Part shown: positions 1 to 64,000 of the stretch, one piece after another | Position numbering within the stretch: position 1 is the first letter of the stretch | Layout of the letters: every line of letters starts with the position of its first letter | Source of the DNA: Acholoe squamosa | Taxonomy: Eukaryota; Annelida; Polychaeta; Phyllodocida; Polynoidae | NCBI GenBank assembly: GCA_949317995.1 | Contig: OX439041.1 | Location: 16,585,501-16,649,500 of the forward strand | Length of the DNA: 64,000 nucleotides | Direction of reading: 5' to 3' | Notes under the pieces: generated by a model | What the model saw: only the letters and a program-made list of their open reading frames with translations | Told to the model about the DNA's origin: nothing | Databases searched by the model: none | Made by a program: the position numbers and the translations under genes

Positions 1-95
1 ACATTCCTCTGAAATTGTGTAATGTAGTTCTCTCCATGAATATGACCTTAGCTGTTGAAATGGCGTTAAATATCTATTACTCACTCACTCACATC
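1..95. repeat. Inverted copy of the SINE-like repeat at the window edge
   Basis: Reverse complement of about 2247-2340 with few changes: AATGTAGTTCTCTCCATGAA here against TTCATGGCGAGAACTACATT there. The rest of this copy lies outside the window. Confidence 0.65.
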
Positions 96-2246
96 TCCTT
101 CTTTAATGGCACTACAAATTCATTAAGTAATTCTGCATCTTATATATAAAATTTCCATCTTTTTTTAAATTTATTCGCACCACCAAAATGACTGAAAATG
201 AGGGGACCCTTGGTCGTCTCCTATAACTCTTTTCAAGTTAATCATGTAGCTTCTACAGGAGAATACCAATATGCTCGGCATGAGGTATAAATGTACCTCT
301 GAAAAGTAACATACATTGCCAATGTTGCATACAAACATTGTGAACCCAAATGGACATGATGCACTGATAAACCACAGTCCTTAAAGGGTTAAAAAAGAAA
401 ATACCCTATATATAGTTCTGCTACAGCTGCATATTGCTGTGCATTAGACACTAATGCTGCCACTCATTACCATAAAGTACCTGTTATAGCCTCTATCTGC
501 ACACTGCCCTTTTAGATCTACAGACTATCATCATATCTCATCCTGTATTAGGCATTCTGCCTGCCACAGGGCACTCTATCAAATCTCATTTTCTAATTAC
601 CAGTATTTTCCTAGAGCCATGACAGAATTTTCTATGGGCTGCTTGCACCACCAGAATCCTGATATTAATGGTGCCAATGCTGTGTAAGGGTAAACTCCTG
701 GAAATATATTTCCATGGGTGTCTGAACCAACAATAAAAAAATCAGTGGATAAAAGAAAAGATACTTTCTAAACGTCTAATCAAGTGACACTCTGATTCCA
801 ATTACACAAAGATAAGTCTATTACAAAAGGTTCAAGTGAGTAAGTCTGGATTTAGTGTTAATTCATGAACCAATAGAAGTGGTCTGGACCCTTAAGTTGA
901 TGTAGCAGGAGGGTATACAGGCTAGGTACAATCAGGACCCTTGTCTAGTAACAAGTTGTGGCAGGAGTCTGGCACCAAACACCATCAGAACATCCATCAC
1001 TTTCATAAGTCTGGGTGGGGAGGATTCCATTGGGACCCTTTCTTTGTTGTGCAGGAGTCGTGATAGGACTAGTTACCATCAGGACCATTAACTAGATGGG
1101 ACAGGAGTCTAGGTAGGATTAGGTACCCAATAGATGCCTTACCTACTTGTGCCATGAGTCTGGGTACTGCTATGTACCATCAGGACCCTTACCTATTTGC
1201 GGCAGTACTACAGCAATGACTGTTGCATGACCTGAACACCATTGAGCATCTGCTGCAGCTTCTGGTCATTTGTTGATGGATGAGGGTTAACAAACCTCTC
1301 AAGGCAGATTTAAAGCATGGGAATTGACTTTAATTAGATTACATCTACCTTTTTCTTGGCTGCCTTTATGCATTATTCAACAACAGGTAGCTTGTAAAGC
1401 TGCCCTATGGCATCAGCTCAGGATGCTCTTGTATATGTAAAATTAATACTGGTTCATGTCCAATGCAGTGAATGTGATCTATGACCCAGTATACATCCTA
1501 CTGTTTTAAACAGTTAGTTGGAAGATATGGGCAATGCTCTATATGTATTTGATACGGTTTTAACATTGTATAAATTCATTCATCTGACATCTGATGACAT
1601 GAAAAAAAACTAGACAGATATATCACATATTGGTGAAATGATATAAGGACTTTTGTATTCTAGGTAGAATAAATTTGTGTATTCTACAACAGCAACACAC
1701 CAATGTGCACCCACCTATGTGGTTTGTACACTGCAACATGTGTGAAAACTCTCACCCATACACTGGATGTTTTTTCTAGGGAGCCTACATGACATTCAAT
1801 ATTGATACAGATATCACTAATACAAAGTGAAGCTCCCTCTCCTCTAAAAACAAAATTTAATTCAGAAGGAGAAGTACACCATTATTTTTATCATTATGTC
1901 AATAACTATAGCCCAGATGGGCTTTGCTGACTCACATCTTGATAATAATAAACAATGATAATGATAAATATTGTAATCCAGCTGCCCCAAACAATAAGGT
2001 ACCATACATCATAACTGTACAATCAAACCATATCTGAGAATCATGGTACAGAGAGTGGAGTGACTGTTAGGGGTCTTGTTAAAGATAATTGATCCTTAAA
2101 GGATATACCGTTAGCTTAGTGCAAGAAGGTTGCAACTGACATTTTGGCAAAAATAAGTTTTCATCTGTTTTAACATCTATCTGCCCTTATCTAGCTACTA
2201 CTATATATATGGAAGGACTGAAGCTGTATCTATGACATGTGTGCTG
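96..2246. other. No gene seen; relics of repeats
   Basis: No convincing exon. At about 880-1215 there are diverged copies of the 50-bp unit found at 16.9-18.0 kb, in reverse orientation (ACCATCAGGACCCTTACCTA). A MITE end lies at 352-392. Confidence 0.5.
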
Positions 2247-2430
2247 AGTGAGTGAGTGAGTAATAGATGTTTAACGCCTTTCCGACAGCTAAGGTCATAT
2301 TCATGGCGAGAACTACATTACACAATTTCACAGGGGAGTGTGTCAGTGCCCGTGCATATGTGCACCACACACATCCCGAGGGGATAGGAAAGAGGAGAAA
2401 TAGACGCTTTTAAGTGGGCTAGGGAAGCCC
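2247..2430. repeat. SINE-like dispersed repeat, copy at 2.2 kb
   Basis: Starts with a GAGT-repeat run and TAATAGATGTTTAACGCC, then CAGCTAAGGTCATATTCATG, and ends AAGTGGGCTAGGGAAGCC. Its first 95 bases occur inverted at the very start of the window. Confidence 0.6.
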
Positions 2431-5400
2431 TATGTGTGCTGAGAGGACCCAGTGCAATGTTGTTATTTCCACTTTGTGCTATAGTACATACCTGCAAACT
2501 CGAGGCGAGAAAAAAAAAATTTCTATAAAAAATGAGGCAGGAGATTGTGAATATAGGGGGGTCTGGGGGGTGTCCCCCAGGGGCCCAAGAAATTTTGTGA
2601 ATCTAGAGGGCCAAATATATGTATTTAGGTGGTTTTTGAAGATGTTTGTTACCCTCAATTTAGAATTTTACTAAGACCACCCCCCTATACAAATGTTAAA
2701 ATGAGATCTCATTGGATCTGGATGATTCACAAGATTGACCCTGGTGGATCTTAAAAAAAAACTGACAAAACTGACAAAAAAATGAGGAGTTTGCAGGTAT
2801 GATGGTAAATGAAACACTTCTTTTGCCTCGGCTGCAAAACTTGAAAAATGCAGTTACAACCTTCTTGCACTAAGGCGACGATATAACATGGTATCCAGTA
2901 CTTAAATACCCTGTGCTCATCATTGTACATCAACACAGAACACTGTCAAAATGGTGTGCTTGCAAGTCGATCAACTGGCCAATACAGGTTCTTATATTAA
3001 AGACCCACAGAAATCAGGGAGCCCTTAAAGGATTAAATTCATCAAATTTACCTTAGTTTACTTCAAGCTGTTAAAGGTCAGTACAGTCTTGGTTTATTCA
3101 CACTAATGAGAGAAGTGGGTGCCAGATGACATAGACATTGGACAGGTGAATCTATGGGAAATGCTACTGCAATTATTCATTTTGGTTAAAGGAAGTGAAA
3201 AAGGTGCATTAAGTTTTTTTGCAGACTAGGATAGTGTCTGAGAGTGTTTGGCTTTTCAACAGTAGCAAAGGAAAGGTGAGCTGTGCAACTTTATTCCCAG
3301 GGGGGTCCTCCACTTTTCACCTAAAAGGTCATTTTGCCTAGCTTCTTTTTTTATTGAGACTTTTCAACAATGGAGAATGATATGGATGAGACTAAACAGA
3401 TCTATTCTACAGGCCAGATGAACTAAGGGTGCTAATCACCTTTTGTAGGCAGTGGTCATATTGAACCAACGCTCTTGATATTTTTCATATCACACAGTAT
3501 CACAGAACCTCTCAAAGGCTAAACTCCCTAAGTTTTCCAATCCTGATACCCATCCTTAAATTTCGACTCTCTTTCTAAACCCAAAACTCTACAAAAACTA
3601 CTCCCAGCAGGTTGACTCCTATAAATGGCCCCTTAAACCTAAATATAGCATTATTTAGCAATGAGCAGTGCTGCCTAATAGAGTTTATTTGGTTCATTAT
3701 GACTATATACACACACTTACACTGTACACAGGTAAATGGTCCCTAGTCACACCTTCTTACTCACTAACCATTTAAGGCCAGCAGTGGCGGATCCAGGATT
3801 TTGAAAACGAGTGGGCGCGCCCTTCATCTAGTCTCTATTTCAAGCTACATTTTAGATTTCATAGAGGCAACTAAACCCTTAACTACTTGCAAAAAGGAGG
3901 GGGGCGTGGCCCCCAAGCCCCATATACAAATCCGCCACAGGATCAAGTGCTACACGTGACTCCAGAATTAGCTGAGATTTTCATTTACTCCTAATGATGG
4001 CCCCTTTATATCATTTGCAATTTGCATCATTTTTGCATATGCTGCAAAAGACAAGTCTTGTGCATGATTCTATCTCAAAACCATAACAAAATATGAAAAT
4101 AGAATCATTTGCTATGCATTATTCCCTCATAATACTTGCCAGACTAGACAAAATGATGACTGATAAAACCCGTAGTCCACTTGGCCTCTGCCGCGCAATT
4201 GAGCCATACATTTCCTATATAAATTTCTGTGACAGAGGCCTAGTGGACTATCGATGTAAGAGAACATGAACCTTGAAGCCTCATATAGCTCAGATGTTTA
4301 GACCTCGGGCTAGCTCCGCTTCCAACATACCTTTCCCAGGGGCGTAGGAAAAGGGGGGCTAGGGGGGCCTGGGCCCCTTTAATCATAAAGAATGGGGGCC
4401 TGAGTATGTCTGGGCCCCCAACACTTGCCAACAATTCATAATAGATTGGACAAGAAGCTAAAACTTTGCATATCAAATTAGATCAATATAACAATGGAAT
4501 AGGAGAAATTGGGGTCTGAGGCTCAAATCAGACCTCAAGTCCGACAAATTCTATACAAATTCTATATAAGTATATATAGTCGTCATCGTGCTTCAGTTTA
4601 AGATGGTTGTGATGGGGTTTAAGATGGTTGTGGTGGTATTTTCCAGGGCCATGAGAAACCTGCCTAAGGCTCTGCCTTGACAAATCATTTTACCAGTTCC
4701 CTTGGAGGGAAACGTGAAACCCATACCTCCAGTTGGATGTTTATATAATAGTTCCCCCTCACAAGTACAGCAATCAGTTCTGTGTTCAGCCTGAAGGAGT
4801 TCAAATAGATCTCTACAAGTAGGCCTACAAAACCTTCAATGTATGCCCCACGCAGATCCAAGACAATCAAGCCAGCTGTAAATAAAACACCACCAAATGT
4901 CAGAATGGCAATCAGAAAATCCAGACAGATAAGCAAATCACCGCTGGGGAACGCATGACCGACAAAGACTCCAAGGGCCCCAAGAGAGGCAGAAATAGGG
5001 TGCAGGCAATTGTCAATATTTTATGAGGCAAACACCAAGGAGGTGCAATTAACACTGGTTTTGCTGGTTCCCAGTCGGTCGGTGCTTAGAGACCATGGGT
5101 AAGTGTGAAATGCTACCCGCCTGCCAGGAATAAGCAAACTGGGGGATGAAAGATGTGTGGCTTCCTTTTGGATGGAGAGAGATGCTGGTCTGTTGAAACT
5201 AGATATTCTCCTTGATTCCAAGCCACCATTAAGTACCTTGATAAGAGAGCAAACTTTGTGCAAGCAGTGAATGAGTGGTACTTTTAAAAACTGTTTATGT
5301 TGATGATATGAACCTGTAGCCAATACATCATACAGCTATGTTCAAAGATATTGGATCTGGAATAAAAACCCTTTCTATTTTTCAATGCTTATTGAGTTGT

Positions 5401-5630
5401 GCACCTTTCACTCCACAGAGAGGAAGATCTGGGAAGGAGATATCAATATCAAGTCTCATATCAACAAGTACTCAATCCTTACATGCCTCTTAGTGTTGGA
5501 GACGCCTCCAATAAATCACCTTGTTTCAAGCTAGAATTTCAATCAAAGATCTGGGTACTTGAATGTAGGTATTTGAAAATGGTTAAGGTCACAGGCTAAG
5601 CCTGAGGCTTTCAGCGACATCTATGTTCAA
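2431..5630. other. No gene seen apart from a small hAT-like MITE
   Basis: Low-coding intergenic or intronic DNA. A G-rich piece at 4337-4420 beginning CAGGGGCGTAGGAAAAGG may be another hAT-like end. The hydrophobic minus-strand ORF at 4685-4936 is discussed among the rejected items. Confidence 0.4.
3783..3949. mobile_element. hAT-like MITE (CAGTGGCGGATCCAGG end)
   Basis: Left end AGTGGCGGATCCAGGATTTT; right end AAATCCGCCACAGG, its near-complement. CAGTGGCGGATCC ends are typical of non-autonomous hAT elements in many animals. The interior is non-coding. Confidence 0.6.
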
Positions 5631-5635
5631 TGTGC

Positions 5636-5685
5636 TATATATGTATATATGTATATATGTATATATGTATATATGTATATATGTA

Positions 5686-5752
<67 letters not shown>
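5636..5752. repeat. TATATATG/TA microsatellite
   Basis: Seven or so TATATATG units pass into an uninterrupted TA run of about 58 bases. ORFs rich in Tyr-Ile here are artefacts. Confidence 0.97.
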
Positions 5753-5845
5753 TGACATATTGTGACTAATTGCTGACAAATAGTAAGTAACTGCTGACAT
5801 AATATATTGACTACTTCCTGACAACTAATGAGTAATAAAAGCAGT

Positions 5846-5923
5846 CTCGCCAGCACTTCATTAGTGTATCATGACAGCTGTGGACATGATGCACTCCTGT
5901 ATCTGTGGCCCTTAAAGGGTTAA
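5846..5923. mobile_element. piggyBac-like MITE, right end only
   Basis: TCTCGCCAGCACTTCATTAG through to GTGGCCCTTAAAGGGTTAA. A still shorter end lies at 352-392 (CATGATGCACTGATAAACC ... CTTAAAGGGTTAA), and weak left-half relics lie at about 21375-21500 and 23695-23820. Confidence 0.6.
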
Positions 5924-6480
5924 TAAAACATCATGTTACCTGTGTAATGGTTTCTAACCAGTTGGGTTCGGGTCTTGTGATTCGAAAGGAAAGACAAAGA
6001 CGGTATTCTGAGTGTATGCCAACAGTTTTATTTGTTACATTTTCCGGTCACCCTGTGATTCTACGGATAGGGAAACATTATTACTACATGTGTTATGTAC
6101 GGAGGCCTACATGGCCTCTGACGTGGTAGGTGAGCGCAGAGCCTTTTATAGGGATGCTCCTGGTTTGTCGCCAGGTGTCCCACGGACCCGGATAGGTGCT
6201 GCCACCTAACGGGAACCTCAGGAACACCAGGCGACAAGTCTCACCCGCCACGCCAGACGGCACCAGTTATTATTATACCTCTACACCAGTATGGTATGAT
6301 TAATAAAACATCATGTTGCCTGTAAGTGGTTATTCTACTGTATGATTGATAAAAGATCATGTTGCCTGTAGAGGGTTCTTGTATGGTATGATTAATAAAA
6401 CATATTGCCTGTAAGGGGTTATTGTATGGTATGATTAATAAAACATCCTGTTACCTATAAAGGGTTATTGTATGGTACAA
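5919..6480. repeat. 46-bp tandem repeat split by an insertion of about 340 bases
   Basis: GGTATGATTAATAAAACATC recurs at about 6293, 6340, 6387 and 6429. A half unit, AATAAAACATCATGTTACC, stands at 5923 before the insertion. The units are A/T-rich with AATAAA but I see no gene linked to them. Confidence 0.75.
5944..6284. mobile_element. Insertion of unclear class, possibly a solo LTR
   Basis: A GC-richer block breaks the 46-bp array. It runs from TGTAATGG to CTCTACA, has a TATA-like CTTTTATAGG, and an internal inverted pair GTCGCCAGGTGTCC and GGAACACCAGGCGAC. TG...CA ends fit a solo LTR fossil, but no clear target duplication or partner LTR is visible. Confidence 0.25.
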
Positions 6481-6603
6481 CCAAAGATAGTGAGAGCATA
6501 GCTAGCATAGCTCTTGTAAATTGCTGTCCACAATGTTCAATAAACTATTATAAATTATAACTGAGAATTTTGGTGACATCTATACTCAATGTGCTACATA
6601 CTA

Positions 6604-6866
6604 TGTACTATGCTAACATATACTGACATATGCTGACTAATCACTGACAATTAGAACATTATTACTGACATATTTCGACTAATTTCTGACAAACAGTAAG
6701 TAATTACTGACATATATTGACTAATTGCTGAGAAATTGTGAGTAAATACTGACATATTTTGACTAATTGCTGACAAATAGTGAGTAATTACTGACATATT
6801 TTGACTATTTGCTGAGAAATTGTAAGTAAATACTGACATATTTTGACTAATTGCTAACTAATAGTG
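6604..6866. repeat. 42-bp tandem repeat, with an outlying copy at 5750-5840
   Basis: Units ACTGACATATTTTGACTAAT are followed alternately by TGCTGACAAATAGTGAG and TGCTGAGAAATTGTGAG, so the true period may be 84 bases. Two related units lie at 5750-5840, before the MITE end and the 46-bp array. Confidence 0.85.
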
Positions 6867-7488
6867 GAGAGAGGCTAGACAGTGTAAGTTCAACACACAT
6901 TCTTTTACAGTGTAGGGAGGGGGGCTATTGGTGGTGGAGAGAAGATAGAGTGTAAGTTCAACACATGTTCTTTACAGTGTAGGGAAGGGGAGTCATGGTT
7001 ATGGGGGTGGAGAGAAGCACCAGTGTAAGTTCAACACACACCTTTTACAGTGTAGGGAGGGGGGTCAGGGTCATGGTGGTGGAGAAGCACCAGTGTAAGT
7101 TCAAAACACATTTTTTACAGTGTAGGGAGGGGGTGGTGGTGATGGAGAGAAGCACCAGTGTAAGTTCAACACACATTTTTTACAGTGTAGGGGGGTCAGG
7201 GTCATGGTGGTGGAGAGAAGCACCAGTGTAAGTTCAAAACACATTTTTTACAGTGTAGGGAGGGGGTCGTGGTGATGGAGAGAAGCACCAGTGTAAGATC
7301 AACACACATTTTGTTACAGTGTAGGGAGGGGGAGTGGTCATGGTGGTGGAGAGAAGCACCAGTGTAAGTTCAACACACATCTTTTACAGTGTAGGGAAGG
7401 GGGTTGTGGTCATGGTGGTGGAGAGAAGCACCAGTGTAAGTTCAACACACATTATTTACAGTGTAGGGAGGGGGGTGGTCATGGTGGT

Positions 7489-7665
7489 TGATTGAGTGAT
7501 TTGTGTTTTACAGCACTTTAGCAGCACTAAGTGGCTATCCTGTGCTTCACAGGTTGATAATTTAACATAGGAATGTGTCAGTGCCCGCGCATATGTGCAC
7601 CACACACATCCTGAGGGGATAGGAAAGAGGAGATATAGACCCTTTTAAGTGGGCTAGGGAAGCCC
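7489..7665. repeat. SINE-like dispersed repeat, copy in the minisatellite
   Basis: Shares GTGTCAGTGCCCGCGCATAT, CACCACACACATCCTGAGGG and AAGTGGGCTAGGGAAGCC with copies at 2247-2430 and 63317-63370. The front part (TTTTACAGCACTTTAGCAGC) is different from the copy at 2.2 kb. No pol III box is clear. Confidence 0.55.
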
Positions 7666-7979
7666 GAGGTCATGGTGGTGGAGAGAAGCACCATTGTAAG
7701 TTCAACACACATTTTATATAGTGTAGGGAGGGGGGGGGGATCGAAGTGGTGAAGAGTAGCACAAGTGTAAGTTCAAAACACATTTTTTTACAGTGTAGGG
7801 AGGGGGTCGTGGTGATGGAGAGAAGCACCAGTGTAAGTTCAACACACATTTTGTTACAGTGTAGGGAGGGGAGTGGTCATGGTCATGCTGGTGGAGAGAA
7901 GCACCAGTGTAAGTTCAACACACATTATTTACAGTGTAGGGAGGGGGGGTCATGGTCATGGTGGTGGAGCAGGGCTCGA

Positions 7980-8331
7980 CAAATTCGTTTGGAGATTGTG
8001 TGCCCACTGGGCACAAGGGCAAAAAAAAGTTGCGCCCAGCAGACAAGCTCTGTGCCTGGGCCTTTTCTTTCGATACTCAAAATAACATATCTAGCTAAAT
8101 GGCACACATATTGTTTTATGATGAATAAAAAGATTTTATTTCATATCATCTCTAGTGAAACAAGTTTCAGAGACTACTACACCCAAATAATCGCAGCAGC
8201 TTTGCATTCTGCTGATATCCCAAGTAGCTTTTGGACAGCTGTGCCCATTGGGCACAACTTGAAAAATATTTTGTGCCCAGGGAATTTTTTTTGAGTCACG
8301 GGCATTGGGCACAGGGATTTCTCGAGCCCTG
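7980..8331. mobile_element. hAT-like foldback MITE (CAGGGCTCGA ends)
   Basis: Left end CAGGGCTCGACAAAT; right end ATTTCTCGAGCCCTG, its complement with one change. Just inside lie paired copies of TGTGCCCACTGGGCACAAG and TGTGCCCATTGGGCACAAC, each itself a palindrome. It is inserted in a minisatellite, with TGGAG on both sides. Confidence 0.7.
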
Positions 8332-8399
8332 CTGGAGAGAAGCACCAGTGTAAGTTCAACACACAGTTTTTACAGTGTAGGAGGGGGGCATCAATCTGA

Positions 8400-8710
8400 C
8401 CTTATGGAGTTAAAGTAAGTACACTGGCCATGTATAGGCTGATGTAACGATGTTACTGAGTTCATAACAGCATATGGCTTCATTGAAGCATCATTCTGAC
8501 GTTATGGGGTTAAAGTAAGGTAAGTAAGCAGTACACATGGCCCAGACGCAGCCAGGTCATTGTTCTTGTATTACAATTCAATGTGCTGGCTAGCTGACAC
8601 TGTTGAGCCATGACCAGGCAGTACACATGGCCCAGACGCAGCCAGGTCGTTGATACTCTATTATAATTCAATGTGCTAACACTGCTGAGCCATGATCAGG
8701 CAGTACGGGA
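8400..8710. repeat. About 100-bp tandem repeat, 2-3 diverged copies
   Basis: GGCAGTACACATGGCCCAGA occurs twice (8527 and 8619), followed by CAGCCAGGTC and ATTCAATGTGCT. A start of a further copy follows at 8699. TCTGACCTTATGGAGTTAAA is also repeated just before (8395 and 8496). Confidence 0.6.
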
Positions 8711-10540
8711 CTATCCATTAATTATGTACACACTTTTTGACCAAAAATTGGACCCCCTCACCCCCATTGCACCATGTACGCATTGGGGCTACCCCCCCCC
8801 CCCTCTGCGTACATACTAAAGTCATTGACCCCCCCCCCCCCCAGTCTCTTAGATAAGTTTGCATTCATGGGGTGGAGTGAAACCAAACATGTTCGGGTCT
8901 GTATTTGAAGGTATTTTGTAAATGAATATATGTTCCTTTGCATCTAAAAAATACATGCAATACAAAAGAATGATCGATTGAGTAGAAAGGTTATTCATTT
9001 TTCCCTACCCAAACAGCCAAAAATACTTAAAATTACGCTAAAATTCGGCTCAAGGTATCCTCTGCGTACAAAAGGGTATGTCAAAAAAGTTCAAGTTTAC
9101 TATAGAGACCTTACATTAAGTCCAACCTTAAGGGTGCTACGTTACATGTCAGATAATGAATTAAAAGAAAATACAAAGTAAAAAGGTGAAAGTACAATAC
9201 AAGGCACACAGGACAACACAGGGAGACACAGTCCACCTCAGGAATACTCATACAGATGCGTTTAGGTTGGGAGTTTAACGAGGGAGGACCCCAGACCCCC
9301 CTCCCCCTGTACACACATGTACGCATTTGGCTTGACCCCCCCCCCCCCCCACCCCACTGGAAATTGCTTTAGTAGATTTGAACGTGTCTGGGTTTGTAGT
9401 ACTATCATTTCACAACATACTATAAAAAGGCTCTGCCTATAAGGTTCAGCTTACTGTGAACGTGGATATTTTTGCAAGTATAAATTCTTGTCACGAATTT
9501 GTTTAAAGGGTATTTTTGTGTGTATTCTATATTCGCGAATTTCTGATTTTCTTGTGATTTTCTGAACCCCTCAGCCTGCTGATCACGCCCCCTGCCATTG
9601 TGGCCGTGCCGTTTCCAAATAAGATTACATACGCTACTTTAGTATTGGTACTCTATGCATAGTGTTAAATATCTATTTTCGTGTGATATATCAATAACCC
9701 GTACAAGTCTTTTTTAACAAGTCTTTTTTAATACTGCCTTAGAGCAGGAAGCTGTCAACACTGTCAAGCAGAGGGATAAATTTTCACGATGTCACAAAAT
9801 TTTTTCATTTACGCAAAAATATGTACAGTGTGAAATAAAATATGATATGATGCATACTTCATATTATTGTGGATTTTTTTTTTTTTTTTTTTTTTACCGG
9901 ATAAGATTTATGTCGGGCTGGCTGTTTCTCTTCATGATTGTGGATGTGGCTTATGAAAGATTTTATTGATACTATGGAACAGAACTTAACTGCCTTTTCA
10001 TGATGTCCTATGCACTTATAAGTGATCTGCTGCTTATCAAGGCCAAGGTGTGGCTTATACGGTCCTTCTTTACTCAAGATGCTGCTTGTATGAGTATGTG
10101 GCTTAAGCCAAAAAAGAAGAAGTTGTGTTTCAGGTTTAACTGTTGAAAAAAAACTCTATGTATGGTAGGTCGGAGTTTTTTCAATTGCCTCAAAAACTTG
10201 TGATGAGTCGTGTCGAATCGGTTTTGAGTCACGGTGACTCAAATATGACTAAATTGATCTGCAAACCGATATTCTGCTTAAGTACCTGGGGCTATAAAAG
10301 CCATAAGGGCCTGATTAATTCAAATTCAATGAATCAATAATTTCCCACTTGGATTTGTGTCTTTCTAAACGGATTACAATTTCCGCCATATAGACCTGTT
10401 ATAACCCATTAGCGAGAGACAAAGGCAGCACAGCCTGACACAAAGGAACTAATCTTACCCTACTTCTTAATCCAAATGGAGGATTCTGTGGGGCAATATT
10501 CCCTCTCTACTACCTCCCTTTCTGCAGCTTTAACCCTGCT
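8711..10540. other. No gene seen; C-runs and poly-T
   Basis: Runs of 12-14 C occur at 8791, 8829 and 9338, each beside GTACGCAT or GCGTACAT, suggesting remnants of one C-rich element. A poly-T of about 25 bases lies at 9870-9895. Scattered GTGGCTTATACGG and GGCTTATG motifs at 9897-10115 resemble the TA-type MITEs at 13.9 and 21.1 kb. Confidence 0.45.
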
Positions 10541-10544
10541 AGGG

Positions 10545-10981
10545 CATATTAGTGCCGAACATTTTAAGAGCCCATTTTAAGGCACCTTGCCCATAAGTTC
10601 GTGGTACATGAAACCATGAATGCAGCCGCGGTGAGCAACCAGGACCACATGCATCATGCCAACCCTATGGGCTTGATACACTACCTGAGTGTCAGCATCG
10701 GGGGCATATAGGATTCAGTATGGAGGCCTAGTGGAGCCACCATTTTTAATTTCGCTGGTTGAGGTAAAACCTACTGATAAGACATACCATGATGGGTACT
10801 TTGTCCCTGGGTAACACCCACTTCCAGGGACATGCTGGTCCCATCTTATCAGTGTGTGTCGCCAGAACCAGCTCCAGACCAGCTAGTGGCCAATACCAAT
10901 GAAGTACTGGCGAGCAGACGCTTCATTGGTGCATCACGAGAAACAATAAGCATGATGCACTCCTACATTTGCGGCCCTTAA
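10545..10981. mobile_element. Decayed piggyBac-like MITE split by a second MITE
   Basis: The outer element shows ATGCAGCCGCGGTGAGCAAC and CATGCATCATGCCAACCC on the left, and CTGGCGAGCAGACGCTTCAT and GCATGATGCACTCCTACATT ending GCGGCCCTTAAA on the right. The middle, 10717-10898, is a separate short element also found inverted at 38733-38922, so it inserted into the older MITE. Confidence 0.55.
10717..10898. mobile_element. Short MITE (CAGTAT family), copy 1
   Basis: Begins CAGTATGGAGGCCTAGTGG and ends CTAGTGGCCAATAC, giving short imperfect terminal inverted repeats. Internally CTGATAAGACATACCATGAT pairs with CTTATCAG, forming a stem around CTTTGTCCCTGGGTAACACC. A second copy lies in opposite orientation at 38733-38922. 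Confidence 0.6.
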
Positions 10982-11011
10982 AATTTTTAAAAATGTACCT
11001 ACCAGTTACCA

Positions 11012-11153
11012 GTGGCGGATCCAGGATCTGGAAAAGGAGGGGGCACGGTCCAAAAGGAGGGGGCGCACCCCTTATTTTCGAGCAAATTTTGAGGTCCAAA
11101 ATATGTAATCAAACTTTTAAGTACTGGGAAAAAGGGGGTGTGAATACGCCACT
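11012..11153. mobile_element. hAT-like MITE, second copy of the CAGTGGCGGATCC family
   Basis: Left end CAGTGGCGGATCCAGGATCT; diverged right end GAATACGCCACT. It has GGAGGGGGCGCACCCC near the left end. It is shorter than the copy at 3.8 kb and its interior does not match well. Confidence 0.5.
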
Positions 11154-12841
11154 AAATTACCAGCAATTGTTCTGTAGCCCAGGGACATTTGGAAGCTGGG
11201 ATTTTTCAATCAAAGTTTGAATGAACTTAAACTAACTGAGTGGCTAAGAGGAAACTACTACAATATAAATGGCAGACATGGCCAGTGTGTCCACAGCCAG
11301 CTCACATCCGAGAGACATCTTTCTTTTAGTCTTAGGTCCTCACTGGGATCAATCTTCCAAGCTTTAGGAAAATACTCTTCATGTTTTAGCTACTGTCTTA
11401 TTCAAAGGCAGGGCTTTCATCAGTTCACAGGAAGTCTTCTGTAATCCTTCACATTTTACTTAATATCCCAAAACATTTCTTGTGAAAGCCATTTCAGCCC
11501 CTAACCTAACACCATTCATTGCTGGTCCCAGTCGACACACAGGTTTCAACCCCTTTAACGCCAGGTCCCAGCGGACCCAGACCCTAATGGCTGACCAGTG
11601 ATTTACGCTGATCAATCGGTCAGGGCTAATCGACACACCCACACGATCAATCAGCCAGCTAGTTTATCGACAGTCAGAATCTCTCAATTGGCAGGAACTG
11701 GCGTAACTAGATGTCCGCCTGTAACTTATAGGGCAACGGGTACCAGAAAATTGGGGTGTTGGGGCATAACAGAAAGTCTATTATTCACCATTTCATTCCC
11801 CAGCTTGCATGCTGGTATATCATAAGGTTTAGACCGAGACATGGCCATATTTTGAGTGTTAGAAACTCTACCAACAAGACTATGTCTTCTTTACCCTCAC
11901 AAATCTGTAGTATATCAAAACTTATTTCCTAGAAGCCTACTCATAGCACCACAGCGAAATGCCAGTGACCTTCCAGGAGGGTGTAGCTTGTGGGCCAAGT
12001 ATCTATTAGTAACATTTAACCTCAAATATATTAAAGCTGCACCCGTATAACAACTGCACCCCCAACTTGGAACAAGCTATACGCTTTAGTCGTGCCCTGT
12101 AGCTGCATGACGCCCCTTAAATGCAAGATCTTAAAATGGTTGTAGCAGGAGTCTGATCAGGAATGGGTATCAGCTGGACCCTTACCTAGTTTTAGCAAGA
12201 GTCTGTGTAATGTTTGACAAGTGGAGTTGGGATGGAAGAAGGAAAAAAAGATATGTTCAGGGGCAGAGGGTGAACGAGAAGAGTGGATTATAGCCCTGGG
12301 GGGTGGTGGCCAGGGGGAGGGGGTAGTACAGGGCCTGGTGATTGGACATTGATGGAGAGAGGTCTGTACTGGGGATCATACTGAAGGCCTTATGAGTATC
12401 GCGGCCTGGATTGGTCGCTTTATGCCCTAGTGAACAGTCGGGGTAATAGGAAAAGCTACCATGCTGTCTGGATCTCCTGAGACAGAAGATTTTCTGGATC
12501 TATGGGTTTTCTTTTTCTATGTAAAAAGTCAACCCTACTGAATTGTTGTGTTGTTGATATATGAAAGCTTACATAAGCCCTATTTTTTTTTTTTTTAGTC
12601 TTAAATGTTGATAAATAATTATATATGTGGTAGATAAACACCGAGCTTGGTCACTGTATTCACTATATAGACAATAGGCTGTCATACAGCTGTTATACTA
12701 GCTACACTGCCCAACGAGGTGTTTATCTCACTTATGCCACACTTAAGACCCACTCTCAAACCATTCACAAGCTGGGGAATGGGGGAGGGTGTGTGTGCTG
12801 AGTGGACCGCATCAACTTACAGCAGCTATACCAATATATTA
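11154..12841. other. No gene seen
   Basis: No exon with convincing splice sites. Two diverged units of the 50-bp family (GTAGCAGGAGTCTG and CTGGACCCTTACCTAGTT) lie at 12130-12215. Confidence 0.45.
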
Positions 12842-13615
12842 CAGGGATGAAAGTCAACAATGACAAAAAACCTTGAAAAAGGAAACAACTTTAAATGCAC
12901 TGTATATGCCCTCCAGTCCCATCCACTCCAGTCCCATTCATAAGTGTGTCACAGGGTTTGTGTGGTTTGGGGGGGGGGTGCAGTAGGGGTTGTATAAGGA
13001 TGTAGTTTGTCCTCAAATAACAGGAAAAGCTGTTTTTCAAGATGTTGTTCGGATACTATACACAAAATGTGCACATTATGGCCCTTTTGCAGAGTATCAC
13101 CTAGGATCCCTTTAGAATGCTACTGTATAGCTGTTTTTTAAGGTCTTGTTCTGATAGCATACCCAAAATATGCACCACCTGGTCTAAGTACAATGTTAAA
13201 TGTATGCAGATAAGTCAAATGGTGCAGGGAATATATGATCAATATAGTTATATGGTGAAAGCATAACGTGCAGAAAAGGGGTATACTACCGACACTCCTC
13301 TAGCATAGGAACTATAGCTTGCTACAAAGACTACACTGAAGAGTGGAACAAACACCAATATAGAGGGGAAAGTTTTCAAGGAAAAACTTGAGAATCCTTG
13401 AAAACCTTGAACTAAATACTGGCATGCTGCCACTGTATGATTATGCAGTGTTGTGGGACCTGACTGTGTGCATGTATGCAACCTCTGGAGGTAATTTGTG
13501 ACTCCTTTATCCTGTTTTCAGAGGATTTTCAAGAAAACTTATTTTTCTTAAGTGAGTGAAAAAAAAGCTTGAAATCAAGGCAAACCTTGAACTCTTTCAT
13601 CCCTGATATTATCTG
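12842..13615. mobile_element. hAT-like non-autonomous transposon, copy 1 (774 bp)
   Basis: The left end CAGGGATGAAAG and right end CTTTCATCCCTG are exact 12-base inverted repeats, followed inward by CCTTGAAAAAGG and CAAACCTTGAACT. The same six bases, ATATTA, lie on both sides. A near-identical copy is at 19550-20318. The longer ORFs inside are not conserved between copies as protein and no transposase is present. Confidence 0.75.
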
Positions 13616-13904
13616 TGCTTTTCCATTGTCTTTCCACCCAAGTGTGGTATAAATTTTGATAAAGTCGCTCTGCAACCCAGCCATATCTGAGCCTTGTCAG
13701 CACATTTATAGACTCACATACAGGCTCATGGACCACAAAACAAGTGTGCGCACCTGGCCAGTCACAATTAGCAGACTTAGCTAAACACACAGTACACAGC
13801 TTCAGGCACATAGCTCTACAATCAGCTTTATCTACTGGTATTGTTTTCTCTTATCAATATCAAGTTAATCCTTTAGAGACTGAATGATTTGTCAGGGTTT
13901 ATGT

Positions 13905-14141
13905 CGTAAAACCCCTGTGTATAAGTCACGGCTTATAGTTATATACCATTAGAAGTCCCCCATGTGGCTTATAGACCACCAGGGCAGGCACTCAGTGTGT
14001 AACTTGTATGCAGGGTTTTACTTATATAGACTATACAAAGGAATGACAACCATTTCAGGCTCCAGGTGTGTAGTTTATATCATTCTCCCCAAGTCATGGT
14101 GTGGCTTATACACAGGTGCAGCTTATACCAGGGGTTTTACG
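13905..14141. mobile_element. Palindromic MITE with CGTAAAACCCCTG ends
   Basis: Left end CGTAAAACCCCTG; right end CAGGGGTTTTACG, an exact 13-base complement. Inside, GTATAAGTC, GTGGCTTATAG, GTGGCTTATACAC and CAGCTTATAC repeat a TATAAGC/GCTTATA theme. Confidence 0.7.
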
Positions 14142-14308
14142 GTACCTTTCTCATCATGATACACCTATGTCACTGCATGGGTGTATCATAATACCAAATC
14201 CTTAGGAGGGTATCAACCACGTAGAAATCTGTAGTGCAAGTTTGACATATGGATGCAGTCCTGCTGCTTTGGGGGGAGCTTGGTGCATTAAGGCTCTCTG
14301 CATCCCTC

Positions 14309-14480
14309 ACACCTCTAAAGACCACTAATGCATTAATGCATCATGCCCATCCTACAGGTTGATACACAAACATACAGAGGGTCGGCATGATGCACCAATG
14401 AAGTGCTGGCGAGCAGTCTCGGCAGCACTTCATTGGTGCACCATGATACACTCCTGCATCAGCAGCCCTTGAAGGGTTAA
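14309..14480. mobile_element. piggyBac-like MITE, internally shortened copy
   Basis: The left part matches at TAAAGACCACTAATGCATTA. The right part is a hairpin built on GTGCTGGCGAGCAGTCTCGG and its complement CAGCACTTCATTGGTGC, ending CAGCCCTTGAAGGGTTAA. The first internal palindrome is missing. Confidence 0.65.
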
Positions 14481-16889
14481 AGATGCTATCCCAGCTAAAA
14501 TTTTGTCATTTTACGGTGAAGCCATTTTTGTATGAGTTTTTCCTTGCTATAAATGCTCCCTGAGTTTTGAGACTACATGCATTATATTTCCCCATGATAT
14601 ATGGGCTTTATAGCTCAGAGTTTCTACTGTAGGTCGACACTAAAACAGCTGGATAACATAGCATTGTTTTGGTTTGTCATGGATGAGTGACCAGCTCTAT
14701 AGTATGGGTCTCTGCATGGCTCAATAGTGGCACCTTGTGGTCAGGTAGCTCACTGCTTGCCCTTGGATCAGCAAGGTAAATGGAACCTCTGTGATAGGCC
14801 TCATAGGGTTCCCCTTTGGGATGTTGATCTACACATAGCTAATGTGATAGAGGACAAGCTGGTGGAGCCCCCTATGTTGTAGCTCTTGACTGGTATGAAA
14901 CTTGACTCATATTTCCCGCCATAGGAAAGAGGTATTCTGACCCTAAGTGTCTTCTGTCTCCACATACAGGGGACCCTCATATCAAAATGATATGCACTAT
15001 TCAATAGGGGAACAGGTTATATTGATCACAGACTGATTCATTAATCACTTTCCAAAAGGTCGTTTTAGTTGAAATTGCATCTTTTAGAGGGTTATCACGA
15101 GAGGAATATCTGATTACCTTTACCATGAATAATACTGTATTTTCTACACTATAGAGCATAAAGTACTCTCTCAATTACGCCAATGTGGTTCATTTTCTAT
15201 GGCCCCAAATAGCATGCCTTATAAATGAATAGAAACAATCAAGGGGAGCTGACTGTATTAATTGAAGCCTTTCCTATTCAAATAACCATACAGTGTGTTT
15301 AATTAGAATCGGGATTGTAATCACTGTGGGACGTATTCATGAGTAATTATGGATAATGTAAAATAAGATATCATCTCAACATGATCAACGGTATAAAAGC
15401 ATTACTACACGACAATATATATTCACACATTCCACTCACTGTAGAAATATGCCGTCATAATCTCTCTTCAAGAGTACTTTTTTATCATCCTGGATTGGAT
15501 GAGGGCCAAAGTACATTTGGATCTCTGCTGAGATTTGAGCAAAGTCGTTACCTATTTCAAGAACTTCATGATTTAGTATTTTCATGGTTTATCGTGTATC
15601 ACCACTGGTCACTGCAATCCCCATGAAATCATTACTCCTGAAAAAGTCACGAAACGTCGACTTTCTACTTAACTACATACAGCACGAAAACCCAAAGAGT
15701 GTTTTGGGGATATTTTTTCAATTTTTCATCCCTTATTTTTTGTGTATTTATAAATTTGTCTACTCCATCCAGTGACACTTTCCACTGGATGGGAAATCTA
15801 TTGAGTCATATTGTATCACATACTGCTGGGCCCATTTCTGTATACCCAGCACTCCTTTCCCTTCTCTTTTTTTTTCTTGACCTCTTCATACACAAATATC
15901 GTTTTTTTTTTAATTCTTCTTTTTCCCTGTCTTTTCTTCTTTTTTTTTCAGTGCCCCTGGCACTAGGGAAATAGGATCTGATCCAGAAAAAATAAGAACC
16001 ATCTACCAGCAGATAAAAGTACACTTGTATATTTTTTATGGTGCACTGTGTCTGCCTGGGAGTAGGTATTTATTTATACAATGCAACACGCTGAGTAGCA
16101 AAAAATATCTATAATAGGAAAAGAAAACAACTGTTTAGAGTGAGCCCATACACACAAGCTGGAAGACTGCACTGAGGCTACCTAATGTATTAATGAATGT
16201 CACTTCTATCTTCTGCCATATTTAGTGACAGGTATGATGGACGGAGTTTTCTTTATATTCTTTATAAGTGTAGTGCATGAAGGATCGGTATCATGGCACC
16301 TCACATATAAGGCCAAACGAATAGTTGTGTGTTTCAGTAAAAAAATTAGTAAAATATTGGATTTATCTACTACAATCACTCGCGACAAGTTATGGTGAAT
16401 CGCAAGAAGTTGCGATGACTCATGGACGACTAGAATTGACTCAAAACACACACATTTTGTATATTCTACAAAACTGAAGAAAATATTTTAGGGTCGGCCC
16501 TATCTTCGGGTCAGGTAATCTGAAATAAACATTTCGTTTTTGGTCTACTGCAAAGTTATGTGTAAGGGACACGATTACTGAGTACATCCTTTACATTACC
16601 CATTGGGTTTATTTCAGGTACAAGATGTCCTTATATGCCATGTACTCTGGAAGACTGGTACTCGTTAAATCTTGCATGTCAGGGGAAAATAGCCTGCATA
16701 AAATGCCACATTAGCCTGCATTGAGAAAAAGTTTTCAGTAAGGATGATACAGACAGGTAGACTAGTCTGCTGATAACCCTGGAGCATCATAGACCAGCTG
16801 AAAGGGGCTATAATGTACTACTTAGTGCTGCTGGTTTAACAACCTCCTCCAGGGGGTATAGGTCAAGCAATGTCAGGGTCTCCGGACAG
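14481..16889. other. No gene seen
   Basis: Mostly A/T-rich sequence with long T runs (15860-15950). A motif CCTGAAAAAGTCACGAAACG near 15637 recalls retroelement ribozyme remnants but lacks the required core (see rejected). Confidence 0.4.
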
Positions 16890-18030
16890 GTTATGGCCCT
16901 ACCCAGACTCCTGCCATCAAGTTTAACTCTAGGTAAGGGCCCTGATGGTATCTAGTCCTGCCCAGACACCAGTCATAACTAGGTAAGGGTCCTGATGGTA
17001 TCTAGTCCTGCCCAGACACCTGTCATAACTAGATAAGGGCCATGGTGGTATCTAGTCCTGCCAAGACACCTGTCATAACTAGCTAAGGATCCTGATGGTA
17101 TCTAGTCCTACTGAGACACCTATCATAACTATGTAAGGATCCTGATGGCATCTAGTCCTACAGAGACACCTGTCATAACTAGCTAAGGATCCTGATGGTA
17201 TCTAGTCCTACTGAGACACCTATCATAACTAGGTAAGGGTCCTGATGGTATCTAGTCCTGCCCAGACACCAGTCATAACTAGGTAAGGATCCTGATGGTA
17301 TCTGGTCCTGCCCAGACACCTGTCATAACTAGGTAAGGTTCCTGATAGTACCTAGTCCTACAGAGACACCTGTCATAACTAGCTAAGGATCCTGATGGTA
17401 TCTAGTCCTACTGAGACACCTATCATAACTAGGTAAGGATCCTGATGGTATCTAGTCCTGCCCAGACACCTGCCATAACTAGGTAAGGATCCTGATGGTA
17501 TCTGGTCCTGCCCAGACACCTGTCATAACTAGGTAAGGTTCCTGATAGTACCTAGTCCTACAGAGACACCTGTCATAACTAGCTAAGGATCCTGATGGTA
17601 TCTAGTCCTACTGAGACACCTATCATAACTAGGTAAGGGTCCTGATGGTATCTAGTCCTGCCTAGACACCTGTCATAACTAGATAAGGGCCATGGTGGTA
17701 TCTAGTCCTGCCAAGACACCTGTCATAACTGGGTAAGGGTCCTGATGGTACCTAGTCCTACCAAGACTTCTACTACAACTAGGTAACTCTAGTTCTGCCT
17801 AGATACCTGCCATAACTAGGTTAGTGTCCTGATGGTATCTTGTCTTGTTGAGACACCTGTCATAACTAGCTAAGGGTCCTGATGATATCTATGTAAGGGT
17901 CCTGAAAGTACCTAGTCCCATCCATATTTCTGCCACAATTAGACAAGGATCCTGTTACCCAGTCCTAACAAGAATGCTGATACAACTAGGTAAGGGTTCT
18001 GACGGTACCTAAACCTGTAAACACACCTGC
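16890..18030. repeat. 50-bp minisatellite, about 22 copies, with 200-bp higher order
   Basis: Units TCTAGTCCTGCCCAGACACC followed by TGTCATAACTAGGTAAGGGT and CCTGATGGTA repeat every 50 bases. A variant, CCTGATAGTACCTAGTCC, recurs at 17341 and 17541, exactly four units apart. Both edges decay gradually. Related old copies are at 880-1215 (inverted) and 12130-12215. Confidence 0.93.
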
Positions 18031-18102
18031 TACATCTCAATACGGTTTGTGGATGGTACAGCACCTATTTTCACCTGATATCAATTTGAGAAAGTAATTT
18101 TG

Positions 18103-18290
18103 CAGGAATCCAGACATCGGTGTATGAATGATACACCTCTAGTCTCCCAAGGCTACACCTGGTGGGAAATGGCCACCTCAGTCAGCTTTATGCTCTTCAA
18201 GCAGCGTTCAGGTAATGGGTGCCTTGTCTTTAAGTATGGAGGCAGGCTGTACATCAGCTGGGAGAGTGGGGACTTTAATGGGGGTACCTA
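18103..18290 (+). CDS. Orphan exon candidate of unknown family
   Basis: After an acceptor (AAAGTAATTTTGCAG) a frame stays open for 62 codons to TAG. It reads ESRHRCMNDTPLVSQGYTWW, then MATSVSFMLFKQRSGNGC and LVFKYGGRLYISWESGDF. The alternating hydrophobic pattern and the two Cys look like part of an extracellular beta-sandwich (LamG-like at most; not established). A donor, GTAATG at 18212, offers a shorter exon. No partner exons were found on either side, so it could be a pseudoexon or part of a gene reaching beyond the repeats. Confidence 0.35.
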
Positions 18291-18391
18291 GAATAGCCCT
18301 GTGGAAGTGTTGATCGGGGTTAGGTAGGGCGTGATGGAGTGATAGCAGGATGGCTATAGTGAACAAGTAACCAATGGATAACTCATGACGA

Positions 18392-18459
18392 GTGGGTGTT
18401 ATCGACGAATAATGACACGAGGCCGTAGGCCGAGTGTTATTATCGTCGATAACACCCAC
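18392..18459. repeat. Near-perfect palindrome of 68 bases
   Basis: GTGGGTGTTATCGACGAATA on the left pairs with TATCGTCGATAACACCCAC on the right, around a GGCC-GTA-GGCC centre. A related hairpin lies at 46857-46927. Confidence 0.85.
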
Positions 18460-18510
18460 GGATTTGGGATGTGAGACTGCAGGTTCGATCCCTACCCTGG
18501 CCTGGAAAAT
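18419..18510 (+). pseudogene. tRNA-like (Leu/Ser type) remnant or SINE head
   Basis: An A-box-like TAGGCCGAGTG at 18426 and a B-box GGTTCGATCC at 18482 are spaced as in long-variable-arm tRNAs, with GGATGTGAGACTGCA between. The T-stem pairs at four of five positions, but the acceptor stem does not pair and the first half overlaps a palindrome. Not a working tRNA. Confidence 0.3.
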
Positions 18511-18539
18511 TTCGTGGGTTTTAACATGTAACATATGAT

Positions 18540-18624
18540 TTGGAAGGCGTGCTGTTATCCATGTAAGGCGTGCTGTTATCCATGTAAGGCGTGCTGTTAT
18601 CCAGGATAACAGCACGCCTTCCAA
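18540..18624. repeat. Triple GGCGTGCTGTTATCC repeat ending in a perfect hairpin
   Basis: AAGGCGTGCTGTTATCC appears three times in a row and then its exact complement follows. The 17-base arms at 18586 and 18604 are separated by one base. The outer pair (18540-18560 with 18604-18624) is perfect over 21 bases. Confidence 0.9.
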
Positions 18625-18639
18625 AATCGATGTTACGGC

Positions 18640-19384
18640 CTACAGGGTGTGCAATATCAACAGATATGTGGATGGGAATAGCCACCAAAAAGCACTGTGT
18701 AAGCCAGAAATCGTGGTATAATGCTCAATATACCTGAGGTTTTTACATTTACATACATAAAGAAAGTGTGAGAAGTGATCATATAGAATGGAAGTATCGT
18801 GGGGATCATGAAAAGTCCAGATGTTATAACTATTTTGCATTGCTTTTTTTATTTAAATATGCCTATCCTGATAGCTCATTCTACAAAAGAGAATGTTTTC
18901 ATTTCTCTAATTTTCTGTTACTTATTCCATAATTTTCTCTTTCTTTTAAATCTATTTATTCAAGATCATATCAGGTAACTAGCCAGCACTGGATTCATTA
19001 AGATGACAAAGATTATATTGATGGATTATGTGGATCTTTAAGGGTGAATATTATGGATGTAGATCGCTTTTATTACTCTATCACACATAAATAGATATCT
19101 ATCACATGCATTATTAAACAGTAGATCCCTTTGTTATATTAATCCTACTAGATGTTATAATGATCCTATAATGAAGTAGTCCATATAATATAAGAGTATT
19201 AATGAGTTGCTGCTCCAACTACACTTCTATATCTAATTAGACTAATTAACCTCCATTTTAAGGCTACAGTGGAAAGTAAAATACATACTGATCTGTTTTA
19301 TAGAACACACTGGGACCAATGGTGGCACAAAGATGGGAATTAATATGAAGCCTGTCTGGCGGCATACATATAGTATGGTGGGGG
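18640..19384. other. No gene seen
   Basis: A/T-rich DNA with no exon or clear repeat. Confidence 0.4.
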
Positions 19385-20530
19385 AGGCTGACAAAGGCCT
19401 CCTATAGTAGATTGTTGAGCTATTGGTAAGGCTGCCAAAGACTTCCTAAAGGGAGATTGCTGTGCTATTGGTCAGGCTGACAAAGAGTCCCTCTTCTAAA
19501 CAGCTCAGCTATTGGTGAAGCTGCCAAAGGCTTTCTATACTAGATCACTCACGGATAAAAGTCAACAATGACAAGAAAACCTTGAAAAAAGAAACAACTT
19601 AAAATGCACTGTATATGCCCTCCAGTTCCATCCATAAATGTGTTACAGGGTTTGTTTGGTTGGGGGGGGGGGAGGAGTGCAGTAGGGGTTGTATAAGGAT
19701 GTAGTTTGTCCTCAAATAACAGGAAAAGCTGTTTTTCAAGATGTTGTTCGGATACTATACCCAAAATGTGCACATTATGGCCCCTTTGTAGAGTATGACC
19801 TAGGATCCCTTAAGAATGCTACTGTATAGCTGTTTTCTAAGGTCTTGTTCGGATAGCATACCCAAAATATGCAACACCTGGTAGTGGTGCTTTTGCACAA
19901 CACAACCTATGGTCCAAGTTCAATGTTAAATTATGTAGATAGGTCAAATGGTGCAGGGAATATATGACCAATATAGTTACATGGTGAAAGCATAACGCAC
20001 ATACTATCCGACACTCTTCTAGCATAGGAACTATAGCTTGCTGCTAAGACTACACTGAAGAGTGGAACAAACACCAATATAGAGGGAAAAGTTTTCAAGG
20101 AAAAACTTGAGAATCCTTGAAAACCTTGAACTAAATACTGGCATGGTGCCACTGTATGCAGTGTTGTGGGACCTGACTGTGTGCATGTATGCAACCTCTG
20201 GAGGTAATTTGTGACTCCTTTATCCTGTTTTCAAAGGATTTTCAAGAAAACTTATTTTTCTTAAGTGAGTGCAAAAAAAACTTAAAATCAAGGAAAACCT
20301 TGAACTCTTTCATCCCTGACCACTGATGTGTTGCTGAGGTCGCCAAAAGATGCCCCCATTCAATTGCTTGGCTATTATTGACAAGGGTTAACTATACTAT
20401 ATCTCTGAGCTGTTGGTGAGGCTAACAAAGACAGTTGGTGAGAATGGCAAAGCACCTCTCTACATCTATACTACCAGGTAGTAGTAGAGTGTCTCCTTAT
20501 CACAGCTGTTGTTGAGGCTGACAGATGGTA
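19385..20530. repeat. About 45-bp tandem repeat split by a transposon
   Basis: Degenerate units with GCTATTGGTAAGGCTGCCAA occur at about 19421, 19466 and 19510, and again after the insertion at about 20330-20520 (GAGCTGTTGGTGAGGCTAAC). The copies are strongly diverged, so the array is older than the insertion at 19550-20318. Confidence 0.55.
19550..20318. mobile_element. hAT-like non-autonomous transposon, copy 2 (769 bp)
   Basis: Matches 12842-13615 throughout, including GGATGTAGTTTGTCCTCAAA and the right end CTTTCATCCCTG. The left end has drifted to CACGGATAAAAG. The flanks ATCACT and ACCACT look like a six-base target duplication with one change. It interrupts a 45-bp tandem repeat. Confidence 0.75.
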
Positions 20531-21088
20531 TCTTATAAATCTCCCGCGTATAAGCCACAACTTATACATTATCTGAGGCTTCCTGTGGCTTTAAAAACAA
20601 ATGCTACCCGGTACACAGAAGGCACCTGGTGGCAGAAATCAAAACTCATCAGTTATAATATTTTAATGATAACTGGACCACTTTACCTGTACTCGTGTGT
20701 ATTCTTTTCATTTCATTTCTGATCACTATAGACACATTAAAGAAGTTCATATGCCATTTGAATTCCAATAGGACCCTACAGTTAAGGGAAAATTAATAAT
20801 TTTGAAAAAATCACAACATTTTCATTTCAACCGTGACCCCCTTTTTTCTTTTTTTAAAATGTCTATAAAGATGTCCTTGATACATTTCAACTCAGGGTGC
20901 ACCTTATATGCTGTAGACAATGGTAATTACATCAGATGTTTAAGCTAGTAAAGTACATAGAGATGTACTTTAGAATGGGATGAGGGGTAGATATAGTACA
21001 ATGTAGTTTCTCTGCCTGCCAATCATAAGATGACATTGGGCTCAGGTGGAGTGAGAAGGACACATTGTCCTAATTAGTAATAGAAGTA
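20531..21088. other. No gene seen
   Basis: No exon recognised. A short CGTATAAGCCACAACTTATA at 20548 looks like another relic of the TATAAGCC MITE group. Confidence 0.4.
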
Positions 21089-21311
21089 CCGTAAATCCCC
21101 GGTCATAAGCCGGCCCCGGTCATAAGCCGGGGGGTGCGTTCAGGGAAATCCTATAAGCCGGTTTTGGTGTCAAATTTTTCCCATTTTCTCTTTATTCTAT
21201 AGTAAAAAAAAACGGTCATAAGCCGGGGGGGGGGGACTTTGGGAAAAATTTAGAAGCCAGTTTGGGCCCAAAATAGAAAAAAAAATCCGGCTTATGACCG
21301 GGGATTTAAGG
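21089..21311. mobile_element. Palindromic TA-flanked MITE (CCGGTCATAAGCCGG)
   Basis: Left CCGTAAATCCCCGGTCATAA; right TTATGACCGGGGATTTAAGG; TA on both sides. The internal CGGTCATAAGCCGG is repeated. TA flanks suggest a Tc1/mariner-type mobiliser. A less clear relative with GTATAAGGTGCATC and ATATAAGGTGCATC lies at 21580-21735. Confidence 0.7.
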
Positions 21312-21735
21312 TAGCAGGCAATGGTTATCAGGAGAGCAGAAGAGGCAATGGATGGCATACAATATCTTAACAGTTTAAGGGCCAAACTTTGTTTTATTGC
21401 ATTATGCCCATGATGTATGAATGTTACCCTGTGAGTAACTCACCAGTGCTGCATTAAATTCTCATGCTGACTGAGTGACTCTGCAGGTTTAATACACTAT
21501 TGAAGCAATTGGGCATGGGTATGGGGAATAGACCAGTGGAAATATTACTGTAAAGTGTTGCTATCATACATTGTATTACCGTAATATTTCACGTATAAGG
21601 TGCATCCTGCGCATAAGGCACACCCTGAGTTGAAAGAAAAGCTATAATGCGCACCGGGCCCAGATTCTGAGCTTATATTGTAGATTACAATAAATGTGCC
21701 ATAAATCCCTACAATATAAGGTGCATCTTGCATCT

Positions 21736-23694
21736 GACTTTGGGAGAATCCTAGATGGCATACCTAGGCTTTGCATTCTTGCAGTTTTTGTAGTGTGCCA
21801 TAGTACTACATGTATAACAACAATTCCGATGCCTACCTCCATTAATCATGTGTACCCTGACCTTGGCAACATGCCATAGACCTCTATCTTTTTTTTTAAA
21901 TGAATTTTATTTTTTGCATGAATTGCAATAAATTATGTTTTATCTCAGCTTTATACCTTTGGTGTGTGTATGTCTGAATAAGTAAAGATGACGTTGAGTG
22001 CCTCACCTGACACACACCCAGTACTAAAACTACACATTATCTATAGATGTCCACACTGGTTATCTACTTATACACTGGTCAATAATTCAATACAACTCAC
22101 CATCCTCCCTCTTAGTCTTTTGTCTAGTTTGATTCATTTTTGTACTATTTTTTTACTATTTTTTTTATTAATCATTTCTTTTCTTATTTCTTCTTTTTTT
22201 ATCATTGGTTTTCATTCTCACTTTCAACCCTTACTATCTACTCTCTTTTCAGTTCCTCTCCAGGTTAAATGTTCAGTTACCAACGAGTAACTCGCCAGGG
22301 CTACATTCATACATCAAACTGACTCTACGGGATTGATACGCTCCCGTAGGGTCGCCATGATGCAGCAATGAAGTGATGGCGAGCAGACTTGCCATTGAAT
22401 TGAATTGAACTTCATTGGTGCATCATGCCGACCCATGGGCTTGATGCACTCCTCTATCAGTGGTCATTAGAGGGTTATAACCTAGGGAATGGTGTACAGT
22501 GATGGTGTACCATCACTAGGCCTTACAAAATTGTTGTGTTCAGGTAACGTGGTCAAAGAAAAAATTAGGGTAGGTAGGTAGGGGAATTTATTTGTATGCC
22601 AAAATATCACATTTTCCCCCGAAATGCTCATAAAAAAGTTATGGTAGGGCCAAAAAATTAATTTTTTTCTTTTAGGCCATATACATACAGACCAGGTGAG
22701 AGGTGAGAACAGGACAGCATCTATACAGAGAACAACACCCGTGGGTGAACAACCATCCACTCATACATGGACAAAAATCTACACTATCGGCATATATGTA
22801 TACATGGGCAGAAACTTATACATTGGAAGCACAATCAATGTAAAAAGAAAAATGAAAAAAAAATAATAGAATAAAATCAAATGTTAGAGTGGGTAGGTTG
22901 GAACCAACAAGAGCTGTTCATTTACGTGTATTCGAATCGTCTGTTCAAAACGTACAGGTAATGAATGAGCTTGAACCCACTCAATTCTTGGAGTAGAATG
23001 TATGAGACAATGAATATCATAAGACACTTCCATAGCAAATGCAGATTATCAAAGTATGAATGACGATGTCCAGGTGTTGGTCTTATACTATTATTCCTTT
23101 CCTATGATCAAATGAGAAGATGACCCAAGAAGAGCTATGTAGGATTAACCTAAAATCTTGGTGTGCCTTACAGGCAACATTTCTATACTACAGAAGAAGA
23201 CGTCTCGTGTTTGGATCCAACAGTTCAGGTACATTTTGAGTTGAGGCACCTATGATACCAAACACCTTTCTCCACTTGGTGTATATACATCTTCCACCTG
23301 GGGAGTGTTAGGGTGGGGGTAAGTTAGGAGTTGGGGCTGGGGGGGGGGGGTTAGCTCCAGGGTCATGACAACCCATACTGAACCCTGAAACATGACCTCC
23401 ATCCCAGGGCGGTACTAACAGAAGCTGACAACTATATGTACCGGTATGTTGTATAAATAGCCTGGGGTCACCTGGACTTGGGTTAGGACTATAGTCCATC
23501 TATGTACATTGAGAGCTGGTACAGCTTGTATCAGTGTGCGTGTCAATGTATGATAGTGGTGTACTGAGAGGGGCAAAGGCGCATCTCTTTATCTTCATTT
23601 TTTTTTCTCAACTTATATTTTTCTTTTCTTAAACTAGGCAGCAATCCCGATGCTAGACGTATCCTTTTAATTGAGTATTTATGATATGCCTCAA
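21736..23694. other. No gene seen apart from a MITE
   Basis: T-rich pieces (22130-22210) give spurious ORFs. A C/G run lies at 23339. The MITE at 22268-22478 is listed separately. Confidence 0.4.
22268..22478. mobile_element. piggyBac-like MITE, 5'-truncated copy
   Basis: Starts within the first palindrome (CGAGTAACTCGCCAGGGC), continues through TTGATACGCTCCCGTAGGG and GTGATGGCGAGCAGACTTGC, and ends GTGGTCATTAGAGGGTTA. An extra GAATTGAATTGAA sits in the second hairpin loop. Confidence 0.6.
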
Positions 23695-23829
23695 GGATGT
23701 GTGCATGATGCACGAATGATGCATCAAGTCTTTGTATGCATCTAATAGCAGCATGATGCACCAATGCATCAGAAGTGGGTACTTAACTCACCAATGGTAC
23801 ACAGGTGCATCATGCCAAACCTTTGACTT

Positions 23830-24048
23830 CAGAAGTCTTGACCACAAAACGTGGAAATGGACACTAGCAAGTGAGTGGAAATTGACACTAGCAGTGGCCC
23901 CATATTGCAAATCATCTAAAAGGCCAGGGGCTGTGAACTGTATATACTCATATATAAAATCTGTCTACAACATTGTAAATGAAAACCTGGTTCTGACATA
24001 AGTGTACCTGTACATTAGTCAATAAAGCCATCTTGAATCTTGAATCTC
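23830..24048 (+). mobile_element. Possible LINE 3' tail
   Basis: Ends CAATAAAGCCATCTTGAATC with a repeated TTGAATC tail, a form seen at 3' ends of CR1/L2-type LINEs. No coding sequence remains. Confidence 0.35.
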
Positions 24049-24785
24049 ATGGGTATTTATAAACATCAACAGGGGACTTTGGGGACACAATCTTCCCATC
24101 CAGGGCCCAAGTGTATCACCCCTGGATGGACGTGGTGGCTAGATAAATGCTAATATCAGTGCACATGGATTCTACTGATACATTTTTTTTGTACTGAGTT
24201 AGGTGTCATGGCTCACCTGTGGGTCGTTGGTGACCAGTACCTCGGGGCAAACAGCTTAGTGGTCACTGATCTCCAATTCACCCCCCCCCCCCCCCAAATA
24301 CAAGCATACCTTTAGCCCTTCACCTCTGCCCTCTATTCCCCTCCTGGGCTTTTCTGGTCTGTTCTCTGTGCTTCTCTGATCTGTCCTCTGGACTTCTCAT
24401 TTCTGTTCCCTTCCTTGAGAGGCAGGGGTCCGACCCTGGAGGCTCCACATATCACAACGACGGATAACTGAATGTGTGTGTCTTTTTTCTGCTCCTGTGT
24501 AGATATCTAGAAACTAGATCATCAACAGACAGTGGATCCCTGACTGACCGGTATTAGAGCCTACCTCCGGGAGGTGACGGTGTGTGGTGTGTGAGGGTGG
24601 GGAGGGGGAGAGGCTTAGGGGGCTGAGTGTGGACACAAATCAGCTGATTGTACTACCACACCCCCAGGCTCCCTGGTCTAACTGGAGATCTACCACATTT
24701 CCAGAGTCCCATCTCAAACTGGATCTGTGGCCAGTGTGAGTGGATGTGTCTAGGGAGGGTTGTGGGGGAGTGGTGCTGGGGATCT
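24049..24785. other. No gene seen
   Basis: C run at 24281; otherwise unremarkable. Confidence 0.4.
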
Positions 24786-25043
24786 CACCCTTTAAGGGGC
24801 ACTGATGTATTTATGCATCATGCCCATCTGTCGCCATGATGCATGAATGCAGCCTGGGCGAGTAACTCGCCAGGGCTACATTGATGCATCATGCTGACTC
24901 TATGAGGTTGATACAGCTGGAGGGTCTTCATGATGCTCCATTGATTTTCTGGTCTGCAGATTCGCCAGCACTTCATTGCTACATCAATCATGAAGAAAAA
25001 AAGGCATGATGCACTCCAGCATCAGCGTCCCTTGAAGGGCTAG
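24786..25043. mobile_element. piggyBac-like MITE, near-full copy
   Basis: Same family as 41969-42229: left end CCCTTTAAGGGGCACTGATG, central palindrome GGCGAGTAACTCGCC, right end CAGCGTCCCTTGAAGGG. The flanking TTAA is no longer exact on either side, which suggests an older insertion. Confidence 0.7.
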
Positions 25044-26559
25044 GGGAACCTGATTCCCAGAGACACAAACAGATGGCGGTTCTCAGATTTCTGCCTTCTT
25101 TATGAATGAACATGTAGGTCTCCTCGACTTCATGCACACCGAACTGACAGTGGAACTGACTGTAGATGGAGCCCCAGGGGGGTATTTTGTTTTATTTGTT
25201 ATTTTTATTATATTTTTTTTTGTATTCAGTTCACAAACATATAAGGCTAAGCGGGTCTTGAACCGGTACCGGTAGTTGGAGACGATCAGTAAGTTTTGAG
25301 GAAGGAGCTAGACTCTATGCAAAGCGTCAGCTAGGCTAGATGAAGAGTGATATTCTAGCCAATTCAAAATCTTTTATTATGTACTCAAATACGGTACCGA
25401 ATGGGATCCAACTCAAGTTCTGGATATTATGGTAAGTATGGGAGAAGAATTCTGTAGTGGTGACACCCGGGGGAGGGGAGGGGCACACACTGACACACTA
25501 GACCTACTGCACTAACGGAGTGGTCATTATTTATCAACAGGAAGGAGGTGGTGCATTTACACAGAGGTGAGCGAAATAAATTTTACACCCACCTCGATGG
25601 TGGTCAAAAGTTTTTGTGGCCCTCCCCCATTGCCAGAGGCGATCTTTGATCTGTAGTCTGCAGGCTTTCTAGCTAAAAAGAGGCTTACCTAGTTATATGT
25701 TTTTACCCTCCCCCCTCCAGAAGGATCAAAAATGTTTACACCCTCCCCTCAAAACCAACCCCCCCCCCCAGTTTATAAATATTAACCACTCCCTAAAATA
25801 AAGTGCTAGGGGGGAAACCCAATAAAAAACATCAATATCTTGAAAAATTGTACCGGTAGGTCTAATAATATGACTTGTTAGTCTTGTACAATGTATTTTA
25901 ATGGCATATGACAACAGAATGAAACCTGACATGATTGTCCATGATTGCCTTTTTCCAAACATAGTTCTACATAGTACACGTTTTAAAAAAGCAATGTTGT
26001 CAGGTCCATTATGTTGCCATACGGTACCGGTACGGTAAGCTTTATCTTAATCTTGGCTTGTTCCTTCCATGAAGATTCCATTGAAATTCCACAACACTTG
26101 TCAACAGCTCACTTCCACAAAAAAACCATCTACTACCGTCATCTATTACTCTGTTTACTATTTTTAGTCTGTGGCAAGCAAGCCAGGACAGAGATAAAGA
26201 ACTACATTCAAACATTGTGTAGCAGTTGCCGTTGGACTCTTGCCAAGTCTTGGCCGTTTTCAACTCCGTGACCCCTCACTGAACCTAACAGGCCACTGGA
26301 ATTTGCACCTGGAGTTTGGAAGGGATGCTAGGACGACAAACGACCACAGCTGCTTACTCTGAGAAGACTGACAACTCCACTGGAGGAAGGGGAGGAGGAG
26401 GTATCGACACCACCCGCTGTATCTCTCCCTCCCCGCCCCTGGCCGTGCCTCCCCCGTCAGGTCACCGCGGGCTCCCAGCACGGTCTCCGCTGCCGTGTCA
26501 TCGGGCACCAAACAGGGATGACAAAATCGCTGTCTACCTCGCAATTCTCCCCTCTCGTG
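25044..26559. other. No assigned gene; one G-rich MITE
   Basis: Apart from the MITE at 25517-25794 I see no defined element. From 26260 the base composition becomes GC-rich on the way to the CpG block. Confidence 0.35.
25517..25794. mobile_element. G-rich MITE (GGAGTGGTCATTATTTATCA family), copy 1
   Basis: Left GGAGTGGTCATTATTTATCA; right ATAAATATTAACCACTCCCT. It has the family's internal GCTAAAAAGAGG and runs of C before the right end. It is more diverged than copies at 33-38 kb. Confidence 0.7.
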
Positions 26560-26890
26560 ACTGAAATGTTAAATAATTTGACTCACCTCCACATTTGGCT
26601 GCCTGTATGCTGTGAGTAAACGTTAATCCGGGCTCTGGGTGAGAGATATCCGCCCATTTCACAGCCTTTACTTTAGCAGAATGTAAACATCGAGCCTCAT
26701 GGACGGGTTGGAAAACTCAGCTGGTGCCGCTGGCGACTCTGCGCGGCAACCGCGCGAATTATCTGATTAGTGAAATACGCGGCCTGTTGAGCACGTTTGC
26801 AGACAACCCGATACGACGAGAGATGAGATTCGCGCGCTGCCTTAGTTTCACTTTCACTCTGGTTTCTGTGTTCAGAATGCATTCAGAATG
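26560..26890. promoter_or_regulatory. CpG-dense block, possible promoter or 5' exon
   Basis: Many CpGs in A/T-rich surroundings (GCGCGGCAACCGCGCG, TACGCGG, ATTCGCGCGCTGCC). On the minus strand a donor, GGAG|GTGAGT, occurs near 26593, so a minus-strand first exon is conceivable. No coding frame could be supported. Confidence 0.25.
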
Positions 26891-26989
26891 ATGTTTCGAA
26901 GATGAGCTCCTGTACATATAGATCTACTCCCGCATCTATATTAACAAGGATCAAGATATCTTTGAATTCCAACTGACAATGATAGGGCC

Positions 26990-28006
26990 TATGCAGGCTC
27001 TCTCCCTCCCTCCAATCCATCTCCAAGTCCCTCCCCTCCAATACACACAAATTCTCTTTCTGCTAGAACATATATAGGGCCTGTCTGTCTCGTACCGGCT
27101 TTAACAGTTCATCATCCAAAACACCCCTCCCCGGGGGGGACTTCAATTTTTTTTTTATACGGGTGTGTGGCTGAACCCCCGACTACCCTTACCCTTGCTA
27201 GGGCACTTGTTTGCGGGGTTTTTCTTCCAAACCCTACCCTTGCTAGGAAACATTGTACATAATAGTCTTAGATTTTGCTCAAAATATCTTAAAATGAACT
27301 TGTTTGGGTGAAAATTGTATTTTGTTCATGCTATTTTCATGAAAACTTGGAAAATATTTGTGAAAATTTCTAAATTTTCCACGTGAATCGGGGTATTTCG
27401 CCGAAAGTTTACCCTTGCTAGGGACATTTTGCTCAAAAGTAGACCCTTGCTAGGGACATTTGTGGCTGAAACAGGAGGCTTGCTAGGGACTTTTCCTTGA
27501 AAAAGTACCCTTGCCAGCCGCACATATGTGTATACATTACATAGAGAGTGCCCCCCCCCCCGGGCACCCCTCCCTCCTCTGGTTTCCTCTCCCCTCAAAT
27601 ACACAGGAATTCTGTCCCTCCCCTCAAAATCCCTCTCAGCAAGGGTCACTTTACCTAAAGTTCAATGGCGCACGTCAAAATAAGCAGCAATTTTCACCAA
27701 AGCTTTTGCAAAATATAGTTACTTTTGACAGAATTTCCTCACATTAAGGCTGGATTTCAAGAAAATTAACCTAAACGGGCATATTCGTTACTGAAATCCC
27801 TCTCACCAAGGCTTACGTTTTGTCTGAAATCCCTCTCACCAAGGGTAAGGGTTGTCAGAGGCCCAGCCGCACACCCCTATCAGAAAAAATTAAGTGCCCC
27901 CCCGGGGCCTCAAATACACACAAATTCTCTCCCTCTCCTCCAATACACATATGGCTACATATACTCCTTCCCCTCCAATACACACAGTCTCTCTTCCTCC
28001 CCTCCA

Positions 28007-28040
<34 letters not shown>

Positions 28041-28560
28041 CCTCTCTTCCAATACACACAGACACTCTCCCTCCCCTCCAATGCACACAGACTCTCTCCC
28101 TCAATCCCCTCCAATACACATAGACTCCTTCCCCTCCAATACACACATGCTCTCTCCCTCTCTTCCAATACACACAGGCTCTCTCCCTCCCCTCCAATAC
28201 GCACACACACTCGAGCTCCCTCTCTTCTAATACACACAGACACTCTCCCTCCCCTCCAATACACACAGACACTCTCCCTGCCCTCCAACACACACAGACT
28301 CTCTCCCTCCCCTCCAATACACACAGACGCTCTCCCTCCCCACCAATACACAGAGACTCTCTCCCTCCCCTCCAATGCACACAGACTCTGTACCCTCCAA
28401 TACACACAGACATTTTCCCTCCCCTCCAATATACATAGGGCCTCCCTCCCCTCCAATACGAACAAACTCCTTCCCTCCAATATACACAAACTCGCTCCCC
28501 TCCAATACACATTGACGTTCTCCCTCCAATACACACAGACTCTCTCCCAGACATCTGATT
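26990..28560. repeat. CCTCCAATACACACAGA minisatellite, interrupted
   Basis: Units of roughly 25-35 bases built from CTCTCTCCCTCCCCTCCAAT plus ACACACAGA run from 27908 to 28560, with related copies at 26990-27060 before the foldback element. A pure AC run lies at 28010-28038. It yields long ORFs on both strands (over 200 codons), which are repeat artefacts. Confidence 0.93.
27129..27907. mobile_element. Foldback element with long inverted ends (779 bp)
   Basis: The left CCCCGGGGGGGACTTCAATT and the complement of the right end, CCCCGGGGGGGCACTTAATT, match for about 75 bases, including GGGTGTGTGGCTG and CCCTTACCCTTG. Internally CCCTTGCTAGGGACATTT repeats on the left, and inverted versions (CCCTCTCACCAAGGG) repeat on the right. 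It sits inside the CCTCCAATACACACA minisatellite. Confidence 0.7.
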
Positions 28561-28599
28561 CACCCAGCTGTTGAACCATTCACGTTTGTTGTGCCTATA

Positions 28600-28800
28600 G
28601 TGTACAACACCAAGGATCTACTTCTATGCAATACACTCTTGATGATCAACTATCCACACATTTTAGTCCCTGGAATCCACTCAATTTAGTTCACAGCCCC
28701 CTGGAATCCATTATCCTTAGTCCTTACCCTGAAATTCACTCCTCTTTTTGCACAATCCCTGGAATCCACTTCTCCAGATGCAGGGGAGAGTTGCCTAACT
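28600..28800. repeat. Degenerate CCTGGAATCCACT repeat
   Basis: CCTGGAATCCA recurs at about 28671, 28700 and 28759. The same phrase appears at about 30569 (CCTGGAATCCTTG) and 35327 (CCGGGATCCACTC). Probably an old low-copy repeat. Confidence 0.45.
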
Positions 28801-28878
28801 GGACTGACTCTTAAATCTAACCTCTCACATTTCTTAGAATGTGCTTACAGTTACATCAATTGTAACCTACCCTTATTA

Positions 28879-29713
28879 CACAGAAAAAATAATGTTCAAA
28901 ATCTTAGTCAAATGTTAGTCAAAAAGGCTAACTTTCGAACAATACCTAGTCAAAAGCACATGCCTAAGTGTCCAAGTTTTTCTTAGTCGAATACAACTAA
29001 CCATTAGTCAAAGTGCCCAACTCGCCTTGGCTTGCCTGATTTGACTAAGATTCCTCAGTGGTTTTGACTAAGTATGCAATCTAATAATGGTGAGTGTAAG
29101 CTCTGTATAGGATCCACATCCCACAAATAATTATCTCATCATTTAGGAAGCATACATGTGAAATGCCTCACATCATTTTCATTAGAGCCCCAGAGTCAAT
29201 TATTCTGGGTTTTCCACAAAGAAGCATATACATCTGTGGATATTTTACTTATCTAGATTCCCACAGAAAAGGTGTATCTGTCTACCTAGTTTATTTAACA
29301 AATCATTAAACTATTTGACATATTTTGCCAAGCTTGATGTTATATTGAATTGTGAAAGCCTCAAAATTACACAGCACCTATGGTACACAGACACCAGAAA
29401 AATCCTGTTTTAAACCACGCTGCCACCTGGTGTGTAAAGGTAATACTATGCCAATTTAGCTTAGTCAAAGTCACTAAGAGATCTTAGTCAAAGTGACTAA
29501 GTGACAGTGACTAAGATAAGTTAGCTTCCCTGAAACTCCCAGCAGATACCTTATTCAAGATTGTGGTTGGAGAGAGAAACTGATTTTGATAGTCAATGTC
29601 CCTTAAATAAACAAGACATTGTTAGTCACACATTAGTCATATGTACTAACTAAGATTATTTGGGTGTGTTGACTAAGTTAAGTTAGACTGACTAACATGG
29701 ATTTTTTTCTGTG
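28879..29713. mobile_element. TA-flanked non-autonomous DNA transposon (835 bp)
   Basis: Ends CACAGAAAAAATAATGTT and AACATGGATTTTTTTCTGTG are inverted repeats, each flanked by TA. The interior is full of TTAGTCAAA and GACTAAG in both orientations, mainly near the ends, like subterminal transposase-binding repeats. No transposase frame. Confidence 0.65.
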
Positions 29714-31683
29714 TATGCTCCATTTATAGATTATTTCTGAACATACGGTATGTGGGAGGCCATCGTACATTTTGCACTAAGCCTATTCAAATTTGGTCCT
29801 ATACGAACACCTTTTCACGAATTGGACCAAGCAATTTTTTTCTCCTATAGCCAACTTGATAAAAGATATGAGTTCTTTTTTTTTACCAAATCAGATTCCT
29901 TTTCATGATATTCGATCGAATCAATTACATTTAGTGGATGAATTCTTGTCTCTTAACTTTAATTATATTTCTATACTAGGCTATTTCGGTTGGTATAATT
30001 GATCTAAAGAATATTAAGATCCTTAGCTGGAGGTCTAATAATGATGGGTGTACCGGGGTATATAATGTGTTCAGCTTAAAATCTCTGACTCCTCCACTTT
30101 TTGCCAGAAATAGGGGGTAGTTATTCATTACGTTTCATAAGATTGTAACTTTGCATCAAATTGTGTTTAGCGTGCGTAGTGGGACACAGGAGGTCTCTCA
30201 CTTCTGACAGCAATTTTTTTATATGGCACAAAATTCAAAGCTGAATCTGTGTTTCTTTTGTAACATTACCATTGAGGGCACCCTAAAGCAGGAAATGAAT
30301 GGACCAATATTAGGATCCCTTTCTAGTCCAATTTTAGAGACCATCAAGGTTCACATTAGCAAACCTCCACATTTTGGCATTTGACACTCTTATGCCGAGA
30401 ATTATTCATTGACTGATAAAAATCCTACCACAAATTGAATAAGTGTAGGCCTAGGTAATGCCATAATATTGAGATACAAAGCCTGTCTTCAATAACCAAT
30501 CGTATACATAGACTAAATTGTGAGATGAATAAAGCACATTTCTTGGGATCCAATTCAGTCCGAAACCCCTGGAATCCTTGCCTCCTGAGGTACAACCAGT
30601 GATTGACGAGGGTCAATTCAGGTGAACAGAACCATAGGTAAACCGAACCATTTGGAGCACTTTGAAGCATACATGCAATAGGTTTGCCAAAACGATTTTT
30701 TCGTTTGCATACATTTAATCATTTCTGTCATGAATAATCTCTAGAAGTCCAAATTTGTATATTGGAACATATTTATACCTGTATAATGGCATGCTGAAGT
30801 GAAGAGAATGATGAAAAGCCATTATTTCTCGCTGCCGACTCTTTTTGGACTAAATTAATAAAAATCCTAAAAATCTTTCAAATCACAGAGATATTAAGTA
30901 AAATATATATGTAAGATTAAGAAAGTAATGAATACTAAAAAATAGCTTTATGAATGGAAAATCATTCTCATTAATTAAATGGAACCGAAACATTCCATCT
31001 GGTTTGCTTTATTTCAAAATGTTAGGTAAAGCAAACCAATAAATTCAGATAAAGTGAACCAGTCCTAGAATAGAGAATTGTCAATATTAAAAGGCCTATT
31101 ATTTCTCAAATTGAAATTAAAAACACTTTAGTCATGTAAGTTTTCACCATTACAAAATGATGGAGGAATAGGTTAAATCCATCTTTATGCATTGGTGAAT
31201 GAAATAGGGTTGTGGATTGCTCCAATTTAGGCTAAAAAGTGATTTATTCAAAACATATTTCGGGGAAATAAACCATCTAAATTTGGATTGAAAGGTTGTA
31301 CTCATATAGGTCACAGATAGTTTTCCTAGTCATTAATTTATGAACTTTGCTCGTTTTTGTTTTTAAAGTTTTGGCATGCCACCATCAAATAGAAAAAAGG
31401 TCATGTTGGTTCCCTTTATCCAAAAAGTTGGTTTGCCTTATCTAAATATTCAGGTAAAGCGAACCACTTAAAAAATTCTTAGAATCAATGTCAGCTGAGA
31501 AGCACATGTAAATTGTAATATAAAACTAAATCATTGGTGTATACGATACCTTAGTTAATTAACAGGAATACATGTAATCATATTTGAAAAATCATTCTTT
31601 ATGCCCGGTACATGTACTAGGCCTTTTATACAGTTAACTAGTGCCTTTGGCACTATGCATCGCGGGCAACTGTCTCTGCATAT
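29714..31683. other. No gene seen
   Basis: A theme GGTAAAGCGAACCA or GGTTTGCTTTAT recurs between 30600 and 31470 at irregular spacing, perhaps an old tandem or foldback element. The small ORF at 29793-30002 resembles nothing I know. Confidence 0.35.
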
Positions 31684-31790
31684 TGTGGCTCAGTTCCACG
31701 GCAAATAGGCCTAGTGGCTCAGTTTCACGGCAAATACGGGCCCAGTTTCATGGCAAATATTGGTTCAGTTTCATGGCAAATATCACCCCC
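31684..31790. repeat. Short tandem repeat, 4 copies of about 26 bp
   Basis: GGCTCAGTTTCACGGCAAAT and the variant GGTTCAGTTTCATGGCAAAT in a row. Confidence 0.8.
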
Positions 31791-32688
31791 CCCCCTCTGG
31801 CCTATTCATCAACCCTGAGATACTACTATGGGAAAGATAAACTTTGGCTGAAGGCTGCACTAGCGCGGGAAAAGTGTGACAGCAAGTAGCATCTCTTTGG
31901 CCCACATCACCAGGCCGCCGGGCTGCCTGACAACCTCACTCTCTCAGCAGATGTTCTTGGAAGAGTCCACTTTAGAAGTCCATGCTTTAATTTGTCAATG
32001 TATGCAGCAATCTCAAAAACAATATGTAAATGGATTACGACCTGATGTGTTTACTTATAGGTTCTGCTGTATTTATTCATTTTCCTTTTAATAAAATGTT
32101 ATATTAGCCACTTTCCTGTGCGGAAAACAATGGCAGAGTTCTTGAAATGTGATGTCTCTTGTTGCTAATGCTAGGTATGAGAGTGATGTATTTTGTCTTT
32201 TTCTTTTTAATGATAATGAGTTCTTAAAATCATTGCAATAGGGAGATTCTTCATCAAAAATGGGCCCATAAAAATACTAAAATCCTTGATGATTTGAAGA
32301 AGAATCGAGTTACCTTTGAAAAAAAAAAATACACATAAACAGGGTTCCGCGTCCGGCGCTGCATACTAATGAGTAGTACGCAAACAAACCAAACTCGCAC
32401 CACTTGAAGTACGGCAGCCCCCCTCAATAAATGTGTCTTTTTCTTTACTTCTTTCCCAACCTTTTTACATGATTGAATAGGATCAAGATCATTAGGTCAA
32501 AAGCTTATAGAAACTGGCTCACTTTGATGGAAAAAGGATGTTTTGAATTGTAGAACAGTGCTAGAAGATGTGGGTGGGCGATAATGTAGGGGTTTTCCCA
32601 TTGCCTTAAACATGGCCGATGTTGCGCTTCATTCGATTTGAAGCCAATCTTTGAACTCATTTTTTCTATCTATTTGTTGTTCAAACAG
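31791..32688. other. No gene seen
   Basis: No exon or element could be defined. Confidence 0.35.
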
Positions 32689-33027
32689 CGATGAAGCTCT
32701 CAGATATAGGTGCATACAACATTTCTGAATCAGGAAATGTGGGTGATTAAGCCCCTGTCACGATCCTGATCGTGTGAAAAGCCTAGAATGTCAGTGCCCC
32801 CTTTCACCCTTTCTGCTATTAATAATACTATTATCGGTACCCCCTGCCCCCCCCGCTATGGATATTTATCAACGGGGGGGGGGGGGCTGGTGGGTTTGAG
32901 GGGGGGATCAATATATTTTCATCCCCTTGACTGGGGGGGTCAGAATTTTTTCAACCCCTCTGATGGGGGGGGGGTCAAAATAATTTCACCTGTTTTCAGT
33001 GGATCTGGATTTAGCTGTATAGGGATC

Positions 33028-33331
33028 GAGTGGTCATTGTTTATCAACAGGGGGGGGTGGTGGGTTTGGGGGGGGGCGTAAAATTTTCAGACCCCTCCCG
33101 AGGGGTGGCTAAAAAAATTTTGACCCCTAAGGGGGGGCTAAAAAAATTCACCCTTTTTTTTAGCAAAAAAGCCTGCGCACTACTATAGATCAAAGAGGGG
33201 TGCAAAAACTCTCCGCACCTCTGGGGCGGGGGGTACAAAAATTTTTGACTGCCGTTGAGGGGAAAATTTTCCGCATGTCCGCGCAGAAACCCACCACCCG
33301 CCCCCCTGTTGATAAATAATGACCACTCCCT
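33028..33331. mobile_element. G-rich MITE (GGAGTGG family), copy 2
   Basis: Left GAGTGGTCATTGTTTATCAA; right TTGATAAATAATGACCACTC. The interior carries CACTACTATAGATCAAAGAG, shared with the other copies. It lies just inside the left arm of the inverted duplication. Confidence 0.8.
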
Positions 33332-33495
33332 TAAAGGGGCCCTGGCATGGTAATGCATGCCCGCATTAAAAAGTCACGTGATCACCCCTTGACCAATCAG
33401 GGTGTCGCGATTTTTCCGCTGGTTCCCGCAATTTTATCATCACTGTTTGAAACAGTACCCATGTTGTTAATTTTCCATGCCAGCCACCCTTTAAG
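33330..33495. mobile_element. Short MITE with TTAAAGGG...CTGGCATGG ends
   Basis: Left TTAAAGGGGCCCTGGCATGG; right CCATGCCAGCCACCCTTTAA, its complement with few changes. About 165 bases, abutting its neighbours on both sides. Confidence 0.65.
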
Positions 33496-33738
33496 GACCT
33501 GTCAGACTGGTCGTAGGAAGATTAGAGCTCCGACCCGATTTTTCGGCCGGAAAATCGGGGATAAAATCGTATAGTGTGGCTTAGTTCTACGACCACCAAA
33601 ATTGGCCAAAATCGCACGATTTTAAAATCATGGAAGTTTGGTATGCACAAATTTGAAAATCTGGAAAAAATTGCGTCACAGTCGTGGGTTTCCCGTCGTA
33701 GTCGTAGATATCCTACGACCTGTCTGACTGGCGCTTTA
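33489..33738. mobile_element. MITE with GTCAGACTGGTCGTAGGA ends
   Basis: Left CCTGTCAGACTGGTCGTAGG; right TCCTACGACCTGTCTGACTGG. The interior holds CGATTTTTCGGCCGGAAAATCG, a palindrome, and TCGTAGTCGTAG. Confidence 0.65.
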
Positions 33739-33998
33739 GGGAATGGTCATTATTTATCAGCAGTCAAAATTTGTTGCGCTCCCCCTGCGCCAGAGGCGCA
33801 GAGGGTTTTCACACCCCTCTTAGATCTATAGTAGCGCGCAGGCTTTTTTGCTAAAAAGAGGGTGAATTTTTTTAGCCCCCTCTTAGGGGTCAAATTTTTT
33901 TTAGCCCCCCCCTCGGGAGGGGTCTGAAAATTTTACGCCCCCCCAAACCCACCAACCCTCCCCCCCCTGTTAATAAATAAAAATAATGACCACTCCCT
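33738..33998. mobile_element. G-rich MITE (GGAGTGG family), copy 3
   Basis: Left AGGGAATGGTCATTATTTAT; right ATAATGACCACTCCCT. It is the fourth of the elements lying end to end in the spacer of the inverted duplication. Confidence 0.75.
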
Positions 33999-34508
33999 TA
34001 CGTATATACAGCTAAATCCAGATCCACTGAAAACAGTTGAAATTATTTTGACCCCCCCCCCCCCATCAGAGGGGTTGAAAAAATTCTGACCCCCCGGTCA
34101 AGGGGATGAAAATATTCTGACCCCCCCTCAAACCCACCAGCCCCCGCCCCCCCCCCCCGTTGGGTGGGGGGGCTGGCAATAAATGGCAATAAATAACCAA
34201 TGGGGGGGGGCAGGGGGGTACCGATAATAGTATTATTAATAGCAGAAAGGGTGAAAGGGGGCACTGACATTCTAGGCTTTTCACACAATCAGGATCGTGA
34301 CAGGGGCTTAATCACCCACATTTCCTGATTCAGAAATGTTGTATGCACCTATATCTGAGAGCTTCATCGCTAAAAAGAGGGTACAACGTACTAGCTACAA
34401 CGTACCGGTAGTACCTCACTTTTAACCATTCAGGAAACGTTCTGACAACCTCTAGATTCATACAAAGCACTGTAAGTCTTGTTACTAATAAAATCTTTCA
34501 CATTCTAG

Positions 34509-34610
34509 TCCTTTGGACGAATAATCGGGATAAAGATTTTGAGAAAACATGGGAAAACTAAGACTCTAAAACTACTATTTGCGAGCACATCGGCCACTGT
34601 CAAGCCTTTG
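34509..34610 (+). CDS. Unplaced exon candidate upstream of the chromodomain-NADAR gene
   Basis: A 34-codon open stretch lies between an acceptor (CATTCTAG) and a strong donor (GTAAGT). It reads SFGRIIGIKILRKHG followed by a Lys/Thr-rich segment; the other two frames have stops. It ends in phase 0, whereas the exon at 38057 needs a two-base carry-over, so the two cannot join directly. Either an exon between them was missed, the stretch belongs to another transcript, or it is chance. No family is recognised. Confidence 0.25.
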
Positions 34611-34951
34611 GTAAGTAAGCATATTATCGCTCATGCACATTTCAGTGAATGTTCTTGAACATATATCAAGTTGTCATAATCTAATTGAACACAAATCATA
34701 TTACAATATATGTTTATGACATGTTTATATAGTGCAGACATGTTTTCTATGTGTAGGGGAGGGAAAAAATCGAGATTTATTTGGAGGGTTCAGTACTCTC
34801 TGTTTCGTCTTCCCGGGTTTGTTTGCGTACTACGCGGAAAGTAGGTCACGACGCCATGCCCAAATATGGCAGACCCTGTGTGTGTGTATACACACTTGTG
34901 TGTAGGCCTAGCCTCTTTTGGTTTATCTGTTCCTGGCAAGCAATCAAGCTT

Positions 34952-35174
34952 AGGGAGTGGTCATTTTTTAACAACGGGGGCGAAAATTTTTCCGCCCCCC
35001 CCCCTCTGAGGGGTCTAAAATTTTTCTGCCCCCCCCCTTTTATTCCATAGTCACGTGCGGGCTTTTTCGCTCAAAAGGGGCGAAATTTCTCCCCACCCTT
35101 AGAGGGGTCTGAAATTTTTTTGTCCCCCCCAACCCACCAACCAACCCCCTGTTGTTAAAAAATGACCACTCCCT
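34952..35174. mobile_element. G-rich MITE (GGAGTGG family), copy 4
   Basis: Left AGGGAGTGGTCATTTTTTAA; right TTAAAAAATGACCACTCCCT, a perfect terminal match. A subtype with AACAACGG instead of ATCAACAG. It lies about 190 bases before the CpG-rich putative first exon. Confidence 0.8.
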
Positions 35175-35359
35175 TATTTCAATAGGGTGGGGACCAGCGA
35201 CGAACTAATGCCTAGGCCTATAGGGTAATAATAACTAGAAAGTGGTTTGGTTCACCTGAATCCAACCTATATGGGATCCATTTCAGCCCATAGGCCTTAC
35301 ACCACAGAATCGACTTGTTGAGTCCCCGGGATCCACTCATCCAGAAATATCAACCACTC

Positions 35360-35571
35360 TTCGTGCGGACTGCAAATGGGACGTTCTTCCTGCGATCTGT
35401 GTACAGACGGTTCTAGAGTTTCCCACTAGGCGGCGCTGCGCTAGTATTGTTATTGCGATCGCGCAGAGGTCCCGATCTCAGCTGTCAGCTCTATCAGCTC
35501 TGCCATCTTCGTGGCGGCAATTTCAACCTTGAAACTTGAAACTTGTGTAGATCTACCCTTTTTTTCACGGT
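35360..35571 (+). promoter_or_regulatory. Candidate promoter and non-coding first exon of the chromodomain-NADAR gene
   Basis: This is a locally GC- and CpG-rich stretch in otherwise AT-rich DNA. It contains GCGATCGCGC and GCCATCTTCGTGGCGGC, which includes the complement of a YY1-like AAGATGGC core. It ends in TTTCACG followed by a good donor, GTAAGT, at 35572. The next usable acceptor is at 38056, where the first recognised coding exon begins. No convincing open frame runs through it, so it would be 5' untranslated. Linking it to the gene is inference from position and the donor. Confidence 0.4.
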
Positions 35572-35672
35572 AAGTTGAAAAACAAGAACAATATAATCAT
35601 TCAGAGTTGTAAAGCACCCCACCTATCCGATTTTAGCATTACGATTATCTCATCCCCAATGTTGTTGATTTT

Positions 35673-35999
35673 AGGGAGTGGTGGGTTTGTGGGGGGGGGG
35701 GGCGTAAAGCTGGTGGGTTTGTTGGGGGGGTGCGTAAAATTTTCAGACCCCTCCTGAGGGGGGGCTAAAAAATTTTGATTCCTCTTGAGGGGGGGGCTAA
35801 AAAAATTCACCCTCTTTTTAGCAAAAAAAAACCTGCGCACTACTATAGATCAAAGAGGGGCATGAAAACTCTCCGCGCCTCGGGCTTGGGGGGGGGCGCA
35901 AAAAAATTTTGACTGCTGTCAAGGGGGGGCGTGAAAAAATTCCGCCCGTCCGCGCGAAAACCCACCACCCCCCCTGTTGATAAATAATGACCACTCCCT
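35673..35999. mobile_element. G-rich MITE (GGAGTGG family), copy 5
   Basis: Right end GTTGATAAATAATGACCACT is intact; the left end is shortened (AGGGAGTGGTGGGTTTG). It lies in the putative first intron of the chromodomain-NADAR gene. Confidence 0.75.
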
Positions 36000-36159
36000 T
36001 GGTGTTGTTGATTTTAGCCCCCCCCCCCTCATTTTCATGTGTTACCACCCCAAATCCCAAAAATCACAGGTCTTCCACCTTTGACCTGATATTAAATAAA
36101 ATACAGTGCTTATCAACCTACACCATATTTTAGCTTATGAAATGGAGAAAAAAATAAGA

Positions 36160-37078
36160 TAAAGATAGAGATTTAAGGTGTGGGGGCAGAAGATGTTTTC
36201 CCCATAATTCTTCGCTTGGGGCCATTCACCCCAGAGCCCCCCCCCTGAAATTTTGCAATTTTTACCCAAGTCTTTATAGATCTAGGTTGCAAACCTTACT
36301 GGAACACAAATAAGAACTAGAGATTTAAGGTGTGGAGGCAGAAGATGTTTTCCCCATAAATCTGGGCTTGGGGCCATTCACCCCAGAGCCCCCCCTGAAA
36401 ATTTGTAAATTTTTACCCAAGGCTTTATAGGTCTAGGTTGTTAACCTTTCTAGAGCACAAATGAGAACTACATAGTTATGGTGTAGGTTGCAGACTTCTT
36501 TTATATAATTCTAGGGCTCAGGGCCATTCAGCCCAGAACCCCCCCCCCACCAGAAAATTTGCAATTTTCATCTAAAGCTTAAGATCTAGTTCCAAACCTT
36601 ACTGGAGCATAATTAAGAACTACAGATTTAAGGTGTGGGGACAGAAGATGTTTTCTCTATAATTCTGGTCTTGGGACCATTCACCCCAGAGCCCCCCTCC
36701 AAGAAAATTTGCAATTTTTACCAAAGGGTTTATAGATCTAAGTTCCAAACCTTTCTAGAGCACAAATGAGAACTACATATCTATGGTGTGGGTGGTAGGA
36801 GATTTTCTGATATATTTCTAGGACTTGGGGCCATTCACCAGAGAGCCCCCCCTGAAGATTTGCAATTTTGACCCAAGGCTTTATAGATCTAGGTCACAAA
36901 CCTTACTGGAGCACAAATAAGAACTAGAGAGTTAAGGTGTGGGGGCAGAAGATGTTTCCCCAATAATTCTGGGCTTGAGGCCATTCACCCCAAAGCCCCC
37001 CCTTTAAAATTTGCAGTTTTTACCCAGGGCTTTATAGATCTAGGTTGTTAACCTTTCTAGAGCACAAATGAGAAGTTC
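36160..37078. repeat. About 152-bp tandem repeat, 6 copies, in the putative first intron
   Basis: Units start near 36171, 36323, 36474, 36626, 36779 and 36930. Two subtypes occur: ATTTAAGGTGTGGGGGCAGA and AGTTATGGTGTAGGTTGCAG or similar. All contain CATTCACCCCAGAGCCCCCC and TTTATAGATCTAGGTT. Confidence 0.9.
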
Positions 37079-37348
37079 AAAAGCAAGTAGATAAGAACAA
37101 TCTAGATCTAATCTTTGTACAGGTGTTTCTAAGGGGGAGGCATAAAAATGTAATAGCCCTGAGGCTGGGGGGAGGGGGGCAAAGACTTTTGACCCCTCTT
37201 GATTTTTCGGGGGGGGGGTCCTTTTTTTGCTGAAAGGAAGGTAAATATTTTTACCCCCCCCCTCAAGAGCTGGGATGTGAAATCTTTGGTAAAGGCAGAA
37301 TTCAGCCTTTTTTGTGTTCACCAGGACTGTTCACCTGAGGTCAGTGTA

Positions 37349-37638
37349 AGGGAGTGGTCATTATTTATCAAGAGGGGGGTGGTGGGTTTTTGTGCGGACG
37401 GGCAGAAATTTTTTACGCCCCCCCTTCACGGCAGTCAAAATTCTTTGCGCCCCCCCGCGCCTCCTCTTTGATCTATAGTAGCGTGCTGGCTTTTTTTCCT
37501 AAAAAGAGGGTGAATTTCTTTAGCCCCCCACCTCAAGAGGGGTCAAAATTTTTTAACCCCCCTCAGCAGGGGTCTAAAAATTGTACGCCCCCCCTCAAAC
37601 CCACCACCCCCCCTGTTGATAAATAATGACCACTCCCT
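37349..37638. mobile_element. G-rich MITE (GGAGTGG family), copy 6
   Basis: AGGGAGTGGTCATTATTTAT to ATAAATAATGACCACTCCCT, perfect ends. The interior includes TTTGATCTATAGTAGCG. Confidence 0.82.
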
Positions 37639-37667
37639 AAATCCACTGAGAAAATGAAATACCATTT

Positions 37668-37820
37668 AGGGAGTGATCATTTTTTAACAACAGGGGGGCT
37701 GGTGGGTTTTAGGGGGGGGTTCGTGAGTTTGAGGGGGAGGCGTGAAATATTTTGACCCCTTGGGGGGGCAAAAAATATTTTGATTGATCTTCAGAGGGGG
37801 CGTAAAATTTTTAAACCATT
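37668..37820. mobile_element. G-rich MITE (GGAGTGG family), left half only
   Basis: AGGGAGTGATCATTTTTTAA with a TAACAACAGG subtype sequence; no right end. A shorter relic, AGGGAGCGTTCATTATTTAT, is at 39299-39380. Confidence 0.6.
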
Positions 37821-38056
37821 AAATCTATTCCAGGTTTTCAGCATATAAAGGTAGTCATATTTATTAGTGCTCTCCTGATGTAAATGTTAGTGTTTTTGTG
37901 ATAAATTCTTAACTATAATATTACAAGTACCATATCATGATATAAAAACGAGTACAATTGCCCCATATGGGGGAGGGGTCTCATGTAACCATCCCTCCAA
38001 AGTTTTAAGCGCCTGGGCAGTTATTCATGATGATCTCACCTCTGTTCTCCTTTCAG

Positions 38057-38161
38057 ATCTGTAAAACCAGATAGGCCTCTTCCAACTATGATTAGCCCAA
38101 CCAAGCAGTTTCCTCATCCAGCGGTAGCCAATCTCCCAAAGGGTTCTGTCTTAGCTCAGAG
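38057..38161 (+). CDS. Exon 2: start of the recognised coding region
   Basis: The acceptor is TCTCCTTTCAG and the donor is GTAAAT. Only one frame is open. It contains ATG at 38088 followed by ISPTKQFPHPAVANLPKG. It ends with two bases of an Arg codon completed by the first base of the exon at 40463. Proline-rich and probably disordered. Confidence 0.65.
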
Positions 38162-41100
38162 GTAAATTATATATGTATTATAAATCATGCCATGAAACCT
38201 AGGGGTGTCATCGATACCCCCTGAATCAATGTTTCAGTATTTCTAGAATTCCGAATATTGCATCAACAATAATCTTATAGTGATCAAATTTATTACTCCC
38301 AAAAATTGTTCTATAGTGCTAAATCTTGGAGATCAAGAAATTCCCTATTAGATCATGGGGCCTAATGGAAAGGTCATAGGTTTATCTTTGGTTCTAACCT
38401 GTCCTCATCACACTACCTGCGACTAAATCAGACATTACCCTTTAAGGGCAGAGCAAAAATGGTTGTCCTTGCCATGGGGACGGCCTCTGAAAAAAGTATA
38501 GTTCCTAGAAGAGGAGCCTATTTTCAGTTCCTATACAAATCCTATATAATGGGTATCAACTATAGTCAGCGCTAGGCCTTCCATGGCGTCGACTATAGTC
38601 CATGCTAGGCCTACCATGGTGTCGAATATAGTCGCTGCTAGCCCTCAGTGGGTTAAGCCCAGTAGAAAATAACACCATTTCCGCCAACCCGACTCGCCCC
38701 AACTCAACTGACCCAGTTGGGGTCTGTAACCAGTATTGGCCATTAGCTGGTCTGGAGCTGGTTCTTCTGACACATACTGATAAGAACTGATAAGATGGGA
38801 CCATCATGTCCCTGGAAGTGGGTGTCAACCAGGGACAAGGTACCCATCATGCTGTCTTATCAGTGGGATTCGCCTTGACCAGCAAAATTCAAAATGGTTG
38901 CTCCACTAGGCCTCCATACTGAGTTCTATACGGACCCACCCCCTTCTGTGCACTCCAGGCGTCAGAGGCGGCAGAACCGCAGTGGGGGGGGGGGGGGGCA
39001 GGTGGCATGTTATGGAATTTCAGTACAGAGATTAGAAGTCATCCAGGCCAAAAATCCCTTAAATCCACATTATGTACCCCCCTAAATATTGATTTTGTAT
39101 ATGAATGTATAGGGCTTTTGGACTTGAAAATCTCTGAAATCAGGGAAATCCCTGACAACTTCCATCACTGCCAGTGAGTATGAGAATTTTGTTGGAACCC
39201 TCCTCCCCTCACTCTCACTAGGCCTGTCCTCTAGTCTGTCCAAAAGATGTGGGTGCGAGTTGAGAAGTCCTGGTGCCTCTCCAGTCCACCCACCACTTAG
39301 GGAGCGTTCATTATTTATTGCAGGGGGGTGCCAATCTGGCAGAACGAATATGTCAAAAAAAATTTACCCCCCCCCCCCCCGGAATAGGTTGAAAAAAAGT
39401 GTCTTCTTTTCCTATTGGGCTTTGAGATTTAGACACAAGCCTTTACCTCTTGACGCTAGTGAATTCCCCATATGATATAGTAAATTAGTTGAAGTACGGT
39501 GGATAACGCGAAGTTATTATTGGTTTATTAAGTTACGGTGGAGATTCATACTTAGCAGCTTAATTACTGCACGTACCTACACCTCAAAACCCTCCACCCT
39601 CCTATAGCCCAAGAGGACTTTATACCTATGGGAAAGTATGAAAATGAATCTTGGATATAGGATTTGCTCTTTATAAGCAAGGTCCCCTTATATACGAGCT
39701 CCTTATAAAGAAGGTTTACTGTAGTACATATATAGAAGGCAAGGATATGCCCAGACGGGGCCCCAGGGGAATTGGTGGTATTTGTGCTGTAGAACTAGTA
39801 GGGTAAAGTATAGGCTCCCGAGGCATGCTGTAGTTCTTTATAACCTAAAGGAGTAGGGAAGAGCCCCGGGGGCATTGACAGGTATGAGTCATGCCCCCAG
39901 GGCGGCAGTTGTATTAGCAGAAACAGACCACTCAAGTTTGTGAAAGTGTACATCTGCTTGGGAATGATGATTTAGAACGATCCTGTGCTGGGAGAGTGAA
40001 TTCACATGTCAGTCCGTGCAGGGTGGTACTGCTTTACAATCCATACGCGTGGCACACGGTATGCCCAGGGGGCATAAACCAAAAACTCAAGTTGTATCCT
40101 TTATTTATTAAATATTCTAATTGAAGAAGACTTTTCTTTTTAAAATCACTTTATCTCTGCTTAAATGCACTAAGGATGGTCATGTTACCCTGTACTCATC
40201 AAATTATACTTTCAACAATTTGTATCATGCTGTATCATACTCATTGTCTTAGGTTTTAGGTTTTACACACTGTTTTCAATATTGTGCATTTTGTTCACAT
40301 ATCATACATGTACATGTCAACTTGAAGGAGGTCTCAATCATCCATTTTGTCTCCATCCAGAGGTCAACAGAGTTAGGTCCTCGATTTATGATTCCTTTAA
40401 ATCTTAACGAGTCCTCCTTTATTGGCAGTTTCGTTTAATCTAAAAACCTTTTATTCATCTAGGGTGCCAATGCTTTTCCTGGCCCCTCCTAAGCAGAGCA
40501 AGGTGAAGCCACCTCCAGGGTTTCAACCAAAGCCCGTCCAGTTTCTGCTTCCTAAGGTACTCAGTTTTATTACCATAATCTTGTGCATGTAAGCCACATC
40601 TCAGATGTTAATCACAATCCTCCTGCCCCTTAAAATGATGTTTTCCAGTCTCATAGGTGGCAACTATTCTCAGATTGGCATATGACCTTTTTCAAGCATG
40701 GGGTTCTTCATGAAAATCCTAGAAATGTGAAAGTTTTAAGGCTAACAGGTCGTTTTTGTGATTTGCACAGATCCAATGAGAAAATAAATCTAGGTTAATA
40801 GTTTATGTCATCTCATCATATGGGGTATCACAATATGGTAGCTTCTAATCCTTCATTACAATTGATTTCTTTCTTGCCCTCTTATCACTCCCTTCATATT
40901 GTGACACAGGCACCTCATGCTGGAGTTGGAGCACCTAGGGATGTTGAGGACAAAGATTTCAACACATATAAAGTGGAGGCTGTGAAGGATGAGCGTGTTT
41001 GTAAAGGCAAGAACGAGTACCTGCTGAAAAGGTCTGGATACCCTGAGTATGCTTTTGTTTCATTAAAATTAGCAAACTAATTTTTGTTACTTGGGCCAAC

Positions 41101-44100
41101 TGATGTTGTCGCAGAACCATATTTACAATTGGGCAGCTCCACCTAAGGCACCTTAAGGATGCCATTTGATACACCACCACCTGCATCTTATTACACTATA
41201 TATAAAAATGGGTTAGTAGATCGCTGGTTCTATGGGCTGAAGCAGTGAAAAGTATACAGTGTATACATCATAGCTGCTATCCCAAGTCTAGTGCCAAAGG
41301 CACTATTAGATCTGAAAAAGGCTTTTGATACTGTAAATCACTCTATTTTGATACATAAATTAGCAAAATTTGGTACTTCAGAACATTGGTTTAAAAGTTA
41401 CTTGTACGATAGGCAGCAAAACAAGGAGTGACTCAAGGATCGGTCCTCTTTTGTTTAATATCTATTTCAATCATATATACAAGCAAATTAAAAATTGTAA
41501 TTTTTTCTTATTATACGCTGTTGACCTGCCACTGGTGATACATGGCGATGATGTTGACTCTATGGAAGCACATATCCAACACAATTTTTATAAGATATCT
41601 GACTGATGCCTGACAAATATGCTTACTGTTAATGCTAAGAAGACAAAAATTATGTGGAGTTAACCAACTCATGTCACAAACACTAGTACACCACAGGAAC
41701 TAGGGAACTGACTGTCTCCCTCAACTATTTATGGATGGCACAGTGCATTATTTTCTTTATTGTTATTGAAAACATCAGTAGCTTTTGACAGTTCATTATG
41801 ATTTAATTTCAATACCTTTTTGTCCCATAATAGTACAAAGGGCATGCTGAATAATTTCATATTCAAAGGCATCTCCTTAGGACTGAGTCCTTCACCTGTG
41901 ATATTTTATCATGTCTTATGACCCCAGGAACCCCAAATGCCATGAAGGGTGTATCCCACTTTCGGATGTTAACCCATTAAGGGCCGCTGATGCATTAATG
42001 CATTATGCTCATTGGTCATCATAATGGATGAGTGCAGCCCTGGCAAGTGACTCCCCAGGACTACATTCATGCATCATGCCCACTTACAGGATTGTTGCAC
42101 AAAACCCCTGATGGGCATCATGATGCTCCAATGAAATCCTGGCGAGCAGTCTCACCAGCACTTCATTGGTGCATCATGATGACCTATCAACATTATTAAC
42201 TCCTGCATCAGCGGCCCTTAAAGGGTTAAACAAATCAATTGCATGAATATTGTATGCCTGGTTACTATATTACTTGCATTCCACTCTCTAGAAAGGCATG
42301 TTTCCTTTGTATATTGCAGTTCTGAGACCATGAAAACACAGGCACCTGATCTTGCAGTTAAAGCATCTGGGGATATTGAAGACCAAGAATGGAAGAAGTC
42401 TGAGGTGGAGGCAGTCAAAGATGTGCGTGTGCGTAACGACAAGAAAGAGTACCTGGTGAAATGGACCAGTTGCCCTAAGTATGTTTCTATTCTCAGTTAA
42501 GATTTTAAGAGGCTTCTTGTGACACTGTCATGCTACTGGTATGCCACTGGCATTATTTAAGCTACAATATCACAGCCAATACTGATCTCATTTTTATGTT
42601 ATTGACTACACATCAATAACATATTGATATATACCAAAATTGCCACACAGAACCACATTAAATTAGATAGGGCATCTGACTGATATAGGAATATAGAGGG
42701 AATTCTGGACTATTCTGTAGTAGGCATTATGCATAGAACATGAAAGTCAATAACTCTTAGGCCTATGGCCTAGACTTAACCTTTATAGCTACACATGAAT
42801 TTCAGTGTTCTTTCTCTATCTGTGAATTCTCCTGTAGTAAGCAATCAATCATTCACTAAGGATATGTGGGAATTTACCATAGCCACTAATAGGAAACAGT
42901 CCTTAGGGTTTCTCATTACACATTAACGGATTTTTGTGCAAAACTTTTGGATAGGGGTAATATTTAAACTTATGTAGGCAATCTTATTTTGGTATATCCA
43001 AAATGACTGCATTTGTGCACTCATGCCAACCCTACAGGCATTATAGATTTCCATGGGGCCCAGGTGGCCAACATTATGCATTAGTCCAGCCCCACTGTGT
43101 TTTTCTTTGCAGCTCTCTCAACACCTGGGAAGAAGAAGAGATTCTTGACTGTGAACATCTCGTTAAACAATTTGAAGACAAATTAAAAGCAAAGCAGGAC
43201 CGAAAGCAGAAGCGACTCACAGACTCTGAGAAAAGGGGAGAGAAGGAGGTAAGTGTATACATTTTCTAACACAAAGAGCCAGGACTGCATCAGAACCTGC
43301 TTAACCTTGTCTTTAAGGTGTACCTCCTATCATGCCCTTCAGAATAATAGCACTTATTTCTACACAGCATGTGCCTTACATATTTTCTTACATGTATATT
43401 GTCAGTAGACCATTCTGTCAGATTTTGAAAATGCAAGGAAATTCTTCTGAGGAAGCAAATTATCTAAGGATGTGCGTCCAAATATACTAAAAAAATATAG
43501 AAGGAGTTGTAGATTCTCTCTCTGAGGTAATGAGGGATCTGAGGAATTAAATGGTCAGGGAAGCAAGGGCCAACTGTATCTTGTGTAGTCACTTGTCTCC
43601 CTATCATGTATCTCACAACTTCCAGCATCACGGTCAGCCACCACTTCTTACCGTTCCTCCCTGTAGTGAACCATCTGAGTAAGTACAAAAGTTTTTAATC
43701 CTCAGTACTTACCATAGGCTTGGGCAACCACTATGTGTACAATTCTCTTTCCATCTCAGTCAGTCATCATGTTAAAACATGGCTAGTGCATTAATGCACT
43801 ATGAGGAGGATATAGTATGAAACTGTGTTATCCTGGGCCCCATAGATCATTATTTTCCATCAATGATACCACGTATGATCATAACAAATGAAAGGGAATT
43901 ACATACAGATTCCAAATCAGTCGTTTTCTAATACATTTCACAAACCTTGGTTCGTTCACCATGGTCACTCTAACCATTTATATCAATATACCTGGGTTTG
44001 GGACCTCAATCTGCTGTATTCTAGGGACTTTTAACAATGATAGAGCCAGCTGCAAAGAGTTAAGGTTATCTTTCAATTCTCTTAGTCGTTGTCTGGTGCA

Positions 44101-47100
44101 TTATATACCTAAAAAGTAATGTCTGCTATTATTTGCCTGAGCTTTGCTGAACCCACTTTTTCTCACTTTTCAGAATGAGCTTCATACTTTGCATCTACTG
44201 TGGCCTTTTTCATCTACATGGTGAATGTCTCAAGTAGGTATTTAGTTCCTTCTTTTCTTCACTTTTGTCTCAAGTAGGTATTTAGTTCCTTCTTTTCTTC
44301 ACTTTTTGGTGTTCTGTCTTTCGTGAAACTTATCCTTTCAAAATGGTTTATATTTCTTAACCACACAATCTTCATCTTTATTCCCACTCAACTGTTCACT
44401 TACTACAGGTTCTTAGGTCTTCTATATTGTGATGACCTTACTAATATATTTTTGTTTTCCTGCCAGAGGTCCTCCTCCTTCTTCCCCCCTGGTTTCCCTT
44501 GGAGAAAAGGCGGATATGGACAATGGCCAGGTATGTTTTTATTTTACACATCCAGTGCTAGGGAACAGTTACATACACCTACATGTGATTCTCATAGACT
44601 ACACCATGCTTACAACTATAAAAAATTATCAATCTTAACTCATTAAACATAATTCATACTTGAAATTAATGTATGCCCTAAATTTTCCCTAATCTTTACT
44701 GGCATTGCAGAGCGCATATTATTTCTTCACCAAAAGATACGGTCTCTCTATGCACTTTCCGTGCACATTACAATATGGTGGACTGGAATACAGTTCGGCA
44801 GAGCATTTCTACATGCACCGTAAAGCCAGTAAGTTCATAACACCTTTCTTATCTTCCTTTTCCAATTTAGTGTAAGCACATCAATGACTCATTTTGACAG
44901 GGAACTATGCCACCACCTTCTAAACTGTCCTGTTATTTTTACTTGAATATGGGTTTCAACCCATTGTCCCATTTACAGTCGTGTATAAACTATGAATAAG
45001 ATTTCTTTGTTCAGTCTTGCTTTGGCTGGAAATGAAAAAGGTAAGGGAATTTGTCAACCTTATATTTGGATATGCCACCCTCTTCTTGCCAGTGCATGAC
45101 ATTTTATCACAAACTATGACCTGACTTCTGTATCTGCAGTTTTTGGATCACATTTCCGGGGAACCTGAAAAACGATGATCAAGCCTTACTATGTTTATTT
45201 CGTCATCTTCATCAGATTCTATCAAGCTAAGTTTTATAAACCATTTATTCCAGCATGAACTACTTTGTATTTAGGACTCATCGCACTGGAGCATTAATCC
45301 CAACATCCACTGCTTAGTCTCTAGAACTCACCTTCCTGTAATATTAATGCTTGCATGAACCACTTAGTATTTAGGATTTGCCTTCCTGTAACATAAATGC
45401 CTGCATGAACCACTTAGTATGCAGGACTTGCCTTCCTTTAACTTTACTGCCTGCATGAACCAACCCATTGTCCCATTTACAGTCCTGTAAATTTAGGACT
45501 GACCGTCCTTAATGCCTGCATGAACCACTTAGTATGTAGGACTTGGCATCCTGTAACCTTAATGCATGCATGAACCACTTAGCATTTAGTACTTGGCGTC
45601 CTGTAACCTTAATGCCTGCATGAACCACTTAGCATTTAGTACTTGCCATCCTGTAACATTAATGCCTACATGGACCACTTAGTATTTAGGACTCACCTTC
45701 CTGCAACTTTAATGCCTGCATGAACCACTTAGTACTTATAACTCACCTCACTGTAACATTAATGCCTGCATGAACCACTTAGTATTTAGGACTCACCTTA
45801 CTGCAACATTTATTTCAGTATGAAATATTTTGAATTTAGCACTCACTGCAACAGTCATTCCAACATCAACCAACTCTCCATACTGCAAGATTAATTAATT
45901 AGGACTCTTAATGTAACATTAATAGCAGCATTTTATGTCTTATTGTATGCAAACTAAATTAAACGATTACAATGAAAACAATATTTCAGAGCCCATGCAC
46001 CTGCGGATATGACATTTCTATGAATTATGGAAGATTTTACTATTCTATCAAATTTAATTTCTTTGAATATCAAAGATGACAGTGTTTTTTTCTTTCAACA
46101 GGTACTGAAGCGCATAGCAACCCAGCAGTCATCCAGTTTCGCTTATTCATCTGCCTCTAAAAGAAATTCTTTCAACTAGTCAATATCTGCTAAAGCTGCT
46201 TTGATCTATGACCAGTTCCCTTAGTTGAAGAGAATCTTATAAGGCTCACCAGGGGCTTGAGTTTTGAGGGTTTAGTACTGTTCTATAGTTAAACTACCCC
46301 ACCTATGAGATGTACCCCTCCTTTGAGAGGTTCTATAAGGTGCAAAAGGCCTTTGATTTATGTACAAGCCTGAGATTACGGTACTATATTTAACCATGAG
46401 TTCATGAGATTTTCAATGTTATTTCATGTGAATTTCATTGTTCAAGTGCTCTTCAATGATACAAGCACAGCCGAGAAGATCTTAAGAGCTTCAACAGCAG
46501 CCGAGGCTAAACGCCTCGGCAATAAAGTTGAATTCTTCCAGGAGGACGTCTGGAGAAGGCACCAGACTACTGTGGCCTTTTCGGCCAACTACTTGAAGGT
46601 GATGTCCTTTTGTTGAATATAAACCGCTAGTCTATAATCATGCCACTATAAAGAGAATTTACATTTATCTCAAGTTGAATATGACAGCCCCATAAGTTTA
46701 ACCAAGAACCTCTGTATCACACCCCCCTATCGCACTGCCAGGTAGATCATTGCAAATGGTCATATAACTAATTATAAACTGATTACTAATGCCAAATAAA
46801 TGAATTTTTGAACATTTTTGACAAAAATAACTTGAGATAAACACGAAGGAGCACTCGAATTGGTCCCCACTAAAGGTTATCACACTCGGCTTCGTCTCGT
46901 GTGATAACCCTCAGTGTAGACCAATTCTCGTGGACCTATTTATTATTCCAAACCTCCATATCATATTGGAGTACTTCAACTTGAATGCAAAGGAGAAAAA
47001 AAATACATCACGGTGGCTGGGCCAAAGGAGAAAAAAATACATCACGGTGGCTGGGGCATCTCCTTATTGCAATTAATATCTGTACTGAGGTATTTAGCCT

Positions 47101-50100
47101 CTAGCATAAGTTAATTAAAAGCATTCAAACCTTTTTTCATATTGTCGCTCCTGTTCATTGCTTACATTAATGGAGAAACTTCCTGGGGATGCATTTTATC
47201 TCATACTTATAGTGTGGCATTGTGTATAGTATACATGTTCCCAATTAAATTGACCTTTTCTATTTTAACCTTGCAGTTCTCACAGAATGCTGTTCTCCAT
47301 ACAGCCCTTTTGGCAACAGATGAGGCATGTCTTGTAGAGGCCAATCCTCATGACATATTTTGGGGGTGTGGGATGTCGATGTGGGACCCCAATGCCCTCG
47401 ACTCCAGGTGCTGGCCAGGAGAGAACTTCATGGGGACGATTATCATGAGTGTCCGACACAGATTGAGACAGGTATGGAACTAAAGTATTGAAACTTGATA
47501 TCTTTGAATAGTTGAAGAAATCATCTACATCATACATGGATAACCAAAAATTAAGGTTGTTATTCCGTTCCGTAAAATTCTCTTGTACTATCCACAGCTT
47601 ACACTCTGACCCAAACAAAGGTGGGGGTGAATAGAAGGAGCCCAGAGTTTGGGTGTGGCTTTTAGTTGTGGGCTCTGCTTACACAAGGGTCGTGCTTTTA
47701 ATCTGTGACATCTCATGCATGCAAAGGCCTCTATCCATGTTTACACTCCTGACAGAGAATACTCTCGGTGTTATCAGTAAAATAATTTTGCATGGACTTA
47801 AAATTTCATGCAGAAAACTGGCAAAAAATATCAAATCTTTCTATTACTTATGTCTATTGACAGTCAACATCCATTATATTATCCTGTTGGTTTGAAAAAA
47901 AGATCCTGAAGAAGGGCCAAAATGTCAATCATTAATCAATACCACTTCTACACTAATATATTGCTCATTTGATGTAACTGGTTTTATTCATTGTAATAAA
48001 ATTGTTAACTTTATTGGAAATCGTCTGGTTTTGTGGAACATTCCACCCCAAAAGATATTTTTCATTAATTTTTCATAGGAGTCTGCTGCTAGACAAAACA
48101 GTGTCCTTCCAACACCACCTACTCAGAAGGTAATAGACAATTACTTAATAGATATTATTTTCAATTGGGTACATACATATACAAGCCATCTGCTATTTCA
48201 GTAGCCATATAACTATACAGCTATGAAGCATTCCATAAATTTTAAAGAATACGCCATTAAGCATGTGGTGTGCAGGTTTTCTTTCATTGTTATTGTCCTT
48301 TCTGTTTCAGAGAGAGGCATATCCTGACAAGATGACACATTCTAGTCTTACTCCTAAGGTAATGTCACTTCTTATCCTACATATATCATAAAATACTACC
48401 TAATCTTCTACCCTTTATTTTCTTTCACTCTAACATAGGTAATAAAGGCTGGAGCATGAGAAATTTAGACAAGACCTCACATGTTCTTTCCTTGGCAGGC
48501 CTACGCCCAGCTTAATATTTCGTAAATTTCTGACATGTATGTAGATTTGTCAGGACAACCCAATTTCATTAGTTCCAAAGAAAACAGGTCTGCTCTTTAA
48601 ACTTTTAAGGACAACTATATATAACACCCTATTGTAATTCCTCCACTCCTTCACAGGTTGTCCACTTTGTTACACTATCCTTTCTTTTTTAGAAACAAGA
48701 CATGAAGCCAAAGAAGCTGATACCTCCTCGTCTTCCGCCCCAGGTAAATTTACTTCTTGTACACATAGCCCAGTTAATACAGCTGTTTTTTATGTTTGTT
48801 ATAGACTGTCAGATGCCCATCTTGATATGCCTGCCATCCCTTCATTTATGTATAATCTATAGAGGACATAAAACAAGTAACAGTTCTAAAGTTAACCTAA
48901 GAATAACTGTATTCGCTCTCTTACCCTGTTATGAGATGTTAAACATATGTTCTTACTGTCTTATCTACTTTAGAAATTGGCCATCAAGCATACAAAGCTG
49001 ACACCTAGGTTTACCCCCAAGGTAATTTTAATTTCTTACATGTCACATAGTTATTACAATTTTATTTAATTGTATTCATATCCTGTTGAATCCCCACCCT
49101 TTCTTCATATACCTTGATCTCTACTACAGTGTAAGTGAGACAAGTAATATAATATATTGATGTTTTCGTTTTAAGATGCCTGCATACCTTCAACACTACC
49201 TGCGCCTGGATGTTAGTGAGGATGTCCAAGCACTACTGAGGTACCCTTCCACATACCTGTACAAGGTAAGTTCAGTATACCTGCATAGAAGGCACTCTCC
49301 TAGCTCTTTCTAACTTTGCATCTTATACGCATGGGGAGATAGCACTTATTCTTGATATTTTCCATTATAAATTAATTGAAGGTAAAAAACATTAGTCCCC
49401 ACATCAAAAAATGCTGCAAGAGGAAAGTACATAAATTTCTACCCGCATACCTTTAACTCTCCATGTAACAATGAATATATGAAAAAAATTGTTTTTTCTC
49501 TTAAGTGCCTCATGGTGGCTTAAGGAACCAGGATTGAAAAATATGCTTGAATGGTTTGCAGAAGCGAAGAGACCATTCCAAAATGAGCTATCAAATTACT
49601 GCTGAAATCAAAAATGGTTCAGTTCTCTTGTGTAGTGCAAAAAGTATAGATCATGTAACACAATTATTCCCTGACATATTTCCGGCCTATGAAACTCAAA
49701 CAATTATGTCGGACTACACAACTTTAACCTACGCTACATTTATAGCATAAAATAACCTTCTTTGGTGCTATAGAAGCACCTGCAATTTTCTCCCTCCTAA
49801 CACATTGCCTACATGACTAATTGAATCCCACGTAATGAAAGTCTTCTCTTTTCAGACATTTTCAACTCCACCTGAGAAGAGCTCAGCCAGATTAAAGAAG
49901 GGAACTACTTCTCACAAGAAGAAAGCAAGGAAACAACAGAAACCATTCATTTTTTCATCTCAAGTATCGGGAGAGGGAGAACAGAGGCATGTCCCACAAC
50001 AGGGGGGCGGTAAGAAGGGTGGGGCTCCTTCCCAAAACAAAACAATAACCATGGTCACAGAATTTCAGGTTGTTCAGGGAACTATACCAAATACCCTTAA

Positions 50101-50527
50101 CATCCTTCCTTCTCTCTCTGTCTTGGATGATATGGAAGAGAGCCTCATTGCATACAGTTCGGAAAATGGTGTAGGGCGCGAAAATGTCAGCATTTCCTGC
50201 AAGTTTGGTACTATAAACTTAGAGGGGATACGACTGAAGAAGAGAGAGCATCGTTTAGCTAATGAGGCTGCAGGAAGAGCGAGGGTTATAGAGTGGACGA
50301 AAAACAGAGATTACTGTTCCATACCTTCTCAGTCTCCTGTTGATTTCCGAAGCCTTACCACATTTCAAGAAATATGTAGTAACTCCTCTTTACAGGAAAA
50401 ACATTTACTGAATGGTATGGTGACAAATTATTCTTTTATTCACTCCAAATTGCTAGTTTATGGTGCCTGGACAACATTTAGACCAATATTTCATACATTT
50501 GATGAGCCTGGACAACACTTGGTCTAG
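38088..50527 (+). CDS. Chromodomain-NADAR fusion protein, 15 coding exons (660 aa)
   Basis: Exons read from splice signals and matching phases: 38088-38161 (exon from 38057), 40463-40556, 40910-41046 or 42342-42478, 43113-43248, 43626-43678, 44467-44530, 44711-44828, 46447-46598, 47277-47471, 48079-48129, 48311-48358, 48693-48743, 48974-49021, 49176-49265, 49856-50527. All junctions are AG/GT and lengths sum to 660 codons plus stop. Residues 1-56 are proline-rich; about 76-125 form a chromodomain (EYLVKW, then SLNTWEEEEILDCEHL); 187-341 form a full NADAR domain; 342-437 come mostly from Pro/Thr/Lys micro-exons; 438-660 are basic and unrecognised. NADAR proteins (YbiA/COG3236) are N-glycosidases of ADP-ribose-like or riboflavin-pathway substrates, and some act on ADP-ribosylated guanine. 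A nuclear, chromatin-directed role is inferred. The ATG at 38088 is preferred (A at -3), but the frame is open to the exon edge at 38057, so an upstream start is possible. Confidence 0.8.
38733..38922. mobile_element. Short MITE (CAGTAT family), copy 2, in the intron after exon 2
   Basis: Reverse-complement match to 10717-10898 along its length, from GTATTGGCCATTAGCTGG to CTAGGCCTCCATACTG. Having two copies lets the element ends be defined. No ORF. Confidence 0.6.
40463..40556 (+). CDS. Exon 3: proline/lysine-rich segment
   Basis: The acceptor is TTTTATTCATCTAG and the donor is GTACTC. It encodes APPKQSKVKPPPGFQPKPV and neighbouring residues and ends in phase 0, which fits both alternative chromodomain exons. 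Its Pro/Lys style resembles the later micro-exons and it too ends in Pro-Lys. Confidence 0.7.
40910..41046 (+). CDS. Exon 4A: alternative N-terminal half of the chromodomain
   Basis: A 137-base exon (phase 0 to phase 2) between GTGACACAG and the donor GTATGC. It encodes GAPRDVEDKDFNTYKVEAVK, then DERVCKGKNEYLLKRSGYP. Lined up with HP1 chromodomains without gaps, it keeps the first aromatic-cage position (Tyr of TYKVE) and the third (Tyr of GYP). The second, normally Trp in LKW, is Arg. The downstream exon at 43113 completes the fold as PDSLNTWEEEE. It is a paralogue of exon 4B. Confidence 0.7.
41287..41665 (+). mobile_element. LINE reverse-transcriptase fragment in the intron between exons 4A and 4B
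   Basis: The conceptual reading gives LDLKKAFDTVNHSILIHKLA, then GVTQGS, LLFNIYFNHIYKQI and YAVD where YADD is usual. This is the palm region of a non-LTR retrotransposon RT. It has an internal stop, a frame break around the GVTQGS...LLFN region and a changed catalytic motif, so it is an old dead fragment. It lies between the two chromodomain alternatives but not in an exon. Confidence 0.75.
41969..42229. mobile_element. piggyBac-like MITE, full copy with TTAA at both ends
   Basis: Terminal inverted repeats: TTAACCCATTAAGGGCCGCT at the left, and TTAACCCTTTAAGGGCCGCT on the other strand at the right, both continuing GATGCA. The TTAA flanks and a TIR starting CCC are the piggyBac signature. 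Internally there are two palindromic arms, CCTGGCAAGTGACTCCCCAGG and CCTGGCGAGCAGTCTCACCAG. Decayed relatives elsewhere in the window are listed separately. No coding capacity. Confidence 0.8.
42342..42478 (+). CDS. Exon 4B: alternative N-terminal half of the chromodomain
   Basis: Exactly 137 bases, phase 0 to phase 2, with donor GTATGT. It encodes GDIEDQEWKKSEVEAVKD, then VRVRNDKKEYLVKWTSCP. The acceptor matching exon 4A is AAAACACAG at 42341. A stronger-looking ATTGCAG at 42319 would put TGA in frame after exon 3. That upstream AG could instead serve a transcript starting here, because ATG at 42330 is in frame with the chromodomain. Cage positions: Ser in place of the first Tyr, Trp retained, Cys at the third. 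Confidence 0.72.
43113..43248 (+). CDS. Exon 5: C-terminal half of the chromodomain and basic helix
   Basis: The acceptor is TTTTTCTTTGCAG and the donor is GTAAGT. It encodes SLNTWEEEEILDCEHL, the classic chromodomain block that follows the aromatic cage (compare ENTWEPEENLDC in HP1 and Polycomb), then VKQFEDKLKAKQDRKQKR, a basic and probably helical tail. It starts with one carried base and ends in phase 0. It serves whichever of exons 4A and 4B is used. Confidence 0.8.
43626..44530 (+). CDS. Exons 6-7: linker between chromodomain and NADAR (43626-43678, 44467-44530)
   Basis: Two small exons join in frame (phase 2 junction making a Glu codon). They give HHGQPPLLTVPPCSEPS, then GPPPSSPLVSLGEKADMDNG. 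The donors are GTAAGT and GTATGT; the acceptors are AACTTCCAG and TTTCCTGCCAG. The segment is Pro/Ser-rich and looks like a flexible linker. The intron between them holds a tandem duplication of about 39 bases (44227-44305). Confidence 0.65.
44711..47471 (+). CDS. Exons 8-10: complete NADAR domain (44711-44828, 46447-46598, 47277-47471)
   Basis: Exon 8 encodes YYFFTKRYGLSMHFPCTL and then GLEYSSAEHFYMHRKA, the NADAR N-terminal block with the conserved Glu-His after Ser-Ala. Exon 9 encodes STAEKILRASTAAEAKRLG, matching the AEKI...EAKxLG helix, and ends SANYLK. Exon 10 opens FSQNAVLHTALLATDE, then LVEANPHDIFWGCGMS and WPGENFMGTIIMSVRHRLRQ, matching FSQNxxLxxxLLAT, LVEASPxDxxWGIG and WxGxNxLGxxLMxVRxxLR. 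All diagnostic blocks are present in order with intact splicing, so the domain looks functional. Family members cleave N-glycosidic bonds in ADP-ribose-like and riboflavin-precursor substrates. Confidence 0.88.
45210..45850. repeat. 50-bp minisatellite in the intron between NADAR exons 8 and 9
   Basis: About twelve copies containing GCATGAACCACTTAGTAT, at 50-base spacing over most of the array (45354, 45404, 45454, then 45519, 45569, 45619, 45669, 45719 and 45769). Confidence 0.9.
46857..46927. repeat. Long hairpin in the intron between NADAR exons 9 and 10
   Basis: GGTTATCACAC pairs exactly with GTGTGATAACC around CTCGGCTTCGTCTCG, and the outer arms GAATTGGTC and GACCAATTC also pair. Its style (GATAAC arms, CTCGG/CTCG centre) resembles the palindrome at 18392-18459. 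Confidence 0.8.
48079..49265 (+). CDS. Exons 11-15: run of phase-0 micro-exons
   Basis: Four consecutive exons of 51, 48, 51 and 48 bases (48079, 48311, 48693, 48974) encode ESAARQNSVLPTPPTQK, REAYPDKMTHSSLTPK, KQDMKPKKLIPPRLPPQ and KLAIKHTKLTPRFTPK. A 90-base exon (49176-49265) follows, with MPAYLQHYLRLDVSEDV and ending STYLYK. All are phase 0 at both ends, so any can be skipped without a frame change. The shared style (basic start, Thr/Pro-Pro, terminal Lys or Gln) and shared donors (GTAAT or GTAAA) suggest tandem exon duplication. Confidence 0.65.
49856..50527 (+). CDS. Exon 16: basic C-terminal exon that runs into satellite DNA
   Basis: The acceptor is CTTCTCTTTTCAG. It encodes a lysine-rich stretch (KKGTTSHKKKARKQQK), a Gly-rich turn, then an unrecognised acidic-to-basic region including NILPSLSVLDDMEESL, ISCKFGTINLEGIRLKKREH and RVIEWTKNRDYC. 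From about 50419 the coding sequence is the first copy of the 179-bp satellite (TNYSFIHSKLLVYGAW onward) and the stop TAG falls within that copy. A possible donor, GTATGG at 50415, sits at the array edge, so the true exon may end there with later exons elsewhere. Confidence 0.65.
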   Translation, partial: TFSTPPEKSSARLKKGTTSHKKKARKQQKPFIFSSQVSGEGEQRHVPQQGGGKKGGAPSQNKTITMVTEFQVVQGTIPNTLNILPSLSVLDDMEESLIAYSSENGVGRENVSISCKFGTINLEGIRLKKREHRLANEAAGRARVIEWTKNRDYCSIPSQSPVDFRSLTTFQEICSNSSLQEKHLLNGMVTNYSFIHSKLLVYGAWTTFRPIFHTFDEPGQHLV

Positions 50528-53500
50528 TATAGTAAGTGTCGGGGTTGACATAGGATTACTACAGGGATGAGCATGTGGGCTATCTCAATACCGGATGGGT
50601 GACAAATTATTCTTTTATTCACTCCAAATTGCTAGTTTAAGGTTCCTGGACAACATTAAGACCAATATTCAAAACATTTGATGGGCCTGGACAACACTTG
50701 GTCTGGTATAGTAAGTGTCTGGGTTGACATAGGATTACTACAGGGATGAGCATGTGTACTATCTCAATATCGGATGGGTGACAAATTATTCCTTTATTCA
50801 CTCCAAATTGCTAGTTTATGGTGCCTGGACAACATTTAGACCAATATTTCATACATTTGATGAGCCTGGACAACACTTGGTCTGGTATAGTAAGTGTCTG
50901 GGTTGACATAGGATTACTACAGGGATGAGCATGTGTACTATCTCAATATCGGATGGGTGACAAATTATTCTTTTACTCACATTAGATTGCTAGTTTAAGG
51001 TTCCTGGACAACATTTAGACCAATATTCAAAACATTTGATAAGGCTGGACAACACTTGGTCTGGTATAGTAAGTTTTGGGGTTGACATAGGATTACTACA
51101 GGGATGAGCATGTGTACTATCTCAATATCGGATGGGTGACAAATTATTCTTTTATTCACTCCAAATTGCTAGTTTATGGTGCCTGGACAACATTTAGACC
51201 AATATTTCATACATTTGATGAGCCTGGACAACACTTGGTCTAGTATAGTAAGTGTCGGGGTTGACATAGGATTACTACAGGGATGAGCATGTGTACTATC
51301 TCAATATCGGATGGGTGACAAATTATTCTTTTACTCACATTAGATTGCTAGTTTAAGGTTCCTGGACAACATTTAGACCAATATTCAAAACATTTGATAA
51401 GGCTGGACAACACTTGGTCTGGTATAGTAAGTTTTGGGGTTGACATAGGATTACTACAGGGATGAGCATGTGTACTATCTCAATATCGGATGGGTGACAA
51501 ATTATTCTTTTATTCACTCCAAATTGCTAGTTTATGGTGCCTGGACAACATTTAGACCAATATTTCATACATTTGATGAGCCTGGACAACACTTGGTCTA
51601 GTATAGTAAGTGTCGGGGTTGACATAGGATTACTACAGGGATGAGGATGCGTGCTATTTCAATACCGGATGGGTGACACATTATTCTTTTATTCACTCCA
51701 AATTGCTAGTTTAAGGTTCCTGGACAACATTTAGACCAATATTCAAAACATTTGATGGGCCTGGACAACACTTGGTCTGGTATAGTAAGTGTCTGGGTTG
51801 ACATAGGATTACTACAGGGATGAGCATGTGTACTATCTCAATATCGGATGGGTGACAAATTATTCTTTTATTCACTCCAAATTGCTAGTTTAAGGTTCCT
51901 GGACAACATTTAGACCAATATTCAAAACATTTGATGGGCCTGGACAACACTTGGTCTGGTATAGTAAGTGTCTGGGTTGACATAGGATTACTACAGGGAT
52001 GAGCATGTGTACTATCTCAATATCGGATGGGTGACAAATTATTCCTTTATTCACTCCAAATTGCTAGTTTATGGTGCCTGGACAACATTTAGACCAATAT
52101 TTCATACATTTGATGAGCCTGGACAACACTTGGTCTGGTATAGTAAGTGTCTGGGTTGACATAGGATTACTACAGGGATGAGCATGTGGGCTATCTCAAT
52201 ACCGGATGGGTGACAAATTATTCTTTTATTCACTCCAAATTGCTAGTTTAAGGTTCCTGGACAACATTTAGACCAATATTCAAAACATTTGATGGGCCTG
52301 GACAACACTTGGTCTGGTATAGTAAGTGTCTGGGTTGACATAGGATTACTACAGGGATGAGCATGTGTACTATCTCAATATCGGATGGGTGACAAATTAT
52401 TCCTTTATTCACTCCAAATTGCTAGTTTATGGTGCCTGGACAACATTTAGACCAATATTTCATACATTTGATGAGCCTGGACAACACTTGGTCTGGTATA
52501 GTAAGTGTCTGGGTTGACATAGGATTACTACAGGGATGAGCATGTGTACTATCTCAATATCGGATGGGTGACAAATTATTCTTTTACTCACATTAGATTG
52601 CTAGTTTAAGGTTCCTGGACAACATTTAGACCAATATTCAAAACATTTGATAAGGCTGGACAACACTTGGTCTGGTATAGTAAGTTTTGGGGTTGACATA
52701 GGATTACTACAGGGATGAGCATGTGTACTATCTCAATATCGGATGGGTGACAAATTATTCTTTTATTCACTCCAAATTGCTAGTTTATGGTGCCTGGACA
52801 ACATTTAGACCAATATTTCATACATTTGATGAGCCTGGACAACACTTGGTCTAGTATAGTAAGTGTCGGGGTTGACATAGGATTACTACAGGGATGAGCA
52901 TGTGTACTATCTCAATATCGGATGGGTGACAAATTATTCTTTTACTCACATTAGATTGCTAGTTTAAGGTTCCTGGACAACATTTAGACCAATATTCAAA
53001 ACATTTGATAAGGCTGGACAACACTTGGTCTGGTATAGTAAGTTTTGGGGTTGACATAGGATTACTACAGGGATGAGCATGTGTACTATCTCAATATCGG
53101 ATGGGTGACAAATTATTCTTTTATTCACTCCAAATTGCTAGTTTATGGTGCCTGGACAACATTTAGACCAATATTTCATACATTTGATGAGCCTGGACAA
53201 CACTTGGTCTAGTATAGTAAGTGTCGGGGTTGACATAGGATTACTACAGGGATGAGGATGCGTGCTATTTCAATACCGGATGGGTGACACATTATTCTTT
53301 TATTCACTCCAAATTGCTAGTTTAAGGTTCCTGGACAACATTTAGACCAATATTCAAAACATTTGATGGGCCTGGACAACACTTGGTCTGGTATAGTAAG
53401 TGTCTGGGTTGACATAGGATTACTACAGGGATGAGCATGTGTACTATCTCAATATCGGATGGGTGACAAATTATTCTTTTATTCACTCCAAATTGCTAGT

Positions 53501-56500
53501 TTAAGGTTCCTGGACAACATTTAGACCAATATTCAAAACATTTGATGGGCCTGGACAACACTTGGTCTGGTATAGTAAGTGTCTGGGTTGACATAGGATT
53601 ACTACAGGGATGAGCATGTGTACTATCTCAATATCGGATGGGTGACAAATTATTCCTTTATTCACTCCAAATTGCTAGTTTATGGTGCCTGGACAACATT
53701 TAGACCAATATTTCATACATTTGATGAGCCTGGACAACACTTGGTCTGGTATAGTAAGTGTCTGGGTTGACATAGGATTACTACAGGGATGAGCATGTGG
53801 GCTATCTCAATACCGGATGGGTGACAAATTATTCTTTTATTCACTCCAAATTGCTAGTTTAAGGTTCCTGGACAACATTTAGACCAATATTCAAAACATT
53901 TGATGGGCCTGGACAACACTTGGTCTGGTATAGTAAGTGTCTGGGTTGACATAGGATTACTACAGGGATGAGCATGTGTACTATCTCAATATCGGATGGG
54001 TGACAAATTATTCTTTTACTCACATTAGATTGCTAGTTTAAGGTTCCTGGACAACATTTAGACCAATATTCAAAACATTTGATAAGGCTGGACAACACTT
54101 GGTCTGGTATAGTAAGTTTTGGGGTTGACATAGGATTACTACAGGGATGAGCATGTGTACTATCTCAATATCGGATGGGTGACAAATTATTCTTTTATTC
54201 ACTCCAAATTGCTAGTTTATGGTGCCTGGACAACATTTAGACCAATATTTCATACATTTGATGAGCCTGGACAACACTTGGTCTAGTATAGTAAGTGTCG
54301 GGGTTGACATAGGATTACTACAGGGATGAGGATGCGTGCTATCTCAATACCGGATGGGTGACAAATTATTCTTTTATTCACTCAAAATTGCTAGTTTAAG
54401 GTGCCTGGACAACATTTAGACCAATATTTCATACATTTGATGAGCCTGGACAACACTTGGTGTGGTATAGTATGTGTCGGGATTCATATAGGATTACTAC
54501 AGGGATGACTATGTGTACTATCTCAATATCGGATGGGTGACAAATTATTCTTTTATTCACTCAAAATTGCTAGTTTAAGGTGCCTGGACAACATTTAGAC
54601 CAATATTTCATACATTTGATGAGCCTGGACAACACTTGGTCTGGTATAGTAAGTGTCGGGGTTGACATAGGATTACTACTGGGATGAGCATGTGGGCTAT
54701 CTCAATACCGGATGGGTGACAAATTATTCTTTTATTCACTCCAAATTGCTAGTTTATGGTGCCTGGACAACATTTAGACCAATATTTCATACATTTGATG
54801 AGCCTGGACAACACTTGGTCTAGTATAGTAAGTGTCGGGGTTGACATAGGATTACTACAGGGATGAGCATGTGTACTATCTCAATATCGGATGGGTGACA
54901 AATTATTCTTTTATTCACTCCAAATTGCTAGTTTATGGTGCCTGGACAACATTTAGACCAATATTTCATACATTTGATGAGCCTGGACAACACTTGGTCT
55001 GGTATAGTAAGTGTCTGGGTTGACATAGGATTACTACAGGGATGAGCATGTGTACTATCTCAATATCGGATGGGTGACAAATTATTCTTTTATTCACTCC
55101 AAATTGCTAGTTTAAGGTTCCTGGACAACATTTAGACCAATATTCAAAACATTTGATGGGCCTGGACAACACTTGGTCTGGTATAGTAAGTGTCTGGGTT
55201 GACATAGGATTACTACAGGGATGAGCATGTGTACTATCTCAATATCGGATGGGTGACAAATTATTCCTTTATTCACTCCAAATTGCTAGTTTATGGTGCC
55301 TGGACAACATTTAGACCAATATTTCATACATTTGATGAGCCTGGACAACAGTTGGTCTGGTATAGTAAGTGTCGGGGTTGACATAGGATTACTACAGGGA
55401 TGAGCATGTGTACTATCTCAATATCGGATGGGTGACAAATTATTCTTTTACTCACATTAGATTGCTAGTTTAAGGTTCCTGGACAACATTTAGACCAATA
55501 TTCAAAACATTTGATGGGCCTGGACAACACTTGGTCTGGTATAGTAAGTGTCTGGGTTGACATAGGATTACTACAGGGATGAGCATGTGTACTATCTCAA
55601 TATCGGATGGGTGACAAATTATTCTTTTATTCACTCCAAATTGCTAGTTTATGGTGCCTGGACAACATTTAGACCAATATTTCATACATTTGATGAGCCT
55701 GGACAACACTTGGTCTAGTATAGTAAGTGTCGGGGTTGACATAGGATTACTACAGGGATGAGGATGCGTGCTATCTCAATACCGGATGGGTGACAAATTA
55801 TTCTTTTATTCACTCAAAATTGCTAGTTTAAGGTGCCTGGACAACATTTAGACCAATATTTCATACATTTGATGAGCCTGGACAACACTTGGTGTGGTAT
55901 AGTATGTGTCGGGATTCATATAGGATTACTACAGGGATGACTATGTGTACTATCTCAATATCGGATGGGTGACAAATTATTCTTTTATTCACTCAAAATT
56001 GCTAGTTTAAGGTGCCTGGACAACATTTAGACCAATATTTCATACATTTGATGAGCCTGGACAACACTTGGTCTGGTATAGTAAGTGTCGGGGTTGACAT
56101 AGGATTACTACTGGGATGAGCATGTGGGCTATCTCAATACCGGATGGGTGACAAATTATTCTTTTATTCACTCCAAATTGCTAGTTATGGTGCCTGGACA
56201 ACATTTAGACCAATATTTCATACATTTGATGAGCCTGGACAACACTTGGTCTGGTATAGTAAGTGTCTGGGTTGACATAGGATTACTACAGGGATGAGCA
56301 TGTGTACTATCTCAATATCGGATGGGTGACAAATTATTCTTTTATTCACTCCAAATTGCTAGTTTAAGGTTCCTGGACAACATTTAGACCAATATTCAAA
56401 ACATTTGATGGGCCTGGACAACACTTGGTCTGGTATAGTAAGTGTCTGGGTTGACATAGGATTACTACAGGGATGAGCATGTGTACTATCTCAATATCGG

Positions 56501-57593
56501 ATGGGTGACAAATTATTCCTTTATTCACTCCAAATTGCTAGTTTATGGTGCCTGGACAACATTTAGACCAATATTTCATACATTTGATGAGCCTGGACAA
56601 CACTTGGTCTGGTATAGTAAGTGTCGGGGTTGACATAGGATTACTACAGGGATGAGCATGTGGGCTATCTCAATACCGGATGGGTGACAAATTATTCTTT
56701 TATTCACTCCAAATTGCTAGTTTATGGTGCCTGGACAACATTTAGACCAATATTTCATACATTTGATGAGCCTGGACAACACTTGGTCTGGTATAGTAAG
56801 TGTCGGGGTTGACATAGGATTACTACAGGGATGAGCAAGTGTGCTATCTCAATACCGGATGGGTGACAAATTATTTCTTTATTCAATACAAATTGCTAGT
56901 TTAAGGTGCCTGGACAACATTTAGACCAATATTTCATACATTTGATGAGCCTGGACAACACTTGGTCTGGTATAGTAAGTGTCGGGGTTGACATAGGATT
57001 ACTACTGGGATGAGCATGTGTACTATCTCAATATCGGATGGGTGACAAATTATTCTTTTATTCACTCTAAATTGCTAGTTTATGGTGCCTGGACAACATT
57101 TAGACCAATATTTCATACATTTGATGAGCCTGGACAACAGTTGGTCTGGTATAGTAAGGCTATAGTAAGTGTCGGGGTTGACATAGGATTACTACAGGGA
57201 TGAGGATGCGTGCTATCTCAATACCGGATGGGTGACAAATTATTCTTTTATTCACTCAAAATTGCTAGTTTAAGGTTCCTGGACAACATTTAGACCAATA
57301 TTTAAAACATTTGATGGGCCTGGACAACACTTGGTCTGGTATAGTAAGTGTCTGGGTTGACATAGGATTACTACAGGGATGAACATGTGGGCTATCTCAA
57401 TACAGGATGGGTGACAAATTATTCTTTTATTTACTCAAAATTGCTAGTTTAAGGTGCCTGGACAACATTTAGACCAATATTTCATACATTTGATGAGCCT
57501 GGACAACACTTGGTGTGGTATAGTATGTGTCGGGATTCATATAGGATTACTACAGGGATGACTATGTGTACTATCTCAATATCGGATGGGTGC
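50419..57593. repeat. 179-bp satellite array, about 40 copies
   Basis: Units starting GGTGACAAATTATTC recur every 179 bases, for example at 50419, 50598 and 50777. At least three subtypes are visible: TTTATGGTGCC with CATACATTTGATGAG; TTAAGGTTCC with AAAACATTTGATGGG; and TTTTACTCACATTAGATTG with GATAAGGC. Subtypes recur in blocks: marker variants at 50971/52582, 51641/53252 and 52182/53793 are each 1611 bases (9 units) apart, and 54326/55758 are 1432 bases (8 units) apart. Occasional longer ORFs inside are by-products of the repeat. Confidence 0.95.
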
Positions 57594-57793
57594 AATTGGT
57601 TGACTATGGATAGCCACACTATATGGGAAATAGTTGGAATTTCTCTAATGGCAGATGTATAGTGATATTTTTGGTGCTGGTTGACAGATATTGTGATATT
57701 CTGTGTTCAGGTATATAATATCTGGTTTGAGTAAGCAGTTTGCCAAGATATATCAAATGAACCAATTAAACCATACTTGTTTTCATTGGGATG

Positions 57794-58070
57794 AGAAGGT
57801 CAGAAAATGAGGCAAACGTAGGGGGGGGGGCTAAAAGTTACAGCTCTGGGGTCAGAAAATGAGGAAAACAAAGGGGGGACTAAAACTTTCAGCTCTGGGG
57901 TCAGAAAATGAGGAAAACGTAGGGGGGCTAAAAGTTACAGCTCTGGGGTCAGAAAATGAGGAAAACGGAGGGGGGGGCTAAAAGTTACAGCTCTGGGGTC
58001 AGAAAATGAGGAAAACATAGGGGGGGGGGGGCTAAGACTTACAGCTCTGGTGTCAGAAAATGAGGAAAAT
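57794..58070. repeat. About 50-bp minisatellite, 6 copies
   Basis: GTCAGAAAATGAGG recurs at 57799, 57851, 57900, 57949, 57999 and 58052, each followed by a run of G and GCTAAAAGTTACAGCTCTGG. Length differences come mostly from the G runs. Confidence 0.9.
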
Positions 58071-59022
58071 GTATGCAGTCCAGCTCTCATATGATGGGCG
58101 AGGGCACTGCTCGGGATCTACATAGAGTTTGTATAGGAACGACTGGGTACATGATTCAAACTTGAAATTGATGCAGGATGGATATAGGGTTTATATAGGA
58201 ACGACTGGGTACATGAATCCACCTTGAAATTGATGAAGGATTTCTTCATGAACCTCTACCAATTTTGAGATACCAGCAAATTCAGATCAATAAATGCAGT
58301 GCGGCTCTCATGTGATGGGCGAGGGTTTATATAGGAACGACTGGGTACATGAACCCACCTTGAAATTGATGAAGGATTTCTTCATGAACCGCTACCAATT
58401 TTGAGATAAGTGTGCCCGGTTAACGTTTTCAGCGAATTCCCATCAATATATGCAGTGCGGCTCTCATGTGATGGGCGAGGGCATGGGTCAGGATGGATAT
58501 AGGGTTTATATAAGAATGACTGGGTACATGAACCCACCTTGAAATTGGTACATGATTTCTTCATGAACCGCTACCAATTTTGAGATAAGTGTGCCCGGCT
58601 AACGTTTTCAGCAAATTCAGATCAATAAATGCAGTGCGGCTCTCATGTGATGGGCGAGGGCATGGGTCAGGATGGATATAGGGTTTATATAGGAGTGACT
58701 GGGTACATGAACCCACCTTGAAATTGATGAAGGATTTCTTCATGAACCTCTACCAACTTTGAGATAAGTGTGCCCGGCTAACGTTTTCAGCAAATTCAGA
58801 TCAATAAATGCAGTGCGGCTCTCATATGATGGGCGAGGGCATGGGTCAGGATGGACATAGGGTTTATATAGGAACGACTGGGTACAACATTTTCAGCAAA
58901 TTCACATCAATATATGCAGTGCGGCTCTCATGTGATGGGCGAGGGCATGGGTTAGGGTGGATATAGGGTTTATATAGGAACGACTGGGTACATGATACCA
59001 ACTTGAAATTGATACTTAAGTA
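58070..59022. repeat. Second 179-bp tandem array, unrelated sequence
   Basis: GCAGTGCGGCTCTCAT recurs at 58451, 58630 and 58809, a 179-base period, with shorter or rearranged copies at about 58076, 58295 and 58915. Units carry GGGTTTATATAGGAACGACT and TTCAGCAAATTCAGATCAAT. I see no sequence match with the satellite at 50.4-57.6 kb despite the equal period. Confidence 0.88.
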
Positions 59023-59714
59023 AGACCCATTAAAGGATGACTCAATGGTGTGAATGAGGCAATCGAAGGCTGTAGATTATTGTTGTTTTGTTTTTAAGAA
59101 CATACATCAAACAAACACAGTAGTGTAAATACAAAGAAACTCTGTTTATGGTAAAAATTATACATTATATGATTCCCTCTTGACAGTTTACATTGACTAT
59201 GGAAAGTGACAAGGGTTAAAGTTACAAGTCCATGTTCAATCAATCATCTACCCACAAGATCTCTTCTCTAGTGCAGTTCTTTATAGAAATAGATTTTGAT
59301 TGAGGGAATACTGAAGAAAACACACTAAATTCCCCTACTTCTAGACCTTGTACACTAGCATGAGAATGGAATATAAAGATTGCACATACAACAAAGACCA
59401 ACTGTCCTGCCAACGCATCTCCCATAGACAAAGTAATATGAAAGGATACATTACAAGAATTTCTTGTTTACAGCCATACCTTTATTAAAAGAATAAGGTT
59501 CTGTTGGAAGTCCAAACTAGGCTTGATTCAGGTTTGGCTAGGGGGGTGAACACAATTATCGGTAAGAAATTACATGTCTGCTAGGGAGTGATTATCAGAA
59601 GAGTTCAGTTCAGCAGTATGATCCACCTCAGGTACAGCAGACCAGATTGAGAGTCTGGTAGTCTTGCTAATTAGGGGGAGCCAGCCAAAGTGTCTGCCCT
59701 TGCTAAGTACCTTT
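59023..59714. other. No gene seen
   Basis: Sequence between the second 179-bp array and the LINE fragment; no exon recognised. Confidence 0.4.
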
Positions 59715-60160
59715 TCATAAAAACATGGTGTGTTTTTCTTTTTAAAATCAATGTTAAGATCACCGCATAACCATACTTCACAGCATACTGTTTCACCAAT
59801 TAGCTTGAGGTGGTCACAAAAAGAAAATCTAAATCAGCCCCAGGGGGCAGTAGATGGTGGAAATTGTTTGTTTTTTACCTTGTTCACATTAATTGTGAGA
59901 CACTCAATTTTTTTTTATTGACTGAGTTTTTTTATTAGCCTACAGTATGGATTTAAGTCATCCGGTACATAGCACAAGACACTGCCAGCTTTTTTCTTTT
60001 TTCTATCCAACCTGTAGGCCACAGAGATATCATGTTTGTCAGTCAACCATGTCTCTGAGAAGCTAACACTATCCCAATCATTCATTAGCTGAAAGCTGTC
60101 ATCTTTCTTATACAGTACACTTTTGCAGTTAATGTGCATTATGTCTAGGCCCTTAGAGAG
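59580..60160 (-). mobile_element. Decayed LINE endonuclease (ORF2 start)
   Basis: On the minus strand: MHINCKSVLYKKDDSFQLM, then WDSVSFSETWLTDKHD, GDLNIDFKKKN and TTRLS. These are the LINE apurinic-like endonuclease blocks (SETWL, GDFNID and TRxS). Stops and frame changes break it. It lies downstream, in the same orientation, of the SGNH-like ORF at 61358-62149, so the two are probably ORF1 and ORF2 remnants of one CR1/L2-like LINE. Confidence 0.65.
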
Positions 60161-61080
60161 AGGTTATATACAATACAAATACACGAATATATACAACAAG
60201 AACAAACAGCAGAAGAGTCCTTTTCTAGTTTTCACACTATAAAAGGAAAACAAGATTATATAGCGATGCAGTACAAGTTAAACCAGAGGTATAAAATTAT
60301 TTACAAAAAAGTGCACTTGAAAAAGTGGAGGGGAGGTGGGAGACTAGACTAAATTATTCAGTGAAGTGGAGCTTGCATTAAACTTTTATGTCATGGCAGA
60401 TACGATCTTTACTATGGATTAGTACTAGAAAAGCTGTATTCCATGGGGGAATGGAATACAATATGCTTGTGTTCAATAGGGTTCGCAATCTTGGATTTTA
60501 AATGGAGCTGAGCTGTTTTTCTTTATCTAAAAGCGAATGAGCCCCATAGGCCATGACGTAAATGCAAATGTCCACTCCCATGGAACATTTTTGGATGGTC
60601 ATGGACATTTGGTTATTTATCTGACAGCTTTCAGGTAAGTAATAAAATGAAAAGTTGATTAGGTCGTATTGAACAAGGGTGGAGCGAACACAAATAGTGA
60701 GGAGAGAATAATCAATTGTATAGCAATAGGCAAATTAAGTCATCAAATAATTAATTACGGCAAATAATTAATTACGGCTACGACAGAGTAAACATTCAGT
60801 GTGGGTGAACGTCCCTTCCTCGGAGACCGGGGGCAGGATATGTGCGTGGTACAAGGAGACAATGTAGTAGGCGTCCTCCCTCGTGGGGGGGCAGGAATGT
60901 TCTTTGTGTTTTAGTGTTGGCGTCCACTTCTTAAGAAGGTGGGAGGGCAGGAAATGTGTGTTGAACTTGGAGACACAGTAGTGGGGGGGGGGATGTTACT
61001 ATGCACACATATAGTCAGTGTTTATAGTATAACCAGATTTGAGGGTAGATAATTAGACCTGACTAACAATGGGATGATGT
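60161..61080. other. Spacer between the two LINE pieces
   Basis: No RT or other coding block seen. A loosely repeated GGGCAGGA(A)TGT phrase lies at 60830-60960. Confidence 0.4.
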
Positions 61081-61085
61081 TAAGT

Positions 61086-61342
61086 ATTCCCGCTGGGTAT
61101 ACTCTAAAGGTAAAGTAAGGATATTAGAGCATATTAAGTAGAGGAAATTTAGAAGCATTCCCGCTGGGTATGCTAGAGGAGTTTGTGCATTCCCACTGGG
61201 TAGTCATTGAAGGGGGATTCTGTGTAGGTAGCATTCCCGCTGGGTATGCAAACCATATAAGGGGGTCGTAATACTTGGGTCCTTCCCACTGGGTATGACC
61301 TTGCCCTTGCAGATGAGAGATCGCATTCCCACTGGGTATGCG
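61086..61342. repeat. Six spaced copies of CATTCCCGCTGGGTATGC
   Basis: Copies start at about 61086, 61156, 61188, 61232, 61281 and 61324, with unlike DNA of 14-55 bases between them. They directly follow the 3' end of the minus-strand SGNH-like ORF. Confidence 0.85.
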
Positions 61343-61357
61343 GTATAGACCAGGGAT

Positions 61358-62149
61358 TCACTGCATAATTGCACGGCAGTTTGGGCAGGACCTCTCAGCT
61401 AGGAATAAGGATTGGATTTTGCCAAAGACTACCCCAAGCTTGCTTGCGATCTTCATGAGAAAAGAGTGATCTGGATGGTAGGCATCCCCAAGACAGTCAT
61501 AAACATGAGACTTTTTCTTCCTGTGAGCAGGGGCCTTTGAGAGATTTTTATGGATCACTCCATCAATTCTGAGATTGGGCATTCTGAGGCTGTTGTTGAA
61601 GGCATGAATGGATGAGTTCAGCATCAGGACTGTACTCTCAAGGTCCTCTTGATGTGGAGATGGGTGGGGAAGCCCATAATACTTTGTTATATCAAAGGCA
61701 TATACACCTGCTATTAATACATGGGTTCCTTGCGAGAGGGTCTTGACTCGAGAATTGATCATGTTGTAGATATTCATGAGTCGGCAGACTGCCTTTTTCT
61801 TGTCTAGTGAGTAGAGGATTTTTCTTCCGTCTGCAGTGTTTCGACCGACAATGTCTGCAATGCCAGTCATAATGATGACAAAATAAATTTTTTCTCTGTG
61901 GAGTATGGAGGAGAGAATTGGATTAATTTCATTGGACTCAAGGTCCATTGATGAATTTATTATGTAGGGAGTTGTGACAGTACCTTGAAAATATTCATGG
62001 AGGCGCTCAATGCGCGTATCCCCTATAATAAGGGTGGTGGGTTTGTCAGGTGAGGGGGTACCCCACCTGAATTCTAGGATTTCCTTGTCCAAGCGGGGAT
62101 ATCTAACACAGTGGCCATTGATGCCAGTGTCATGGGTCACGGGATTCAT
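61358..62149 (-). CDS. SGNH/GDSL-hydrolase-like protein, probable LINE ORF1 (263 aa)
   Basis: An uninterrupted frame. Near residue 40, TTLIIGDTRIERL matches the GDS block of SGNH hydrolases, but with Thr where the catalytic Ser is expected. Near 90, YFVIIMTGIADI matches the GxND block with Ala in place of Asn. Near the C-terminus, DCLGDAYHPDHSF provides the DxxH pair. It ends with a CPNC pair. SGNH-like ORF1 proteins accompany CR1/L2-group LINEs and some tyrosine-recombinase elements; a decayed LINE endonuclease lies 1.2 kb downstream on the same strand. RNA binding or membrane association is more likely than esterase activity given the changed residues. A host-domesticated copy cannot be excluded. 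Confidence 0.6.
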   Translation of the reverse strand: MNPVTHDTGINGHCVRYPRLDKEILEFRWGTPSPDKPTTLIIGDTRIERLHEYFQGTVTTPYIINSSMDLESNEINPILSSILHREKIYFVIIMTGIADIVGRNTADGRKILYSLDKKKAVCRLMNIYNMINSRVKTLSQGTHVLIAGVYAFDITKYYGLPHPSPHQEDLESTVLMLNSSIHAFNNSLRMPNLRIDGVIHKNLSKAPAHRKKKSHVYDCLGDAYHPDHSFLMKIASKLGVVFGKIQSLFLAERSCPNCRAIMQ

Positions 62150-63058
62150 CTTAAAAGCTTCAGTATTAAAAGCTTGGGAGTAATAAGGGTGTGAAATTGA
62201 GTTTTGCTGGCAGCTAATGCTGGAGATGCACTTTGTCTAGATCTCCAGTTTAGAGAGTCAGACCCAGTGAGGTGACTAGGGGAGTGTGAAGGCTTTGATG
62301 CTGGGTGGTTATGTTGATGCGCTTGTGCTTGGAAATTTGGTTGAGCTTGTTATCTGGAGTGTAGAGTACAGGCTCCAGGTTTGCAGAATCGCTGGTGGGA
62401 TTGTCACAGGTAGGTAGGTAGTGATGTGGTAAAGATGCGGCTGGTTATAGAATCCGAGCAGCTAACTGTAGACTCAGACGTGATTTTTCTCTGCAAGTAA
62501 GAGGGGATCGAGTTAGATTCAGACTGTAAAGATAGGGGAGGCCAGCGCCATTCCTCCATGTTGAGTAGGGGGGAGGGAGTGTCGTGTGACGAACTATGAC
62601 AAGGGGGGAGGGGGGTCCATTTTTTTGAAAATTTTTATTATTCCCAGAAAATTGAGGATTTTTCCTCAATCATCAGATTGCTAATAATAGGGGACAGGTG
62701 CCGATAATAGATCTACCGTAGGTGCCTAAAATAGTGTCCCCACATGTCTCTATTGAACTATGGGTGGCAGTAGGGGTGGGGGGGGGGGTCCTAAAGGTGA
62801 CAGGGGCTATGATAGGACATCCCCACCCGTCTCTATTGAACTATGGGCGGCAGCGATGTCTCTCTGGCTTCAGGCTATTTTGGGGGTCTAGATGGGGGGT
62901 CCCCATTTCACATGTCGATTTTAAGAAATGGCCATGTCACTTGTCACTAAATTTCTATTTTCCCATGTCCTTTCACTAGGCTTCATGTCACATGTCGATT
63001 TTAAGGAAAGGCCTTGTCTCTTGTCACTAACTTTTTCCTTTCTATGTCCTTGTCACTA
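62150..63058. repeat. No gene; two short tandem duplications
   Basis: GTCTCTATTGAACTATGGG is doubled at 62745 and 62831 (unit about 86 bases). TCACATGTCGATTTTAAG is doubled at about 62907 and 62989 (unit about 82 bases). Confidence 0.7.
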
Positions 63059-63292
63059 AGGGAGTGGTCATTATTTATCAACAGGGGGGTGGTGGGTTTT
63101 CACGCGGACGCGCGAATCTTTTGTATGCCCCCCCCCTCGACGGCAGTAAAAAAAATTTGCGCCCCCCCGCGCCGGAGGCACGGAGAGTTTTCGCGCCCCC
63201 TCTTTGATCTATAGTAGCGCGCGGGCTTTTTTGCTAAAAAGAGGGTAAATTTTTTTAGCCCCTCCCTCAAGAGGGGTCAAAATTTTTTTAGA
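63059..63292. mobile_element. G-rich MITE (GGAGTGG family), right-truncated copy
   Basis: AGGGAGTGGTCATTATTTAT left end, internal ATCTATAGTAGCGCGCGGGC and GCTAAAAAGAGGG; ends in GGGGTCAAAATTTTTTTAGA before a SINE-like fragment. Confidence 0.7.
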
Positions 63293-63316
63293 CAGGTTGA
63301 ACTCATACAGCCAGCC

Positions 63317-63370
63317 TGAGGGGATAGGAAAGAGGAGATATAGACCCTTTTAAGTGGGCTAGGGAAGCCT
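63317..63370. repeat. SINE-like dispersed repeat, 3' end only
   Basis: CTGAGGGGATAGGAAAGAGG through AAGTGGGCTAGGGAAGCC, matching the ends of the copies at 2.2 and 7.5 kb almost exactly, so the family is probably young. Confidence 0.6.
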
Positions 63371-63746
63371 GCAGTGGAGGGTAGAGCTCTAGGCAAAGTC
63401 TATGGGCCGATGCAGTTGTAATATGACCACTTCCGCTGAAGCAGCGGAGAGTGGTCAATAACTGCTACTTGAAGAGTGGATAAAATATGAACTTAATGAA
63501 GGTCTGACACTGACACCCCTGAGTTTCTGAGAAATGAGCTATTTTGTTGATGGTGCGCAGCACCGCCATTCACTCAACATTGCAAATAACACTGGGAGAA
63601 AATGGAATAATCCTTCCTTTTTTCTCACAGGTGAAGATAATCTCACCTTTACTTTTACAAAGCTATGCTGTCTGTGTGCAAAACGTGGCCTCTATAGATC
63701 AAGATAACTGCGCGATTTCGGTGCGAAAGACAAGTAATCAAGCCTT

Positions 63747-63795
63747 GTCCGCTGGTAGCCGTGCCGCGCGCAGCGCGGCACGGCTACCAGCGGAC
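63747..63795. repeat. Perfect GC-rich hairpin, 23-bp stem, 3-base loop
   Basis: GTCCGCTGGTAGCCGTGCCG begins the left arm and CGGCACGGCTACCAGCGGAC ends the right arm, with GCA in the loop. Every one of the 23 positions pairs. Confidence 0.95.
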
Positions 63796-64000
63796 GTACG
63801 TGGTGACGCCTGGAGTTAATATGCAGCGTCAGTACATCGGATCGCAGGAAGAACGTACATCGTGCGTTCGGACTCTTCATGTGGGCGCGAAAATACCACC
63901 TAGTGTTCCAAGACAGTACTAAAATTACCAGTTCTCATTTTCTTCACAAGGGGGCGTTTGAAAACCTTCACAGAGATTGCGCAGTGTGTATTCCAGAACT
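63796..64000. other. CpG-richer window end, no gene assigned
   Basis: Contains GATCGCAGGAAGAACGT, the complement of ACGTTCTTCCTGCGATC at 35374 in the putative first exon. This may be a shared repeat or promoter module. Confidence 0.3.

Follow-up and report, generated by a model that had tools for sequence, protein, structure and literature searches.

Does the coupling of a chromodomain to a NADAR domain in the polychaete Acholoe squamosa represent a host gene? The pair was found in a stretch of 64,000 nucleotides (contig OX439041.1), which is referred to as the window. In a sequence-only reading of this DNA, both domains had been joined into one spliced 660-codon frame which ends at 50527, and the product had been proposed to be a chromatin-bound host enzyme that clears ADP-ribosylated DNA, perhaps as a guard against ADP-ribosyltransferases of the pierisin/CARP type. 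As described below, the pair is most likely the front part of the transposase of a very large transposable element and not an ordinary animal gene.

Exon chain and domains

Fourteen exon segments (A-N, including F) and the start of a long exon P were annotated, together with one doubtful exon:

38057..38161, + strand: exon A, with the ATG of the sequence-only reading at 38088 and a frame open from 38058; borders kept in copies
40463..40556, + strand: exon B, open and in phase; borders kept in copies
40910..41046, + strand: exon C, first half of the chromodomain, version 1 (Arg at Trp45), by profile; weak donor (score -2.4)
42342..42478, + strand: exon D, first half of the chromodomain, version 2 (Ser at Tyr24, Cys at Tyr48), by profile; alternative start at 42320
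43113..43248, + strand: exon E, second half of the chromodomain, by profile
44417..44530, + strand: doubtful exon of the sequence-only reading, 114 nt, in phase
44467-44530, + strand: exon F, shorter form of the doubtful exon, 64 nt; splice scores better, frame broken
44711..44828, + strand: exon G, NADAR part 1 (equivalents of Glu43 and Lys50), by profile
46447..46598, + strand: exon H, NADAR part 2, by profile; weak acceptor (score -2.5)
47277..47471, + strand: exon I, NADAR part 3 (equivalents of Glu125, Asp130 and Trp133), by profile
48079..48129, + strand: mini-exon J, linker; borders kept in copies
48311..48358, + strand: mini-exon K, linker; borders kept in copies
48693..48743, + strand: mini-exon L, linker; borders kept in copies
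48974..49021, + strand: mini-exon M, linker; borders kept in copies
49176..49265, + strand: exon N, linker; borders kept in copies
49856..50420, + strand: start of exon P, an exon that reaches 1,625 codons without a stop in three other copies (C13, C6, C8; length taken from C13)

The AG/GT borders of all 14 segments A-N are kept in the three other copies, and 41 of the 42 exon comparisons are identical, the remaining one showing a single substitution. When the exons are joined at the sequence level, the chain A-B-C-E-G-H-I-J-K-L-M-N-P can be read through in one uninterrupted frame with matching phases, which bears out the earlier claim that phase-matched exons connect both domains in a single frame. 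We infer that these exons are spliced into one protein. Counted from the ATG in exon A, the chain has 622 codons including the stop (398 before exon P and 224 of exon P). Addition of 44417-44530 leads to 660 codons and this was therefore taken to be the model of the sequence-only reading. That frame is indeed open and in phase, but it is one among several in-frame exon choices. The acceptor of 44417-44530 (score 0.4) provides no reason to exclude this exon because the accepted exons H (-2.5) and N (0.1) score lower; its product (VFYIVMTLLIYFCF...), however, gives rather the impression of a translated intron end. Low scores are also seen at several of the splice sites that were accepted, among them the donor of exon C and the acceptor of exon H. 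An exon at 44174-44220, placed between E and F to restore the frame of exon F, was rejected, as its joining to F results in a stop codon (checked by eye).

When the joined exons were searched against Pfam, both domains scored above their cut-offs, as the sequence-only reading had predicted. The chromodomain (PF00385, cut-off 25.1 bits) spans 40910-43248 and reaches 49.8 bits with exons C+E and 55.4 bits with D+E, while the single exons stay below the cut-off. NADAR (PF08719, cut-off 35.1 bits) spans 44711-47471 and reaches 141.6 bits. Both domains had also been considered complete in their diagnostic blocks, and this holds for the catalytic residues of NADAR but not for the chromodomain. The methyl-lysine aromatic cage of chromodomains consists of Tyr24, Trp45 and Tyr48 (PMC3350952). 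According to the alignment, exon C retains both tyrosines with Arg replacing Trp45, and in exon D Tyr24 and Tyr48 are replaced by Ser and Cys, respectively; the full cage is absent from both versions (C+E and D+E). Exons C and D show a dN/dS of 0.87 over 45 codons and of 0.50 over the last 30, a stretch too short for a conclusion.

For an oomycete NADAR enzyme, Glu43, Lys50 and Glu125 have been named as catalytic (PMC11543638). In the alignment, the window NADAR keeps the equivalents of Glu43, Lys50, Trp89, Glu125, Asp130 and Trp133 (oomycete numbering), and the two phosphate-contacting arginines are replaced (R79 by N, R93 by Q). Residues important for guanine-ADP-ribose hydrolysis in solved enzymes are thus retained. 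The sequence identity is 42-44% to four metagenomic NADARs and 35-36% to two stand-alone NADARs (L001 and L002). An origin from the LINE-type NADARs of A. squamosa was rejected, the identity being 28-32% at L003, L005, L006, L007 and L008; L004 did not match the window NADAR at E 0.001. L008, a LINE-like frame of 506 aa and the sole one scanned, has no chromodomain match. A search of the spliced front against a protein database (1,062 candidates) resulted in four proteins at E <= 0.001, all NADAR and none with a listed chromodomain. As this database seems to be mainly prokaryotic, its negative results say little about animals. In a literature search, NADAR was found to be reported in retrotransposons, one of them also with a chromodomain, and no DNA transposon with NADAR was encountered; among the papers listed, PMC12477816 alone dealt with NADAR in mobile elements.

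Ends, target duplications and copies of the element

Comparison of copies defined a transposable element at 35372-63865 of the window; its inverted ends are imperfect, and target duplications of 9 bp flank it:

35363..35371, no strand: left target-site duplication GTGCGGACT, the 9 bp preceding the left end; the right counterpart differs at one base
35372..35397, + strand: left terminal inverted repeat and element start; identity with the C6, C8 and C13 copies starts here, flanks differ
36169..37074, no strand: 151-bp tandem repeat; here the C13 copy aligns with different offsets
50419..57592, no strand: 179-bp satellite array with ~40 repeat units, which adjoins exon P in the window copy
61358..62236, - strand: open frame of 292 aa that resembles an SGNH hydrolase on visual inspection only; unchanged in the C6 copy
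63840..63865, - strand: right terminal inverted repeat and element end; 17-nt core ACGTTCTTCCTGCGATC common to the left end
63866..63874, no strand: right target-site duplication GTTCGGACT, beside the right end

The three further copies (C13, C6, C8) are on other chromosomes, so that four contigs carry the element. The left end is common to all four copies and the right end to the three in which it was read (window, C13 and C6). Among these three, the 9-bp duplication is exact in C13 and C6 and matches at 8 of 9 positions in the window copy. In the aligned blocks, the shared part shows an identity of 99.6-100%; tandem-repeat stretches differ, and ~170 bp of the N-P intron are missing from the C8 copy. 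Exons A-E occur in all four copies with matching intron spacing. The element has a length of 28,494 bp in the window, 42,891 bp in C13 and 46,733 bp in C6. An inverted match between 35768-36004 and 63054-63288 was rejected as element ends because it is part of a repeat that has several partners. The 292-aa frame gave no match in Pfam and NCBIfam profile searches, an Rfam search at gathering level gave no match, and a tRNA search found none.

The long exon and its probable truncation in the window

In the C13, C6 and C8 copies, exon P has no stop and belongs to open frames of 1,638 aa. The frame is open from 49817, so that a start codon of its own may exist upstream of the acceptor. Judged by motif, this exon has segments resembling a protease (Ulp1), a zinc finger (GATA), a transposase (DDE) and a further finger (SWIM). 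The Ulp1-like segment matches SENP5 with an E-value of 0.02 over 41 residues, and the order His/Asp/Gln/Cys was recognised by eye. The GATA-like finger matches the GATA-type factor 2kae in phmmer with an E-value of 2.5e-4 (90-residue piece) or 0.012 (whole exon); a match to GATA-3 (E 5.5e-6) is the sum of two stretches, and the Pfam GATA model stays below its cut-off (E 0.32). The core of a MULE transposase is a D-D-E triad with CxxH between the second D and the E. Candidate residues in the long exon are D966, D1058, CxxH at 1077-1080 and E1186, with CxC..CxH from 1372, all picked by eye. Pfam searches with the whole exon and four pieces, and an NCBIfam search with the whole exon, returned no profile for the protease, transposase and SWIM parts, the MULE family profile included. 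No homologue was found among 3,696 candidates from the protein database.

The genome of A. squamosa contains divergent relatives of the long exon (32-33% identity over ~1,500 aa). Two of these have uninterrupted frames of 1,877 and 1,879 aa, as expected for a protein maintained by selection. The relatives include loci at C16:62042759, C7:49950865 and C7:22521643. No chromodomain exon is among the matches listed near these relatives, and the chromodomain-NADAR fusion may therefore be peculiar to the element family of the window. For NADAR exons near the relatives, the genome listing covers 150 places, which do not include even the window's own split NADAR.

At 50420 the window passes into the 179-bp satellite, whereas the frame continues in the three other copies. 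The gene end at 50527 is thus not confirmed, and the last 35 residues of the 660-codon frame are encoded by satellite. We infer that the window copy is an internally deleted element and not an assembly fault. The deletion would have removed everything beyond the start of exon P, leaving the chromodomain and NADAR.

Interpretation and comparison with known systems

We consider it probable that the locus derives from a giant (43-47 kb) DNA transposon of the Mutator-like (MULE) type, the transposase of which carries an N-terminal chromodomain-NADAR module, and that the window copy is internally deleted. Its main gene would be multi-exonic and code for one long transposase with a chromodomain, a NADAR hydrolase, a linker from small exons and the product of one huge exon, in the order Ulp1/SENP-like cysteine protease, GATA-like zinc finger, D-D-E core and SWIM-like finger. 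The transposase would cut and paste the element, producing the 9-bp duplications, with the chromodomain tethering the complex to chromatin. At the cut or target site, NADAR may free the guanines of nucleic acid from ADP-ribose, or clear compounds related to ADP-ribose, and the protease may strip SUMO off local repair or silencing factors. Target duplications of 8-10 bp mark MULEs, for which long inverted repeats are also named (PMC5225508). The duplication length fits this class, but the element has short inverted ends that match imperfectly around a 17-nt exact core, and long repeats of the MULE type are not seen.

Within a Mutator-like transposon, the chromodomain-NADAR part could also be a captured cargo gene with its own message, beside a transposase gene that consists of a single long exon. 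Such capture of gene fragments is known for MULEs (PMC6431247), the intron-rich front differs from the one huge exon, the possible start codon before the exon P acceptor would serve a separate gene, and a host source could be marked by distant chromodomain-like exons in other parts of the genome (C16, C14, C5). We nevertheless regard it as unlikely, as there is no in-frame stop from exon A to exon P and the strong donor of exon N (8.1) is in phase with the acceptor of exon P (4.1); a separate 3' end did not come to attention. A separate matter, compatible with the giant transposon, is the fate of the window copy. There is some chance, though not a large one, that its putative truncated chromodomain-NADAR product acts alone, e.g. 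by repressing the full transposase, or that this copy is dead; the truncated frame is still open up to its end in the satellite, and exons A-N are identical to the other copies except for one base in one copy.

The host enzyme proposed in the sequence-only reading is consistent with the introns and with the conserved NADAR hydrolysis residues. However, the locus is part of an element that has inverted ends and 9-bp duplications and of which near-identical copies are on four chromosomes, and in three of the four copies the frame enters the transposase-like region. A host gene for chromatin protection is thus very unlikely and was rejected. This should be taken as a caution that the front of a transposon can pass for a multi-exon "host gene".

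These data suggest that this element brings along its own means of dealing with chromatin and ADP-ribose marks. The roles of NADARs across eukaryotes, including animals, were stated to be unclear in a study from 2024 (PMC11125620). As A. squamosa has NADARs both in LINE-like frames and in a giant DNA transposon, mobile DNA is a concrete starting point for tracing these roles. If nucleic-acid ADP-ribosylation belongs to the anti-transposon defence of animals, elements are expected to carry an eraser. As a tentative idea, NADAR might be a counter-defence module, acquired by mobile DNA in three or more independent events (LINE ORF1, Gypsy Pol, giant Mutator-like transposase), which erases ADP-ribose placed by host ADP-ribosyltransferases on element nucleic acid or the cut target, with the chromodomain and a SUMO protease at work in the same place. 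The transposase inferred here would unite a fold for chromatin binding with an ADP-ribose hydrolase and a domain like that of SUMO proteases.

The window chromodomain belongs to the same sequence family as those of HP1 and of group II retrotransposons, the latter described from plant Gypsy elements only in the account cited (PMC3350952). Group II chromodomains usually lack Tyr24 and Tyr48 (PMC3350952), as does exon D; exon C is unlike them in keeping both tyrosines, and it lacks Trp45. The window NADAR shares the domain with the oomycete NADAR 8bau and DarT1-associated NADARs, and the catalytic Glu/Lys/Glu with the oomycete enzyme, but differs in the replaced equivalents of R79 and R93 and in being joined to other domains (PMC11543638).

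NADARs of mobile elements, as in the window, are also found in ORF1 of Tx1 LINEs from oyster (PMC12477816) and in LINE-like frames of A. squamosa. The LINE-type NADARs are encoded by a single exon, unlike the split NADAR of the window, and the identity given above refers to five matched loci that are LINE-like or unread. Gypsy-12_Ec32 from Ectocarpus is cited as an example of two features, a NADAR domain that opens Pol and an integrase that bears a chromodomain (PMC12477816), so that both domains share one mobile-element polyprotein, as in the window. It is an LTR retrotransposon with NADAR at the front and the chromodomain at the far end (PMC12477816), whereas the window element is a DNA transposon with introns in which both adjoin at the front.

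Ulp1 is present in Mutator elements of hydra, lancelet and plants (PMC2836005). With such Mutator-like elements (PMC2836005), the element family of the window would share its putative D-D-E-type transposase and Ulp1-type protease, together with the length class of the duplication. It differs from them in its second, SGNH-like frame, its satellite arrays, its short imperfect ends and the missing MULE profile match, and its family is distinguished by a size of 43-47 kb and by a chromodomain and NADAR in the same frame.

Exon structure and the two domains

The chromodomain-NADAR frame, read previously as 660 codons at 38088..50527, could be assigned to the following exons.

Exon placement in the window (C and D each code for a version of the chromodomain first half)
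A: 38057-38161, + strand
B: 40463-40556, + strand
C: 40910-41046, + strand, chromodomain first half
D: 42342-42478, + strand, chromodomain first half
E: 43113-43248, + strand
G: 44711-44828, + strand
H: 46447-46598, + strand, acceptor score -2.5
I: 47277-47471, + strand
J-N: between 48079 and 49265, + strand, acceptor score of N 0.1
P: from 49856, + strand

The chain A-B-C-E-G-H-I-J-K-L-M-N-P is open throughout, likewise with D replacing C. As the joined exons score 49.8 or 55.4 bits for Chromo (cut-off 25.1) and 141.6 bits for NADAR (cut-off 35.1), the core observation of the sequence-only reading, both domains joined in one frame, is borne out. From its ATG, the chain has 622 codons including the stop in the window (398 residues before P plus 224 codons of P); its 660 codons are reached by adding 44417-44530 (114 nt, in phase), and we take its model to be this extended chain. 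We doubt the additional exon on account of its product (VFYIVMTLLIYFCF...). Its acceptor score (0.4) is no ground for doubt, since the accepted exons H and N score lower. A shorter form, 44467-44530, scores well at its splice sites (5.1 and 6.1), but its 64 nt break the frame. The preceding intron contains a perfect 40-bp tandem duplication (44226-44306). Four mini-exons of 48-51 nt in 48079-49021 have similar Pro/Lys-rich products (..LTPK, ..LPPQ, ..FTPK) and look as if they arose by exon duplication.

Exons C and D, alike in length and phase and with 99 identical bases out of 135, are duplicates and may be alternatives to each other; a better-scoring start of D at 42320 would place D in frame after C. 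The chromodomain had been described as complete in its diagnostic blocks, which does not hold: in alignments to HP1, exon C has Arg at Trp45 and exon D has Ser at Tyr24 and Cys at Tyr48, so that neither version has the full methyl-lysine cage. Exon D matches the pattern of group II retrotransposon chromodomains, as described in PMC3350952.

Alignment of the NADAR domain to the oomycete enzyme 8bau, read with PMC11543638, shows that Glu43, Lys50, Lys75, Trp89, Glu125, Asp130 and Trp133 are kept. Tyr84 is replaced by Phe and Asp86 by Glu, while Arg79 (now Asn) and Arg93 (now Gln) are lost. Judged by these residues, hydrolysis is plausible, and the ligand phosphates would be held somewhat differently. 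Nearest among the sequences found are metagenomic NADARs (42-44%); LINE-type NADARs of the same genome reach 28-32% and thus are not the nearest. From 3,224 first-look candidates in the genome, 150 NADAR places were scored (L003-L008 among them), and very many of these NADARs lie in single-exon frames, most uninterrupted and a few with stops. The two best scores, 184 and 169 bits, belong to L001 (C17:9901769-9902218) and L002 (C14:682108-682554), whose frames, 222 and 247 aa long, each lie in a single exon. Three of the 150 places were read: in L008 (506-aa frame) and L003 (frame broken), NADAR is at the C-terminal end of a LINE-ORF1-like frame, and L001 is a stand-alone protein, perhaps the cellular NADAR.

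The surrounding element

When the genome (1.48 Gb, 63 contigs) was searched with exons A-E, 29 matches were obtained (122 candidates, all scored). Twenty fall at matching spacing into four copies, one in the window on C7 and one each on C6, C8 and C13; the other nine are weak (25.1-40.8 bits) and lie on C16, C14 and C5. On these last three contigs, distant chromodomain exons related to C, D and E occur at C16:34859582-34866011 (several in a row), C14:26028910-26029403 and C5:40670194-40705234, and may represent a source gene or an older element.

Compared to 35.4-50.4 kb of the window, aligned blocks of the other copies are 99.6-100% identical, with differences in tandem-repeat stretches, and about 170 bp of intron N-P are missing from the C8 copy. 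This near-identity suggests recent movement. All four copies share the left end (GCAAATGGGACGTTCTTCC...) in unrelated flanks; the right end, sequence of which was examined in three copies, repeats it imperfectly in inverted orientation, with 17 bases at the core matching exactly. The same 9 bases flank both sides of the copies on C13 (GCTCAGAGC) and C6 (TGTTCGACC), and those of the window copy differ at one base (GTGCGGACT/GTTCGGACT). Copies, common ends and 9-base duplications therefore make it almost certain that the frame sits in a transposable element. Its length is 28,494 bp in the window, 42,891 bp on C13 and 46,733 bp on C6, where about 7.7 kb near the left end (C6:40856625-40864291) are extra, perhaps a nested insertion. 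Within the element, a 292-aa frame (61358-62236, - strand; identical in the C6 copy) with the motifs GDT...GIAD...DAYHPD appears SGNH-hydrolase-like by eye; it has no match in Pfam or NCBIfam.

The long exon

At 50420, exon P of the window copy gives way to a 179-bp satellite, repeated about 40 times over 50419-57592, and thus the last 35 residues of the previously proposed protein are satellite. On C13, C6 and C8, exon P continues in frame (1,625 codons in total on C13), each of these copies having an open frame of 1,638 aa. We read the shorter window form as a deletion, and give an assembly fault a smaller chance. The satellite is also present inverted in the C13 copy (L028 from 9063, L029 1-2438), where tandem arrays of 140-bp and 132-bp units separate the two satellite blocks, and occurs in both orientations in the C6 copy.

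Pfam and NCBIfam profiles gave nothing significant in the long exon. Among solved structures, a 90-residue piece matched the GATA-type factor 2kae (E 2.5e-4); its GATA-3 match (E 5.5e-6) adds up two stretches, and the Pfam GATA model reached only E 0.32 on the long exon. A 217-residue piece weakly matched SENP5 (E 0.02 over 41 residues), and His238, Asp255, Gln305 and Cys311 stand in Ulp1 protease order (triad by eye). Also by eye, a Mutator-type core is suggested by Asp966, Asp1058, CxxH (1077-1080) and Glu1186, and a SWIM finger by CxC...CxH (1372-1392). MULEs make target duplications of 8-10 bp (PMC5225508) and the Mutator group includes animal elements with Ulp1 (PMC2836005). The motifs and the 9-bp duplications are therefore a pointer to this group; the element is probably Mutator-like, with the lack of a profile match counting against it. 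Of 16 genomic matches to the long exon (20 candidates, all scored), three are long relatives, 32-33% identical across some 1,500 residues; two of these have uninterrupted frames (1,877 and 1,879 aa) and one has a stop. Judged by these three, the family of long transposase-like genes to which this exon belongs is old.

Proposed function and comparison with known elements

Most likely, the transposase would bring its chromodomain-NADAR front to wherever DNA is cut or the element inserts. There, NADAR would take ADP-ribose off guanine or related compounds, while SUMO would be taken off by the protease-like part; in this way the element could evade repair or defence signals of the host. We consider one joined protein of chromodomain, NADAR and long exon likely, the main rival being that the chromodomain-NADAR part is a gene captured as cargo. 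A counter-ADP-ribosylation role of NADAR is less likely than not.

Among the papers listed from the openly accessible literature, mostly assessed from the title and the opening of the abstract, none describes a DNA transposon with NADAR, nor any chromodomain-NADAR protein beyond the Gypsy elements named below. As this search covered neither subscription papers nor Repbase nor protein databases of animals, existing annotations may already contain such an architecture without its having been remarked on. According to the Ectocarpus paper (PMC12477816), NADAR occurs in the Pol of Gypsy elements and in ORF1 of oyster Tx1 LINEs, and Gypsy-12_Ec32 is given as an example both of NADAR and of an integrase chromodomain. 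The pairing in one mobile-element protein is thus not new per se; it is for its place in a DNA transposon that the literature search found no precedent.
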